Shown here one piece after another: positions 1-53,393 of a DNA stretch of 53,393 nt (positions are counted from its first letter, which is position 1; every line of letters begins with the position of its first letter). The notes beneath the pieces are model-generated. The model made no database searches and was not told where the DNA came from. It worked only from the letters and a program-made list of their open reading frames with translations. Source of the DNA: Tychonema sp. LEGE 07203 (GTDB taxonomy: Bacteria; Cyanobacteriota; Cyanobacteriia; Cyanobacteriales; Microcoleaceae); the NCBI RefSeq assembly GCF_015207285.1, contig NZ_JADEXD010000018.1, positions 1 through 53,393 of the forward strand. Direction: 5' to 3'. The position numbers were made by a program, and so were the translations under genes.

Positions 1-2
1 AA

Positions 3-107
3 ATTTCTGGGGCACAATGGAATGAGCAAAATGTGCCGCAAGTCTTGGCTCATCGAGTAGCTTACTTAAATGGAATGATTGGTGTCAATCTCAAAGCAGC
101 AGCTTAA
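3..107 (+). other. Short open frame running in from the left edge
   Basis: The frame beginning at base 3 is open from the edge to a TAA at 105-107 (34 codons, ending NLKAAA). It could be the C-terminus of a gene cut by the window, but it matches nothing I recognise and is not the missing N-terminus of the M28 peptidase downstream, which is in another frame. It may also be chance. Confidence 0.2.
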
Positions 108-157
108 ATTATCATCAGTATTTATACCGATCGCATAACTGTTATGCTCCCGAAAAT

Positions 158-784
158 TTGCCGATTATCATAGGTGCTCATTACGATTCTGTGCCCGGTA
201 CGCCTGGGGCTGATGATAATGCTACGGGTGTTGCTGTGTTGCTGGAACTCGCAAGGAATTTCGCACTTCAACCGCTAAAATATCCAGTACAATTAGTTGC
301 CTTCGATATGGAAGAATACGGTTGTTGGGGAAGCAGCCATCATGCAGCTAAATTCAAGCAACAGAAACAGTCAATTCGGTTGATGATTTCTTTGGAAATG
401 TTGGGTTATTGCAACAACAAACCCAACTCTCAAAGCTATCCGGCGGGACTGAAATATTTTTATCCAAATTGTGGCAATTTTATTGCTTTAATTGGGAACT
501 TGCGGACTGTTCGCGATATGATTACTTTGAGCAAAAATATCCGCAAAGTCGGTCAGCCTTGCGAGTGGTTGCCGGTGCCGAATCGAGGTTTAATTGTGCC
601 GGATACTCGCCGCAGCGATCACGCTCCTTTTTGGGATCGTGGTTATCCGGCGATTATGGTGACGGATACGGCTAATATGCGGAATCCGCATTATCATCAA
701 GCGAGTGATAGGATTGAGACTTTGGATTTGGATTTTCTGGCGGGTGTTTGTGGGGGGTTGGTTGAGGCTATTCGGTATATGTAG
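158..784 (+). CDS. M28 family zinc peptidase, N-terminal part missing
   Basis: Zinc-dependent exopeptidase of the M28 (aminopeptidase Y/S-like) family. The metal-site motifs are in order: GAHYDS, ADDNATG, DMEEYG with the catalytic Glu pair, SLEMLGY and NPHYHQASD near the C-terminus. Family members in cyanobacteria, as I remember them, carry roughly 80-100 further residues before GAHYDS. Here the frame is open only back to a TGA at 23-25, and the 44 codons in between do not look like that region. The only starts are non-ATG, such as TTG at 158. The gene is therefore either a 5'-truncated remnant or broken by a rearrangement close to the left edge. The C-terminal catalytic part is intact, with no internal stop. 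Family assignment is firm; intactness is doubtful. Confidence 0.75.
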   Translation: MPIIIGAHYDSVPGTPGADDNATGVAVLLELARNFALQPLKYPVQLVAFDMEEYGCWGSSHHAAKFKQQKQSIRLMISLEMLGYCNNKPNSQSYPAGLKYFYPNCGNFIALIGNLRTVRDMITLSKNIRKVGQPCEWLPVPNRGLIVPDTRRSDHAPFWDRGYPAIMVTDTANMRNPHYHQASDRIETLDLDFLAGVCGGLVEAIRYM

Positions 785-800
785 CAATTTTTTTAATAAA

Positions 801-874
801 CCGCGAAGGCGCAGTACGCGAAGCGGCGCGCAAGCGCTAGGGCGCGTTCGGCGAAGCCGTTCCCGAAGGGTAGG
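801..874. repeat. Dispersed GC-rich palindromic repeat
   Basis: A GC-rich block made of short overlapping palindromes (GCGAAGC, GGCGCGC, AAGCGCT, TTCGGCGAA, TTCCCGAA) between the peptidase and the hydantoinase gene. It resembles the dispersed GCGAAGC-rich repeats of filamentous cyanobacteria. An arginine-rich open frame across it is not a gene. Confidence 0.5.
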
Positions 875-1005
875 AAGAGGAAAGAAGATGAGAGAAGAAT
901 ATCTGATTTTTATGAGTGTGAAGTTATGAAATTTATGAATTGACTTTCAGATAATTGTGTTGAATAATTCTGAATCAGTAAAGCAACAAAATTAAGGAAA
1001 AAAAT

Positions 1006-4000
1006 ATGAATGCTGATTTTGCCGATCGCACTTCCTGGCAATTCTGGATCGATCGCGGTGGCACTTTTACCGATATTGTCGCCAAACGCCCAGACGGTAA
1101 GTTAGTCATTCACAAGCTGCTATCGGAAAACTCGGAACACTACACCGACGCAGCAGTTCAAGGAATTCGCGACATCTTGGGAATTGCCGCAGATGTTCCC
1201 ATACCCGCTGCACAAATTGAAGCAATCAAAATGGGAACAACGGTGGCGACAAATGCTTTGCTGGAACGAAAGGGATCTCGCACTATTCTACTAATTACTA
1301 AGGGTTTCGGCGATGCGCTGAGAATTGGCTATCAAAACCGCCCGAATATTTTTGCCCGCCACATTATTTTACCAGAAATGCTGTACGATCGCGCGATCGA
1401 AGTTGCGGAACGTTACAGCGCTACTGGTGAGGAGTTGGCTGCTGTCAATCCCGATTTTATCCCGTCTTTGCAGCAAGCCTACGATGAGGGAATTCGCAGT
1501 TGTGCGATCGTCTTTATGCACGGCTACCGCTACTCGGAGCACGAAAAACAAGTTGCTAAAATAGCCAAAGAAATTGGCTTTACTCAAATTTCAGTATCTC
1601 ACGAAGTTAGCCCTTTAATGAAATTAGTTTCGCGGGGAGATACTGCGGTTGTCGATGCTTATTTGTCTCCGATTTTGCGGCGTTATGTCGAACAAGTAAC
1701 CAGCCAATTATCCGTAGGGGCGGTGGATGGTGCGGGCCCGCCCCCTCCCGTGTCCCCAATGCCCAATTGCCCTGTTTGGCCAATGCCCAATGCCCAATGC
1801 CCAAAATTAATGTTTATGCAGTCAAACGGCGGTTTAGTAGATGCCGCCAAATTCCAAGGAAAAAATAGTATTTTGTCCGGGCCTGCTGGGGGAATTGTCG
1901 GTGCAGTTCAAACCAGCAAAAAAGCAGGTTTCGATAAAATTATTACCTTTGATATGGGCGGAACTTCGACGGATGTTGCCCATTTTAACGGGGAATACGA
2001 ACGCGAATTTGAGACGGAAATTGCCGGGGTGAGATTGCGATCGCCCGTGATGGCAATTCATACTGTAGCAGCCGGTGGCGGTTCAATTGTGTTTTTTGAC
2101 GGGGCTCGCTACCGCGTCGGGCCGGAGTCTGCTGGGGCTAATCCCGGCCCTGCTTGCTATCGCAAAGGCGGCCCTTTGACGGTGACTGATTGCAATGTGA
2201 TGTTGGGGAAAATTCAACCGGATTTTTTCCCGAAGGTGTTTGGATTGGATGGAGATTTGCCGATCGCCACTGAGGTAGTCAGGCAAAAATTCGTGCAGTT
2301 AGCGGGGGAAATTGGGGGCGAGAGGACACCGGAACAGGTGGCGGAGGGTTTTTTGGCGATCGCCGCCGAAAAGATGGCCAATGCGGTGAAAAAAATCTCG
2401 CTTCAGCGCGGTTACGACGTTTCGGAGTATACATTGTGCTGTTTCGGCGGCGCGGGGGGCCAACACGCTTGTGCGATCGCCGATTCTTTGGGGATAAAAC
2501 GGGTGTTTATTCATCCCTACGCGGGGGTGTTGTCCGCCTACGGTATGGGTTTGGCGGACGTGCGGGCTATTCGCGAAAGGGCGATCGAGGAATTATTAAC
2601 TAATGAATTAATTGATGATTTACATCATATTTTAACCGAATTGGAGGCGGAGGGAAAGAGGGAATTGAACCGCAGAGGCGCAGAGAACACAGAGAATGAG
2701 TCAGAGGTTTTAGTTGTTAGGAAGCTCCATCTAAAATATCAGGGAAGTGACTCTGTTTTAGCGGTAATTTTTGCTGACAATCTTGAGGAGATGCAGGCTG
2801 AGTTTGAAATCTTGCACCGACAGCGATACAGTTTTATTATGCCGGAAAAAGCGCTAATTGTGGAAGCAGTTTCGGTGGAAGTTGTAGAAAAAATGGATGT
2901 GGCAAATGAATCAAAAAAATCTCCCTCTTGTGGCACGGGCATCTTGCCCGTGCAAACAGATGAATCAAAAAAATCCCCCTCTTGTGGCACGGGCATCTTG
3001 CCCGTACAACCAATTTCAACCATACAAATGTATGTGGCTGGTAAGTGGCGGGAAACGCCTGTTTACCGGAGAGACGATTTGCGATCGCACGACGGCATTA
3101 GCGGCCCGGCCATAATAGTAGAAGCAACTGGAACTAACATCATAGAACCCGGTTGGGAAGGAGAAATAACCGAAAATAATGATTTAATTTTGAACCGCAG
3201 ATGCACGGAGATGGACGCAGAGAATATCCGCGTTCATCCGCGTTCATCAGCGCCTTCATCTGCGGTTGCACCCGATCCAGTTTTGTTAGAAATATTTAAT
3301 AACCTATTTCGGGCGATCGCCGAACAAATGGGCGTTACATTACAAAATACAAGTTCATCCGTCAACATCAAAGAACGCCTCGACTTTTCCTGTGCAATAT
3401 TCGACAAAAACGGGCAATTAGTTGCCAACGCGCCGCACATTCCCGTGCATCTCGGTTCGATGAGCGAAAGCGTAGAAGCTTTAATTTTAGCACAAAGTCA
3501 TACAATTAAACCGGGTGATGTTTATGTTTCTAACAATCCCTACAACGGCGGCACGCATTTACCAGATATCACCGCAATTACTCCCGTATTTGATAATTCT
3601 TCCTCTCTTCCTTTGTTTTATGTAGCCTCGCGGGGACACCACGCCGACATCGGCGGCATCACTCCCGGTTCCATGCCTCCGAACAGCAAAATAGTAACTG
3701 AAGAAGGCGTATTGCTGGACAATTTTCAGCTAGTAAGCGAGGGAAATTTTCGCGAACCAGAATTACTGGAAATTTTCACAACCGGAGATTTTCCTGTTCG
3801 CAATGTCGCACAAAATATCGCGGATTTGCAAGCGCAAGTTGCTGCCAACAATCGCGGTGTAGCAGAACTGATCGAGATGGTAGAATGTTACGGCTTAGAA
3901 ACGGTACAAGCTTATATGGGCTTCGTGCAAGACAATGCTGAAGAATCGGTGCGGCGCGTAATTGATGTTTTGCAAGATGGCGAGTTTACTTGTCCGATGG

Positions 4001-4815
4001 ATAGTGGCGGACAGATTAAGGTAGCTATTACAATTAACAAGTCGGCGCGCAGTGCAAAAATAGATTTTACTGGCACATCTCCTCAGCAATTTAACAATTT
4101 TAATGCTCCGGCTGCGGTGTGTAAAGCGGCTGTGTTGTATGTTTTTCGCACGTTAGTTGATGACGATATTCCTCTGAATGCGGGCTGTTTGAAACCTCTG
4201 GAAATTATCAATCCGGCAGGCTGTATGCTGAATCCTCGCTATCCGGCGGCTGTAGTTGCAGGTAATGTGGAAACTTCGCAGAATATTACCGATGGTTTGT
4301 ATTGTGCTTTGGGAGTAATGGCGGCTTCTCAGGGCACTATGAATAATTTCACCTTTGGAAATAACCGCTATCAATATTATGAAACAATTTGTGGCGGTTC
4401 GGGTGCTGGTGCAAGTTTTGACGGTACTGATGCGGTGCAAACTCACATGACTAATTCGCGTTTAACCGATCCAGAAGTATTAGAATGGCGGTTTCCGGTG
4501 TTGTTAGAAAGTTTTGCAATCCGGGCGAATAGCGGCGGGAATGGATGTCATCGCGGGGGTAATGGAGTGGTGCGGCGAGTGAGGTTTTTGGAGGCGATGA
4601 CGGCGGGAATTTTATCGGGGCGGCGGGTGGTTTCTCCCTGCGGTTTGAATGGGGGTGAAGCGGGGAAAGTTGGGCGGAATTATGTTGAGAGATTTGATGG
4701 AAATGTTGAGGAGTTGGGAAGTACGGCGAGTGTGGAAATGCAGCCTGGTGATGTGTTTGTAATTGAGACTCCGGGCGGTGGCGGTTATGGTTTTCCTAAC
4801 GGGAATCGCGGTTGA
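1006..4815 (+). CDS. 5-oxoprolinase / hydantoinase A-B fusion
   Basis: ATP-dependent cleavage of 5-oxoproline (pyroglutamate) to glutamate, or of a related cyclic amide; cytoplasmic. Residues 10-690 form the HyuA half: N-terminal RGGTFTD, then [11 protein letters not shown] and AAGGGS, the actin-like ATP-binding elements. Residues 755-1265 form the HyuB half, with [34 protein letters not shown] and the C-terminal TPGGGGYG. At 1269 residues it matches the single-chain 5-oxoprolinase type. The ATG at 1006 follows AAGGAAAAA. Four stretches unlike the family are in-frame insertions of dispersed repeats: residues ~237-266, ~555-565, ~635-668 and ~730-754. All keep the frame, so the protein is probably still made. 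Its last 31 bases overlap the 3' end of the convergent RNase H-like gene. Exact substrate (5-oxoproline or hydantoin) cannot be read from sequence. Confidence 0.9.
1713..1803. repeat. In-frame repeat insertion 1 in the oxoprolinase gene
   Basis: A GTAGGGGCGGTGGATGG...GGGCCCGCCCC unit followed by the heptamer repeat CCAATGC/CCAATTG. It encodes Gly/Pro-rich then PMPN-rich residues inside the HyuA half. Closely similar units, inverted, occur outside genes near 30690 and 30765. Confidence 0.8.
2668..2699. repeat. In-frame repeat insertion 2 in the oxoprolinase gene
   Basis: An AACCGCAGAGGCGCAGAG-type unit, the same CGCAGAG family seen between rppA and rppB (32335-32366). Encodes NRRGAENTE inside the HyuA C-terminal part. 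Confidence 0.65.
2908..3009. repeat. In-frame tandem repeat insertion 3 (GILPV type)
   Basis: Two copies of a 54-bp unit, starting at 2908 and 2962; each contains the hairpin GGCACGGGCATCTTGCCCGT. 54 bp is 18 codons, so each copy adds 18 residues ending [10 protein letters not shown]. The GILPV peptide is a known signature of a dispersed palindrome that is often translated. Confidence 0.85.
3193..3267. repeat. In-frame repeat insertion 4 with inverted ends
   Basis: A 75-bp element with 11-bp perfect inverted ends: AACCGCAGATG (3193-3203) and CATCTGCGGTT (3257-3267). It lies at the HyuA/HyuB junction and is 25 codons long, so the frame is kept. Confidence 0.8.
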
Positions 4816-5276
4816 TAGCCTTCATCTACTGGTAAGTTTTGTTGATGGGCTGCTTGTCTGGAAATATAATTGCAGCATTCATACTCTTGGTGGCCCGCAC
4901 CTTGCTTAATTCTAATAAACTCAACGTCGTGTTGCGAACACAATTGGAGTAGTTGCTCCCACAAATCTACGTTAGCAGTAGGTTGTTTGTCACTATTTTT
5001 CCAGTTATTAGCTTGCCAACGCAGCGCCCAATTGTTGGCAATAGCATCTACAAGGTAGCCGTTATTATTATATAGCGTTACTTTACATCTTGTTTGCAAT
5101 GCTTTCAGCCCTGCAATTGCAGCCAAAATATCCATAGGATTGTTTGTAGTCAACTGAAATCCGCCGGATAGTTCTTTGCGATGATTTTGATACAGCAATA
5201 TAGCCCCATATCCGCCAGCACCGCTTGCTGTAGTTATACCGCGAGTATAGATGCTAACTTGTTTTAAGTTGCTCAT
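4785..5276 (-). CDS. RNase HI-like protein lacking all catalytic residues
   Basis: Co-linear over its full length with E. coli RNase HI, including TTNN, the GGYGAIL loop, VDLWEQL and a C-terminal GAGHQE segment, so the fold is clear. Aligned by eye, the catalytic residues are replaced: D10 by Arg12 (YTRG instead of FTDG), E48 by Asp49, D70 by Asn71 (YNNNGY), the loop His124 by Gly (QGAGH), and D134 by Asn (CCNYISR). Without the carboxylate set it should not hydrolyse RNA-DNA hybrids; it may bind nucleic acid or a partner. The frame opens at a TTG (5303), but ATG 5276 gives the normal RNase H N-terminus, MSNLKQV. The 3' end overlaps the convergent oxoprolinase gene by 31 bp. The frame is intact and the core well kept, which argues against a simple pseudogene. 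Confidence 0.85.
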   Translation of the reverse strand: MSNLKQVSIYTRGITTASGAGGYGAILLYQNHRKELSGGFQLTTNNPMDILAAIAGLKALQTRCKVTLYNNNGYLVDAIANNWALRWQANNWKNSDKQPTANVDLWEQLLQLCSQHDVEFIRIKQGAGHQEYECCNYISRQAAHQQNLPVDEGYQPRFPLGKP

Positions 5277-5428
5277 GCTTGTGGGAACGATCGGGGAATA
5301 CAAACATGATTATATAATTAATTGACTTAACTATCAACATATTTTTTTGGGCACTTGCATCAAAGGTATATCGTGGTGTAGAATCGGGCTGCACCAGCAT
5401 TTATTCCCAAAACCTTTCCACAACAATT

Positions 5429-6076
5429 GTGCAAACACCAGTTTTTTCAGAACTCAACCATCCTGTGGTTAAATCCCTGTTCCACCACAGCGATCGCGAA
5501 TTATTGACTTTGTTTCAAAACCATCCCGATCAAGGTCGCTTCTTCACGGCTATTTTTTGCCGCTACGCTCAAATTGTCCACTCGCTAATTCGCCATTCCG
5601 TGCGATCGCCCGTACAAGGCGATTACCTGTTTGCCCACACTTGGCTGCACATCTATCACGAGCTCCGAGGCCTCGATTTGCGTAGCGAAATCCCAGAGTC
5701 TGATGGCGGGAATCTCAGTCTCCAAAACTGGCTGATTAATGTCACCGCTATCTGCATCAATCAAGCTGAATTGCCCCCAGTAGAAACGATTCATTACTCT
5801 TTGCAATCGGCTCCGCCTCCGCTTTGGTGTTACGTCAAACAAGCCTTAGAATTGTTGGCCCCGCTGCCGCGTTTAGTTGTGTTGATGGCTCAGACTTTCC
5901 GCTGGAGCGAAACTCGAATTGCAGCTTATTTGCAAGCAGAAGGTGAAGCTATTTCTCCCGCTCAGGTGAAAGCTTTGCTCCAAAAAGGATATCAAAGTTT
6001 AGAATCAAATTTGCCGGAGGATATTCGGGCTATTTATCTAGATGAAAATCTCGATTATCAAGAAGCAGTTGTCTAG
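5429..6076 (+). CDS. Sigma-70-like cyanobacterial protein
   Basis: A 215-residue soluble protein starting at GTG 5429 (MQTPVFSELNHP). It resembles a cyanobacteria-specific family usually labelled sigma-70-like. An N-terminal helical region (LLTLFQNHPDQGRFFTAIF, resembling sigma region 2) is followed by a C-terminal region around residues 135-200 (PLPRLVVLMAQTFRWSETRIAAYL...) laid out like a sigma region-4 helix-turn-helix, where a polymerase chain meets RWSETRIAAYLQ. No canonical -10 recognition signature is obvious, so I would not call it a working sigma factor with confidence. It has its own terminator at 6114-6147 and stands alone. Confidence 0.6.
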   Translation: MQTPVFSELNHPVVKSLFHHSDRELLTLFQNHPDQGRFFTAIFCRYAQIVHSLIRHSVRSPVQGDYLFAHTWLHIYHELRGLDLRSEIPESDGGNLSLQNWLINVTAICINQAELPPVETIHYSLQSAPPPLWCYVKQALELLAPLPRLVVLMAQTFRWSETRIAAYLQAEGEAISPAQVKALLQKGYQSLESNLPEDIRAIYLDENLDYQEAVV

Positions 6077-6113
6077 ATACTGTAGGCGCTCCCGCCGAGT
6101 TTGTAGATTCTCG

Positions 6114-6147
6114 AAAACCCGGTATTTTGAAAATACCGGGGTTTTTT
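6114..6147 (+). terminator. Rho-independent terminator of the sigma-like gene
   Basis: Stem AAAACCCGGTATTTT paired with AAAATACCGGGGTTTT (one bulged base), loop a single G, ending in a run of six T. It lies 38 bp after the stop codon. Confidence 0.85.
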
Positions 6148-6261
6148 AGCGATCGTGTATCGCGGAATGTCGGCAGCGTGTACCCTAAAATTAGATGTTT
6201 TGTGTAAGTTGTAATCATCTATTTTTGTTGAATACCAGCAATTCAAATATAAGAGGTGGAA

Positions 6262-6582
6262 ATGGCTGTTTATCAAGTTCGGTTGGTGAATGAGGCTCTG
6301 GCGCTCGATCGCACGATCGCCGTACCGGACGACCAGTATATCTTAGATATGGCAGAAGATGCCGGCATCCGCTTGCCCAATGGATGCAAGCAAGGAGAGT
6401 GTTCTGCTTGCGTTGTCAAACTGCTTGGCGGCGAAATCGACCAAAGCGAACAAAAGTTTTTGAAGCCCTCAGAATTGCAAGCTGGCTACGCTGTTACCTG
6501 TGTGGCTTACCCGCTTTCTGATTGTACTTTGTTAACGCATCAAGAACAAGTTTTATATCAAGCATCTCTTTATTTTAAGTAA
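6262..6582 (+). CDS. Plant-type [2Fe-2S] ferredoxin
   Basis: A soluble one-electron carrier of 106 residues. The cluster-binding cysteines lie in NGCKQGECSACVV (CX4CX2C), with the fourth in AVTCVAYPLSDC. The ~18-residue tail after SDC (TLLTHQEQVLYQ...) is longer than in the main photosynthetic PetF, and the loop NGCKQGE is less acidic/serine-rich than the PYSCRAG of PetF. It is probably one of the minor cyanobacterial ferredoxins with a specialised partner. ATG 6262 is preferred over GTG 6256 because AGAGG at 6252-6256 is a well-placed ribosome site. No redox partner is adjacent. Confidence 0.9.
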   Translation: MAVYQVRLVNEALALDRTIAVPDDQYILDMAEDAGIRLPNGCKQGECSACVVKLLGGEIDQSEQKFLKPSELQAGYAVTCVAYPLSDCTLLTHQEQVLYQASLYFK

Positions 6583-6684
6583 TGCCCGCCCGTTATACAG
6601 TGCGATCGCCAAAATGCGTGAATCAGTTGTTTAACTCCTACCTAATATTCGGCGCTGGAAATGGTTGTTAAACCAGATTTGGTA

Positions 6685-6750
6685 TGGTGTAAGCTGCGTG
6701 ACTCTCAAGCATCTCGCTGTTAATTTAGCAACTAGAAAGTCACGCACCCT
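6685..6750. repeat. Short inverted-repeat element
   Basis: GCGTGACT (6696-6703) is mirrored by AGTCACGC (6738-6745), and the flanks are GGTG/CACC-like. The layout is similar to the GTGCGTCAGA element at 38502-38554, so it is probably a non-autonomous dispersed palindrome that could also help end transcription between the convergent ferredoxin and treS genes. Confidence 0.5.
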
Positions 6751-6760
6751 ACTTATCTAC

Positions 6761-9700
6761 TTACTGACGATCGATATGCAGCAATTGCAGAATTCGCTGG
6801 AGCGGAATTTCTGCCCAATCCAAACGGTACTGGAGTTCGTCTGACAACTCAGAAACCGCTTTTTCTAAGATGTAAGCATTCAGCAAAACTTCCAATTCCG
6901 GTACAGATTTTGGCAAGAAACTTGCATCCGCTGCTGTTGACAAATAGCTCTTGAGAAAAGTCAGGCTAACCCAGCGGTGCCAAACATTCGCCCACTGCTG
7001 CATTTCTGATAAGTTTTCAGGGCGGATCATGCCGCTTTCTACTTCGTTCCGCAGCGCCATAGTAACGGCATAATTGAAAGATTGCAGCATTCCGGCAACA
7101 TCTCGCAAAGGCGACCTCTTCATCCGCCGCTCGCTTAACGGTCGATTCCGTTCTCCTTCAAAATCAATAATTACGAAGTCTTTCCCTGTATACAGAACTT
7201 GTCCGAAATGAAAGTCTCCGTGACAGCGAATTCTGTCGGCGGTGATTCTCAAGTTCAAAATAGACTTGAAACGTTCCATCAGGAAGTCTTCGCGGTTGAG
7301 AAGAATTTGTCCCAACTTTTGCGTTTCCGGTGGCAGTTTAGACAGCCGCTTTTTCAACAGCAGCAAAGTTCTTCCTGCCAGATTTCTCATGTATTGATAG
7401 ATGGAACGCTGGTAAAAGGAGGTGAAGTTTTCTGGGGCAAAAGCGGGATTTTCTGTGTCAGAAGCTAAGGCGAGGTGGAGTTCGGCTGTCCGCTGACCTA
7501 AAAGTTCTGCTGATGCTAGGTAAGAGCCGATGAGTTCGCGAGCTAATGCGGGAACTTCTAGGGATAAATCGGCGAGTAGCGAGTTTGACTGCCGCGTTTG
7601 TGCGGTCAAAGCGCTGGGTAAATAATCTTCGGGGGAAGTAGATAAAATATCGCTGGCATACTTTGCTTCTACTGTCATTACTTGCTCGAAATAGTCCCGC
7701 AGCGTGTCTAGTGTATAAGACCAAGCATCCCTGCTGTCGGGGATTAGTTTTTGCAGGATTCCGACTGTAACTGCTTTTTGATCGGCTGTGCGATATTCCA
7801 ATTGTCCCGAAATAGGAGCGTAGTTTTGGAGCGAGTGGCGATCGGTTAAAAAGCGTCCGATTTCTAATTCGGGGTTGATTCCTTCCTCGAATTTTCGCAA
7901 GATTTTGAGGACGAAGCGATCGCCGTAACCTGCTGATGTATTGCTTTGTTCTTTTTTGAACAGGTACGGTTCTAGCTGCGATAAATCTTGTTCTGAGCTA
8001 AATGAATTTTCGGCAATTCCTACCAGTTCGCCCGCTGTACCTTTGTAACTGGTATTCGCGGCGATCGCCTCCAGCAGCTCGCTCAGAAAACCTTTGTCCC
8101 CAGCAGCATCAAATAGCACTCCGACTTCCTTGGTTTCTGGGAATTGCAAATGCGCGATCGTTGGTCGATCGTCCGGCTCGCCTTTCATCTCTTCCCAGCC
8201 TAAGGGCAAAACGTAAGTTTCCGCCATACCTTCAGTATAATTCAAATGCAGCAACAGAATGTAAACTGTAGATTTTTCCCCGGCACTATTTTTCGATTTT
8301 ACAGGTACAATTTCACTGATTTCTAATGATTGAATTATCCTGTCTGCACCGTTAAACCAGCGATTGCACTGCAAGTAATTCGGCAACAGAGAGATCAACA
8401 TATTGCTGAGCTGACTTGTTGGAGAAAAAGCAGTTTCCCAAGTACCGACGACTGCCAAACTCGGCAAATCTGTTTTCAAACCGTGGTGCGAAAAATCCTC
8501 ATGCTTAACAGTAAGAGTAAACCAGTAAAACGTGTGAGGGCTCAAGCTCAAAAAATAAGGCGATTCCCCAACTGGCGGAAACTCAGTTCGGCCGAAAATC
8601 TCCACCGGAACAGCACCTTTAAACGGTGAAAGGTCTAATTCTGCCGTCTGGACGAAGCGCGATAAATTAGTCACTACGAGGATGTGTTCGTCTTGATAGG
8701 TGCGAACAAAAGCTAAAACTTTGCGGTTTTCTGGGTACAGAAACTCGCAAGTTCCGCGGCCGAATGCTTGGAAGCGCTGGCGAACAGCAATCAAGCGTTT
8801 CATCCACCACCACAGAGAACTCGGATTCGCCCGCTGCGCTTCGACGTTAACAGATTCGTAGTGATATTCAGGGTCAACAATTGGCGGCGCGTACAGCCGC
8901 TGGGGGTTGGCGCGGCTGAAACCGGCATTGCGATCGCTGCTCCACTGCATCGGAGTTCTCACCCCGTTGCGATCGCCCAAATAGATATTGTCGCCCATGC
9001 CAATTTCATCGCCGTAATAAAGCACCGGCGTACCAGGAAGAGACAGCAACAAAGCATTCATCAACTCAATCTGGCGGCGGTTGTTTCCCATCAGCGGAGC
9101 CAAGCGGCGGCGGATACCCAAATTAATTCTCGCCTGAGTGTCTTGAGCGTAAACCCGATACATATAATCTCGGTCTTCATCGCTCACCATTTCCAGCGTC
9201 AATTCATCATGATTCCGCAAAAACAATGCCCACTGACAGTTATTAGGAATCTGCGGAGTTTGCTGGAGAATGTCGCTAATCGGAAAGCTATCTTCCATGT
9301 GCAAAGCCATAAATAGACGCGGCATCAACGGAAAATGAAAGTTCATGTGACATTCATCCCCAGCCGCATAATATTCAACCGCATCTTCCGGCCACTGATT
9401 CGCCTCCGCTAGCAGCATCCGGTTCGGGAATTTTTCATCTACGTGCTGGCGCAACTGTTTGAGGAAAGCGTGAGTTTCTGGCAAGTTTTCGCAGTTAGTA
9501 CCCTCGCGCTCGTACAGGTAAGGTACAGCATCCATTCGCAATCCGTCTACGCCCAATGCCAACCAGAAATCTACCACATCTAAGATGGCTTGGCGGACGG
9601 CGGGATTGTCGTAATTCAAGTCGGGTTGGTGCGAATAAAAACGGTGCCAGTAATAAGCTTTTGCTACCGCATCCCAAGACCAATTAGAAGTCTCAAAATC

Positions 9701-10153
9701 TTGAAAAATAATTCGAGCATCTTTATATTTTTCCAGCGTGTCGCTCCACACATAAAAATCTCTTTCGTTACTGCCTTTCGGAGCGCGCCTCGCTCGCTGA
9801 AACCACTCGTGCTGGTCGGAAGTGTGGTTGACAATCAACTCAATAATGACTCTAATTCCCCGCTGGTGCGCTGCTTCTAAAAGGTTTTTAAAGTCATCTA
9901 AGGTGCCGTAAATCGGGTTGACGCTGGTATAGTGAGATGTATCGTAGCCGTCGTCTCGGAGCGGTGAGGGAAAAAATGGCAGTACCCAAATGGCTGTTAC
10001 TCCCAAGTTTTGCAGGTAATCGAGTTTTTTTGTCAGTCCTTGAAAGTCGCCGATGCCGTCTGCATTGCTGTCTGCAAAAGCGCGAATTGGTACTTCGTAA
10101 ATGATAGCGTCTTTGAACCACAATGGATCGTCATTTAACATTGAGATTGCCAT
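6761..10153 (-). CDS. treS: Trehalose synthase-maltokinase fusion (TreS-Mak)
   Basis: A two-enzyme chain of 1130 residues. Residues 1-550 are a GH13 trehalose synthase that interconverts trehalose and maltose: [10 protein letters not shown] with nucleophile D208, LLAEANQW with acid/base E250, and RNHDELTLE with D316. Residues ~580-1130 are a maltokinase-like domain: [13 protein letters not shown] supplies the kinase catalytic loop and VIIDFEGE the metal-binding Asp. The product, maltose 1-phosphate, would normally feed GlgE for alpha-glucan synthesis, but no GlgE or branching enzyme is in the window. The fusion is common in bacteria. The ATG at 10153 has no strong ribosome site; a second ATG four codons in is possible. 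The gene is monocistronic and convergent with the ferredoxin gene. Confidence 0.93.
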
Positions 10154-10705
10154 AATTGTTATGCTGATTGGTAATTGAGATTTGCTAATTGGGATTTGTT
10201 AGTTAAAAATCCAAACTGATAGATCGTAACTCATATTTTGCCGCAGTTGCTCGTGCTAGCGGCATAGTTTTAATCGTAATTTATTAACGCAAAAATTATG
10301 ATTTCTTAACGAAATAATTATAATATTCAATGAATTTTGTGATTTAGGATACAGTTTAAGCTCGTCCCTAGGGATAAATCGGGGGAAGTTCGATCGCGCT
10401 TGGCAGTGGGTGGTTGGCAGTGGGTGGTTGGCAGTGGGTGGTTGTTAAAGAACTCCTTCCTGCTGACTGCTAACAACTGAGGTCCGATGGCGAGCGGCGC
10501 TTCCTCCCTCGGCGCTCAGCACACCCTACATAGCTATATATTCGTCACATCCTCTGACCCGATCCTAATTTCGTCAAATTTCCTCAAAGGTGCGGTATTC
10601 ACCACCTGCTGGACGGTTGCCACGAACATACACTACCTTGACGTTCTCATTCACAGTTTGTTACATTTGTTTACATAACGCAACATAAGTTAAGGAAAAA
10701 CAGCT
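10154..10705. other. 552-bp divergent intergenic region with a 14-bp tandem repeat
   Basis: It lies between the divergent treS and psb35-like genes. It holds three perfect tandem copies of TGGCAGTGGGTGGT (10401-10442). A weak promoter candidate for the downstream gene is TTGACG (10638-10643), 17 bp, TTACAT (10661-10666). A 63-codon open frame at 10487-10678 has no coding character. No RNA gene seen. Confidence 0.6.
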
Positions 10706-10933
10706 ATGACTATCGTAATCGCCCTTTTAATCGTCGGTTGGGTAGCAGCCTCAGTAATTGGCACTCAAGCATACTTCCTCGGCGAACAGTCAAAGCCCAT
10801 CCACGATCGCAACTGGAACGACGAATCTTTTGAACAACTGGCAAAAGCTGTGACTGGAACAGATATTGATTACAGCGTTCGCGTTCCGGCTTACAGCATG
10901 GATGCTTACGGCAGCCGCACGATGGGCAATTAG
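10706..10933 (+). CDS. Psb35-like photosystem II assembly protein
   Basis: A 75-residue protein with one N-terminal membrane helix (residues 3-22, IVIALLIVGWVAASVIGT) followed by the conserved-looking QAYFLGEQSKPIHDRNW and a short acidic/Ser-rich tail. It matches my memory of the cyanobacterial family now named Psb35 (Ssl2148 in Synechocystis), reported to stabilise the CP47 module and high-light-inducible proteins during photosystem II assembly in the thylakoid membrane. A ribosome site AAGGA sits 8-12 bp before the ATG. It is monocistronic, with a hairpin at 10981. The name rests on recall of the QAYFLGEQSKPIH signature, not on a search. Confidence 0.65.
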   Translation: MTIVIALLIVGWVAASVIGTQAYFLGEQSKPIHDRNWNDESFEQLAKAVTGTDIDYSVRVPAYSMDAYGSRTMGN

Positions 10934-10980
10934 TAATATTAAGTAGCAGGCTTGACTATTTTGAATAACAAGCTTTCTGA

Positions 10981-11016
10981 CCTGTTCCACAAGCAGATTA
11001 ATTTTTGTGGAACAGG
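10981..11016. terminator. 12-bp perfect hairpin, likely bidirectional terminator or repeat
   Basis: CCTGTTCCACAA and TTGTGGAACAGG form a perfect 12-bp stem with a 12-base loop, between the convergent psb35-like gene and the toxin gene. The same GGAACAGG core recurs at 11675, 32461 and 34637, so it belongs to a dispersed family. There is no long T run. Confidence 0.55.
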
Positions 11017-11026
11017 TAATAAATAA

Positions 11027-11398
11027 TTATCGAAGTGTAATCGGCAAAATTCTCACCCTAGAGCGCGTTTCATCCACAGAAATGAATGCCCCCGACTCAA
11101 TTTGTGCCTCAAATTGATGGAACACTTCCACAATCATACTCTCTATATTAGCAGGCAGCACGTCTTGAATACGTACTTGAATGACACTGGGAGCATCAGC
11201 TTGGGTTGCGGCCAGCAGTGCGCCAAAATCTAAATCATGAGTGAATACGGCATAGTCATTTACTCGCGCCCATTCCATAATAACACGATCTGTGGCACGA
11301 GGATCGCCGACAGTAGACCAATGAAGAGACTCTATTCCGTATTTAGTAAATACGATAGTCCATTCAGGTGACAGATTCATATCAATCAAAATTTTCAC
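11027..11398 (-). CDS. DUF5615 PIN-like toxin
   Basis: A 123-residue cytoplasmic protein with the PIN-like pattern of DUF5615: MKILIDMNLSPEW at the N-terminus (first acidic residue D6), then HWSTVGDPRATDRVIMEWA and YAVFTHDLDFGALLA with the central acidic residues. The family is taken to be the RNase toxin of type II toxin-antitoxin pairs. It is translationally coupled to the DUF433 gene by a 4-bp ATGA overlap at 11395-11398, the usual order antitoxin then toxin. Toxicity is inferred from family and context. Confidence 0.85.
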   Translation of the reverse strand: MKILIDMNLSPEWTIVFTKYGIESLHWSTVGDPRATDRVIMEWARVNDYAVFTHDLDFGALLAATQADAPSVIQVRIQDVLPANIESMIVEVFHQFEAQIESGAFISVDETRSRVRILPITLR

Positions 11399-11625
11399 GC
11401 TATTTTGAGAGGAATTTCTACTTCTTCAACTCGCCAGGCTGCATAAGCAAGCGCTTCATATATATCTGCTTCTTCCAGGTAGGGATAGGCCTGCAAAATG
11501 CTTGACGGTGAGTGTCCCGATGCCATCAGTCCGACTATCGTGCCAACAGTGACTCGCAAGCCGCGAATGCAGGGTTTTCCTCCCATTACTTCTGGATTCA
11601 GAGTGATTCTAGTTAGTTGTTTCAT
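11395..11625 (-). CDS. DUF433 antitoxin
   Basis: A 76-residue DUF433 protein. Its signature MGGKPCIRGLRVTVGTIV is followed by a small helix-turn-helix-like region (SPSSILQAYPYLEEADIYEAL). Such proteins are paired with DUF5615 toxins and are predicted to bind DNA and autoregulate. It is the first gene of the two-gene unit; no operator was recognised in the short upstream region, which is occupied by a GGAACAGGC hairpin. Confidence 0.87.
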   Translation of the reverse strand: MKQLTRITLNPEVMGGKPCIRGLRVTVGTIVGLMASGHSPSSILQAYPYLEEADIYEALAYAAWRVEEVEIPLKIA

Positions 11626-11674
11626 AATTTTAAACTACCAGGCTTTCTGGGAAACAAGAAGATTTATTTTTGGT

Positions 11675-11698
11675 GGAACAGGCTGTCCGGCCTGTTCC
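11675..11698. terminator. GGAACAGGC hairpin downstream of clpB
   Basis: GGAACAGGC (11675-11683) pairs with GCCTGTTCC (11690-11698) around a 6-base loop, 15 bp past the clpB stop. It could terminate clpB; it also belongs to the dispersed GGAACAGG family. Confidence 0.5.
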
Positions 11699-11712
11699 TA
11701 GCTGTTAGGTAA

Positions 11713-14649
11713 CTACAAACTTTTACCTACTAGCGCGGGGAGAGAGTCTTTTTTGCGAAACTGCAAACTGTTATTTTCGCAGTCGATCGCAATTGTATCG
11801 CCCTCCACAAACGCATTTTCCAGAATCTTGTTAGCCAGCGGGTTTTCCAACTCCCGCTGGATGGCGCGTTTCAAGGGACGAGCGCCGTAAACTGGATCGT
11901 AACCGACATCTGTGATGTGGTTTTTCGCCGCATCTGACAGTTCCAAAGTAATTTTTTGCTCCGCCAACAAACGCTCGATCCGCTTGACTTGGATGGTAAC
12001 GATTTGCCGCAGTTCCGTCTTGCTCAAAGTGTGGAACAAAATTGTTTCGTCAACCCGCTGAAGAAATTCGGGCCGGAAGTGCGATCGCAAAGCTGCCATC
12101 ACCCGTTTTAACATTTGTTCGTACTCTTGGTCTGTCTCCCGTTCTTGAGACGATAAATCTTCATTTTCAGTTTGGTCTTTTTCGATTTTGTCTGATGTAT
12201 CAACTCGCGAAGCTGATATTTCGACAGTACCGTCAGAATCAACTTTATAATCTGTCTTTTGACTTGACAAATCTTTTGTAGCCTGCTTGCGATTTCCCGA
12301 TTTTTTGACTGCTTTTTCCTTCTTAGCAAACACGTCTAAAATGTGATCGCTGCCGATATTGCTAGTCATCACAATTACGGTATTTTTAAAGTCAATCACT
12401 CGACCTTGAGAATCGGTAATTCTGCCGTCATCCAACACTTGCAGCAAAATGTTAAATATATCAGGGTGCGCCTTTTCCACTTCGTCAAATAGCACCACCG
12501 AATAAGGGCGTCTCCGCACTGCTTCCGAAAGTTGTCCGCCTTCATCGTAACCGACATATCCGGGGGGAGCTCCTACCAACCGGGAGACGTTTTGCTTCTC
12601 CATGTATTCCGACATATCGATGCGGACGATCGCATCATCGCTGTCAAACAAAAACTCAGCCAAGGCCCGCGCTAACTCAGTTTTTCCCACGCCTGTGGGG
12701 CCCATAAACAAGAAAGAACCGATCGGTCTACCGGGATCTTTCATACCAGCCCGCGCCCGCCGGATCGCCGCAGCAACCGCCGTTACAGCCTCCTCTTGAC
12801 CGATGACTTTTTTGTGTAAATGGCTTTCCAATTGCAGCAACTTTTGGCGTTCCGACTCTAACAATCGGTTAACCGGAATTCCCGTCCATTTCGCCACAAT
12901 TTCGGCAATATCGCCCTCAGTAACTTTTTCCCGCAGCAGGGAAGAACCTTGAGCTTGCTGTTTCAAAAGTTCGGCTTCCTTGGCTTCGCGATCGCGCACC
13001 GCCGTCTCAAGTTTACCGTATTTCAACTGCGCGGCCTTATTCAAATCGTAAGCTCTTTCTGCTTGTTCGATTTGCACTCGCAGTTGGTCTTCTTCTGCTT
13101 TCAATTTATTGATTGCATCCAACAACTGCTTTTCGCCCAACCACTGAGAGGACAATTTTTCCTGCTTGACTTTTAAGATGTCAATCTCTGTTTTGATGCG
13201 TTCGATCCGGGGGCTGATGGTGGGGCTGGGAGAACCTTTTCCCTCGCCTTCGATCGACAATTTTTCCATTTCCAACTGCATCACCCGGCGGTCGATCCCT
13301 TCCAATTCCACGGGTTTAGAAGTAATCTCCATTTTCAAGTGGGCGGCCGCTTCGTCTACGAGGTCGATCGCCTTGTCCGGCAAAAAGCGATCGGAAATAT
13401 AGCGAAAAGACAGAGTTGCAGCAGCAACCAGCGCCGAATCGGTAATTTTCACCCCGTGGTGGCGTTCGTAGCGGTCTTTCAATCCGCGCAAAATTGAAAC
13501 CGTATCTTCCACAGTCGGTTCGCCGACAAATACTTGTTGAAAGCGGCGTTCCAGTGCCGGATCTTTTTCAATATTCTTGCGGAATTCGTCGAGAGTTGTA
13601 GCGCCGATGCAGCGCAATTCGCCTCTAGCCAACATCGGTTTCAACAAATTTCCGGCATCCATTCCCGAACCGGAACTGCCGCCACCACCAGTCCCAACAA
13701 CGGTGTGCAATTCGTCAATAAATAGGACAATTTGCCCGTCGGAATCGATAACTTCTCGCAGGACAGATCGCAATCGTTCTTCAAATTCACCTCGGAATTT
13801 TGCCCCGGCAATTAAACTGCCCATGTCGAGGCTAAATAGCTGGCGGTTTTTCAAAGATTCGGGCACGTCGCCGTTAACAATTCTCTGGGCTAAACCTTCG
13901 GCGATCGCAGTTTTTCCGACTCCGGGATCGCCAATTAATACCGGATTGTTTTTTTGGCGGCGCGAAAGAACTTGGACGACGCGGCGAATTTCTTCGTCGC
14001 GGCCGATGACTGGATCGAGTTTTCCTGCTTTGGCGGCTTCGGTCAAATCGCGGCCGTATTTGCTGAGGGCATCGGAATTGGCTTCGCCATCTCTATCTGG
14101 GGCTTTAGGGCTGCGGAGGCTGGCTTTCCCGGTTTCGGAACTTTTTTCTGAGACTTTAGCGGCGGCGCGGACTGATTTGATTGCTTCTTCGAGTTTTGGT
14201 CGATCGATCGTCCCTGGGGCCGATTTGCGATCGTAACCGGGGCGGGCGGGGGGCCCATCGCCCCTAGTCAGCAATCGCCTACCAACTCGTTCATCTTCTA
14301 CTAAGCCAATTAATAAATGTTCAATGGCGATAAAATTATCTTGCCCAGTCTGTCTGGCAGACTCAGCAGCATCTAACATCACGTCTAAGCCGCGACCGAG
14401 GTATAGTTGGTCAGCGTTGGCAACTTTGGGCTGTCGTTTGGCAAAAGCTTCTAGCTGTTGGGCTAAGCGGGGGACATCGACTCCAGCTTGGCTGAGAATG
14501 CTGTTTCCCAACCCTTGCTGTTCAAAAAGGGCGATCGCTAAATGTTCAACCTCTAGCTGCTGATTGGCAAAGCGGCGGGCTACATCCTGGGATTTGACAA
14601 TCGCTTCCCAGGCTTCATCGGTAAATTTGCTAGGGTCTGTTGGCTGCAC
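11713..14649 (-). CDS. clpB: ATP-dependent disaggregase ClpB, with insertions
   Basis: An Hsp100 chaperone that threads aggregated proteins with DnaK help; cytoplasmic hexamer. The double Clp N-domain comes first, then AAA-1 with Walker A GDPGVGKT and Walker B VLFIDELH, a coiled-coil middle domain, AAA-2 with GPTGVGKT and [10 protein letters not shown], and the C-terminal D2 small domain. GTG 14649 is chosen over TTG 14664 because GAGGA lies 7 bp before it and it gives MQPTDPSKF, the normal ClpB start. The chain (~978 residues) is ~100 longer than usual. One extra, Gly/Pro-rich stretch after residue ~135 ([11 protein letters not shown]) is a translated GGGGCG...CGCCCC palindrome. A second, ~65 hydrophilic residues with DLSSQ twice, lies in AAA-2 between SNIGSDHIL and YEQMLKRV. 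No CIRCE element was seen upstream. Confidence 0.95.
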
Positions 14650-15010
14650 GTTGCTTCCTCGCAATCAAGGGGATTCCTGTGGTTATCCGTTAATATATCG
14701 TCTCACAACCATCATAATCTTTAAACACGATGTGAATCTATGAGTGCGGTTAATTCTGCCGAAGTTGCACAATAATTGAGTTCTTGCAAAAGCTTGCAGC
14801 CCGCAATCTAGGGCGATTTTTTGGACTCTGCGACCGCAGCGGGCGATCGAACTTATGAAAATACAGTAGTTCCCCATTCTCTCAACTACTCCAGAGACTC
14901 GCCATTCCCCTAGGTTTCTAGTGAGAACTTTAGTCCTTATTATTGCAGACTAAATTCCTCAACAAAAACCTTTTTATTGGTGTATTTAACATTAATAGAT
15001 TGCCCTAACG
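14650..15010. other. Intergenic region between clpB and the MBOAT gene
   Basis: Divergent 361-bp spacer. No CIRCE box (TTAGCACTC-N9-GAGTGCTAA) is visible. A fragment AGTGAGAACTTTAGTCC near 14921 is a relic of the element found whole at 45111-45170. Nothing else recognised. Confidence 0.5.
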
Positions 15011-16447
15011 TTGTTTGATTCCCTGAAATTTATGCTATTTCCCACTTACCAATTTTTAGTATTTTTCCTAATTATTTTTAGCATAATTATATCCTTAAAG
15101 TCCCAAGTCGGTTTATATAAAATCGTCTTGCTAATTTCCAGTTTATTATTTTATTCCTTTTGGAGCTTCGACTTTCTCTTGCTCCTCGTTTTAGGTACTG
15201 CCTACAATTATATCATTCTCCGGGCTGTCTGCAACGGAAAACACAAAAAACTTGCCTTAATTTCCGGCATAATTTTCAACATAGCCAACCTCGGCATCTT
15301 TAAATATTGCAACTTCTTCGTAACATCCTTATTTGAGGTACTCAACCAACTACAAATTCCCGCCAGCTTTCAAGTTTTGCAAATAATCGCCCCAGTCGGC
15401 GTATCCTTCTACACATTTAGAATGATTTCCCATTTAATCGACTGCTACCAACAAAAAATCCCCTGTCCTAAATTTGTAGACTACGCCACCTACATTACCT
15501 ACTTTCCCCAAATTGCCTCCGGGCCCATATCGCGGCCTCGCGAATTTTACACCCAGCTAAACTCACCCAAAAAATACGACTATCAAATCGAAGAAGTCAT
15601 CGTTTTAATTTTGTCTGGGCTGTTCAAAAAATATACTTTATCGAGCTTTTTGTTTAACTTCACCCAACTCCCATTCACAATTCCCCAGCAATACAGCAGC
15701 ATCGATTTAATCCTCGCGGCCATTTCCTATTCCTGTTTAATTTACGTAGATTTCAGCGGCTACTCGGATTTAGCTAACGGCATCTCGTGTTTGCTGGGTT
15801 TCAAACCCATTGCCAACTTTAATATGCCATACCGATCGCTCAGCTTGCAAGAATTTTGGAAAAGGTGGCACATCAGTCTTTCCGAGTGGCTGAGAGATTA
15901 CGTTTACTTCCCGTTAGGCGGCAATAAATACGGGAAATTAAGGAAGTACGTAAATTTACTGATAACAATGGCGATCGGCGGATTTTGGCACGGCGCAGGT
16001 TTAAACTTTATTGTCTGGGGAACAATTCACGGTTTAGGATTGATTGTCAACCATTTATGCAAAGATATCCCCCAAGCTATCCACCTAAAATTAGACTATT
16101 CCTTTCCCCGATTTGCTAAATTTTGCAGTTGGCTGCTAACATTTAGTTTTGTGACTTGTAGCTGGGTATTTTTCGGCACGCCCAACTGGGAAACTGCCAT
16201 GAATTTTTTTCAGGGAATTCTGAATTTTTCCGCTGCAACTTTTCAATTTAACTTTTGGCAATTGTATCTAGTAATTGCCGTCATTGCGGGAATCAATTTT
16301 TGGGGCGCTCGCATTTCCCAACTATTACAAACCGTATTCTCATTAAAAAACATTTTTTTTCGAGTTGTCTTAGTTTCGCTGTTCGTGTATGCTATTTTGA
16401 TGTTGGGGCCGAGTACCGTCCCGCCTTTTATATACTTTAATTTCTAA
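15011..16447 (+). CDS. MBOAT O-acyltransferase (AlgI/DltB-like)
   Basis: A multi-pass membrane enzyme that transfers acyl (often acetyl) groups across the membrane to extracytoplasmic polysaccharide. Of 478 residues, ten or so are hydrophobic spans. The conserved core is FWKRWHISLSEWLRDYVYFPLGG followed by GGFWHGAGLNFIVWGTIHG, which holds the invariant histidine (FWHG). The start may be TTG 15011 or, more like the family, ATG 15032 (MLFPTYQF). The next gene on the same strand is a GDSL/SGNH-type protein; such pairs (as AlgI with AlgJ/AlgX) act in polysaccharide O-acetylation. The repeat-filled 308-bp gap may weaken any operon link. Confidence 0.9.
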   Translation: MFDSLKFMLFPTYQFLVFFLIIFSIIISLKSQVGLYKIVLLISSLLFYSFWSFDFLLLLVLGTAYNYIILRAVCNGKHKKLALISGIIFNIANLGIFKYCNFFVTSLFEVLNQLQIPASFQVLQIIAPVGVSFYTFRMISHLIDCYQQKIPCPKFVDYATYITYFPQIASGPISRPREFYTQLNSPKKYDYQIEEVIVLILSGLFKKYTLSSFLFNFTQLPFTIPQQYSSIDLILAAISYSCLIYVDFSGYSDLANGISCLLGFKPIANFNMPYRSLSLQEFWKRWHISLSEWLRDYVYFPLGGNKYGKLRKYVNLLITMAIGGFWHGAGLNFIVWGTIHGLGLIVNHLCKDIPQAIHLKLDYSFPRFAKFCSWLLTFSFVTCSWVFFGTPNWETAMNFFQGILNFSAATFQFNFWQLYLVIAVIAGINFWGARISQLLQTVFSLKNIFFRVVLVSLFVYAILMLGPSTVPPFIYFNF

Positions 16448-16570
16448 GAAAGCAAATAAATCCACCTAATTAAACCTAAAATAGGGATCGCTAAAAAGAT
16501 TCCTGTATATCTCTTCTTCCCTTCTTCCTTCTTCCTGATGACGTTGGACGTTCGATCGGGGGGCGACAGC

Positions 16571-16754
16571 ACTAATAACTAATGACTAATAACTAACAAC
16601 TAACAACTAATGACTAACAACCAATAACTAACAACTAATAACTAACAACCAATAACTAATAACTTCTTCCCTCTTCCCTCTTCCTTCTTCCCTCTTCCCT
16701 CTTCCTTCTTCCTTCTTCCTTCTTCCTTCTTCCTTCTTCCTTCTTCCTTCTTCT
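16571..16754. repeat. Two heptamer repeat tracts directly before a start codon
   Basis: 16571-16662 is an AACTAAT/AACTAAC-type heptamer tract, and 16663-16754 a pure pyrimidine TTCTTCC/CTTCCCTC heptamer tract. The second ends one base before the ATG at 16756, so the gene has no purine-rich ribosome site. A copy of the same pyrimidine tract stands before the FTR1 gene (35843-35897). Confidence 0.9.
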
Positions 16755-16755
16755 T

Positions 16756-17742
16756 ATGAAAGATAGAGAAATTTTACTGATAGTTACTTCTGTAATTCTC
16801 ACCTTAATACTTTCCAACTTATCCTTGTTTCTCAAAAGCTTTGCTTCAACTCCTTTCGCAACTCCCGAAATCAAACAAGCAGCGCGGCAGATAGAAATAG
16901 ACAGTTTCAGGAAATCCGAACAAGATTTTTGGAGTAAAATCAAAGATATCAATTTCGAGAGCGTCCCCAAAAAACCAGAAACTTCTGCCGTCAAAACCGC
17001 CACAAAATCGGCACCTCCTCCCCCAAAACCTGCAAAAAAACCAACTCCAGCCAAACCCAAACTAACCGTACCTTATCGCAAATTTTTATTTATTGGAGAT
17101 TCCGTAATGTTTGACTTAGGAATTAAACTCCAGTACACTCTTAAGAAAAAATACAACATCGCTGATACAAAACTTGACTACAAAGTATCCACCGGATTAA
17201 ATCGCATAGATTATTATGACTGGTATGCCAGAACCAACCAGATGATCGAGGATTACCGCCCAGATGTAGTGATAGTTTTGTTCGGAGGAAATGACACTCA
17301 AGATATCACTGATTCTCAAGGAAAATACCGGGCTATCCTGACCCCAGAATGGCAAAAAACCTATCAAGAAAGAGTAGATAAATATGCCAAGTTACTTGGC
17401 TCGTCCTCCGTAAGAAAAGTGTATTGGGTAGGTCAATCGACATCTAACAAATCTTCGTATATCAAAGCTTTTCCTGTTATGAACAATATTTATAAAAATG
17501 CCAAAAAGACTTCACCCAAAATAGAATTTATTTCTACTTGGGAGGTTTTTGCACAATCTGGAAAGTTTGTGCCGGTAGTTGCTGACAAATCGGGGAAGCG
17601 AGGCTATGTAAAAATTAGTGACGGCGTGCATTTTACCTCCCACGGAGCTCAAATTGTCAGCGACGTAATCGTTGACAAAATGGTCGCCGACAAAATATTA
17701 AAATCTCCCCAACCTCCCAAATCTCCCAAAAAGAAACCCTAA
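16756..17742 (+). CDS. SGNH/GDSL-type hydrolase-like protein (DUF459-like)
   Basis: A 328-residue secreted or membrane-anchored protein with an N-terminal hydrophobic segment (residues 6-28) and a Lys/Pro/Ala-rich linker (~75-105). The SGNH domain follows, with block I FIGDSVMFDLG (nucleophile Ser), block III FGGNDTQD (Asn) and block V SDGVHFTSHGA (Asp and His). All four catalytic positions are present. The region after the signal resembles DUF459 proteins. Lying after the MBOAT gene, it probably acts with it in O-acetylation of a surface polysaccharide. The start codon directly follows a pyrimidine heptamer tract, without a Shine-Dalgarno site. The C-terminus is Lys/Pro-rich. Confidence 0.8.
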   Translation: MKDREILLIVTSVILTLILSNLSLFLKSFASTPFATPEIKQAARQIEIDSFRKSEQDFWSKIKDINFESVPKKPETSAVKTATKSAPPPPKPAKKPTPAKPKLTVPYRKFLFIGDSVMFDLGIKLQYTLKKKYNIADTKLDYKVSTGLNRIDYYDWYARTNQMIEDYRPDVVIVLFGGNDTQDITDSQGKYRAILTPEWQKTYQERVDKYAKLLGSSSVRKVYWVGQSTSNKSSYIKAFPVMNNIYKNAKKTSPKIEFISTWEVFAQSGKFVPVVADKSGKRGYVKISDGVHFTSHGAQIVSDVIVDKMVADKILKSPQPPKSPKKKP

Positions 17743-17751
17743 ATTGGCAGT

Positions 17752-18026
17752 CAGAAACCCGGTTTCTTGGACTATCGGTGGGGTTGAGAAACCGGGTTTC
17801 TTCACTCAACCTCGGTGAGGATGCCAGAATTATCGCAGAAACCCGGTTTCTTGGACTATCGGTGGGGTTGAGAAACCGGGTTTCTTCACTCAACCTTGGT
17901 GAAGATGCCAGAATTATCGCAGAAACCCGGTTTCTTGGACTATCGGTGGGGTTGAGAAACCGGGTTTCTTCACTCAACCTTGGTGAAGATGCCAGAATTA
18001 TCGCAGAAACCCGGTTTCTTGGACTA
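17752..18026. repeat. 84-bp tandem repeat, three copies plus a partial fourth
   Basis: Units begin at 17752, 17836, 17920 and 18004 (the last partial). Each unit contains AGAAACCCGGTTTCT and, about 25 bp later, its reverse complement AGAAACCGGGTTTCT, then a spacer ending in GCCAGAATTATCG. 84 is divisible by 3, and both strands stay open across the array, giving translated repeats that I do not accept as genes. The stop codon of glyoxalase I lies at the end of the array. The same inverted CCGGGTTT pair occurs singly at 23032, 38628, 39323 and 42330. Confidence 0.93.
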
Positions 18027-18419
18027 GGCGCATCGATTTTTTAGTTGGATTAATTCAACTTTATATCCATCTGGATCTTCCACAAAAGCAATAACAGTTG
18101 AACCGTGTTTCATCGGCCCGGGTTCGCGGCTGACTTTACCGCCGCGGGCTTTAATTTGTTCGCAAGTACCGTAAATGTCGTCAACGCCGATCGCAATATG
18201 ACCGTAAGCATCTCCTAAATTGTACTCTGTTACGCCCCAGTTGTAGGTTAATTCCAAAACCGTAGTGTCTGATTCGTCGCCGTAGCCCACAAAAGCCAGG
18301 GTAAATTTGCCATCAGGATAATCTTTTTGCCGCAGCAGTTTCATTCCCAACACTTCCGTGTAGAATTTGAGAGATTCTTCCAGGTTGGCGACTCGGAGCA
18401 TCGTGTGTAGTAGTTGCAT
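18024..18419 (-). CDS. gloA: Lactoylglutathione lyase (glyoxalase I)
   Basis: Converts the methylglyoxal-glutathione hemithioacetal to S-lactoylglutathione; cytoplasmic homodimer with Ni or Zn. At 131 residues it is of normal length. The four metal ligands are H5 (LLHTMLRV), E56 (VLELTYNWG), H74 (YGHIAIGV) and E122 (YKVELIQL). Its last residues (NRCA) and TAG stop border the 84-bp repeat array, so the array has replaced or closely abuts its natural 3' flank. Confidence 0.95.
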
Positions 18420-18506
18420 TTAGCTCACTCCAAATTTTTTAAGCTTCGATCAATTTTAGCGATTTATTGCGAAAAAAACTTGCGGGGCCAGCGTTGCATC
18501 GGATAT

Positions 18507-18617
18507 CTTGCACCAATCTCAATAAGCTTTTTCTGGGCGGGCTCTCCGGCCCACCCCACAAGAAAATTCATCTCTTGTGGAACGGGCCGGAGAGCCCGTT
18601 CTTGAGAATGGTGCAAG
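18507..18617. repeat. ~110-bp imperfect palindrome (MITE-like)
   Basis: Outer arms CTTGCACCA...TGGTGCAAG and inner arms GGGCTCTCCGGCCC...GGGCCGGAGAGCCC and CACAAGA...TCTTGTG form one long imperfect hairpin between the cupredoxin gene's stop and gloA. There is no coding capacity. It may act as a terminator for the cupredoxin transcript. Confidence 0.75.
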
Positions 18618-18646
18618 ATGTGAGTTGCATCGGACTTTTTTTTGAT

Positions 18647-19156
18647 TTACTTTTGTACTTCCACCACACCCCGAAACATATTCATGCCGCAAGTAAATAG
18701 GTATCGTCCGGGTTTTTCCGGGGTGAATTCAACAGCCGTTACCTGATTTAAAGGTAATTCTCGCACAATGTGAAAATCTGGTAACAACACTTTTTCAAGA
18801 CAACTATTCGGGTCACGCCTCAAGAAATTTAGCCGGACTAATTGACCGGCTTTCACAACTACACTAGCAGGCTCGTAACCCCCGTCTACAGTAATAGTCA
18901 ACTCTTGTATCCCCTGAATAGATTCAGCTTGCTGACCTTTTGTTTTACTGAACAAAAACCACCACAACTCCAAACCAATTAATGTCAAACCACCGAGGGT
19001 GACACCAACTTTTAAACCTAGCGGCTGTTCGATGCTGCGAAATTGAGTGGTTGAATTAGAAGCAGCGACGGGTTCGGCAGCTTGAACTCCCGATGCTATT
19101 CCGATCGCAATTCCTAAACTCGCGAGAGTTCCCCACATTTGACGGCGGTGCAACAT
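18647..19156 (-). CDS. Membrane-anchored cupredoxin-domain protein
   Basis: Predicted periplasmic copper-binding protein of 170 residues: an N-terminal signal or anchor (residues 8-27), a second hydrophobic segment (VGVTLGGLTLIGLELWWFLF, ~50-70), then a cupredoxin-like beta domain. Candidate copper ligands are CLEKVLLPDFH (Cys, His) and TCGMNMFRG (Cys, Met). It resembles the EfeO-type/plastocyanin-like small cupredoxins often encoded after copper ATPases. ATG 19156 starts 19 bp after the copA stop; a longer frame reaches 19258 inside copA but has no good start. It is almost certainly co-transcribed with copA and may deliver or receive the exported Cu+. Confidence 0.82.
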   Translation of the reverse strand: MLHRRQMWGTLASLGIAIGIASGVQAAEPVAASNSTTQFRSIEQPLGLKVGVTLGGLTLIGLELWWFLFSKTKGQQAESIQGIQELTITVDGGYEPASVVVKAGQLVRLNFLRRDPNSCLEKVLLPDFHIVRELPLNQVTAVEFTPEKPGRYLFTCGMNMFRGVVEVQK

Positions 19157-19175
19157 TTTTCTAATTACTCCTAAT

Positions 19176-21431
19176 TTATGCCAGAGACTTTGGTTTGAAT
19201 TTTCGCAAGCGCAAAGCATTAGTAAGTACGGAAACTGAACTAAAAGCCATTGCTGCACCGGCGATAATTGGACTTAGCAGCCAGCCTAAAATCGGGTACA
19301 GAACGCCCGCTGCGATCGGAATTCCAGCGATGTTGTAAATAAAGGCAAAAAACAGATTTTCGCGGATGTTCCGCATGGTGGCGCGCGAAAGTTGAATTGC
19401 TGTAACTATGCCTTGCAAGTCTCCAGAAATTAGGGTAATATCGCTGGCTGCGATCGCCACATCTGTGCCGGTACCGATCGCAATTCCCACATCAGAAGCG
19501 GCCAAAGCCGGTGCATCGTTGATTCCGTCTCCCACCATCGCGACAATTTTTCCTTCCCCTTGCAGGGCTTTGATTTTAGCTGCTTTTTGGTCTGGTCTAA
19601 CTTCCGCAAAAACGCGAGTAATACCAACGGATCGGGCGATCGACTCCGCAGTCGATCGGTTGTCCCCAGTCAGCATCGCCACCTCCAAACCGAGTTTTTG
19701 CAGCGCTTTCACCGCCTGCGCTGACGACGGTTTGAGGGCATCAGCAATGCCCATAATTGCCTCAATTTTGCCCTCGGATGCCATCCAAACCACCGTTTTG
19801 CTATCACCTTCCAAAGCTTTCGCGCGCAGTTCCAGATATTCAGTATCGCAGCCCATTTCCTGCATCCACCTCAGCGTTCCCAGGGCGATCGGCTTTTCGC
19901 CGACAACCCCTCGCACACCGCTACCCGCGACGGCTTCAAAATCCTTAACATCCGTCAAATTCACCTCTTGAGATTGAGCGTATCTAACAACAGCTTCCCC
20001 CACAGGATGCTCCGAATTTTGTTCTACAGATGCCGCCAATTGCAGCAATTTTAATTCATTGCTATTCTCTGTTCCTTTAATTGTGACAAAATCAGTCACC
20101 GTCGGCTTACCCTCAGTAAGAGTTCCAGTTTTATCTAACACAATGACTTGAATTTTATGAGCCAACTCTAAACTTTCTGCTCCTTTAATTAAAATCCCAT
20201 TTTCTGCACCTTTACCAGTGCCGACCATCACAGCAGTCGGAGTCGCCAAACCCAAAGCACAAGGACAAGCAATAATCAGCACCTCCACCATTGTAATCGT
20301 TGCCAAAGTAAAGTTTCCCGTCGCATTAAACCAGACTACAAAAGTAGCTAAAGCGACCGCAATTACTGCCGGAACAAACCAACCAGTCACCTCGTCTGCC
20401 AACTTTTGAATGGGTGCTTTTGACCCCTGGGCATCCTGCACCATCTTGACAATTTGAGCTAAAAAGGTATCCTTGCCAATCTTAGTAGTACGAAACTTAA
20501 AGCTGCCCGTTTTGTTAATTGTCGAGCCGATAACTTCGTCACCAACCTGCTTTTTAACGGGCAAACTTTCCCCCGTAACCATTGCTTCGTCTACGGTTGA
20601 AGCACCTTCAATCACCTCTCCGTCTACGGGAATTTGTTCGCCGGGCCGCACCTGCACGATGTCGCCAATTTCCACTTGGGCGATCGGCACTTCCAACTCT
20701 TGCCCGTTGCGAACAATCCGAGCCGTTTTTGCTTGCAAACCCATGAGTTTGCGAATAGCTTCCGAAGTCTCTCCCTTCGCCCGATTTTCTAGGGTTTTAC
20801 CCAGCAAAATTAGGGCAATAACAATCGCTGCAACTTCATAATAAACGCTCGGTATCAAACCCTTGGCTATGAAAAAACCGGGAAAGAATGTCACAAATAC
20901 AGAATAAAAGTAAGCAGAACTTGTACCTAAAGCAATCAAAGTATCCATAGTCGCCAGTCGGCGTTTCAAGGCTTTCCAAGCTCCCGTATAAAATGAGTTG
21001 GCGCACCAAAATTGTACTGGTGCTGTCAGGACTAATTGCAGCCAAAAATTGTGCAGCCAGCCAGGAATAAATGGCAAATGCAAGCCCGTCATGGCGGGAA
21101 TCGAACCCACAAATAATATGATGCTAATAGTCCCTGCTACGTATAGTTTGCGCTGCAACAATTGAGATTCAGCTTGGCGATTTTTTCGCTCGCTGTCATC
21201 CTCCTCCGCAGCCATTTCTGGAAGTGGCAAAGCTTCATATCCCGCTGCATCAACAGCTTCTTGAATTGTGGTAACACTGGTTTGCTGAGAGTCGTATTGA
21301 ATGCTTGCTTGTTCCATGCCAAAATTGACATGACACTCAATTACGCCGGGAACAGACTGAATTGCTTGTTCGATAGAGGAAGCACAAGAAGCACAACTCA
21401 TGCCCCGCAATTTAAGTGTGAGATTGTCCAT
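19176..21431 (-). CDS. copA: Cu+-exporting P1B-type ATPase
   Basis: ATP-driven copper transport across the cytoplasmic or thylakoid membrane (CopA/PacS/CtaA group), 751 residues. One N-terminal heavy-metal domain with MSCASC (C13, C16), eight hydrophobic spans, the TGES actuator, the transmembrane CPC (389-391), phosphorylation Asp433 in DKTGTLT, the HP motif (EHPVGEA) and [13 protein letters not shown] with the soft-metal N-terminal site indicates Cu+/Ag+. ATG 21431 follows GGAG. The cupredoxin gene follows at 19 bp. Box A lies 268-285 bp upstream, reading toward this gene. Whether it works at the plasma or the thylakoid membrane cannot be told. In cyanobacterial papers the name CopA is also used for the RND pump. 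Confidence 0.95.
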
Positions 21432-21698
21432 AGGGGTTACTCCTAAACTAAATAAGAGCGCAGGTTGTCAAGGTAAGCTGTCGCGCATTTAAATTACATA
21501 TTCAGGGCGGGCTCTCCTGCCCAACCCCTACTCCCCACGCATTGTTTTATTATTTTTTGACATAGAGTTTAAATGCCGCAACAGCTTATTTAGTAATTTG
21601 CCTAACCGAATTGACCAATTACATAGGAGAATTGCTCTCTCAATGAGTGGTGCGGTGGCTGGACGCTACATTTGTAATATTCAGCATTTCACCCTAAG

Positions 21699-21716
21699 AT
21701 GAAATTAGGATGAAAT
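21699..21716 (-). promoter_or_regulatory. Box A, copy 1 (upstream of the copper ATPase)
   Basis: On the minus strand it reads ATTTCATCCTAATTTCAT: two ATTTCAT halves at an 11-bp period, as expected for an OmpR/PhoB-family regulator. It points toward copA. It lies in a 329-bp region that otherwise holds a GGGCTCTCCTGCCC repeat fragment. Confidence 0.7.
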
Positions 21717-21760
21717 TGCTGTATTCCTAAAGTTAGAAACCGCTGGCGTTGGCCTTAACA

Positions 21761-21955
21761 TTAACCGACAGGATAGCCAGCAGAGGCGATCGCATTTCTA
21801 ACCTCACTTTCCGATTTAGCGGTTTGAACCGTGACCAATTTTGTCTTGAGATCCACCTCAACAGTGGCATCTGAATCCACTGTTTGGACTGCTTTTGTGA
21901 TTGTAGTCGCACAAGCAGAACAAGCCATCTTGGGAACTTTTAATTGTAGAGTCAT
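21761..21955 (-). CDS. Atx1-like copper chaperone (heavy-metal-associated domain)
   Basis: A 64-residue soluble HMA domain with ferredoxin-like fold. PKMACSACATT supplies M10, C12 and C15, the MXCXXC copper site. Chaperones of this type pass Cu+ to P1B ATPases such as the neighbouring copA. A longer frame opens at 22072, but ATG 21955 with GAGG upstream gives the compact family length. It is transcribed in the same direction as copA, 329 bp ahead, and divergent from copM, sharing with it the intergenic region that holds Box A copy 2. Confidence 0.9.
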   Translation of the reverse strand: MTLQLKVPKMACSACATTITKAVQTVDSDATVEVDLKTKLVTVQTAKSESEVRNAIASAGYPVG

Positions 21956-22129
21956 AATTTGAACCTCAGCAGAAACTACTCTGCTCAATAAATGAATTAA
22001 CTTCATTGTAAACTCTCCAGTTAACGGGAGGGTCAAGGGTAATTCTGAACTAAATCTTAAATTTAACCACAATTCATGTTTAATTTCACCTAACGCAAAG
22101 TAATAATTATTTACAAATTTGCATCAAAA

Positions 22130-22147
22130 ATTTCATCCTAATTTCAT
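22130..22147 (+). promoter_or_regulatory. Box A, copy 2 (upstream of copM)
   Basis: ATTTCATCCTAATTTCAT, 11-bp period, 55 bp before the copM ATG and pointing toward it, in the divergent region shared with the copper chaperone. Confidence 0.75.
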
Positions 22148-22201
22148 TTATATGTGAAAACATCAAGATAAGTGGTAGTTTTAAGGATCTAACTAAAGTC
22201 T

Positions 22202-22909
22202 ATGAAATCAATCTCATTAAAAACAGGCTTTGCAGCGCTGACATTAACCGCCACAACCGCCCTCACCAGCGGCGTGCTAGTAGCTTGTTCCAAAGCTCCT
22301 TCCAGCGAAACCCAAGCCCCAACTATTACGGCAGCAACCCCTGCTAGCAGCCAGCAAAACGTGGCACAAAACCACAACATGAGCGGCATGGATCACAGTA
22401 TGTCAATGGATTTAGGCCCGGCTGATGCCGACTACGATTTGCGATTTATTGATGGCATGAAAATACACCATCAAGGTGCTGTAAACATGGCTAAAGAGGT
22501 GCTGGAAAAATCCAAACGTCCTGAAATGAAAAAACTTGCTACTAATATAATCGCCGCTCAAGACCGCGAAATCAATCAAATGAAAGAGTGGCGAACAAAT
22601 TGGTATCCCAAAGCCAGCAGTACGCCAATGGCTTATCACGCTCAAATGGGTAACATGATGGCAATGACTCCCGAACAGATGCAAAGCATGATGATGAGCA
22701 TGGATTTAGGTGCTGCTGACGACCAATTTGATTTGCGGTTTCTGAATGCCATGATTCCCCACCACGAAGGAGCTTTGGTGATGGCCGAAGATGCTTTCAA
22801 AAAGTCAAAACGCCCGGAAATGAAGAAATTATCCCAAGAAATTATTACTTCCCAAAAGCAAGAAATTGAGCAAATGAAAGAGTGGCGCAAAGCCTGGTAC
22901 AAACAGTAA
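22202..22909 (+). CDS. copM: CopM-like periplasmic copper-binding lipoprotein (two DUF305)
   Basis: A 235-residue exported protein. The signal peptide ends LVACS, a lipobox-like site. Two DUF305 repeats (about 71-139 and 165-235) follow; each has a DLRF...M..HH.GA..MA core and ends QMKEWR..WY. Met/His-rich spacers (NHNMSGMDHSMSM; MGNMMAMTPEQMQSMMMSM) are suited to Cu+ binding. CopM in Synechocystis is the DUF305 protein of copMRS and binds periplasmic copper; that role is transferred here by family and by neighbours (chaperone, ATPase, CopB/RND). AAGGA precedes the ATG. Box A copy 2 lies upstream. Confidence 0.9.
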   Translation: MKSISLKTGFAALTLTATTALTSGVLVACSKAPSSETQAPTITAATPASSQQNVAQNHNMSGMDHSMSMDLGPADADYDLRFIDGMKIHHQGAVNMAKEVLEKSKRPEMKKLATNIIAAQDREINQMKEWRTNWYPKASSTPMAYHAQMGNMMAMTPEQMQSMMMSMDLGAADDQFDLRFLNAMIPHHEGALVMAEDAFKKSKRPEMKKLSQEIITSQKQEIEQMKEWRKAWYKQ

Positions 22910-22940
22910 TAACTGGTTGGATTAATTAATCGCAAAATCT

Positions 22941-23208
22941 GTAGGGGCGGGTTCACAAACAATACCTGCTAAGAATCGACAACCTCAAAAACCCGCCCCC
23001 ACCCAACAATAAATCACTTACGCACAGGTGGTCAGAAACCGGGTTTTTTTACAAATATCCTTCCTTGTACCCTACAGATTAAATAAAAAACCCGGTTTCT
23101 TTGGTCTTGATGCTTCCAGGACTGATGTTATCTGTGGTGTGGGGGCGGGTTTATAAAGATTATTTTTGGGAATTACATATTGTTAGTGAACCCGCCCCTA
23201 CAGAAACA
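22941..23208. repeat. Cluster of three dispersed palindromes between copM and copB
   Basis: Element 1 (22941-23000) has GGGGCGGGTT...AACCCGCCCC arms. Element 2 (23032-23101) has AGAAACCGGGTTTTTT...AAAAAACCCGGTTTCT arms. Element 3 (23139-23202) has GGGGCGGGTTT...GAACCCGCCCC arms. All are non-coding; elements 1 and 3 are the same family. They separate copM from copB, so a joint transcript is unlikely. Confidence 0.85.
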
Positions 23209-23223
23209 ATGTTTATTTAACCT

Positions 23224-23241
23224 ATTTCATCCTGATTTCAC
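23224..23241 (+). promoter_or_regulatory. Box A, copy 3 (upstream of copB)
   Basis: ATTTCATCCTGATTTCAC, with one mismatch at the last base of the second half, 50 bp before the copB ATG and pointing toward it. Confidence 0.75.
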
Positions 23242-23290
23242 ATTTATCTGCAAAACTAAAATGTGAGTTCAGATTCGCCCCTACTCAACC

Positions 23291-25198
23291 ATGCCCCCAA
23301 TAAAGCTCTGCCGAATTTCTGGGTTAATTATCAGCCTTGCATTCTTCACATCTCCCGCCGCTGTTTTCGCCCACGCGGGACACGGAGATGAATTTCACCA
23401 AAGCGGCGAAACAACTCAAATTCCGGCTGCTATTTCTGTCGATGCTGAAACCTCGAAGCGGATTGGAATCAAAGTTGAGCCTGTGAAAGCTCAGCGGTTG
23501 TCTGTTGGGATTAAAACTACCGGACAAATTGAAACTTTGCCCAACCAAAAAGTAGAAATTCGGGCTCCCGTTAGTGGCACTGTGGTTGAGTTGCTCGTCA
23601 AACCGGGGGACAAAGTATCAAAAGGTCAACCTGTTGTTGTTTTATCTAGTTCGGAATTAGGGCAATTGCGGGTTGAATCTATGTCGAAACGAGCGGAAGC
23701 TGAAGGCGATTTGCAGCAGGCAAAAGCCGATTTAAAATTAGCTCTAGAAAATTACGATCGCCAAATTCAAATATCCTCAGCAGAAATCGCCCAAGCCAAA
23801 ACTCAACTGACAGCAGCAACTCAGCAGTACCAGGGAGAGCAAGAATTAGTAAACAAGCGTTCGGTTGTGAAAGTTGCTAAAGAAAACTATCAGCGTCAAG
23901 TTGAAATAGCGCAAGCGGAAATAGCGCAAGCGGAAACAGAATTAACTGTTGCGAAAGAACAGTTCGAACGCGACAAAGAATTAGTGGCCGCAGGGGCGAT
24001 CGCGCGGCGGACAATGCTGGAGTCGCAAGCGCACTTCGCCCAAGCCAAAGCGGCTGTTGCGAAGGCAAAAAGCCGCCCAGAAGTTATCAAAGCGGAAACC
24101 GAAATCAAACAAGCGGAAGTAGACCTGCCAATGCGGGAATTGCGCGATTCTCAAGGCAGAGTAGCAGAAGCAAAAGCTCAACTTACCAAGGTTTTGAGTC
24201 GCCGAGAAGTGTTGGAAGCCGAGAACCAAGTCAAACGCGCCAAAACTGCCCTGGAAGTCGCTCAGTCGCGGATTCGCTTGGCTGATGCAGCTTATCAAGC
24301 GCGCCTCCAACAACTGGGAATTACCGCCAACGATCGAGGGCTTGTTACCGTTGTCGCTCCGATTTCTGGCACGGTAGCCGATCGCGAAATCACCCCAGGC
24401 GAATCAGTCAACTCGGCTGAAAAACCGCTGATGAGCATATTAAACGACAGCAGGGTTTTTGCCACAGCAAATATTTACGAAAAAGATTTAAATCAGATAA
24501 AAATTGGTCAGGTAGTCAGGGTTAAAATTACAAGTTTGCCCGATCGCACTTTTACGGGAAAAGTTAGCTTCATCGGATCGGTTGTAGGAGAGGAAACGCG
24601 GGTAGTTCCAGTGAAAGCCGAACTAAACAACACTGAAGGAGAGTTAAAGCCGGGGATGTTTGCAGAGTTGGACATCTTAACCGACAAAACAGCAACAGAT
24701 GTTTTGGCAATTCCGGCTGCAGCTTTAGTTGAAGCAAAGGGCAAAAAAATGGTTTACATTCAAAACGGCAATGCTTTTCAGTCAGTTGAAGTTGAAGTCG
24801 GTCAAATTTCTGGGGATTTAGTAGAAATTAAGAGCGGTTTGTTTGAGGGAGATTTGATAGTAACGCAGCGCGCACCTCAACTTTACGCACAATCTTTGCG
24901 GGGCGGCAGTAAGCCATCACAAACCGAGGAAAAGACAGAGGCAACTCCCAAAGCAACAGAGGTTAATTTGAATAATTTACCCGTGCCGTTGTGGGCGGGA
25001 GTTGGGGGAGGAATTGCGATCGCATCCCTAACTTTTGCCGCCGGAGTATTTTGGGGAAATCGGCGCAAATTCCCAGCACTAGCAGATGCTGCAAATAATA
25101 GTTTTTCCATCTCTCAACCAGCCATTGACGATGAATTGCTACACAATGACAACCATCACGTTAAAACTGAAGAGTCAGAAATTAAGATTTTGAAGTAA
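23291..25198 (+). CDS. copB: CopB/CusB-like membrane-fusion adaptor
   Basis: HlyD-family periplasmic adaptor of a heavy-metal RND efflux pump, 635 residues. Signal peptide ending VFA, then HAGHGDEFH, a likely metal-binding start. Biotinyl-lipoyl half domains are at ~85-115 (APVSGTVVELLVKPGD) and ~350-380 (VAPISGTVADREITPGE), separated by a very long coiled-coil hairpin (~120-340) rich in EIAQAE-like repeats. Beta-barrel domains follow. Unlike CusB it has a C-terminal membrane span (about residues 563-585) and a ~50-residue tail with NDNHH. The RND gene follows after 62 bp, so this is an operon. No outer-membrane channel gene is present; a shared TolC-like channel is likely. The long hairpin would suit such a partner. 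Confidence 0.9.
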   Translation: MPPIKLCRISGLIISLAFFTSPAAVFAHAGHGDEFHQSGETTQIPAAISVDAETSKRIGIKVEPVKAQRLSVGIKTTGQIETLPNQKVEIRAPVSGTVVELLVKPGDKVSKGQPVVVLSSSELGQLRVESMSKRAEAEGDLQQAKADLKLALENYDRQIQISSAEIAQAKTQLTAATQQYQGEQELVNKRSVVKVAKENYQRQVEIAQAEIAQAETELTVAKEQFERDKELVAAGAIARRTMLESQAHFAQAKAAVAKAKSRPEVIKAETEIKQAEVDLPMRELRDSQGRVAEAKAQLTKVLSRREVLEAENQVKRAKTALEVAQSRIRLADAAYQARLQQLGITANDRGLVTVVAPISGTVADREITPGESVNSAEKPLMSILNDSRVFATANIYEKDLNQIKIGQVVRVKITSLPDRTFTGKVSFIGSVVGEETRVVPVKAELNNTEGELKPGMFAELDILTDKTATDVLAIPAAALVEAKGKKMVYIQNGNAFQSVEVEVGQISGDLVEIKSGLFEGDLIVTQRAPQLYAQSLRGGSKPSQTEEKTEATPKATEVNLNNLPVPLWAGVGGGIAIASLTFAAGVFWGNRRKFPALADAANNSFSISQPAIDDELLHNDNHHVKTEESEIKILK

Positions 25199-25260
25199 AT
25201 AATTGCTTCTTAATTTAATTGAGGCAAAATTTTTAAAATCCTAAATTAATTGTCTAAAAA

Positions 25261-28200
25261 ATGCTTAATTCAATCCTCAGATGGTCGATCGCTCAACGTT
25301 GGCTTGTTGTAATCGGTGCAATTCTAGTCACTTTTTTGGGTAGTTATAATTTAACTAAAATGCCCCTTGATGTTTTTCCTAATTTTGCCCCGCCTCAAGT
25401 AGAAATTCAAACCGAAGCCCCTGGATTAGCCCCTGAAGAAGTAGAGTCTTTAATTACTTTACCAATTGAGAGCGCAGTCAATGGAACTCCGGGGGTAGAA
25501 ACTGTGCGCTCCTCTTCGGCGGTAGGTATTTCAGTTGTCAAAGTAATTTTCAAAGCCGATACAAATATTTATCAAGCGAGACAATTCGTTGCTGAACGTT
25601 TACAGCAAACGCGATCGAAGTTGCCTCAAGGTATTGAAGAACCGCAAATATCTCCTATTTCTTCTCCAATAGGCACAATTTTAATGTATGCCTTTACCAT
25701 AAAAGCCGAAGAAAATCAGCCCACAACTGATTTAATGGAAGTGCGAAGATTAGTCGATCGAAATGTTACCAACCGATTGCTGGCTGTACAGGGAATATCA
25801 CAGGTGATTGCCTATGGAGGCGATGTCAGAGAGTATCAGGTTTTAGTAGATACAGTCAAATTAACTGCATTAAATATCTCTTTAGAAGAGGTGATAAAAG
25901 CAGCAGAACAATCAAATACTAATGCCTCTGGGGGATTTTTGATTACACCCGATCGCGAAGAAATTATTCGTGGTGTAGGTCGGATTGAAACCATTCAAGA
26001 ATTGGCAGAATCAGTAGTAATATCTAGAAATGGAAAACCCATCAAACTGCGCGATGTGGCAGAGGTAAAGTTAGGAGCCGCACTAGCTAGAGGAGATGGT
26101 AGTATCAACGGTCAAAGGGGAGTCATTTTACTGGTAAACAAGCAGCCTCAAATCGATACTCCAACTGTCACCAGAGCCGTTGAAAAAGCAATGGAGGAAG
26201 TGCAGGCAGGATTGCCGAAGGATGTGAAAGTAGAAGTGACTTTTCGCCAAGAAAGTTTTATTGATTCGGCAATCGAAAATGTGCTAAATTCCCTGCGAGA
26301 TGGCATCATAATTGTTTCAATAATCATGCTGATGTTTTTGATGAATTGGCGCACAACTGTCATCACTCTCAGCGCAATTCCCTTGTCCGTTTTAATCGGA
26401 ATGTTAATTTTATCATGGTTTGGAGAAGGCATAAATACTATGACTTTGGGCGGATTGGCAGTAGCGATTGGTTCAGTGGTGGATGACTCCATTGTGGACA
26501 TGGAAAACTGCTATCGGGGATTGCGAAAAAATCAAATAGATGGTAAACCTAAAGACGATTTTGAAATTGTTTACAGCACTTCGGTAGAGGTTCGCACCAG
26601 TGTAATTTTCTCTACAGTAATCATTGCGATTGTATTTGCGCCGATTTTCTCTTTGACAGGAATAGAAGGACGGATATTTACCCCAATGGGAGTGGCTTAC
26701 TTAGTTTCTATTGTGGCCTCTACTTTTGTGGCAATGACTCTTTCCCCTGCTCTTTGCGCTATCTTATTAGCAAATCGTCAATTGCCATCGGATGATACTT
26801 GGGTTTCGGCATTAAGCCAACGGCTTTATCGTCCAGTTTTGAATATGGCAATTAATCGTCCTAAATTAATTTTGTTGCCCGCGATAGCTGCTTTTATTGC
26901 TTCATTAATTGTGCTTCCCTCACTAGGAAGAGTGTTTTTACCAGAATTTCAAGAGCGGTCTTTAGTTAATACAATGTTACTTTATCCTGGGAGTTCTCTG
27001 TCTGCTACTAATGATATGGGACTTTCAATGCAGAATGCTCTCAAAGATGACCCTCGATTTACTGCTGTACAATTGCGATCGGGACGTGCGCCCGGTGATG
27101 CTGATGCCGCCGGGGTAAATCTAGGACATTTGGATGTAGAACTCAGCGATATTGGTATTAAGAATCGAGAAGAAAGTATTGCTAAAATTAGAGAGGAATT
27201 TAATAAATTACCGGGTGTTGCTACTAGCGTGGGAGGCTTTATTTCCCATCGCATGGATGAAGTGCTTTCAGGAGTGAGAAGTGCGATTGCGGTGAAAATT
27301 TTCGGCCCAGATTTAACAGAATTAAGAGCGATTGGGAAGGAAGTGGAAACAGCTATGAGTCAGGTGAAAGGTATTGTTGATTTGCAGTTAGAACAACAAA
27401 TTCCTATTCGTCAGTTACAGATTAAATTCGATCGCGCTTTGGCGGCACGTTACGGACTTAGCATTGGAAGTATTACAGAAACTCTAGAGACTGCCTTGAA
27501 TGGAAAAGTTGTATCTCAAGTCCTTAAAGAACAGCAGTTATTCGATTTGTTGGTGTGGTTGAAACCGGAAAATCGCAGTAATATTGATACTATCCGCAAC
27601 TTATTAGTTGATACTCCTTCGGGACAGAAGATCCCACTAGCACAAGTCGCCAAAATTGAATACGGCACTGGCCCTAATACCATCAACCGTGAAAATGTTT
27701 CTCGTTTGTTGGTGGTGGCTGCGAATGTGTCAGGACGAGATTTACGTTCAGTTGTTAATGAAATTAAGACGAAAGTACAACAGCAGGTAATCTTGCCTTC
27801 AGGTTATTTTATTCAGTACGGCGGACAATTTGAATCGGAAGAACGGGCGACTCAAAATCTACTGATATTTGGTAGTTTAGGAATAGTAATTATTGCGGTG
27901 CTGATGTATTTTGCCGTTAAATCTTTTGCGAGTGTGATTATGATTGCGATCAACTTACCCCTGGCATTAGTAGGAGGTATTTTCTCGATTGCGATCGGTG
28001 GTGGCATTATTTCTGTAGCTTCGCTTGTGGGTTTTATCACTTTATTTGGAGTTGCGGTTCGTAACGGTTTGCTTTTGGTGGATAATTTCAATCAAAAATC
28101 AAGCAAGGGAATGCCTTTCAAGGAAATAATTAAAGAAGGTGCGATGGAAAGGTTGGTGGCAATTTTGATGACAGCTTTTACCTCGGCTTTAGGCATGGTT

Positions 28201-28359
28201 CCCTTGGTAGTTGGTACAGGCGCGGGCAAGGAAATTTTGCAACCTCTGGCGGTTGTGGTGTTGGGTGGATTGTTTACTTCTACGGCCTTAACGTTACTGG
28301 TGCTGCCAGCTTTGTATTCAATGTTTGGGAAGTTTTTATTTAGTAAAACGAGTTTATGA
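25261..28359 (+). CDS. Heavy-metal RND efflux pump (CusA/CzcA family)
   Basis: Proton-driven inner-membrane transporter of 1032 residues, 12 predicted spans and two large periplasmic loops. FPNFAPPQVEIQTEAPGL and the span-4 motif AIGSVVDDSIVDMEN, with paired Asp near residues 408-409 for proton relay, are family hallmarks. The context (CopM, copper ATPase, chaperone, Box A) argues for copper; in Synechocystis the equivalent pump gene is the A of copBAC. Around the positions of the CusA methionine triad I do not see a clearly conserved Met set, so substrate (Cu+, Ag+ or a divalent ion) should be treated as inferred. ATG 25261; no separate promoter is needed given the 62-bp gap from copB. Confidence 0.92.
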   Translation: MLNSILRWSIAQRWLVVIGAILVTFLGSYNLTKMPLDVFPNFAPPQVEIQTEAPGLAPEEVESLITLPIESAVNGTPGVETVRSSSAVGISVVKVIFKADTNIYQARQFVAERLQQTRSKLPQGIEEPQISPISSPIGTILMYAFTIKAEENQPTTDLMEVRRLVDRNVTNRLLAVQGISQVIAYGGDVREYQVLVDTVKLTALNISLEEVIKAAEQSNTNASGGFLITPDREEIIRGVGRIETIQELAESVVISRNGKPIKLRDVAEVKLGAALARGDGSINGQRGVILLVNKQPQIDTPTVTRAVEKAMEEVQAGLPKDVKVEVTFRQESFIDSAIENVLNSLRDGIIIVSIIMLMFLMNWRTTVITLSAIPLSVLIGMLILSWFGEGINTMTLGGLAVAIGSVVDDSIVDMENCYRGLRKNQIDGKPKDDFEIVYSTSVEVRTSVIFSTVIIAIVFAPIFSLTGIEGRIFTPMGVAYLVSIVASTFVAMTLSPALCAILLANRQLPSDDTWVSALSQRLYRPVLNMAINRPKLILLPAIAAFIASLIVLPSLGRVFLPEFQERSLVNTMLLYPGSSLSATNDMGLSMQNALKDDPRFTAVQLRSGRAPGDADAAGVNLGHLDVELSDIGIKNREESIAKIREEFNKLPGVATSVGGFISHRMDEVLSGVRSAIAVKIFGPDLTELRAIGKEVETAMSQVKGIVDLQLEQQIPIRQLQIKFDRALAARYGLSIGSITETLETALNGKVVSQVLKEQQLFDLLVWLKPENRSNIDTIRNLLVDTPSGQKIPLAQVAKIEYGTGPNTINRENVSRLLVVAANVSGRDLRSVVNEIKTKVQQQVILPSGYFIQYGGQFESEERATQNLLIFGSLGIVIIAVLMYFAVKSFASVIMIAINLPLALVGGIFSIAIGGGIISVASLVGFITLFGVAVRNGLLLVDNFNQKSSKGMPFKEIIKEGAMERLVAILMTAFTSALGMVPLVVGTGAGKEILQPLAVVVLGGLFTSTALTLLVLPALYSMFGKFLFSKTSL

Positions 28360-28456
28360 TTCGGCGGTTGAAACCGCGTCTACACAAACTTTCGTCGGCC
28401 CCAAGGCCGACTGGTTCATAAATTGGATGAGTAACCCGGATTTGAGTTCGTATCAT

Positions 28457-28486
28457 GTCCGATCGATCGCGGGTAATCGATCGGAC
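28457..28486. terminator. 11-bp perfect hairpin between convergent genes
   Basis: GTCCGATCGAT and ATCGATCGGAC form a perfect stem with an 8-base loop between the RND pump gene and the convergent htpG. There is no T run; it may be a bidirectional terminator. The flanks (28359-28440) contain a GGTTGAAACCGCG repeat fragment. Confidence 0.45.
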
Positions 28487-28539
28487 AGGATATCACCTCT
28501 AGCGAGCCCGGCACAGAATCAAACAGCCCTGGCGGTTAA

Positions 28540-30528
28540 TTAGACTGCACGTTCTGTCAATTTTGTCAAGACGTTGTTCGATCGCTCCACAAAATCTTTC
28601 ATTCCTTCAGCATCGAAACCCTTCTGGGCCATCAAAGCCAAGTCATAAACGTGGTGACAAATCATACTCGCCAACTGCGCCGACGGAGACTCGCCGCCGC
28701 TTTGAATAATCGCACCCTGAGTCAAATTAGCTAGATTTTGAATCAGCGGGTGAGACGTATTCACCAGCAAAACGTGTTCTTCGGGGAATTCGGCTGCTTG
28801 CTGCTGCAACAGCGCCGTCATATCCCGCATCCGGCGCAAAGCTTCGGGTAACAGGACGATCGCAGGTGGCGCACCCTCAGCAGAGTCAGCCTTCAAAGCT
28901 TCAGTGCGGATGTTCACTTTCGGCTTGTTGAGAGCATTTTGGAACATTTCTTTAACTTGTTCGCTGCGAGTTTTATTGGTCGCCGGATCGACGATTTCCG
29001 CTTCTTTTTCTTTGTCAATTAGCGTGTCGTCGATGTCAGAATCAACCCGCGAGAATTTAACATCCGAATATTCTCGTTCCAAGAAACTGATAAAGTGCGT
29101 GTCGATGAAAGAATCCATAAACAGCACTTCCAAACCTTGGCTTTTGTGCAGGGCGACATAAGTTGCTTGAGACGCAGGTTCCGTACAGTAAAACACGCGA
29201 TTTTCGTGGCGTTTTTGGTTGCGTTCCAAATACTCTTTCAGCGTCGTGTAAGGCTGCGTCGAACCGGAACTGTCCGACTTTGGAGTCACATCTTGCCACA
29301 AATCTCCTTCCTCGGTTTGCACCTGCACTTCTGGAGTTACAGTTTCTGGTTTTTCCGATGTTGGCTCGTAGGTGCTGCGGTAGATTAAAATATCTTCGAC
29401 TTGCTTTTTGAACTTGTCATCGTTGAGGGCTCCGAACTTGACAAAAGTGCCGATATCTTGCCAGCAGCGGATGTACTCATCGCGATCGTCCCGATAAAGT
29501 TCCTTGAGGCGATCGCCCACTTTTTTCGCAATATAATCAGCGATTTTCCGTACAGTGCGGTTGCTTTGCAAAGAACTCCGAGAAACGTTCAGCGGAATGT
29601 CGGTACTGTCAATCACGCCCCGCAGCGGCATCAAGAATTTCGGGATAATTTCTTCGCAGTGATCGCTGACAAAAACCTGGTTGCAGAATAGCTTGATATT
29701 GCCTTGGGTAACATCAACATCCGGCCGCAGTTTCGGAAAGAACAGAATCCCGTTAACAATAAAAGGATAATCTGTATTCAGGTGTACCCACAGCAGCGGC
29801 TCCTCTTGGAACGGGTAAAGGTAGCGGTAGAGTTCCAAATAATCTTGTTTCTGCAAATTGCTGGCTGATTCCCGCCAGATTGCTTTGTGTTTGTTGAGTT
29901 CCTCTCCCTCAAATTTGATCGGAACTGGCATGAAATCGCAGTAGGTTTTGACTAACTGCTTGATGCGGCTGGCTTCTACATATTCTAGTTCTTCATCCTG
30001 GAGTGTCAGAGTAATTGTCGTGCCGCGTTCTGTGCGGGTGGATTCTGATAGTTCAAAAGCGGGGGAACCGTCGCAAGACCAGTGTACTGCTTGGGAACCT
30101 TCTTTGTAGGAAAGAGTGTCAATGTCTACTTTCTGCGCGACCATGAAAGAAGAGTAGAAACCGAGTCCGAAGTGACCGATAATTGCATCGTCGCCGCTGC
30201 CTTGGTATTTTTGAATAAATTCTTCGGCGCTGGAGAAAGCGACTTGGTTGATGTATTTTTTTACCTCGTCGGCGGTCATGCCGATGCCGTTATCGGAAAT
30301 TGAGAGGGTTTTGTTTTCTTTGTCGATCGCAATGTTGATTTGTGGTTCGCTAATGTCGCCGCTGTATTCGCCCGTTCGAGAAACCATTTTGAGTTTGGCA
30401 ATGGCATCGACGGCGTTAGAAATTAGTTCCCGCAAGAAGACTTCGTGGTCTGTGTATAGCGACTTCTTGATAATCGGGAAAATATTCTCGGTATGGATAG
30501 AGATTGTTCCCTGTTCTAAAACGGTCAT
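28540..30528 (-). CDS. htpG: Molecular chaperone HtpG (Hsp90)
   Basis: ATP-dependent Hsp90-type dimeric chaperone of 662 residues; cytoplasmic. The GHKL ATPase domain comes first: ELISNAVDAIAKL (catalytic Glu), DNGIGMTADEV and GHFGLGFYSSFMV. The middle domain includes GVIDSTDIPLNVSRSSLQ, and the C-terminal dimerisation domain follows. The length is normal. ATG 30528 is supported by MTVLEQGTISIHTENIF, the usual cyanobacterial start. It sits inside the metal island but shows no Box A; a stress role alongside copper efflux would be plausible, without direct evidence. Confidence 0.96.
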   Translation of the reverse strand: MTVLEQGTISIHTENIFPIIKKSLYTDHEVFLRELISNAVDAIAKLKMVSRTGEYSGDISEPQINIAIDKENKTLSISDNGIGMTADEVKKYINQVAFSSAEEFIQKYQGSGDDAIIGHFGLGFYSSFMVAQKVDIDTLSYKEGSQAVHWSCDGSPAFELSESTRTERGTTITLTLQDEELEYVEASRIKQLVKTYCDFMPVPIKFEGEELNKHKAIWRESASNLQKQDYLELYRYLYPFQEEPLLWVHLNTDYPFIVNGILFFPKLRPDVDVTQGNIKLFCNQVFVSDHCEEIIPKFLMPLRGVIDSTDIPLNVSRSSLQSNRTVRKIADYIAKKVGDRLKELYRDDRDEYIRCWQDIGTFVKFGALNDDKFKKQVEDILIYRSTYEPTSEKPETVTPEVQVQTEEGDLWQDVTPKSDSSGSTQPYTTLKEYLERNQKRHENRVFYCTEPASQATYVALHKSQGLEVLFMDSFIDTHFISFLEREYSDVKFSRVDSDIDDTLIDKEKEAEIVDPATNKTRSEQVKEMFQNALNKPKVNIRTEALKADSAEGAPPAIVLLPEALRRMRDMTALLQQQAAEFPEEHVLLVNTSHPLIQNLANLTQGAIIQSGGESPSAQLASMICHHVYDLALMAQKGFDAEGMKDFVERSNNVLTKLTERAV

Positions 30529-30580
30529 ACTTTTTCGCTAGGTATTTTTTAAGAGTCAGCAGTCATTAGTCATCAGTCAG

Positions 30581-30835
30581 TAGTTATTAGTTATTAGTTA
30601 TTAGTTATTAGTTATTAGTTATTAGTTATTAGTTATTAGTTATTAGTTATTAGTCAACTATCAACTGATAACTATCAACTGACAACTAAGAGGGCCCGCA
30701 CGGGGCACCGCCCCTACCAACTGACAACTGCCAACTGACAACTGCCAACTGACAACTGCCAACTGAGGGCCCGCACCATCCACCGCCCCTACCAACTGAC
30801 AACTGCCAACTGCCAACAGCCAACTGACTAATGAC
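30581..30835. repeat. Heptamer repeat block upstream of htpG
   Basis: Ten perfect tandem copies of TAGTTAT occupy 30581-30650. A tract of CAACTGA/CAACTGC-type heptamers then runs to 30835, interrupted twice by GAGGGCCCGCAC...CACCGCCCCTACC, the family also found inside the oxoprolinase gene. This fills the 391-bp gap between the divergent... htpG start and the rppB stop; no gene here. Confidence 0.92.
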
Positions 30836-30919
30836 TATTTATTGATTTTGGGCGATCGCGCTACCTTTTGCCAAAGGGATTACCACAAAAAAATGATTCG
30901 GTTTCCCCCACATCATAGC

Positions 30920-32263
30920 TCACAAAGGCAACCGCAGCAGAAAGGTGCTGCCAAAACCCACTTGGCTGCGGGCGCTGAGGCTGCCGCGGTGGGCCCGGGC
31001 GATGGTTTGGGCGATCGCCAATCCAAGTCCCGATCCGCCGGTATGGCGCGATCGAGATCTGTTGACTCGGTAAAATCGATCGAATATGCGCCCTAAATCT
31101 GCCTCCGCTATCCCAATGCCGGTATCTTGCACCTGAATTATCGCCTCCTGGTGGCTGCAATCTAAGATGGCTGTGACTTTTCCCCCAGCCGGAGTGTATT
31201 GAATGGCATTGACAATTAAATTAGTAACTAAACGGTAAAGTCGATCGGCATCGCCAACAACATTCAATTGCTGCTGTACGCGGATTTCGGATGTTAGCGC
31301 TACCTCGGAGGATCTCGCCACAACTGCCAATTCTTCGACTAAATCGCTAACCAAGTCGTTCAAACAGCAAAGTTCAGGGCGATCGGATTTTGCTCGATCG
31401 TTGGTTTGAGAATCCATGCGTGCTAGCAGTAATAAATCGGTAACTAACTGAGTCAATCTGCGGTTTTGGCGATCGACTGTTTGCAAAATTTCCCGCGCTT
31501 CTTTCTCATCTAATTGAGGCATCAACAGCGCCGATTCTACAGTTGCTTGAGATGCCGCTAAAGGAGTCCGCAATTCGTGGGCAGCATCGGCTGTAAACTG
31601 TTGGATTTGTCGGTAGGAAGCATAAATCGGTTTCATTGCCAATCCTGCCAACAACCAGCTAGAAAAGGCGATCGAAATCAATGCAGCCGGCAATCCTAAT
31701 TTCAAAATCAATTTAACTGTATTGAGATAGTCGTTGAAATCTTGCAAGCTGCGCCCTACTTGAAAGTATCCCCAATCTTGCTGGGTTTTCGTGTGCAGCG
31801 CTACAGAAATTTGATGGTAAATATTGCCTTGCCTGTCAGTTATAGTTTGCCAGTGTTGGGGATTGAATGTCGGCGGCAATGTTTCGGGATAAGTGCCTGC
31901 TGTGGCAATTAAATTACCTGAATAATCGAACAAACGAATGTAGTAATAACTTTGGTCGAGCGCCGTTAAAATATGTCGGTTGGGCTGCGGTTGTTTCCAG
32001 GCGCTAACGCCAGTAACGCTGAGGTTTGGCAAAAGTTCGTTAACTATTGGTTCGAGTTTTCCTGGCTGCTGCAATTTGATTTCGAGGCTGTCGTGCAGCG
32101 TCCCCGCAACAGATGCTAATTCCCTGTCTATGGCTACCCAGTGAGCGTGGGCGATCGCCTTGTATACCCCAAATCCTAACAAGCTTAAAATTAAACCCAT
32201 GACTGCGGCATAGGAAATCGCTAAGTGCGATCGAGTTCGGTTAAATAGTTTGTTTTGATTCAC
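30920..32263 (-). CDS. rppB: Sensor histidine kinase RppB-like
   Basis: Membrane sensor kinase of 447 residues: TM1 ~16-36, periplasmic domain ~37-183, TM2 ~185-207, then HisKA with ADAAHELRTPL (phospho-acceptor H229) and HATPase with NAIQYTP, DTGIGIAEADL and GGSGLGLAI. The N-terminal sequence (NRTRSHLAISYAAVMGLIL; AHAHWVAIDRELASVAGTLHD) is that of the cyanobacterial RppB/NrsS group, which in Synechocystis responds to nickel or redox state. Here the neighbours point to copper. It lies downstream of its partner rppA, but 262 bp of repeats separate them, unusual for such pairs. Confidence 0.9.
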   Translation of the reverse strand: MNQNKLFNRTRSHLAISYAAVMGLILSLLGFGVYKAIAHAHWVAIDRELASVAGTLHDSLEIKLQQPGKLEPIVNELLPNLSVTGVSAWKQPQPNRHILTALDQSYYYIRLFDYSGNLIATAGTYPETLPPTFNPQHWQTITDRQGNIYHQISVALHTKTQQDWGYFQVGRSLQDFNDYLNTVKLILKLGLPAALISIAFSSWLLAGLAMKPIYASYRQIQQFTADAAHELRTPLAASQATVESALLMPQLDEKEAREILQTVDRQNRRLTQLVTDLLLLARMDSQTNDRAKSDRPELCCLNDLVSDLVEELAVVARSSEVALTSEIRVQQQLNVVGDADRLYRLVTNLIVNAIQYTPAGGKVTAILDCSHQEAIIQVQDTGIGIAEADLGRIFDRFYRVNRSRSRHTGGSGLGLAIAQTIARAHRGSLSARSQVGFGSTFLLRLPL

Positions 32264-32334
32264 AATTCATAAGTGGGTAATTGGTAATTGGTAGTTGGTA
32301 ATTTGTAATTGCTTGGGAAGTAAGTTTTTTATTT

Positions 32335-32520
32335 ACCGCAGAGAACGCAGAGAACGCAGAGAAAGGTTATAAGTAAGTCTATCTATGTTTTTTCATGACA
32401 TTTTTTTAGCTTTGAGAAGTTCTACTGGTTTCCCGGCTCTGGGAACCAGTTAAATTGTTAAGAACAGGCAAGATTGTTGTTCCACAAAAAAATAATTTTC
32501 TTGTGGCAGGAGAGCTCGCC
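32335..32520. repeat. Dispersed repeats separating rppA and rppB
   Basis: 32335-32366 is a GAACGCAGA tandem, and 32461-32520 is an AGAACAGGCAAGATTG...CTTGTGGCAGG element of the same family as the insertion in the EfeO-like gene (34637). Together with a GGTAATTGGTAGTT tract at 32277-32310 they fill the gap between the regulator and its kinase. Confidence 0.75.
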
Positions 32521-32525
32521 CTAAT

Positions 32526-33215
32526 TTAATTTTTCATTCGGTATCCAACGCCGTGTACGGTTTCAATTAAATTCGCGCAGCCAACCGATTCGAGTTTGCG
32601 CCGCAGCAAGCGCACTTGAGCTGCTACTACATTGCTAAAGGTATCTGCACTCGCCTCCCATAGCTGATTCCGAATTTGGTCAGTGGTAATAATTTGGCTG
32701 GGATGTTTCATAAAGTATTCTAGCAGTTGAAATTCTTTGTTTGTTAGCGAAATTATCTGGTTTTTACCGTTTTTATCGAGATGACAAGCAGTGCGATTTC
32801 CGCAGTCTAAACTGAGATTGCCGATTTGTAACTGTTGGGGCTGAATTTGGGGCGATCGCCTTTGCAGCGCCCGCAACCTTGCTAACAGTTCTGCCATCCC
32901 GAAGGGCTTGACTAAATAATCGTCAGCCCCGGCATCTAATCCCGCTACTTTATCTTCCATCCTGTCTTTTGCCGTCAGCATCAAAACCGGCAAAAAATTA
33001 TGTTTTGCGCGCAATCTTTGCAGCAGTTCTATTCCCGATAATCCCGGCAGCAACCAGTCAAAAATAGCTAGGGTGTATTGCGTCCAATAGCTGTCTAAAT
33101 ATTCCCAAGCTTCGTTGCCATCCTGCGCCCAGTCAACTATATATTTTTCTTGCTTTAAAGTGCGATCGATCGCTTTTCCTAAATCTGGCTCGTCTTCAAC
33201 TAACAAAACTCTCAT
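32526..33215 (-). CDS. rppA: OmpR-family response regulator RppA-like
   Basis: Transcription regulator of 229 residues. Receiver domain 1-120 with acidic pocket VEDEPD, phospho-acceptor D53 in IFDWLLPG and Lys in YLVKPFG; winged-helix DNA-binding domain ~130-229 ending in NLIETVHGVGYRMKN. The LLEYFMKHP and NVVAAQVRLLRRKL segments match the RppA/NrsR group. OmpR-family regulators bind direct repeats with an 11-bp period; a Box A copy lies 84 bp upstream pointing toward this gene, so RppA is the first candidate to bind Box A and to autoregulate. Functionally it would stand where CopR stands in Synechocystis. Confidence 0.92.
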   Translation of the reverse strand: MRVLLVEDEPDLGKAIDRTLKQEKYIVDWAQDGNEAWEYLDSYWTQYTLAIFDWLLPGLSGIELLQRLRAKHNFLPVLMLTAKDRMEDKVAGLDAGADDYLVKPFGMAELLARLRALQRRSPQIQPQQLQIGNLSLDCGNRTACHLDKNGKNQIISLTNKEFQLLEYFMKHPSQIITTDQIRNQLWEASADTFSNVVAAQVRLLRRKLESVGCANLIETVHGVGYRMKN

Positions 33216-33298
33216 AAGATTAATTTACGGCAGTAAATCTGTATACATTGTTGGCCGCCGACAGTCCCAACCCCCAACATATAAATTGACACACTTCT

Positions 33299-33316
33299 AT
33301 GAAATCAGCATGAAAT
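33299..33316 (-). promoter_or_regulatory. Box A, copy 4 (rppA / multicopper oxidase divergent region)
   Basis: On the minus strand it reads ATTTCATGCTGATTTCAT, 11-bp period, 84 bp from the rppA start and pointing to it. It is also 107 bp before the divergent oxidase gene. Confidence 0.75.
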
Positions 33317-33422
33317 CTCCTGACTGGGCATAAAAAGATAACAGTTGACACAAATTGACAACAAATTGGAAATGTCTTATACTCAAATACGACCAAAGTT
33401 TTGAAAATAATTTTCAACAAGT

Positions 33423-34427
33423 ATGGCAGACTTATCCGATCGCTCCGCCATGAAAAAGCCGGGGCACTGGAGCCGCCGCCAACTCCTGCAGCTAGGAATA
33501 GCTGGTGCTGGCGTAGCTTCCGGGGCGATCGCATGGCAAAATTTCACCCAAAAGCGATCGGCAGCAGCGAGAATACCCCCCATGCCCGCTGATGCAGTCG
33601 CAATTAGCAACATCAACCCGATGCAAATTGCGCGGGATTTTGATTACGGCACGGTGACGCGGGAAAACGGGCGCACGGTGCGGGAATTTCGCCTGGAAGC
33701 TAACACTTCGATCGTCCAACTCAACAGTGCCGTTAGTTTCAATACCTGGAATGTGAACAATCGCGTACCCGGGCCGACATTGAGGGCAACTGAGGGCGAT
33801 CGCATCCGCGTCATTTTTTCTAACAAAGCGGGACATTCTCATTCGCTGCACTTCCACGGCGTTCATCCCGTAGAAATGGACGGCGTTAAACCGATCCGAA
33901 ACGGCTCTGCATTTATCTATGAATTCGACGCTCTTCCCTACGGCGTACACCTATATCACTGTCACATTGCCCCAGTAACGCGCCACATCGGTAAAGGACT
34001 TTATGGAATGTTCATTGTCGATCCGCCAAAACCTCGTCCGCCAGCAGACGAAATTCTATTAATCATGGGAGGATACGACGTAAACGACAATCAAACAAAC
34101 GAACTTTACGCTTTTAACGGGCTGCCGAATTATTATATGAACAACCCAATCCCAATTTATAAAAATCAGCTCGTGCGACTGTACGTTATGAACATGATTG
34201 AGTACGAATCGGCAGTCACTTTTCACCTGCACGCCAATTTTTTTGACGTATACCGCACGGGAATGACTTTAACTCCCAGCGAGAAGACAGATGTCATTAC
34301 AATGGGAGTAGCTGAACGACATATTTTAGAATTTCGCTACGAATACAGCGGAAAATATATGTTTCATCCCCATCAAGATGCGATCGCCGAAGCAGGCTGC
34401 ATGGGTTTATTTGATGTCATCGGGTGA
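33423..34427 (+). CDS. Two-domain multicopper oxidase, Tat-exported
   Basis: Periplasmic copper enzyme of 334 residues. A twin-arginine signal (SRRQLLQLGIAGAG, 17-30) is followed by two cupredoxin domains. Domain 1 has HFH (143-145) and YHCHIAPVTRH, giving type-1 ligands C180 and H188 plus trinuclear-type histidines. Domain 2 has HLH (268-270) and HPH (315-317); the HPH replaces HCH, so it lacks a type-1 Cys. This is the layout of trimeric two-domain oxidases related to nitrite reductase, with type-1 copper in domain 1, not of three-domain laccases. It could oxidise Cu+ or Fe2+ in the periplasm. It is followed by an EfeO-like gene and an FTR1 permease, and shares an upstream region with rppA. 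A second ATG at 33450 is possible. Confidence 0.87.
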   Translation: MADLSDRSAMKKPGHWSRRQLLQLGIAGAGVASGAIAWQNFTQKRSAAARIPPMPADAVAISNINPMQIARDFDYGTVTRENGRTVREFRLEANTSIVQLNSAVSFNTWNVNNRVPGPTLRATEGDRIRVIFSNKAGHSHSLHFHGVHPVEMDGVKPIRNGSAFIYEFDALPYGVHLYHCHIAPVTRHIGKGLYGMFIVDPPKPRPPADEILLIMGGYDVNDNQTNELYAFNGLPNYYMNNPIPIYKNQLVRLYVMNMIEYESAVTFHLHANFFDVYRTGMTLTPSEKTDVITMGVAERHILEFRYEYSGKYMFHPHQDAIAEAGCMGLFDVIG

Positions 34428-34481
34428 AGCAAATTGCAGGCCCAGCACCCGCCGATGCAAATTAAGAAAGTATGAAATTAT

Positions 34482-34511
34482 TTGACAAACTCGATCGCTA
34501 TTAGGTAGAAT
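34482..34511 (+). promoter_or_regulatory. Sigma-70-type promoter of the iron-uptake genes
   Basis: TTGACA (34482-34487), 18-bp spacer, TAGAAT (34506-34511). It would start transcription near 34518, just before the Fur-like palindrome. Confidence 0.65.
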
Positions 34512-34521
34512 CTAATACTTG

Positions 34522-34552
34522 CGATTTATTGATAATTATTATCAATAAATCG
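34522..34552. promoter_or_regulatory. Fur-box-like palindrome
   Basis: A perfect 14-bp inverted repeat: CGATTTATTGATAA, spacer TTA, TTATCAATAAATCG. The GATAAT...ATTATC core is that of Fur boxes. Placed at the likely transcription start, it would block the promoter when iron is sufficient. It precedes the EfeO-like and FTR1 genes, which fits iron control. Confidence 0.75.
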
Positions 34553-34591
34553 CCAGCCAAACTGCACTCAACGTCAAAATCAGAAACAGCC

Positions 34592-35752
34592 ATGTTCTCA
34601 ACCTTTCGCTTATTACTCGCATCCGGCACCAAACTCAAGAACAGGCAAGATGGCTGTTCCACAGAGAAAGACTTTTCTTGCGGGGAAAGCGGGACGCCCT
34701 CCCGCAGCAGGCTTGTTGCAAATGTTGCAAGAGCTCAATTATTACCGACAGCCGCTGTTACAGCCATCCTCGTTGCTCTGACCGGTTGCGTTTCCACCCC
34801 CAAGGCCAGCAACACCGACACCGCAGCTAGCCCCGCAGCCACAGCTAGCCCCGCAGCCACAAGCGGTCACAGCATGAATCACGGAGGCAAACCCGGCATT
34901 AACATTAATACCGCGATTCTTTCGGAGTTAGATAAACTCGAAGCCAAGTTAGGAATTCCGGCACTTTCTAACAAAATTCAAGCCAGCCGCCCTTACGGAA
35001 AAACCGAAGAATTGGTCTCAAAAAATGTGATTACTCAACCCCAATTTGAGCAAATCAAAGACATGGTAACTATTGAAGATATCGTCCTCACAGGTGAAGC
35101 CAAGGATGTAGACTACATGACTAAACTGGGCTTGATGAAAGGGCATCTTTTTGTAGCACAAGAACTCTTGGATGCAGGCAAACCAGAGCAAGCAGAACCG
35201 CACATCGGCCACCCAGTCGAAGAAATTTATGCCGACGTGGAAGACCAGCTAAACGAGCGTAAAGTTCCCGAATTTAAAACTACTTTAATTAAATTGCAGG
35301 ATTTAGTCAAAGCGGGTGCAAAAGATCCGGCTGAAGTGAATGCAGAATTTGCCACATCAATGCAAGCAGTTGACGGAGCAATTGCCGCCCTTCCCGAAGC
35401 GCAGCGCCAAGATCCAAAATTCGTGCTGCAAGTGATTAACGGCTTGCTGGATACAGCTAATTCCGAATACGGAGCGGCCGTTGCCGACGGCAAAATTTCC
35501 GCAGTTATTGAATACCAAGATTCGCGGGGTTTCGTCATGTACGCGGAAATGCTGTACAAAGATATTGCCGCTCAAGTAGCTAAAAATAACCCGGAAATCG
35601 ACAAAGCAATTGTTGCCAACATGACTGAACTCAAGGAAAATTGGCCAACTGCGATCGCCCCGCCAGCCCCGATAAAAACCACCGAACAAGTCGCCCTGCT
35701 AGTTAAGGCGATCGAAAACGACAGCCAAAAAGTTCTCAAACCCGCCTCTTAA
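34592..35752 (+). CDS. EfeO/imelysin-like periplasmic lipoprotein of an iron-uptake unit
   Basis: A 386-residue exported protein starting at ATG 34592 (the upstream TTG lies in the Fur box). The hydrophobic signal (~50-64) ends in lipobox LTGC (C66), preceded by an abnormally long ~50-residue N-region created by a repeat insertion (residues ~16-40). A Ser/Ala/Pro linker with HSMNHGG is followed by a helix-hairpin-helix-like stretch (~110-165, INTAILSELDKLEAKLGIP) and a long helical domain with GHPVEE. The HxxE pattern recalls the metal motif of EfeO/imelysin (M75) proteins, but overall resemblance is weak. Directly ahead of FTR1 and behind a Fur-like box, it most likely captures iron for the permease. 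Function is inferred from position. Confidence 0.65.
   Translation: MFSTFRLLLASGTKLKNRQDGCSTEKDFSCGESGTPSRSRLVANVARAQLLPTAAVTAILVALTGCVSTPKASNTDTAASPAATASPAATSGHSMNHGGKPGININTAILSELDKLEAKLGIPALSNKIQASRPYGKTEELVSKNVITQPQFEQIKDMVTIEDIVLTGEAKDVDYMTKLGLMKGHLFVAQELLDAGKPEQAEPHIGHPVEEIYADVEDQLNERKVPEFKTTLIKLQDLVKAGAKDPAEVNAEFATSMQAVDGAIAALPEAQRQDPKFVLQVINGLLDTANSEYGAAVADGKISAVIEYQDSRGFVMYAEMLYKDIAAQVAKNNPEIDKAIVANMTELKENWPTAIAPPAPIKTTEQVALLVKAIENDSQKVLKPAS
34637..34710. repeat. Dispersed repeat inserted in the lipoprotein N-terminus
   Basis: AAGAACAGGCAAGATGGCTG...CTTTTCTTGCGGG resembles the intergenic element at 32459-32520. It keeps the reading frame and lies between the start codon and the signal-peptide core. 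Confidence 0.75.
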
Positions 35753-35762
35753 AAACGGTTTG

Positions 35763-35811
35763 TAGTGCGGACTGGAGTCCGCTCCGAGCTTGCGGACTCC
35801 AGTCCGCACTA
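35763..35811. terminator. 20-bp perfect hairpin
   Basis: Arms 35763-35782 and 35792-35811 are perfect inverted repeats (TAGTGCGGACTGGAG...CTCCAGTCCGCACTA) with a 9-base loop, directly after the EfeO-like stop and followed by AAAACTTT. It is either a strong transcription-attenuating hairpin between the two iron genes or a dispersed element related to 45111-45170. Confidence 0.7.
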
Positions 35812-35842
35812 AAACTTTCAAATATTATCGAAATTAAGTAAG

Positions 35843-35897
35843 TCTTCTTCCTTCTTCCCTCTTCCTTCTTCCCTCTTCCTTCTTCCTTCTTCCTTCT
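35843..35897. repeat. Pyrimidine heptamer tract before the FTR1 gene
   Basis: TTCTTCC/CTTCCCTC heptamers, as before the GDSL gene. It ends 10 bp before the ATG, leaving only AAAAAG as ribosome site. Confidence 0.85.
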
Positions 35898-35907
35898 AAT
35901 TAAAAAG

Positions 35908-36852
35908 ATGAATTTCAGCGAAGCATTGCCCACATTTGTAATTACCCTCCGCGAAGGAGTCGAAGCCGCTTTAGTTGTCGGAATAGTCCTCGCTTGCCTC
36001 AAAAAGTCGGGACAAAGTTATTTAAGTCCTTGGGTTTTTGGCGGTGTCGGTGTCGGATTGATCGCCAGCGCTTTGATCGGCGTACTGTTTGGCTGGACAA
36101 TTCAAATTTTGTCCGCATCCAATCAGCCTTTTGCACCGATTATGGAATCGCTGCTAGAGGCAACATTTGGAGTTTTAGCAATAGCAATGCTGAGCTGGAT
36201 GCTGCTCTGGATGACCAAGCAAGCGCGATTCATGAAAGCCGAAGTCGAAGGCGCAGTGAGTGCTGCCTTAACCCAAAAATCTCATGCAGGCTGGGGCGTA
36301 TTTAGCTTAGTTTTGATTGCCGTCTTGCGCGAAGGATTTGAAACCGTTTTGTTTGTCGTCGCCAAGTTTCAACAAGGCATTATTCCGGCAATCGGCGCTT
36401 TGGGAGGCATACTTTCAGCCGCCGGACTTGGCGTACTGCTGTTTAAATGGGGAGTGAAAATTAATATCAGGCTGTTTTTTAAGTATATGGGCATTTTCTT
36501 GCTCTTTATTGTAGCGGGTTTAGTGGTATCAACTCTGGGACTTTTTGACACCGCGATGAATACTTTATCGCAAGCAAATCGCGAGTCAGCAGCGCTGTGT
36601 TTCTATTACGAAAGATTTGCCAAAGAACACTCTTGCATTCTCGGGCCGATGGTGTGGAATACCTCGAAAGTGCTTCCCCAAGAAAAGTTTCCCGGCTTGT
36701 TGCTGAGCGCGCTGTTTGGCTACACGGACAAGCTTTATTTGGTGCAGGGCATTGCTTATTTCGTGTTTTTAATCACCGTTGGCGGGATTTATCTCCAAAG
36801 TTTGAGCGGTAAAGTGTTTTTTCCATTCAAAAAAACTGAGGTAACGAAATAG
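35908..36852 (+). CDS. FTR1 family iron permease (EfeU-like)
   Basis: Inner-membrane high-affinity iron transporter of 314 residues with seven hydrophobic spans. Two REXXE motifs, REGVEAA (residues ~16-20) and REGFET (~141-145), are the iron-binding signature. FTR1/EfeU permeases move ferric iron produced by a periplasmic oxidase: Fet3 in yeast, EfeB/EfeO in bacteria. The window offers the multicopper oxidase and the EfeO-like lipoprotein directly upstream; no EfeB was found. The hairpin and pyrimidine tract between the lipoprotein gene and this one may set relative expression. Confidence 0.92.
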   Translation: MNFSEALPTFVITLREGVEAALVVGIVLACLKKSGQSYLSPWVFGGVGVGLIASALIGVLFGWTIQILSASNQPFAPIMESLLEATFGVLAIAMLSWMLLWMTKQARFMKAEVEGAVSAALTQKSHAGWGVFSLVLIAVLREGFETVLFVVAKFQQGIIPAIGALGGILSAAGLGVLLFKWGVKINIRLFFKYMGIFLLFIVAGLVVSTLGLFDTAMNTLSQANRESAALCFYYERFAKEHSCILGPMVWNTSKVLPQEKFPGLLLSALFGYTDKLYLVQGIAYFVFLITVGGIYLQSLSGKVFFPFKKTEVTK

Positions 36853-36940
36853 GAAATTAAGTGCGAACAGCAGGGCGCATCTATCTAAAAACGTAAAATT
36901 AGCGAGATTTTAGCCAACTCAAATAAACTAAGGATTTTTT

Positions 36941-38413
36941 ATGATTAGCTTAGCAATTGCTGCGGTTTCAGCAAACTCTGGAATGCTTAATTGGGAATGG
37001 CTGCAAGTTATTATCGTAGTTGCCTATTATGCAATTCCAACAATGCTGGTTTACTCGCTTTACAAAGGGCGAGATATCCCGTTTCAGTGGATGTTTCTGG
37101 TATTCGGAGCATTCTTCGTTACCTGCGGCACAACTTACGCAATCCAAACATGGTCTCTGTGGTTTCCTGAATCTTTAATCTCAGAGTTTATGACAGCGAT
37201 TACGGCTTTCGTAGCTGGGAGTTCAGTTTTGTTGCTGTTAACATTGATGCCTTTTGCACTAGCACTTCCCAGCCCAGCAAGGTTAGAAGCCGCAAATTTA
37301 GCATTAGAAAATGAGATTGCTGAACGCCGGAAAGCCGAGACAGCACTGGCTGAACTAGCCGGATTATTGGAACAGCGAGTGCAAGCAAGAACTGGCAAAC
37401 TTTGCCGAGCAAATAATTATTTAATTAAAGAAGTTCAAGAGCGGAAAAAAGCTAAAAAAGCTCTGCAACAATCTGAAGCAGAATTGAGAATAAAAGCCAG
37501 AGAATTAGAGCGGGCTTTGCAAAAACTTCAGGAAAGTCAAGCTCAATTAGTACATACTGAAAAATTATCAGCTTTGGGAGAACTAACGGCGGGAATTGCC
37601 CACGAAATTAACAATCCCATCAATTTTATTGATGCGAACATCTCCTATGCACATAATTATGTGAAAGATTTGTTGGGGCTAGTCAACTTATACGGCAAAT
37701 ATTATCCCAATCCGGCAGAAGAAATTCAGGAGGAAATTGAGACAATAGAATTAGATTTTCTCAGCGAAGATTTGCCAAAACTGCTGGCTTCAATGAAGGT
37801 AGGAACTGATAGAATCTGTGCGATTGTTGCTTCAATGCGTAATTTTTCGCGTTTAGATACAGACGGTATGAAGTTTGCTTCGATTCACGAAGGAATCGAC
37901 AGCACTCTGTTAATTCTCCAGCACCGACTGAAAGCAAATGGCAAAAGCCCTGGTATTGAAGTGATTAAACAGTACGGCGATTTACCGCTGGTAGAATGTT
38001 ATGCAGGGCAATTAAATCAGGTATTCATGAATATTATCAGCAATGCCATTGATGTTTTGCGAGATAGTTCTAATTTGTCAGTTGCCAGTGTTCAGAAAAA
38101 CTTCCTCACGATTCAGATTAGCACGGAAGTCGCGGAGGGCGATCGGGCGATCGTCCGCATTTCCGATAACGGCCCGGGGATGACAGAAGAAGTCAAGGCT
38201 AAAATATTTAATCACTTTTTTACCACAAAACCCGCCGGTAAAGGAACGGGTTTAGGGTTATCAATTAGCTGCGAGATTGTTCGAGAAAAGCACTGCGGCT
38301 GCTTGGAGTGCTTTTCGGGACTTGGAGAAGGTACGGAATTTATAATTTCGCTACCAATCAGACAGAAGCGTCTTGAAACTAGCAGATTAGTTGAAATGCA
38401 GGAGGCAGTTTGA
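36941..38413 (+). CDS. Ethylene-receptor-like membrane histidine kinase
   Basis: A 490-residue sensor kinase. Residues 18-112 align without gaps to the ethylene-binding membrane domain of plant ETR1: VAYYAIPTMLVY, PFQW and VFGAFFVTCGTTYAIQTW correspond to IAYFSIPLELIY, PYRW and QFGAFIVLCGATHLINLW. The copper-site cysteine is kept (C62, ETR1 C65), but the second ligand His69 is Tyr66 and Asp25 is Gln22; Tyr32 is kept (Tyr29). A coiled coil (~115-205) leads to HisKA with GIAHEINNP (H221) and HATPase with DNGPGMTEEV and GKGTGLGLSI. No response regulator is adjacent. Its kinase core is closely related to that of the 40334 kinase. AAGGA precedes the ATG. Altered ligand sets suggest it no longer binds Cu-ethylene in the classical way; the signal is unknown. 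Confidence 0.85.
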   Translation: MISLAIAAVSANSGMLNWEWLQVIIVVAYYAIPTMLVYSLYKGRDIPFQWMFLVFGAFFVTCGTTYAIQTWSLWFPESLISEFMTAITAFVAGSSVLLLLTLMPFALALPSPARLEAANLALENEIAERRKAETALAELAGLLEQRVQARTGKLCRANNYLIKEVQERKKAKKALQQSEAELRIKARELERALQKLQESQAQLVHTEKLSALGELTAGIAHEINNPINFIDANISYAHNYVKDLLGLVNLYGKYYPNPAEEIQEEIETIELDFLSEDLPKLLASMKVGTDRICAIVASMRNFSRLDTDGMKFASIHEGIDSTLLILQHRLKANGKSPGIEVIKQYGDLPLVECYAGQLNQVFMNIISNAIDVLRDSSNLSVASVQKNFLTIQISTEVAEGDRAIVRISDNGPGMTEEVKAKIFNHFFTTKPAGKGTGLGLSISCEIVREKHCGCLECFSGLGEGTEFIISLPIRQKRLETSRLVEMQEAV

Positions 38414-38501
38414 ATTGGTAATGGTAGATTTAAAATTGCAAGTATAACTAATTGATTCCAGCTTTTGGGCAATTTCAAATTACTAAGACCACACTTGTAT
38501 A

Positions 38502-38554
38502 GTGCGTCAGAGTTTGATTTTGAACGGATAATCGAGGGTTTGAGTCTGACGCAC
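38502..38554. repeat. Small inverted-repeat element
   Basis: GTGCGTCAGA (38502-38511) mirrored by TCTGACGCAC (38545-38554); non-coding, family resemblance to 6685-6750. Confidence 0.65.
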
Positions 38555-38569
38555 CTTACTAATTGTGAC

Positions 38570-38724
38570 ACTTGCGTCCAGGATTGATTTAGTAGGTTTG
38601 AACTGATATCTTGCACCTATGGCAAAAACCGGGTTTCTGACCGCAAACTTAGCATCACAACCTATATCTGAAGTTCAGAAACCCGGTTTTTACTTGCGTC
38701 CAGGATTGATTTAGTAGGTTTGAA
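38570..38724. repeat. 33-bp direct repeats flanking a CCGGGTTT palindrome
   Basis: 38570-38602 and 38692-38724 are identical 33-bp copies. The right copy overlaps the last codons and stop of the DUF2808 gene (QTY-stop). Between them lies AAAAACCGGGTTTCTGA...TTCAGAAACCCGGTTTTT (38625-38690). The left copy is thus a duplicated gene end. Confidence 0.85.
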
Positions 38725-39181
38725 TTAAAACTGTACCGAGCGGTATTTCAGCGTTTATTCCCTCCACTTTACCAGCGAGCGCGTACCCCCAATTGCGACT
38801 GTAACCAGGAGTGTAAATGCCCTGCAGAGCGATCGATATTGTGGTGTCAGGAGAAACAGGTTGGGCGAAAACCACTGTCGCTTTTCGGTTATTAACAGAA
38901 ACTTGAGACTCAATTTTTTGACCGGATTGATTTTTTACCTCAATTGGGCCACACATTTTGACATCCTCCGGCAAATCAATTGCAAGTGCCGCCAGAGCTT
39001 TTCCCTGAACGTGAACTTTAAAATGATGGTTAGCACCTTGAAAGCGAGCTTTGTTTGGAGTTGCAGCGCTGCCAACAATGTGAGGAATATTAGCATTTTG
39101 CATGGCTCCTCCTGCAATAGTAGCGGGGGCATTAGATGCAAGAATGACGGTAAATGCGGTAGCATAAATTAACTTTTTCAT
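38711..39181 (-). CDS. Secreted DUF2808 protein
   Basis: A 156-residue cyanobacterial exported protein. Signal peptide ~1-23 (KKLIYATAFTVILASNAPATIAGG), then the DUF2808 pattern: HHFKVHVQGKALAALAIDLPEDV, an immunoglobulin-like beta-rich middle, and the terminal IPLGTVLIQTY typical of the family. Function unknown. Box A copy 5 is 62 bp upstream and points toward it, which places it in the presumed copper regulon and suggests a periplasmic or surface metal-stress role. Its 3' end has been copied 122 bp downstream. Confidence 0.85.
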   Translation of the reverse strand: MKKLIYATAFTVILASNAPATIAGGAMQNANIPHIVGSAATPNKARFQGANHHFKVHVQGKALAALAIDLPEDVKMCGPIEVKNQSGQKIESQVSVNNRKATVVFAQPVSPDTTISIALQGIYTPGYSRNWGYALAGKVEGINAEIPLGTVLIQTY

Positions 39182-39242
39182 CGCAGTCTTCCCTGAAAAC
39201 TTAACTAATTGTTGTTCTTATTTATTAGCTTGGGTCTCAGGA

Positions 39243-39260
39243 ATGAAATTAAGATGAAAT
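39243..39260 (-). promoter_or_regulatory. Box A, copy 5 (upstream of the DUF2808 gene)
   Basis: On the minus strand it reads ATTTCATCTTAATTTCAT, 11-bp period, 62 bp from the DUF2808 ATG and pointing to it. Confidence 0.73.
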
Positions 39261-39322
39261 TTTAGCTACTTAAAGTTGAATTATTCAATTATAACTTAGC
39301 AGGATTTACGCATTTATACCAA

Positions 39323-39387
39323 AGAAACCGGGTTTTTTTACGAAAATCCTTCGTTGCAGCCAAAAATTAGGCAAAAAACCCGGTTTC
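39323..39387. repeat. CCGGGTTT inverted-repeat element
   Basis: AGAAACCGGGTTTTTT and, 30 bp on, AAAAAACCCGGTTTCC. It is followed by GCCTCCAGGACTG, which also follows the copy at 23032 in the form GCTTCCAGGACTG. It lies just past the 3' end of the lipoprotein gene at 39417. Confidence 0.8.
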
Positions 39388-39416
39388 CGGCTACCTGTGC
39401 CTCCAGGACTGTCAAA

Positions 39417-39896
39417 CTACTGAGTGAATGTAAAACGACCGTCTACTTTTTCTCCGTTAATATCCGCATTCACCTTCACAGGATATTGACCCGGTTCTTT
39501 GCCGGGAAACACAACAGCGTAATGTTTGCCCTCTGGATCGTATTTGAGAGCTAGGGTTTGCTGCTTTCCATTCGGCAACTGCACTTGAGCCGTCACTTTC
39601 GCATCAGGAACTGGTTCCTTTTTATCGCCTTTTTGCAGATACAAATCTAAGTGAGTTCCCGTAGCTTCTTTTTCAGGTACAAACTCTAAATAGTAAGCAC
39701 CAGAATTGACAACTTGACCCCCGTTAGCTCCTTTCGCAGCAGAAGTCGCCGCAGGAGCGGAAGACGCAGGTTGAGAGGCCGCAGGAGGTGGTGGAGTAGT
39801 ATTTGTATCGCTTGTTTGGTCGCCTTTACCGCAAGCTCCCAAAAAGAGCAATCCGACACTGCCTAGAATAATTAAACTTGACTTGAGCGTTTTCAT
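39417..39896 (-). CDS. Small periplasmic lipoprotein, beta-rich domain
   Basis: A 159-residue lipoprotein: signal with lipobox LGAC (C22), then a Pro/Ala/Ser linker (~32-55), then a ~100-residue beta-rich domain beginning GANGGQVVNSGAYYLEFV. GGQV...YYLE domains of this kind are frequent beside heavy-metal RND adaptors, and the domain also recalls FixH/CopC-like folds; I cannot name a family firmly. No Cys/His cluster is seen, so it need not bind metal. Box A copy 6 lies 335 bp upstream, pointing to it, in the region shared with the divergent kinase gene at 40334. Confidence 0.7.
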   Translation of the reverse strand: MKTLKSSLIILGSVGLLFLGACGKGDQTSDTNTTPPPPAASQPASSAPAATSAAKGANGGQVVNSGAYYLEFVPEKEATGTHLDLYLQKGDKKEPVPDAKVTAQVQLPNGKQQTLALKYDPEGKHYAVVFPGKEPGQYPVKVNADINGEKVDGRFTFTQ

Positions 39897-40230
39897 GTGC
39901 TTTACTCTTGGCGAACAATGATTGGTAAATTATGGCACTTTGAGACAGGGAGTCAAGGAAATTTATCAAAACTTATTCAGAAATTAGCCAGCATAACAGT
40001 TGAAACAATGCTGGGCGAATATCAGTAATTAAAAAACGAACATATCGCCCTCGGACATGAGCAGAGACGACTATTAATCGAGAGATGTTTTCGCAGTTGA
40101 TGGTATTTTGGTCTGTGGCTGCGAAAGCTTGCACGCTTGATACTTGCTATCTTAAGTGCGATCGCACTCCTCACCGCGACAGCACCTCATTCATGTTAAA
40201 TCGCCACTTAACCTAGGTTGACACCCAAAA

Positions 40231-40248
40231 ATGAAATCAGGATGAAAT
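40231..40248 (-). promoter_or_regulatory. Box A, copy 6 (lipoprotein / kinase divergent region)
   Basis: On the minus strand it reads ATTTCATCCTGATTTCAT, 11-bp period, pointing to the lipoprotein gene. On the other side it ends 22 bp before Box B copy 1 of the kinase gene. The rest of the 437-bp region (39897-40230) shows no gene. Confidence 0.75.
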
Positions 40249-40270
40249 CTCTTAACTTTCAGACAGATAA

Positions 40271-40307
40271 TCTTGCCAACTTCTTGACATTTGCCCTGTA
40301 GAGTGAA
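40271..40307 (+). promoter_or_regulatory. Box B, copy 1 (upstream of the 40334 kinase)
   Basis: TCTTGCCAACT directly followed by TCTTGACATTT (11-bp direct repeat), then GCCCTGTAGAGTGAA. The TTGACA is 50 bp before the ATG. It matches copy 2 at 36 of 37 bases. Confidence 0.8.
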
Positions 40308-40333
40308 GTGTCAACTCACATTAAAGAAAGTTC

Positions 40334-42277
40334 ATGGTTAAAATTTCAGAAAAAATAGATGTCAACCTTAATATTATTCCCATGCACTCACAAAACCATA
40401 AGCAAGCTGTAGTCCAAATGCCATCCCCTATAAAAACATCAACGGATTTCAAACTAGGCCCCAACTGGTTGCAACAACTGCTTCGCCGCGCCCCGATTCG
40501 GTTAAAAATTAGCTTGGGTTATGCATTGATACTCAGTATTGCTGTTTTGGGAACGACTTGCGGACAGCTAGTTGGAAACTTCTACACCAAAAAAGCTTTG
40601 CATAAACTCGGTCTCGAACAAGAAAAAGCCCAGATTTTAAGCGAAATGAAAATTGCTGTGATGGAAACTCAATCAAACCAAAAGAAACTTATTTTTGTGA
40701 CGGGAGATCCTCAAGAATTTGTAGATGAAAAAGGTGAATTTCTTACTCAACTAAAAAAAGCTAGTCAGCTTTTATATTCGTTAAAAATTTTAGGTGATAG
40801 CAGTTTCAACCAAGCCGATACAGACATAATACAGTTGAATCAATTTTTACATAAGTATGACTCTACTCAAATAGCTTACACTCAAAAAATCCAGCGGACT
40901 TTGCAACAAATCGATCCTAAACGCTTGGGACAAAAAACAGGTATAGCCGCACAGCAGTCACTGTGGGATTTTACCAAAAGCCCGGAGGCGATCCTGTTTA
41001 ACGAACTTTCAGAAGATTTAACCAAATTTGTTAAACTTGCTTATCTAGGACAAGAACAAGCAAAATTCCAGCTAGAAAGCGCGCGAAAAATTGGTATCCA
41101 AATCAGCATCGCCAGTTTGTTACTGTCGCTGATCGGTGCCACTATTTTTGCATTGTCCATCAGTCGGATGATTTCTCAACCTATAGAAACACTCACTAAA
41201 GTTGCTTCTTCAGCAACTAAAAAATCGAATTTTAGCCTACAAGCACCTGTTACCACTGACGATGAAGTAGGAGAATTGACGATAGCTTTCAACAGTCTCA
41301 TTCAATCGGTAAAAGAGCATATTGAAGCACTAGAAATATCAAAACAAAGCTTAGAAATTCGCGTAACAGAACGAACAGAAGAACTTTCGCAAAAAAATCA
41401 CGAATTGCAGTCAGCTTACGACCAACTTGCAGATGCCTTGCAAAATCTTCAACAGACTCAAGCCCAGCTCATTCAAGCTGAAAAAATGTCTAGTTTGGGT
41501 CAAATGGTAGCAGGTATAGCTCACGAAATCAACAATCCTGTCAGTTTTATTTACAGCAATCTAGAACACGCTAGTAACTACGCTCAAGACTTGATGCGAT
41601 TAGTGCAATTGTACCAGCAGCAATATCCCAATCATAATAGTGTTATTCAAGCTGAAACTGAGGCGATTGATTTAGATTTTATGGCTGAGGATTTTGCTAA
41701 AATTATCCATTCTATGAAAAATGGTGCTGACAGAATTCGTCGAATAGTTCTGTCTTTGCGTAACTTTTCTAGGCTAGATGAATCCCAGCTCAAACTTGCC
41801 AATATTCATGAAGGAATTGACAGTACATTGGTAATTCTCAATCAGCGATTGGAGGGAAAAATTACAGTGATTAAAGACTATGAATATTTACCCAGAGTCA
41901 AGTGTTATGCAGCGCTTTTGAATCAGGTGTTTATGAATATAATCGATAATGCGATTGGAGCCATTGAGGAACGAAAAGTTAATAGTAAAGCCTCAAGCGA
42001 TGCGACTGAGAAGCCTACCATCTGGATTCATACGGAAACAATAGATACCGAGCTGGTTAGAATCGAAATTAGAGATAACGGTACTGGGATAATGCCCGAA
42101 TTTTTACCTAAAGTATTCGATCCTTTTTTCACCACAAAAGATGTAGGCAAAGGAACTGGCTTGGGACTAACTATTTCTTATCAACTTATTGAAAAGCACC
42201 AAGGTAAAATAGAGGTTTTTTCGGAACGCGGCGCAGGCACAAAATTTTGGATAACTCTGCCAGTTGAACCGTCTTAA
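40334..42277 (+). CDS. Membrane histidine kinase with HAMP domain
   Basis: A 647-residue sensor kinase: TM1 ~57-80, a ~170-residue mainly helical periplasmic domain (4-helix-bundle-like, MCP/CHASE3 style), TM2 ~253-280, HAMP ~281-335, coiled coil ~336-385, then HisKA with GIAHEINNPVSF (H397) and HATPase with DNGTGIMPEF and GKGTGLGLTISYQ. The kinase core closely resembles the ethylene-receptor-like kinase at 36941 (RNFSRLDE, IHEGIDSTL, YAALLNQVFMNII). ATG 40334 or 40382 could be the start; the first fits the Box B spacing. It is the only gene here with both Box A and Box B upstream. No adjacent response regulator in the same operon. Confidence 0.88.
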   Translation: MVKISEKIDVNLNIIPMHSQNHKQAVVQMPSPIKTSTDFKLGPNWLQQLLRRAPIRLKISLGYALILSIAVLGTTCGQLVGNFYTKKALHKLGLEQEKAQILSEMKIAVMETQSNQKKLIFVTGDPQEFVDEKGEFLTQLKKASQLLYSLKILGDSSFNQADTDIIQLNQFLHKYDSTQIAYTQKIQRTLQQIDPKRLGQKTGIAAQQSLWDFTKSPEAILFNELSEDLTKFVKLAYLGQEQAKFQLESARKIGIQISIASLLLSLIGATIFALSISRMISQPIETLTKVASSATKKSNFSLQAPVTTDDEVGELTIAFNSLIQSVKEHIEALEISKQSLEIRVTERTEELSQKNHELQSAYDQLADALQNLQQTQAQLIQAEKMSSLGQMVAGIAHEINNPVSFIYSNLEHASNYAQDLMRLVQLYQQQYPNHNSVIQAETEAIDLDFMAEDFAKIIHSMKNGADRIRRIVLSLRNFSRLDESQLKLANIHEGIDSTLVILNQRLEGKITVIKDYEYLPRVKCYAALLNQVFMNIIDNAIGAIEERKVNSKASSDATEKPTIWIHTETIDTELVRIEIRDNGTGIMPEFLPKVFDPFFTTKDVGKGTGLGLTISYQLIEKHQGKIEVFSERGAGTKFWITLPVEPS

Positions 42278-42329
42278 AGTTAGAAAAAAACAGGATATAT
42301 AACCTTAATAAAACTTAAGCATCAAGCCG

Positions 42330-42398
42330 AAATAAACCGGACTTTTCACCTAATTTGCGGGCGGCAGCGAGGGATTTTCGCCAAAAACCCGGTTTCTA
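42330..42398. repeat. Diverged CCGGGTTT inverted-repeat element
   Basis: AATAAACCGGACTTTT...CAAAAACCCGGTTTCT with GTGCGTCCAAGACTAG after it, matching the tails of the other copies in weakened form. Confidence 0.65.
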
Positions 42399-42426
42399 CC
42401 CATCCGTGCGTCCAAGACTAGCTGAA

Positions 42427-42463
42427 TCTTGCCAAGTTCTTGACATTTGCCCTGTAGAGTGAA
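42427..42463 (+). promoter_or_regulatory. Box B, copy 2
   Basis: TCTTGCCAAGT then TCTTGACATTT, then GCCCTGTAGAGTGAA; TTGACA is 54 bp before GTG 42494. Similarity to copy 1 continues ~20 bp downstream (CCAACTCACATT). Confidence 0.8.
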
Positions 42464-42493
42464 ATTGCCAACTCACATTGAAGGGATTTGACG

Positions 42494-42802
42494 GTGAAAA
42501 CTTCAACTAAAATCACTCTTGTTGACAACTTAAGCAACGGCGAGGCTAATGAAGACTCGTTAGCTGCGGGTAATGCCAGCAAAGACAAGATGCTGGGCGG
42601 GCAGACAAAAGATGTGGTTCCACCATTCATTAATAATTTAGACGGCAGAATGTGGCACGATCCACTCGATCGCACAATAGGTAACGATTTGCTATCCGGT
42701 GAAGAAGAGAACGAAAAATCACTTAAAAAATTTCCAACTAAAATAAATCTTGCTAAGTTCTTGACTTTTGCGATCTACAGTGAAACTACAAACCTAAATT
42801 GA
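42494..42802 (+). CDS. Decayed or diverged copy of the following PepSY gene
   Basis: A 102-codon frame from GTG 42494 (MKTSTKITLVDN). Its first ~27 bases match the start of the PepSY gene (GTGAAAACTTCAAC then near-identical), and a DRTI motif recurs in both at similar depth, so it looks like a tandem duplicate. It has lost the hydrophobic signal core, and its last ~20 codons are the Box B copy 3 sequence read through, ending in a TGA that overlaps a TTG of the next frame. No known domain. It is either a pseudogene with a live promoter or a young small protein. Confidence 0.4.
   Translation: MKTSTKITLVDNLSNGEANEDSLAAGNASKDKMLGGQTKDVVPPFINNLDGRMWHDPLDRTIGNDLLSGEEENEKSLKKFPTKINLAKFLTFAIYSETTNLN
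42748..42784 (+). promoter_or_regulatory. Box B, copy 3 (upstream of the PepSY gene)
   Basis: TCTTGCTAAGT then TCTTGACTTTT, then GCGATCTACAGTGAA; TTGACT is 56 bp before GTG 42817. Confidence 0.78.
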
Positions 42803-42816
42803 CAAAATTTAACACC

Positions 42817-43314
42817 GTGAAAACTTCAACAAACATCGCTCTAGCAGCAGCTTTGGTAGGTACTTTAGCAGTCAGTGGATTAGTCCGAACTGTGTACGCT
42901 TCGCCAGCAAAATCTCAGGTTGCCGTCATGCCCGATCGCACCATCCGCAAAGCAGCACCTGAAGCCAGTGATGGCGACGGCGAAACTAACGACGATGCCG
43001 AAGAAAAGCAAGAATCAAGTCGCCTGCAATCTCTAGCTAAAATTACACCACAACAAGCAAAAGCGGCGGCGGAAGCAGCGAAAGGTGGCACAGCAAGTCG
43101 CGTCAAATTAGAAAACGAAGATGGCAATGTTGTGTACTCAGTTGCGATCGGTCAGCAGGAAGTAAGTGTAGATGCCGGTAACGGTAAAATCCTCCAAACG
43201 CAAAGCCTAAAAGCTGAGGGTAAGGAAAGCGTTTCTCCCCGCAGCAGCGTTCAATTTTCCGAGGCGGCTGGCGGCGATGGCGATGGGGAAACGAATGATG
43301 ATGCCAAGAAATAA
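42817..43314 (+). CDS. Exported PepSY-domain protein with twin acidic motifs
   Basis: A 165-residue protein from GTG 42817: signal peptide 1-29 (cleavage near VYA-SP), then an acidic segment, a PepSY-like domain (~75-130, ITPQQAKAAAEAAKGGTASRV...NVVYSVAIG...VSVDAGNGKI) and an acidic tail. The decapeptide DGDGETNDDA occurs twice, at residues 52-61 and 154-163, bracketing the domain. The spacing of acidic side chains could bind Ca or another cation, as in EF-hand-like loops. PepSY proteins are often found with OmpR-type two-component systems and act as periplasmic regulators or metal-linked factors. The TTG at 42799 would overlap the previous frame by 4 bp (TTGA) but gives a poorer signal peptide. 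Confidence 0.75.
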   Translation: MKTSTNIALAAALVGTLAVSGLVRTVYASPAKSQVAVMPDRTIRKAAPEASDGDGETNDDAEEKQESSRLQSLAKITPQQAKAAAEAAKGGTASRVKLENEDGNVVYSVAIGQQEVSVDAGNGKILQTQSLKAEGKESVSPRSSVQFSEAAGGDGDGETNDDAKK

Positions 43315-43502
43315 AGCTCTAACGAATTAGCTTTTTTGGGATTACCAATAGATTAAGGGCGGAACCAATATTGCCCGCCTTTAATTGAGTAAATATCCAG
43401 CCTGCAATACTGACTTGCTTTCAGTAATTTCTTGTAAAAAAGCCAGTTTTAGGAGACTATCTAATCTCACTTTTTTTATAAAGATTAACAAGGAGAAATA
43501 TC

Positions 43503-44270
43503 ATGAATAAGATGCTAAACAGGGTTCCAGAGGTTACAGGTTCCTTCTGGATTATTAAGGTTCTGGCTACCACAGTAGGTGAAACTATGGCTGATTATCT
43601 ATCAGTAAACCTGAACCTTGGTTTAAGCGTTACATCCTATGTGATGAGCGCTGTGTTACTGATGGCGCTTTTGAATCAGTTTAAGCTGAAACGGTATGTG
43701 CCAGCTAGTTACTGGATTGTCGTCGTTTTAATGAGCATCACTGGCACGCTAATTACGGATAGATTGGTAGACGAGCTGGGAGTTAGCTTGATGACAACCA
43801 TTATAGTTTTTAGTGCAATATTGTCTGCCGTTTTTGGACTGTGGTATGCGACAGAAAAAACATTAGCTATGCACTCCATCAACACAGCTAAGAGAGAGCT
43901 ATTTTATTGGGCTGCTATCTTATTTACGTTTGCCTTGGGTACGGCAACAGGAGACTTTATAGCAGAGGCTTTAAAACTGGGTTATGCACAATCAGCATTA
44001 GTGTTTGCGGTTTTAATTGCGATAGTAGCTGCTGGTTATTATTACTTCAGAATGAATGCAGTCTTGGCATTTTGGGTGGCCTACATCTTGACTCGTCCAC
44101 TGGGAGCATCTACTGGCGATTTATTGTCACAACCTACCACAAATGGTGGTTTTGGTTTTGGTACGATCGGAACCAGTATGCTTTTTCTTTGTATAATCGT
44201 GAGTCTGGTTATTTACTTAAGCCTTAAGCAGAAGAAACTAGCGCCACTGCCGATCGACCAACAAAACTGA
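43503..44270 (+). CDS. DUF347 (COG4705) membrane protein, first copy
   Basis: A 255-residue inner-membrane protein with four internal repeats, each two helices. The repeat core is Y/FW..KV.ATT.GE...D.L: FWIIKVLATTVGETMADYLS, then YWIVVVLMSITGTLITDRL, YWAAILFTFALGTATGDFIA and FWVAYILTRPLGASTGDLLS. This is the DUF347 repeat pattern; buried acidic residues in Gly-Glu/Asp...Asp motifs suggest ion or small-molecule transport. Function unknown. A strong ribosome site (AAGGAG) precedes the ATG. There is no Box B directly ahead, so it probably depends on the PepSY promoter, 188 bp upstream of its start. Confidence 0.82.
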   Translation: MNKMLNRVPEVTGSFWIIKVLATTVGETMADYLSVNLNLGLSVTSYVMSAVLLMALLNQFKLKRYVPASYWIVVVLMSITGTLITDRLVDELGVSLMTTIIVFSAILSAVFGLWYATEKTLAMHSINTAKRELFYWAAILFTFALGTATGDFIAEALKLGYAQSALVFAVLIAIVAAGYYYFRMNAVLAFWVAYILTRPLGASTGDLLSQPTTNGGFGFGTIGTSMLFLCIIVSLVIYLSLKQKKLAPLPIDQQN

Positions 44271-44281
44271 TTAGCGATCGA

Positions 44282-44318
44282 TCTTTCCAAGTTCTTGACA
44301 TTTATCATCTAGAGTGAA
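44282..44318 (+). promoter_or_regulatory. Box B, copy 4 (upstream of the second DUF347 gene)
   Basis: TCTTTCCAAGT then TCTTGACATTT, then ATCATCTAGAGTGAA; TTGACA is 55 bp before ATG 44350. A GTG inside the box (44314) opens the frame earlier but is not a credible start. Confidence 0.8.
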
Positions 44319-44349
44319 ACCGCTAAAGTACGATAACCCGATCGCAATT

Positions 44350-45105
44350 ATGAGCAAACTTCCACAAATCACTGCCTTTTTCTGGATAATGAAGATATGT
44401 GCAACCACTCTGGGGGAAACGGCAGGAGACCTTTTATCCATGACGTTAAACGTGGGCTATGCGGTTAGTTCGATGATATTGATTGGAATTTTTTTAGCTA
44501 CTCTTGTCTCTCAATTGATATCGAAAAGCTATAACCCATTGCTTTATTGGACTGTCATCCTTTCAACCAGCACAGCGGGTACAACGATCTCCGATTACAT
44601 GGATCGTACTTTAGGGCTGGGCTACGCTACAGGATCTGCGATTTTAATTACTATTCTCTTGGCTATTTTGGCGTTCTGGCGATTCAGTGTTGGGTCTCTA
44701 TCTGTTAATAATGTCAAAACACCTAAAATTGAGCTGCTTTATTGGACTGCAATTCTATTTTCAAATACTTTGGGTACTGCCTTGGGTGATTTCCTAGCCG
44801 ATACTTCTGGACTTGGATTTGCAGGAGGAGCGCTCCTAATTTCTAGTTTGCTTGCGCTGGTATTGGGAGCATATTATTATACTCAAATTTCGCCAGTCTT
44901 GTTGTTTTGGATTGCGTTCGTACTCACCCGACCGTTTGGTGCCACACTTGGGGATGTTATGACCAAATCACAGGAAAAAGGCGGTCTAAATTTTGGTACG
45001 GTAGGCTCATCTATAGTCCTGCTGTCAATACTTTTAGTCTGTATCGCCTTCACAACTTTCAATCAGAGAAAACTCATGGGGACTGTGCCTGCTAGCGATG
45101 AATAA
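44350..45105 (+). CDS. DUF347 (COG4705) membrane protein, second copy
   Basis: A 251-residue paralogue of the preceding gene with the same four-repeat build: FFWIMKICATTLGETAGDLLS, YWTVILSTSTAGTTISDYMD, YWTAILFSNTLGTALGDFLA and FWIAFVLTRPFGATLGDVMT. The acidic/glycine motifs are all kept, so both copies are probably functional, perhaps as a heterodimer. It has its own Box B at a spacing like that of the other three, indicating control separate from but parallel to the first copy. ATG 44350 is chosen because the longer frame starts within Box B. A hairpin at 45208-45245 ends the unit. Confidence 0.83.
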   Translation: MSKLPQITAFFWIMKICATTLGETAGDLLSMTLNVGYAVSSMILIGIFLATLVSQLISKSYNPLLYWTVILSTSTAGTTISDYMDRTLGLGYATGSAILITILLAILAFWRFSVGSLSVNNVKTPKIELLYWTAILFSNTLGTALGDFLADTSGLGFAGGALLISSLLALVLGAYYYTQISPVLLFWIAFVLTRPFGATLGDVMTKSQEKGGLNFGTVGSSIVLLSILLVCIAFTTFNQRKLMGTVPASDE

Positions 45106-45110
45106 AATTG

Positions 45111-45170
45111 GTTTGTAGTGAGGACTTTAGTCCTTATATTTTTAGGAAAACTTCAGTTTTCACTACAAAC
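45111..45170. repeat. 60-bp element with 11-bp inverted ends
   Basis: GTTTGTAGTGA (45111-45121) and TCACTACAAAC (45160-45170). The interior GGACTTTAGTCC is itself palindromic. Related to the hairpin at 35763 and the fragment near 14921. Confidence 0.75.
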
Positions 45171-45207
45171 ATCTGGTTAGCTAGGAACTAACCAAACATT
45201 ATATGAT

Positions 45208-45245
45208 AGGGTAGCTTGATTTTGATCGCAATCACAAGCTACCCT
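45208..45245. terminator. Hairpin between convergent genes
   Basis: AGGGTAGCTTG (45208-45218) pairs with CAAGCTACCCT (45235-45245) and is followed by TTGAT; probable bidirectional terminator for the DUF347 and PAP2 genes. Confidence 0.65.
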
Positions 45246-45276
45246 TTGATATTCGCTCGAATTGAGCAAAGCAATA

Positions 45277-45966
45277 CTAGACTTGTCTGGTTTGTAACCT
45301 CAGCATTGCGATGCAGAGCGTCAGCCAAAGATAGCCGATTCCGTAGCCACCAATGATATCTGTTGGCCAGTGTACTCCTATATACATCCGACTCAGGCCA
45401 ATAAGAGCGATCGTCAAAACAGCTAAAGTATATATTAATTTAGAAAACTTCGGAAAGTGAGCGGAAAGCAGGTAAGCTAGAAACCCATACATTACAAAAC
45501 TTCCTAAAGCGTGACCGCTCGGAAAACTAAAGGATGTTTCTGCAATTAAGCTCGGAAAAAGATGTGGACGAGGTTTAGTAAAAAACAACTTCAATCCAGT
45601 ATTTAGAATCAAGGCTCCCAAACAAGCAAGAGCAAAAAATTTAGCTTCCTCGCGGTGATGCTGCCACCAGAGAATTCCCAGCGTGACTGCCACAATCACT
45701 ATAACTACACGGGGATCAGCAAGCTGAGTAATTGTTAGCATCACAGCATCTAGACTCGGATTTGCATATCCGTGCAGCCAGTACAGCCAAGAAGTATCAA
45801 AAGCAAAAGCTTCTCGTTCTAAGATTTCTTCAAATAGCCACGCTAAAATAAAACTGATTACCAGACAACTGGTAAGTCCAACTACACCAATTGTCACAAT
45901 TAAAGTATTTAAGCGTGGGTTGATATGCTGCAACCAAAATTCATAGATTTTTCGTAACATAATCAA
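45277..45966 (-). CDS. PAP2-type membrane phosphatase
   Basis: Lipid or undecaprenyl-pyrophosphate-type phosphatase of 229 residues with six hydrophobic spans. The three-part phosphatase signature is complete: KLFFTKPRPH (KX6RP), FPSGH (PSGH) and SRMYIGVHWPTD (SRX5HX3D). The active site faces the periplasm in this family. It lies 92 bp downstream of the sensor kinase at 46059 on the same strand and could be its co-transcribed target. The substrate cannot be read from the sequence. Confidence 0.9.
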   Translation of the reverse strand: MIMLRKIYEFWLQHINPRLNTLIVTIGVVGLTSCLVISFILAWLFEEILEREAFAFDTSWLYWLHGYANPSLDAVMLTITQLADPRVVIVIVAVTLGILWWQHHREEAKFFALACLGALILNTGLKLFFTKPRPHLFPSLIAETSFSFPSGHALGSFVMYGFLAYLLSAHFPKFSKLIYTLAVLTIALIGLSRMYIGVHWPTDIIGGYGIGYLWLTLCIAMLRLQTRQV

Positions 45967-46058
45967 TCCAACTCAAGAAAATTCAAATCATGTACAAGTT
46001 ATATCACAATCTTTAAATAGTTTTTAACTTTTATAAAACATCAATAAAGCGATGTATT

Positions 46059-47306
46059 TTAACTTATTTTAAAAGAGTGATCTGGCAATTTTACGGTGAA
46101 ACAACTGCTAACTCCGAGCTTACTGGTGACGGTAATTGAGCCACCGTGATTTTGGGCAATGGTTTGGGCGATTGCTAATCCCAAACCAGAACCTCCATTC
46201 CAATAGGAACGAGATTCATCTGCTCGCCAAAACCGCTCAAAAATCAGCTTAATCTGCTCCGGTGCAATTCCCACACCCGTATCTCGCACGCTGACAATGC
46301 AATAGGAAACGAGACGGTTAGCTGTAATTTCTACTGTTCCTCCAGATGGCGTGTAGTGAAGTGCATTTTGAATCAAATTGGTGAACAGTCGCGTTAGTTG
46401 GTTTGAATCACCTACTAAATTAATATTTTCTGTTATCTGAAATTTTAAATTAATTTGTTTGAGTTCGGCGCGAGACTGATAAAGCTGAACTAAGTTATCC
46501 AAAACAACAGTTAAATTGACAGAATCTTTATTGATGCTTGCCACTTTATCGGTTCTTGCTAACAGCAGCAAATCTTCGGTTAGCTGCGTCATTTGATTCG
46601 CCGCACTAGCAATAGCCTGAAACTTTTCGGCATCTAACTCTCTCATCCCCTCTGGGTATTTTAATGCTACGGCTAGATTACTTTTGATCGCCATCAAGGG
46701 GCTACGAAATTCGTGAGAAGCATCGGCAGTAAACTGCTTTAAACTTTTAAAACTATCCTCAATTGGCTGCATCGCTAAACGAGTCAATATCACTCCGCCA
46801 ACACCGCTAAAAATCAAGGCTATAATAATTCCACTCCCTAGCCCTAAATTTAATTTATTTAAGGTTTCGTCAATTTCATCGAGGGATTGGCTTACTCTTA
46901 TATAGCCGATTATTTTACCACTTTCCCTCTCAATTACTGGCAAAGTAATTCCTTGAATTCGTTTTTTTTTTGTTGGCAATTCTACTGTATTGCTTAATGA
47001 TAATGGTATGGCAAGCACAAATTTTCCTTGCTGAAATATCGTATTTCCGTTATTGTCAAATAATTGTAAGCCTTGATTGTTATCAATCAGAGTTTGCACG
47101 TTAAAATCAGTATCAAATTTTATGCGTCCGTTTTCCCATTCTGTATTGGCAGATGCTCCTTCTCCTAAAACTGTCAGTTTGTCTGTTAGCTGGTGGGTGA
47201 GACTGCGAGCGAAGATTACTCTAACGCCAATTGCAAAAATACTTAATATTGATACCAGTACAAACAGGTAAGATAATAGCAAACGAGAACGTATTTTTTC
47301 AAACAT
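46059..47306 (-). CDS. OmpR-system sensor histidine kinase
   Basis: A 415-residue membrane kinase: TM1 ~11-31, periplasmic domain ~32-155, TM2 ~156-178, short linker without an obvious HAMP, HisKA with ADASHEFRSPL (H198) and HATPase with NALHYTP, DTGVGIAPEQI and GGSGLGLAI. Architecture is like CusS/CopS/RppB kinases of the metal-responsive type. The partner response regulator lies upstream at 47491; a 184-bp gap holds a CGCAGA repeat. The PAP2 gene follows. The signal is unknown, but the neighbouring PepSY and DUF347 genes suggest an envelope or metal cue. Confidence 0.9.
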   Translation of the reverse strand: MFEKIRSRLLLSYLFVLVSILSIFAIGVRVIFARSLTHQLTDKLTVLGEGASANTEWENGRIKFDTDFNVQTLIDNNQGLQLFDNNGNTIFQQGKFVLAIPLSLSNTVELPTKKKRIQGITLPVIERESGKIIGYIRVSQSLDEIDETLNKLNLGLGSGIIIALIFSGVGGVILTRLAMQPIEDSFKSLKQFTADASHEFRSPLMAIKSNLAVALKYPEGMRELDAEKFQAIASAANQMTQLTEDLLLLARTDKVASINKDSVNLTVVLDNLVQLYQSRAELKQINLKFQITENINLVGDSNQLTRLFTNLIQNALHYTPSGGTVEITANRLVSYCIVSVRDTGVGIAPEQIKLIFERFWRADESRSYWNGGSGLGLAIAQTIAQNHGGSITVTSKLGVSSCFTVKLPDHSFKIS

Positions 47307-47403
47307 AATTAGCAGAAAGAATTACCTATAAAAGTTGCAGATATTTTTGCGGATTTTCAATACTTTTGATATCGGACAAAATTGCATCAGTTGTCAATAA
47401 ATA

Positions 47404-47450
47404 AACCGCAGATTTCAGGCAAATAAACACAGATAAACGCAGATATTTTG
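47404..47450. repeat. CGCAGA repeat between response regulator and kinase
   Basis: AACCGCAGATTTCAGG...AACACAGATAAACGCAGATATT, the same family as insertion 4 of the oxoprolinase gene. It separates this two-component pair as similar repeats separate rppA and rppB. Confidence 0.65.
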
Positions 47451-47490
47451 AAGCAGTTGAAAGCACAATAGTGCTGTTGGTATAGGGTTG

Positions 47491-48168
47491 TTAGTGATGG
47501 CTGCTGAGTCGATAACCAATGCCGTAAACTGTTTCGATAAAGTTTTCGGAACTTCCGGCTGCTTTGAGTTTGCTACGCAAATTTGTGATGTGAGTTCTGA
47601 CTGTTCCTTCTCCTGAAGCTTTATCAAAATCCCATAATTTATCTAAGATTGCAGAGCGTGTTAAAACTTGAGTGGGACTTTTTAAGAAACATTCTAATAT
47701 CATATACTCTTTGGGAGTTAAAGATAAGTCGTTTCCTGCATAAGTAACGGTGCAGCTACTGGGATTGAGTTGCAAATCACCGTGGGTTAGAATCAGGGGT
47801 TTGGTTTCTGGAATTCTCCGAGATAAAGCTCTAATTCGGGCGGCTAATTCTTCTAATTCAAAGGGCTTAACTAAGTAGTCGTCAGCTCCTGCATCGAGTC
47901 CAATGACTCTATCTGAGGTGGTATCGCGTGCTGTCAGCATCAAGATGAGAACGTGAGAGCGATCGGCACGCAGGCGCTTGCACAGTGATATACCATCTAA
48001 TTTGGGCAGCATCAAATCTAACAAAATTAGGTCGTAATTAGCCGATCGCGCATATTCCCAACCCTCTAGCCCGTCAGTTGCTATATCTACGACGTGGTTT
48101 TGATGCCTTAAATCTTCTGCTAGAGGTTTTGCAATGCGATCGTCGTCTTCAATTAGCAAAATTTTCAT
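47491..48168 (-). CDS. OmpR-family response regulator
   Basis: A 225-residue regulator: receiver domain with acidic pocket IEDDD, phospho-acceptor D51 (LLDLMLPKLDG) and YLVKPFE; winged-helix effector with LTPKEYMILECFL, EGTVRTHITNLRSKL and ending NFIETVYGIGYRL. It is encoded ahead of its kinase (46059). It is the second OmpR-type regulator in the window and the natural candidate to bind Box B, whose 11-bp direct repeats suit this family. I see no Box B before its own gene. Confidence 0.92.
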   Translation of the reverse strand: MKILLIEDDDRIAKPLAEDLRHQNHVVDIATDGLEGWEYARSANYDLILLDLMLPKLDGISLCKRLRADRSHVLILMLTARDTTSDRVIGLDAGADDYLVKPFELEELAARIRALSRRIPETKPLILTHGDLQLNPSSCTVTYAGNDLSLTPKEYMILECFLKSPTQVLTRSAILDKLWDFDKASGEGTVRTHITNLRSKLKAAGSSENFIETVYGIGYRLSSHH

Positions 48169-48855
48169 TGGTTTGTGTCCAAAATGGTTTAGTTCTGGTT
48201 AAAGTTTACCTGTCGAGAGCATTGGGCGATTGAAAGAGACTGTTGGCGAATTTAAAAAGGGTGAAACTAAATATCTCAGAATCATGGTAAGAAAATTACG
48301 ATTTGGCGGAGGTAAAAAGAACCCAAAAATGAGAGACACGAGTCAAGCCAATCGGAATGTTGCGCCCAAATGTCCAGATTCTAGATAGATTCATCGCAGC
48401 AGCAGTCATTCCCTCGATCGTTCGGCTCTAAATGGGGAAAAAGTTTTACTGTTCGGATTTTACAGCATTTAGCTAAAGAGATTAATTTAATATGAGGTTG
48501 TCCCGTGCAGCTTGTTGGGGAAAAACTCGGTTTCTGAGATTGTTTGGATTGTTGGTGGCCGGAAACTGGGTTTTCAGATTGTTGGTGAACCCGCACCTAG
48601 GGAGAATTATTTTTACGGAGATTTTTTTAAGGGCGATCGAATGTCAGGTTTGTTTGATATTTCTTGACGCGATATTTTGTACGGGCTGGTTAACCAACCA
48701 CAATTGTTAAAAACTCACAATCTAATCAACCCGCCCCCAACCAACTGCGACTGACTGAGGGAGATTAGAGTTTACTAAGGGGGAAGGCAGAGTTTCGGCT
48801 GCTGATTGCTCTATAATTAGGGGTTGTATCAAAAAACGATAATCTGGAGGGCAAT
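48169..48855. other. 687-bp stretch without a credible gene
   Basis: Contains degenerate repeats only: AAAACTCGGTTTCTGAG...CCGGAAACTGGGTTTTC (a worn CCGGGTTT element, ~48523-48575), GGTGAACCCGCACCTAGG, and a GGGCGATCGA HIP-like site. A 72-codon frame at 48492-48710 is made of these repeats. Before rpmB there is a TATAAT (48812-48817), a possible -10 hexamer, with no clear -35. Confidence 0.55.
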
Positions 48856-49092
48856 ATGTCGCGGAAATGTCAGCTAACGGGGAAAAAGGCAAATAACGGT
48901 TTTGCGGTTTCTCACTCGCACCACCGCACTCACAAGTTGCAAGAAGCAAATTTGCAGTGGAAGCGGATTTGGTGGCCGCAGGAAAAGCGCTGGGTAAGGT
49001 TGCACCTTTCTACAAAGGCAATTAAAACCTTGCAACACAAGGGTTTGGAAATTATGGCTAAGGAAGCTGGAATTAACCTTTACAAGCTTTAA
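48856..49092 (+). CDS. rpmB: 50S ribosomal protein L28
   Basis: A 78-residue basic ribosomal protein: [22 protein letters not shown], then [23 protein letters not shown], the cyanobacterial L28 pattern. C5 is kept, but the usual zinc-binding partner cysteines of other L28 forms are absent, as is normal for this group. Strong ribosome site GGAGGG 8 bp before the ATG. Stand-alone gene with a terminator at 49242. Confidence 0.97.
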
Positions 49093-49126
49093 ATAACCTT
49101 GTTAATTGAGCTAATACCAATTTTTT

Positions 49127-49230
49127 ATGAAGCTGCATAGAATTCCGATCCTCCCAAAAGAGGGCGGGCACTCTTGGCACCGCCCCGCCGGAGGGGGATG
49201 CGAGGGGGCTCGGAATATGTGCAACTTCAT
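49127..49230. repeat. Imperfect inverted-repeat element after rpmB
   Basis: ATGAAGCTGCATAGAATTCCGA and TCGGAATATGTGCAACTTCAT form imperfect arms around a GC-rich centre (GGGCGGGCAC...CACCGCCCCGCC). Non-coding dispersed element. Confidence 0.6.
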
Positions 49231-49241
49231 GTTAAATTGAG

Positions 49242-49282
49242 CCAAGGGCGATCGTGTAAATTAAAAGTGCGATCGCCCTTGG
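49242..49282. terminator. Terminator between rpmB and the cyclase gene
   Basis: CCAAGGGCGATCG pairs perfectly with CGATCGCCCTTGG (13 bp, 15-base loop), followed by TTTTAG. It serves the convergent rpmB and cyclase genes. Confidence 0.8.
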
Positions 49283-49328
49283 TTTTAGAGAAAAACCTAG
49301 ATTAGAGCCCAACACGGTTAAGTTAGCA

Positions 49329-52300
49329 CTATTTATTGCCCGGATCTCTGCCGCCATCCCCCGCACCGTTGCGGCGCCGGGGAAACTTTGAGTCTAACTT
49401 AACCGTATTGGATGAAAGCAATTTTCGGCATTTCAATAAATAAGTAGTCATCTCGCCTTTGCCTTTAACTTCGATCGCGCCGCGACTTTCAAATACATAC
49501 TTTCCTCGCAATCGTTCATAAGTTGCAGAAGTGACTTGAATACAGCCGGGTAAGCCGTGGGATTCCATGCGGGAAGCGGTGTTAACGGTGTCTCCCCACA
49601 AATCGTAGATAAATTTTTTAATCCCGATGACTCCGGCGACAACTGGGCCGCTATTGATGCCGATTCTGATGCTAAAAACTTGATTGTTGGTATGGCTGAA
49701 ATCAATAATTGCCTGCTGCATATCGATGGCCATTTCTGCGATCGCCTCTGCATGATCGCTGCGGGGCACGGGCAACCCTCCTACTACCATATAAGCGTCA
49801 CCAATCGTCTTAATTTTTTCCAATCCGTGCTTTTGGGCTAGGCGATCGAAGGTAGAAAAAATGTCGTTAAGCAACGAAACCAATTCCGGCGGAGAAATTT
49901 GGGAACTAATTTGGGTAAAACCGACTATATCGGCAAACAATACTGTTACTTCAGTAAAAGTATCGGCGATGATGCTTTGGTCTTGTTTGAGTCTTTCGGC
50001 GATCGCTTGTGGCAAAACGTTGAGCAGGAGGCGATCGGATTTTTCTTGTTCTAAGCGCAAGGCTGCCTCAGCTTCTTTGCGAGTTGTGATATCTTCAACA
50101 GTACCTTCGTAATAAAGCAAATTTCCATGTATGTCGCAGACAGTATAAGAATTTTCTGCAATCCAAATTATACTGCCATCTTGACGGTAAACTTGAGATT
50201 CAAAATCCGATACTTTGCCGTTAATTTCCATTGAATGTATGACTTCGGCGCGCTGTTTTTTGTCTACATATAGCTGGCGGTTGATATCAGTTAAATTTGC
50301 CATCAACTCCTCGCAGGAACTGTAGCCGTAAATCCGAATCAAAGCAGGATTGACGCTAATATATTTCCCATCGGGAGTAGTTTGAAAGATGCCGACGATC
50401 GCATTTTCAAAAATGCTGCGGTATTTTGCCTCAGCTTGCCGCAGCGCTGCTTCAGCACGCTGGCGTTCCCGTGCTTCTACTGCGAAAGTTACAGAGTCTG
50501 TTAGAGAAACGGCGAAACTTTGTTCTTCAATAGTCCAATTGCGGGGCATTCCTACGTGTTCCAAACAGAAAACTCCTGCTATTTCTCCGCCTATTTGAAT
50601 CGGCGTGTCTAGCATGGAAGTGATGCCCAACGGAATTAGGTAATCTTCCACAAATTCTCTAGTTCTGAAATCTTTTTGCGCGTCAAAAGCCGCAATTGCT
50701 CGTTCTTCTTGAAGTGCTTTAAAATAGACAGGATAGTCTGCTTCTGCTAATTCCATACCCTTTGAGTGCTGCTTGGCGGTGCGATCGAACAAATCCAGGC
50801 ACTCCATCTTAGATTTAGGGCGATCGTACAACCAGACACTCGATCGTGCAACTTCCAGAGTACGGCTAGCAGTCTCAGTAATTTCTTCAAGTGCTTTGGT
50901 TAAGTCCCCTTGATTCAGCGCTTTATTTTTGGCTAAATCAATTAATGCCGATTTCTGTTTTTGTAGCTGAAGTTCGCTTTGTTTCAGGGCATTTGTCCGC
51001 TCTTCTACTCGTATTTCCAGCTTTTCATTCAGCTTTTGCAAGGCTATTTCGGCTTTTCGGCGATCGGTGATATCTGTGCCGATGCAGAGGATACCCTGGA
51101 GTTCTCCCGCTGCATCAAACAGCGGTTTATTTGCCCAAGATACCCAAATGCGAGATCCGTCACGCCGGATATTCTCATTTTCATAGTTAGTAAAGCGATC
51201 GGGATTTTGTAAAATTTCATTATAAACCGAATCCAAGTTATTCCCTTCGAGGTCGGTTTGGGGAATAATTGTTCCAACTGCATTTTTTCCAAGGATTTCT
51301 GCCTGATTGTAGCCAAACAATTTTTCGGCAAACTCATTAAAAAAAATAATTGTGCCGTTTGGTTCTAATTTGACAATAATACTGTTAGCATTCTCCACCA
51401 ACTCTCGATATTTAATTTCACTCTCTCGCAGAGAATTTTCGGCTGCTGCGCGTTCGGCTACCGTCGCTGCCAATAACAGCGAAGTAATCGTAACTACAGC
51501 CATAAAAGCTTGTAAAAATAGAATAGCCTGACTAATATTTTCTGCTTTGGCTATAAACGGGCCACCTCCATTAGAACTGCCTAAAATTGCGATACTTGAG
51601 ACAACTAACGATGCCAGAACAGCGGCCCGCTGACCGAATTGGAGCGCCGCCCAAATTATCAAAGGAAACGGCAAATATTCAAGGGGATATCGAGAAATAG
51701 AAGCGTCATTTTTCGATACAAATACCAGCCAGCTCACCCCAATTAATAAGAGCAACCATACTCCCCGCCAAATTAAATAATTTTTCGGAAGATGTGTTTG
51801 TAGTTTTAAACGATCGGCGGTTACTTGAGGACGAAAAAATATCAAGATTAAGGGAGTCAAAATCAAAACTCCCATTGCGTCACCCAACCACCAATTCCAC
51901 CGAAGCGACCAATATTCCGACCAATCTACTTTACCAGCAAAATATATGGAAAGCGCGCCGATAGTACAACTGATTTGAGTAGAAATTAGACCGCCAAACA
52001 AGATCAAATTAACTACATCTTTCAAACGTTCTAGAGAGGGACGAAACCCCAGCCACCGCAGCACATTTGCTGCAAAAACAGCTTGCAGAATAGCACCAAT
52101 GTTTCCTCCCAGCCAAACCGCAAATATCTGTTCAGTTGGGTTAACAAAATTGAGTAAAAATACACCTAAAACAATCGCAGGCCAGACCTTTCTGCCAAAC
52201 AATAAAAGTCCGGCTTGTGCAATTCCTGCGGGCGGCCACACCGAGGAAGCGAAGGGATTGACACCTTGAATTGCAAATGCTAGCCTCGCCCCCACGGCGT

Positions 52301-52388
52301 AAGCGATCGCAAGGACAGTTACTTGGGCTAAGTAGCGCCAAACTCGGGATTGAGGGAATCGAAGAAACTGACTTAGATTCAGATTCAT
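49329..52388 (-). CDS. MASE1-PAS-GAF-PAS class III adenylate cyclase
   Basis: Membrane-bound signalling enzyme of 1019 residues that would make cAMP. Residues ~1-310 are a MASE1-type sensor with eight or so spans (VTVLAIAYAVGARLAFAIQG...NPFASSVWPPAG). Then PAS/PAC ~325-450, a coiled coil, GAF ~495-650 (SSVWLYDRPKSKMECLDLFD), PAS/PAC ~665-790, and the cyclase domain ~825-1000. In the cyclase, VLFADIVGFT and IGDAYMVVGG supply the two metal Asp, Lys in EKIKTIGDAY and Asp in YDLWGDTVNTASRM fit ATP as substrate, and the Asn/Arg pair in TVNTASR is present. The last ~15 residues (RRRNGAGDGGRDPGNK) come from a GC-rich repeat. Single gene; signal unknown. Confidence 0.93.
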   Translation of the reverse strand: MNLNLSQFLRFPQSRVWRYLAQVTVLAIAYAVGARLAFAIQGVNPFASSVWPPAGIAQAGLLLFGRKVWPAIVLGVFLLNFVNPTEQIFAVWLGGNIGAILQAVFAANVLRWLGFRPSLERLKDVVNLILFGGLISTQISCTIGALSIYFAGKVDWSEYWSLRWNWWLGDAMGVLILTPLILIFFRPQVTADRLKLQTHLPKNYLIWRGVWLLLLIGVSWLVFVSKNDASISRYPLEYLPFPLIIWAALQFGQRAAVLASLVVSSIAILGSSNGGGPFIAKAENISQAILFLQAFMAVVTITSLLLAATVAERAAAENSLRESEIKYRELVENANSIIVKLEPNGTIIFFNEFAEKLFGYNQAEILGKNAVGTIIPQTDLEGNNLDSVYNEILQNPDRFTNYENENIRRDGSRIWVSWANKPLFDAAGELQGILCIGTDITDRRKAEIALQKLNEKLEIRVEERTNALKQSELQLQKQKSALIDLAKNKALNQGDLTKALEEITETASRTLEVARSSVWLYDRPKSKMECLDLFDRTAKQHSKGMELAEADYPVYFKALQEERAIAAFDAQKDFRTREFVEDYLIPLGITSMLDTPIQIGGEIAGVFCLEHVGMPRNWTIEEQSFAVSLTDSVTFAVEARERQRAEAALRQAEAKYRSIFENAIVGIFQTTPDGKYISVNPALIRIYGYSSCEELMANLTDINRQLYVDKKQRAEVIHSMEINGKVSDFESQVYRQDGSIIWIAENSYTVCDIHGNLLYYEGTVEDITTRKEAEAALRLEQEKSDRLLLNVLPQAIAERLKQDQSIIADTFTEVTVLFADIVGFTQISSQISPPELVSLLNDIFSTFDRLAQKHGLEKIKTIGDAYMVVGGLPVPRSDHAEAIAEMAIDMQQAIIDFSHTNNQVFSIRIGINSGPVVAGVIGIKKFIYDLWGDTVNTASRMESHGLPGCIQVTSATYERLRGKYVFESRGAIEVKGKGEMTTYLLKCRKLLSSNTVKLDSKFPRRRNGAGDGGRDPGNK

Positions 52389-52536
52389 ATCGCACCTTAT
52401 TACTCGTTAATTTATGGTGCAGGCTGTGCACCTTGCTAGCTGCACATTCAAAGCAAAGCTCAAAGCTATGCACTCATGATTTGATTGTTTTTTGACATAA
52501 AATTTAAACGCATAACAACTGATGTTTTGGGCTAAT

Positions 52537-52561
52537 GTAAGGTGCGCGGCGCGCACCTTAC
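52537..52561. terminator. GTAAGGTGCGC palindrome downstream of proS
   Basis: GTAAGGTGCGC (52537-52547) and GCGCACCTTAC (52551-52561) with a 3-base centre, 12 bp past the proS stop. Hairpin terminator candidate; no T run. The preceding TTTTTTGACATAAAATTTAAA also occurs near 21551 in similar form. Confidence 0.5.
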
Positions 52562-52573
52562 CGTTATAACAAC

Positions 52574-53393
52574 TTATTTGATGGCGGCATCAATCCACTG
52601 TTTCAAAGTAGCATTAACTTCCTCAATAAGAATTTCATGGGATTTGTGAGTTGCTCTTTCCACAATTTCAACTTTACCTGATTTCAGCGAACGACCTGTA
52701 ACAATGCGATAGGGAATGCCGATTAAATCAGCATCTTTGAATTTAACTCCGGCTCGTTCGTCTCGGTCATCTAGTAATGTTTCAATGCCAGATTGATTGA
52801 GTTCTGCGTAGAGTTTTTCGGCGACTTCTACTTGTTGGGCGTCGGAAATGTTCGGGATGCTAATGATGGCGTGATAGGGCGCGATCGCCACTGGCCAGAT
52901 GATCCCGTCTTTGTCGTAGGATTGTTCTACGGCAGATTGAGCCAGCCGCGACACGCCGACACCGTAGCAGCCCATAATTAAGGGCATTTCTTCCCCTTGT
53001 TCGCTGGTGTAGGTGGCCCCCATTGCTTGCGAGTATTTGGTTCCTAATTGGAAGATGTGGCCGACTTCGATACCTCTGGCGCTTTGCAAGGTTTGTTCGG
53101 GATTGTGCATTGCCCGATCGCCCTTTTTGGCCGTTCTGACACCCACAACCGTTGCTGGTAGCGGAAATTCTTTGTTCCAATTAGCCCCGACAACGTGGTA
53201 TCCTGTCTCGTTAGAACCAGTGACAAAGTTGGTTAGATCGACAGCAGTGCGATCGACCAAACGCAAAAACTTGGGAGATACCCCCCCTTGCCCCCCCTTA
53301 CCAAGGGGGGGAATTGAGTCTTGTTGCTCCCCCTTACCAAGGGGGGGAATTGAGTCTTGTTGCTCCCCCTTACCAAGGGGGGGAATTGAGTCT
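52574..53393 (-). CDS. proS: Prolyl-tRNA synthetase, C-terminal part, with in-frame minisatellite
   Basis: Charges tRNA-Pro; cytoplasmic, class II. The window holds the C-terminal ~273 codons, and the gene continues past the right edge. [32 protein letters not shown] is from the inserted editing domain, [17 protein letters not shown] and [18 protein letters not shown] are the motif-3 region, and the anticodon-binding domain is at the C-terminus. The frame does not start at the TTG near 53266: reading back, it stays open ([10 protein letters not shown]) into a 36-bp tandem repeat coding for a 12-residue unit [12 protein letters not shown]. This unit is absent from the family at this place. Since proS is essential and the frame is kept, the repeat is probably tolerated as a loop in the editing domain. 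Confidence 0.9.
53282..53393. repeat. 36-bp minisatellite inside proS
   Basis: GAATTGAGTC recurs at 53311, 53347 and 53383, an exact 36-bp period; each unit contains CTTACCAAGGGGGGG. It runs off the window edge, so the copy number is unknown. Units differ by one base at most in what is seen. 36 is divisible by 3. Confidence 0.93.

Follow-up and report, generated by a model that had tools for sequence, protein, structure and literature searches.

In cyanobacteria, the OmpR-type pair RppA/RppB (NrsR/NrsS) is linked to metals. In other bacteria, the mmf cluster of Cupriavidus metallidurans CH34 (transposon Tn6048), also found on plasmids pHB44 and pBS64, is reported to be induced by Pb and Zn (PMC12029693, PMC2864759), and published work ties DUF347 or the mmf cluster to lead, zinc or divalent metal. 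The published passages considered here describe no clear gain in metal resistance for mmf carriers and a raised bacitracin resistance for pHB44 with mmf. The BqsR/CarR operator of Pseudomonas aeruginosa, TTAAG-N6-TTAAG, is described as used by an activator, with its downstream half overlapping the -35 region, and PepSY genes lie adjacent to BqsRS (PMC4682146, PMC12714742), while the sensor BqsS is reported to carry an Fe2+-binding ExxE motif (PMC12666569). In the DbfQRS system a small PepSY protein gene lies near the kinase and regulator genes, and in Vibrio DbfQ is reported to interact with the sensor DbfS in a pathway that responds to membrane integrity (PMC12714742).

Here we analyzed a 53,393-nucleotide stretch of DNA from Tychonema sp. 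LEGE 07203 (the window), in which an initial annotation had noticed four near-identical 37-bp elements within 4 kb and had taken them for the shared switch of an undescribed regulated unit. In each element, or box, an 11-bp direct repeat (CTTNNCNAGTT-CTTGAC) precedes a -10 element (TAnnnT) at a constant distance. Our best reading is that an OmpR-type regulator of cyanobacteria, acting through an operator of its own, controls an mmf-like module. The features that bear on this are as follows.

40272..40308, + strand: box 1, CTTGCCAACTT/CTTGAC direct repeat, -10 TAGAGT at 40299-40304, histidine kinase gene downstream (R1 E 2.1e-6)
40334..42277, + strand: membrane histidine kinase (HAMP, HisKA, HATPase_c; Pfam), putative target of box 1
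42428..42464, + strand: box 2, CTTGCCAAGTT/CTTGAC, -10 TAGAGT at 42455-42460, ORF 42494 downstream (R1 E 1.5e-7)
42494..42802, + strand: doubtful ORF behind box 2, no Pfam match (scanned from 42488)
42749..42785, + strand: box 3, CTTGCTAAGTT/CTTGAC, -10 TACAGT at 42776-42781, within the 3' end of ORF 42494, PepSY gene downstream (R1 E 6.5e-8)
42817..43314, + strand: exported-type PepSY protein with an acidic DGDGETNDD stretch and a GTG start (PF03413, E 5.5e-9; scanned from 42799)
43503..44270, + strand: DUF347a, four-repeat membrane protein, MmfC1 counterpart (55% identity), without its own box
44283..44319, + strand: box 4, CTTTCCAAGTT/CTTGAC, -10 TAGAGT at 44310-44315, DUF347b downstream (R1 E 2.4e-8)
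44350..45105, + strand: DUF347b, four-repeat membrane protein with 8 predicted long helices, MmfC2 counterpart (50% identity)
45277..45966, - strand: PAP2 phosphatase, undecaprenyl-diphosphatase-like (PF01569), part of the module, no box in this genome
46059..47306, - strand: sensor histidine kinase with an ArlS_N-type sensor region and EIDE at residues 144-147, probable partner of the 47491 regulator
47491..48168, - strand: OmpR-type response regulator with recognition helix THITNLR, proposed activator of the four boxes

We confirmed the four boxes, and the 6.61-Mb genome holds no other strong match. Allowing up to 3 mismatches, we found 4 copies of the 22-base repeat in the window, all on the + strand (0 in 100 shuffles), and the 34-base element only at these four places in the whole genome of 6,612,997 bases (reversed control 0). 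In the genome ranking, the four strong sites (E 2.4e-8 to 2.1e-6) are followed by two weaker ones at E 0.0041 and 0.0118, which adjoin a paralogous two-component pair, and noise begins at E 0.16. A motif scattered genome-wide without genes following, named in the initial annotation as grounds for giving up its claim, was thus not found by the genome-wide motif search. The start codons follow TTGACA at the distances first given (50, 54, 56 and 55 bp), while the 37-bp consensus best fits boxes 1 and 2, since box 3 reads CTTGCTAAGTTCTTGACTTTTGCGATCTACAGTGAAA and box 4 ATCATC before TAGAGT.

The initial annotation had counted four genes behind this switch. A shared switch is supported, but the gene after box 2 is a doubtful ORF, and of the two DUF347 genes the first (43503) lacks its own box; within the window, no box was found before DUF347a, the PAP2 gene or the regulator operon. 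The start of ORF 42494 resembles that of the PepSY gene, and box 3 read in frame makes up its last residues. Its codons give no indication of purifying selection (synonymous to nonsynonymous changes 3 to 8 against stretch L049 and 4 to 7 against L050), and we rejected it as a conserved gene. A close relative of the box-1 kinase in stretch L198 (87% in an alignment, A2, that includes the wrongly assigned protein L187:6025-6792 and others assigned by a simple rule) has the same box upstream. The leaders and first codons of boxes 1 and 2 are alike, which may reflect a local duplication that took the promoter along with the start. This likeness would also suit copies of a spreading repeat or a duplicated leader with no regulatory meaning, yet we consider that reading hardly credible: distant genera have the box before different gene families with the spacing to the -10 unchanged, and the columns after the box show no conservation. 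Scatter as a repeat was rejected on the finding of only four strong sites genome-wide.

The TTGACA within the box matches the -35 hexamer perfectly and had been taken for a -35-like sequence, as would hold for an ordinary sigma-70 promoter without a dedicated regulator. However, 9 bp, rather than 16-18 bp, separate TTGACA from the sole conserved -10-like element, the upstream repeat is conserved as well, and just 4 strong copies occur in 6.6 Mb. A core search without the -10 letters, run on 21 stretches fetched solely for DUF347, gave 31 sites, and TAnnnT lies exactly at columns 28-33 in 25 of them; the 17-base core was taken from a matrix that included the -10 letters, so that the search was blind to the -10 and the choice of core not fully so. 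Among these 31 sites, TAnnnT stays below 4 at every other offset between columns 19 and 50, and it is present in all 14 perfect cores. In 26 stretches we counted the core 48 times, compared with a mean of 3.5 (range 0-10) for 30 shuffled cores. We rejected the sigma-70 candidate with TTGACA as its -35, a -10 some 17 bp downstream being absent and the 9-bp offset the only one found, and rate this reading as very improbable. Rather, the repeat spans the -35 region, as with class II activators, and the boxes combine a tandem direct repeat of about 10-11 bp with a -10 at fixed distance from it (the 25 of 31 sites above). The suggestion that the 11-bp direct repeat has the form of an OmpR-type operator stands, and we regard it as a putative operator. 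Start codons lie 54-57 bp downstream of TTGAC in 45 of 142 cases.

Scanning about 85,000 genomes for the exact pattern, we found 35 stretches, all of them cyanobacterial by title. The commonest families behind the boxes of these stretches were DUF347 (11/35) and PepSY (3/35). In a wider set, the most frequent family was PepSY (26/128), with counts biased to DUF347 because part of its stretches were fetched via DUF347, a bias of which the 35-stretch set is free. Other families account for roughly half of the genes behind boxes. By eye, we also read an NRAMP-like gene and a TolC-like gene behind boxes in stretches L059 and L126. Elsewhere in cyanobacteria the box often precedes membrane and envelope genes, whose relatives in other bacteria respond to lead and zinc.

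In PhoB boxes the repeat period is 11 bp and 9 bp separate the repeat from the -10; in cyanobacteria the Pho box is built as a CTTAACCT repeat. The period and gap of the present boxes resemble this arrangement and could point to a Pho box bound by the PhoB-like regulator SphR. However, the genome has no further strong site, no phosphate-uptake family appears among the 25 families listed of 67 in the wider set or the 15 in the scan set, and the boxes associate with the 47491 clade, which leaves this identity scarcely tenable.

The link to the 47491 regulator appears in co-occurrence, proximity and recognition-helix covariation. Across 195 genomes, with cut-offs of E<=1e-4 for the box and at least 300 bits for the regulator, 21 had both, 10 the box only, 11 the regulator only and 153 neither (Fisher 3.8e-13); without the 15 genomes that supplied model sites the counts were 10, 9, 8 and 153 (p 3.5e-7), both p-values being optimistic because the rows are related by descent. 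Among box matches at E<=1e-3, 30 of 84 lay within 10 kb of a regulator of at least 300 bits, and in stretches L047 and L128 regulator orthologues stand directly behind boxes. The recognition helix varies with the box: T alone was found at repeat position 15 of the nearby boxes in 7 of 7 VH-type regulators, while the 38 TH-type regulators had only G in 27 cases, a mixture in 6, only T in 3 and only A in 2 (T-only against the rest, p 2.6e-6).

Several observations count against this link. Individual boxes near TH-type regulators include 10 with T and 3 with A at position 15. Of the 10 genomes with a strong box and no regulator of at least 300 bits, four (G022, G027, G034 and G057) have a 60%-type paralogue within 3.2 kb, but for the other six (G002, G073, G086, G128, G149 and G193) there is no such explanation; conversely, genomes with the regulator and no box number 11 at E<=1e-4 and 5 at E<=1e-3. 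A cognate regulator that is linked or co-occurring, as in a class II regulon, is thus found, with the exceptions just given. The shared switch and regulated unit proposed at the outset nonetheless gain support from the three lines of evidence above, by which the unit probably stands under the 47491 regulator.

The initial annotation had also named RppA as a possible regulator. The RppA/RppB pair (32526-33215 and 30920-32263) is likewise OmpR-type and lies 7 kb from box 1, and in genome G166 the boxes have a close RppA relative nearby (L050), with the 47491 orthologue on a different contig. Against this, among the 25 stretches L046-L070 a 47491 relative of at least 66% identity occurs in 13 and a close RppA relative (94%) only in L050, and box specificity follows the 47491-type recognition helix. 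Control of the boxes by RppA/RppB is therefore very unlikely, and we dropped RppA as their regulator. Nor is the 47491 protein itself RppA: with the RppA NCBIfam model (cut-off 250) it scores 234.2 bits and the 32526 regulator 411.9 bits, making the 32526 gene the true RppA.

The box with its -10 and spacing, the range of taxa that carry it, the genes behind it, the link to a regulator family and the homology to mmf effectors are all sequence-based, and from them we infer that the boxes are quite likely the operators of the 47491 regulator and 46059 kinase pair and serve a class II activated, mmf-like envelope regulon. The sensor kinase (46059-47306) would activate the OmpR-type regulator (47491-48168), two molecules of which would sit head to tail on the 11-bp repeats (CTTNNC, CTTGAC), cover the -35 region and bring RNA polymerase to the TAnnnT -10 located 9 bp downstream. 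Transcription would then start about 25-30 bases upstream of the start codon, which would explain the constant distance from box to gene. The regulon would comprise an mmf-like envelope module of the PepSY protein and DUF347 membrane proteins, joined in some genomes by a PAP2/BacA lipid-carrier phosphatase and by the kinase/regulator pair, and its products may export or precipitate metal. The structure model of DUF347b is good (mean pLDDT 87.1), but no transporter fold can be named for it because its best match in the PDB has E 0.42. The PAP2 protein matches the NCBIfam undecaprenyl-diphosphatase SepP weakly, under the cut-off.

The regulon probably responds to excess divalent metal, for instance lead or zinc. 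By eye, the box neighbourhood in the window reads like a copper/metal island. No metal ligand set was conserved at the 85% threshold in the sensor regions of 41 kinases, which hold no Cys and no widely shared His; an acidic ExxE occurs at residues 144-147, near the second membrane helix, in 21 of them and anywhere in residues 31-155 in 29. This lack of fully conserved metal ligands would suit a signal of general envelope stress (cationic peptides, membrane damage, acid), in which PepSY would act on the sensor kinase in the way that Vibrio DbfQ acts on DbfS. The rank of PepSY in the wider, DUF347-biased set, the reported DbfQ-DbfS interaction and sensitivity to membrane integrity (PMC12714742), the aptness of BacA/PAP2 phosphatases for cell-envelope stress and the bacitracin resistance reported for mmf-bearing pHB44 lean the same way. 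However, the published link of DUF347 or mmf to lead, zinc or divalent metal, the island-like surroundings and the NRAMP-like and TolC-like genes noted by eye, together with an ExxE kept in half of the kinases, argue for metal, and we regard envelope stress as a possible but less probable signal. The box probably marks a metal- or envelope-stress regulon that has been overlooked and that the adjoining two-component system controls.

More broadly, it is an evenly balanced question whether the regulon spans many cyanobacterial genera as a mobile mmf-like multi-metal effector set placed under a lineage-specific OmpR-type regulator, with regulator paralogues dividing their targets by one half-site base (THxTNLR reading CTTGAC and VHLRxLR reading CTTTAC) and the module residing on chromosomes as well as on plasmids typed as conjugative. 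DUF347 is a membrane family with no known function, and the module would place it in a defined regulon of photosynthetic bacteria, with a regulator and a signal that can be tested. The box offers a ready operator motif for cyanobacterial genome annotation. The natural regulator paralogue pair, whose recognition helix seems to vary in step with the operator base, makes a direct test case for the insulation of two-component regulators.

Among known systems, RppA is the best NCBIfam match of the 47491 regulator, yet below the cut-off. The BqsR/CarR operator resembles the box as an 11-bp direct repeat with its downstream half over the -35 but differs in half-site sequence, and BqsS carries its Fe2+-binding ExxE, whereas 21 of the 41 cyanobacterial kinases have an ExxE at one place. 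Unlike in DbfQRS, the PepSY genes here have their own boxes and stand alongside DUF347 and PAP2. The mmf cluster, with no box seen by eye before mmfA in pBS64 (stretch L224), has regulatory proteins MmfR and MmfS only 34% and 29% identical to the window pair, and MmfR is closer to RppA (40%) than to the 47491 regulator (34%), so that mmf induction data are not directly transferable. The unit first called undescribed is hence partly familiar: its effector set is already known elsewhere as mmf, while neither the box nor a cyanobacterial regulon built on it is described in the literature we searched. The two effector sets are the same, PepSY being MmfA, the undecaprenyl-diphosphatase MmfB and the DUF347 types MmfC1/MmfC2, together with a response regulator and a kinase, and the window holds all of these together; but where mmf is one operon, the window has its genes on both strands under several boxed promoters.

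The box consists of an 11-bp direct repeat, whose second half (CTTGAC) overlaps TTGACA, and a -10 element of the form TAnnnT. It was considered together with the following features.

40271, 42427, 42748 and 44282, plus strand: boxes 1 to 4
42817-43314: PepSY gene
43503-44270: DUF347a
44350-45105: DUF347b
45277-45966, minus strand: PAP2 phosphatase
46059-47306, minus strand: probable partner kinase of 47491
47491-48168, minus strand: OmpR-type response regulator (47491), the proposed activator of the boxes

The repeat pair was recovered at the four places where the initial annotation had put it, all on the plus strand (0 in 100 shuffles), and its distances from TTGACA to the start codon are correct for all four boxes. 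Consistent with the local unit it had proposed, a genome-wide motif search found the 34-base element (≤3 mismatches) solely at these four sites, with 0 in a backwards control. A profile built from 30 sites (R1, alignment A1) scored the four boxes at E 2.4e-8 to 2.1e-6 in a whole-genome search; its next matches are two sites on contig C94 (E 0.0041 and 0.0118) adjoining a second regulator/kinase pair, and noise in the same genome begins at E 0.16. Over 42749-42802, box 3 can also be translated in frame as the C-terminal end (LAKFLTFAIYSETTNLN) of the doubtful ORF that precedes it, and similar C-terminal tails were seen in four other fetched stretches (L049, L050, L200 and L201).

To limit circularity, box anatomy was read from 21 stretches chosen solely for encoding DUF347, using as query the 17-base repeat core (≤2 mismatches), a partly non-blind choice derived from an earlier matrix that included -10 letters. 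TAnnnT lies at columns 28-33 in 25 of 31 core sites and is present behind all 14 perfect cores, and within columns 19-50 each of the remaining offsets holds fewer than 4 sites. Because this -10 begins just 9 bp past TTGACA, the earlier suggestion that TTGACA acts as a -35 is ruled out for the box promoter; the predicted -35 region is occupied by the repeat itself. A set of 26 stretches totalling 450,569 bases holds 48 copies of the core (47 distinct), versus a mean of 3.5 (0-10) for 30 shuffled cores. A simple rule was used to assign downstream ORFs, and it gave none for 11 of 153 sites; the start codon lies 54-57 bp past the first T of TTGAC in 45 of 142 sites.

In a collection of one genome per species (84,980 species), the exact 36-base pattern was found in 35 stretches, all cyanobacterial by record title, including Fischerella, Nostoc, Microcoleus, Hydrococcus, Acaryochloris, Chamaesiphon and one Scytonema plasmid. 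Allowing one mismatch, it occurs in 6 of 244 genomes of the phylum, all from the order of the window (backwards control 0). The longer element (≤3 mismatches) is carried by 5 of the 195 genomes searched in that order, with 0 for its control. R1 matches 104 of these 195 genomes at E≤0.05, where about 10 are expected by chance alone, and 31 at E≤1e-4; DUF347 itself was detected in 21 of 148 genomes of this order. Three genomes, G090 (L059, L142), G148 (L048, L138-L141) and G107 (L128), carry 13-14 matches each (E≤0.05), many grouped on a single contig, with targets including BacA, NRAMP-like (by eye) and PepSY genes. In G148 the contig rich in boxes corresponds by gene coordinates to pCHRO.01, a Chroococcidiopsis thermalis PCC 7203 plasmid that is typed as conjugative. 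DUF347, regulator, kinase and PepSY also occur together on the Nostoc plasmid pANSO36B. Among the matches listed in the open-licence literature, we found no description of the box or of a regulon built on it.

Of the 195 genomes, 32 encode a 47491 orthologue (≥300 bits), and these orthologues co-occur with the box (E≤1e-4): both in 21, box only in 10, regulator only in 11 and neither in 153 (p 3.8e-13). After removal of the 15 genomes from which model sites had been taken, the same table reads 10, 9, 8 and 153 (p 3.5e-7). Of 84 box matches (E≤1e-3), 36 have a listed regulator match no more than 10 kb away, which in 30 cases scores at least 300 bits. Six strong-box genomes (G002, G073, G086, G128, G149 and G193) lack a regulator scoring ≥300 bits, and there is no 60%-type paralogue among the matches listed near their boxes. 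RppA is the product of the 32526 gene, and 47491 scores under the RppA model cut-off; a 47491 relative of at least 66% is found in 13 of the 25 stretches L046-L070 and a close RppA relative in 1. From sequence, 47491 and its orthologues are the predicted activators of the boxes.

Regulators that have a box no more than 8 kb away were also compared by recognition helix and by repeat position 15 (CTTGAC versus CTTTAC). The VH-type, to which the C94 regulator belongs and which shares 57-61% identity with 47491, shows T alone in 7 of 7 cases, whereas the 38 TH-type regulators have only G in 27, a mixture in 6, only T in 3 and only A in 2 (by sites, G 49, T 10, A 3). Rows with other helices were left out, as was one more VH row (the eighth), from L135, whose regulator is unrelated and 42% identical. 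The Fisher p of 2.6e-6 (T-only versus rest) is a guide only, because the loci share ancestry and most of them came from searches with a G-rich profile. On C94 (L071, 7000-10318), the paralogous pair (61%) is accompanied by two CTTTCCGAGTTCTTTACTTT boxes, of which one precedes the gene of a small exported-type protein; this genome may thus hold a second regulon, of the T type.

The 39 exact-pattern sites yielded 35 proteins (3 frames ran off the stretch, 1 also a duplicate, and 1 site had no ORF): DUF347 11, PepSY 3, signal peptidase S26 3, LCM methyltransferase 3 and response regulator 1. DUF347, PepSY and regulator genes thus make up 15 of 35, the remainder being other or unnamed. A wider set of 128 proteins, biased towards DUF347, holds PepSY 26, DUF347 24, PepSY_TM 5, Sbt_1 4, LCM 4, PAP2 3 and BacA 2 among the 25 of 67 families listed, and 22 of the 128 have an acidic DGDGE-like motif within the first 120 residues. 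Sbt_1 (bicarbonate-transporter superfamily, identified by sequence; L120, L124, L145 and L147) would not be expected among the targets of a regulon for metal or envelope functions, and three Acaryochloris stretches (L189, L192 and L193) apparently account for the LCM-type genes of the exact-pattern set. Boxes directly precede the 47491 orthologues in L047 and L128, which suggests autoregulation there; the 47491 gene in the window has no box of its own.

A plasmid search with DUF347b returned 254 records, one being Variovorax plasmid pBS64. Its mmf cassette comprises PepSY, an undecaprenyl-diphosphatase, two DUF347 proteins, a regulator and a kinase (PMC4914505). In Cupriavidus metallidurans CH34, mmf is carried by Tn6048 and is reported to be upregulated by Pb and Zn (PMC12029693, PMC2864759), and DUF347 with UppP was proposed as a metal export-precipitation system in Frankia lead tolerance (PMC4531530). 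It is also reported that neither pHB44 nor pBS64 conferred resistance to the tested heavy metals, pHB44 altering growth with iron and vanadium and raising bacitracin resistance (PMC4914505), and that two mmf-bearing Cupriavidus gilardii strains did not grow in Cd, Co or Zn above an mmf-free strain (PMC12029693; reported for one). These results speak against a simple metal-resistance reading, so that signals other than lead and zinc are also candidates. The sensor regions of 41 kinases have no fully conserved metal-ligand set, with ExxE near the second membrane helix in 21, and no PDB entry matched the DUF347b model (pLDDT 87.1) with confidence. Adjoining the box module is a metal island (18647-36852) with copper-type P-ATPase, CopZ-like, DUF305-like, CusB/CusA-like efflux, RppA/RppB, multicopper oxidase and FTR1-like iron permease genes, named by eye from translations, RppA alone being scored.

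Compared with mmf, DUF347a is 55% identical to MmfC1 and DUF347b 50% to MmfC2, the window PepSY protein is 38% identical to MmfA over 61 residues and PAP2 27% to MmfB, whereas identity is just 34% between the regulators and 29% between the kinases. The effectors of the two modules are thus alike but their control is not.
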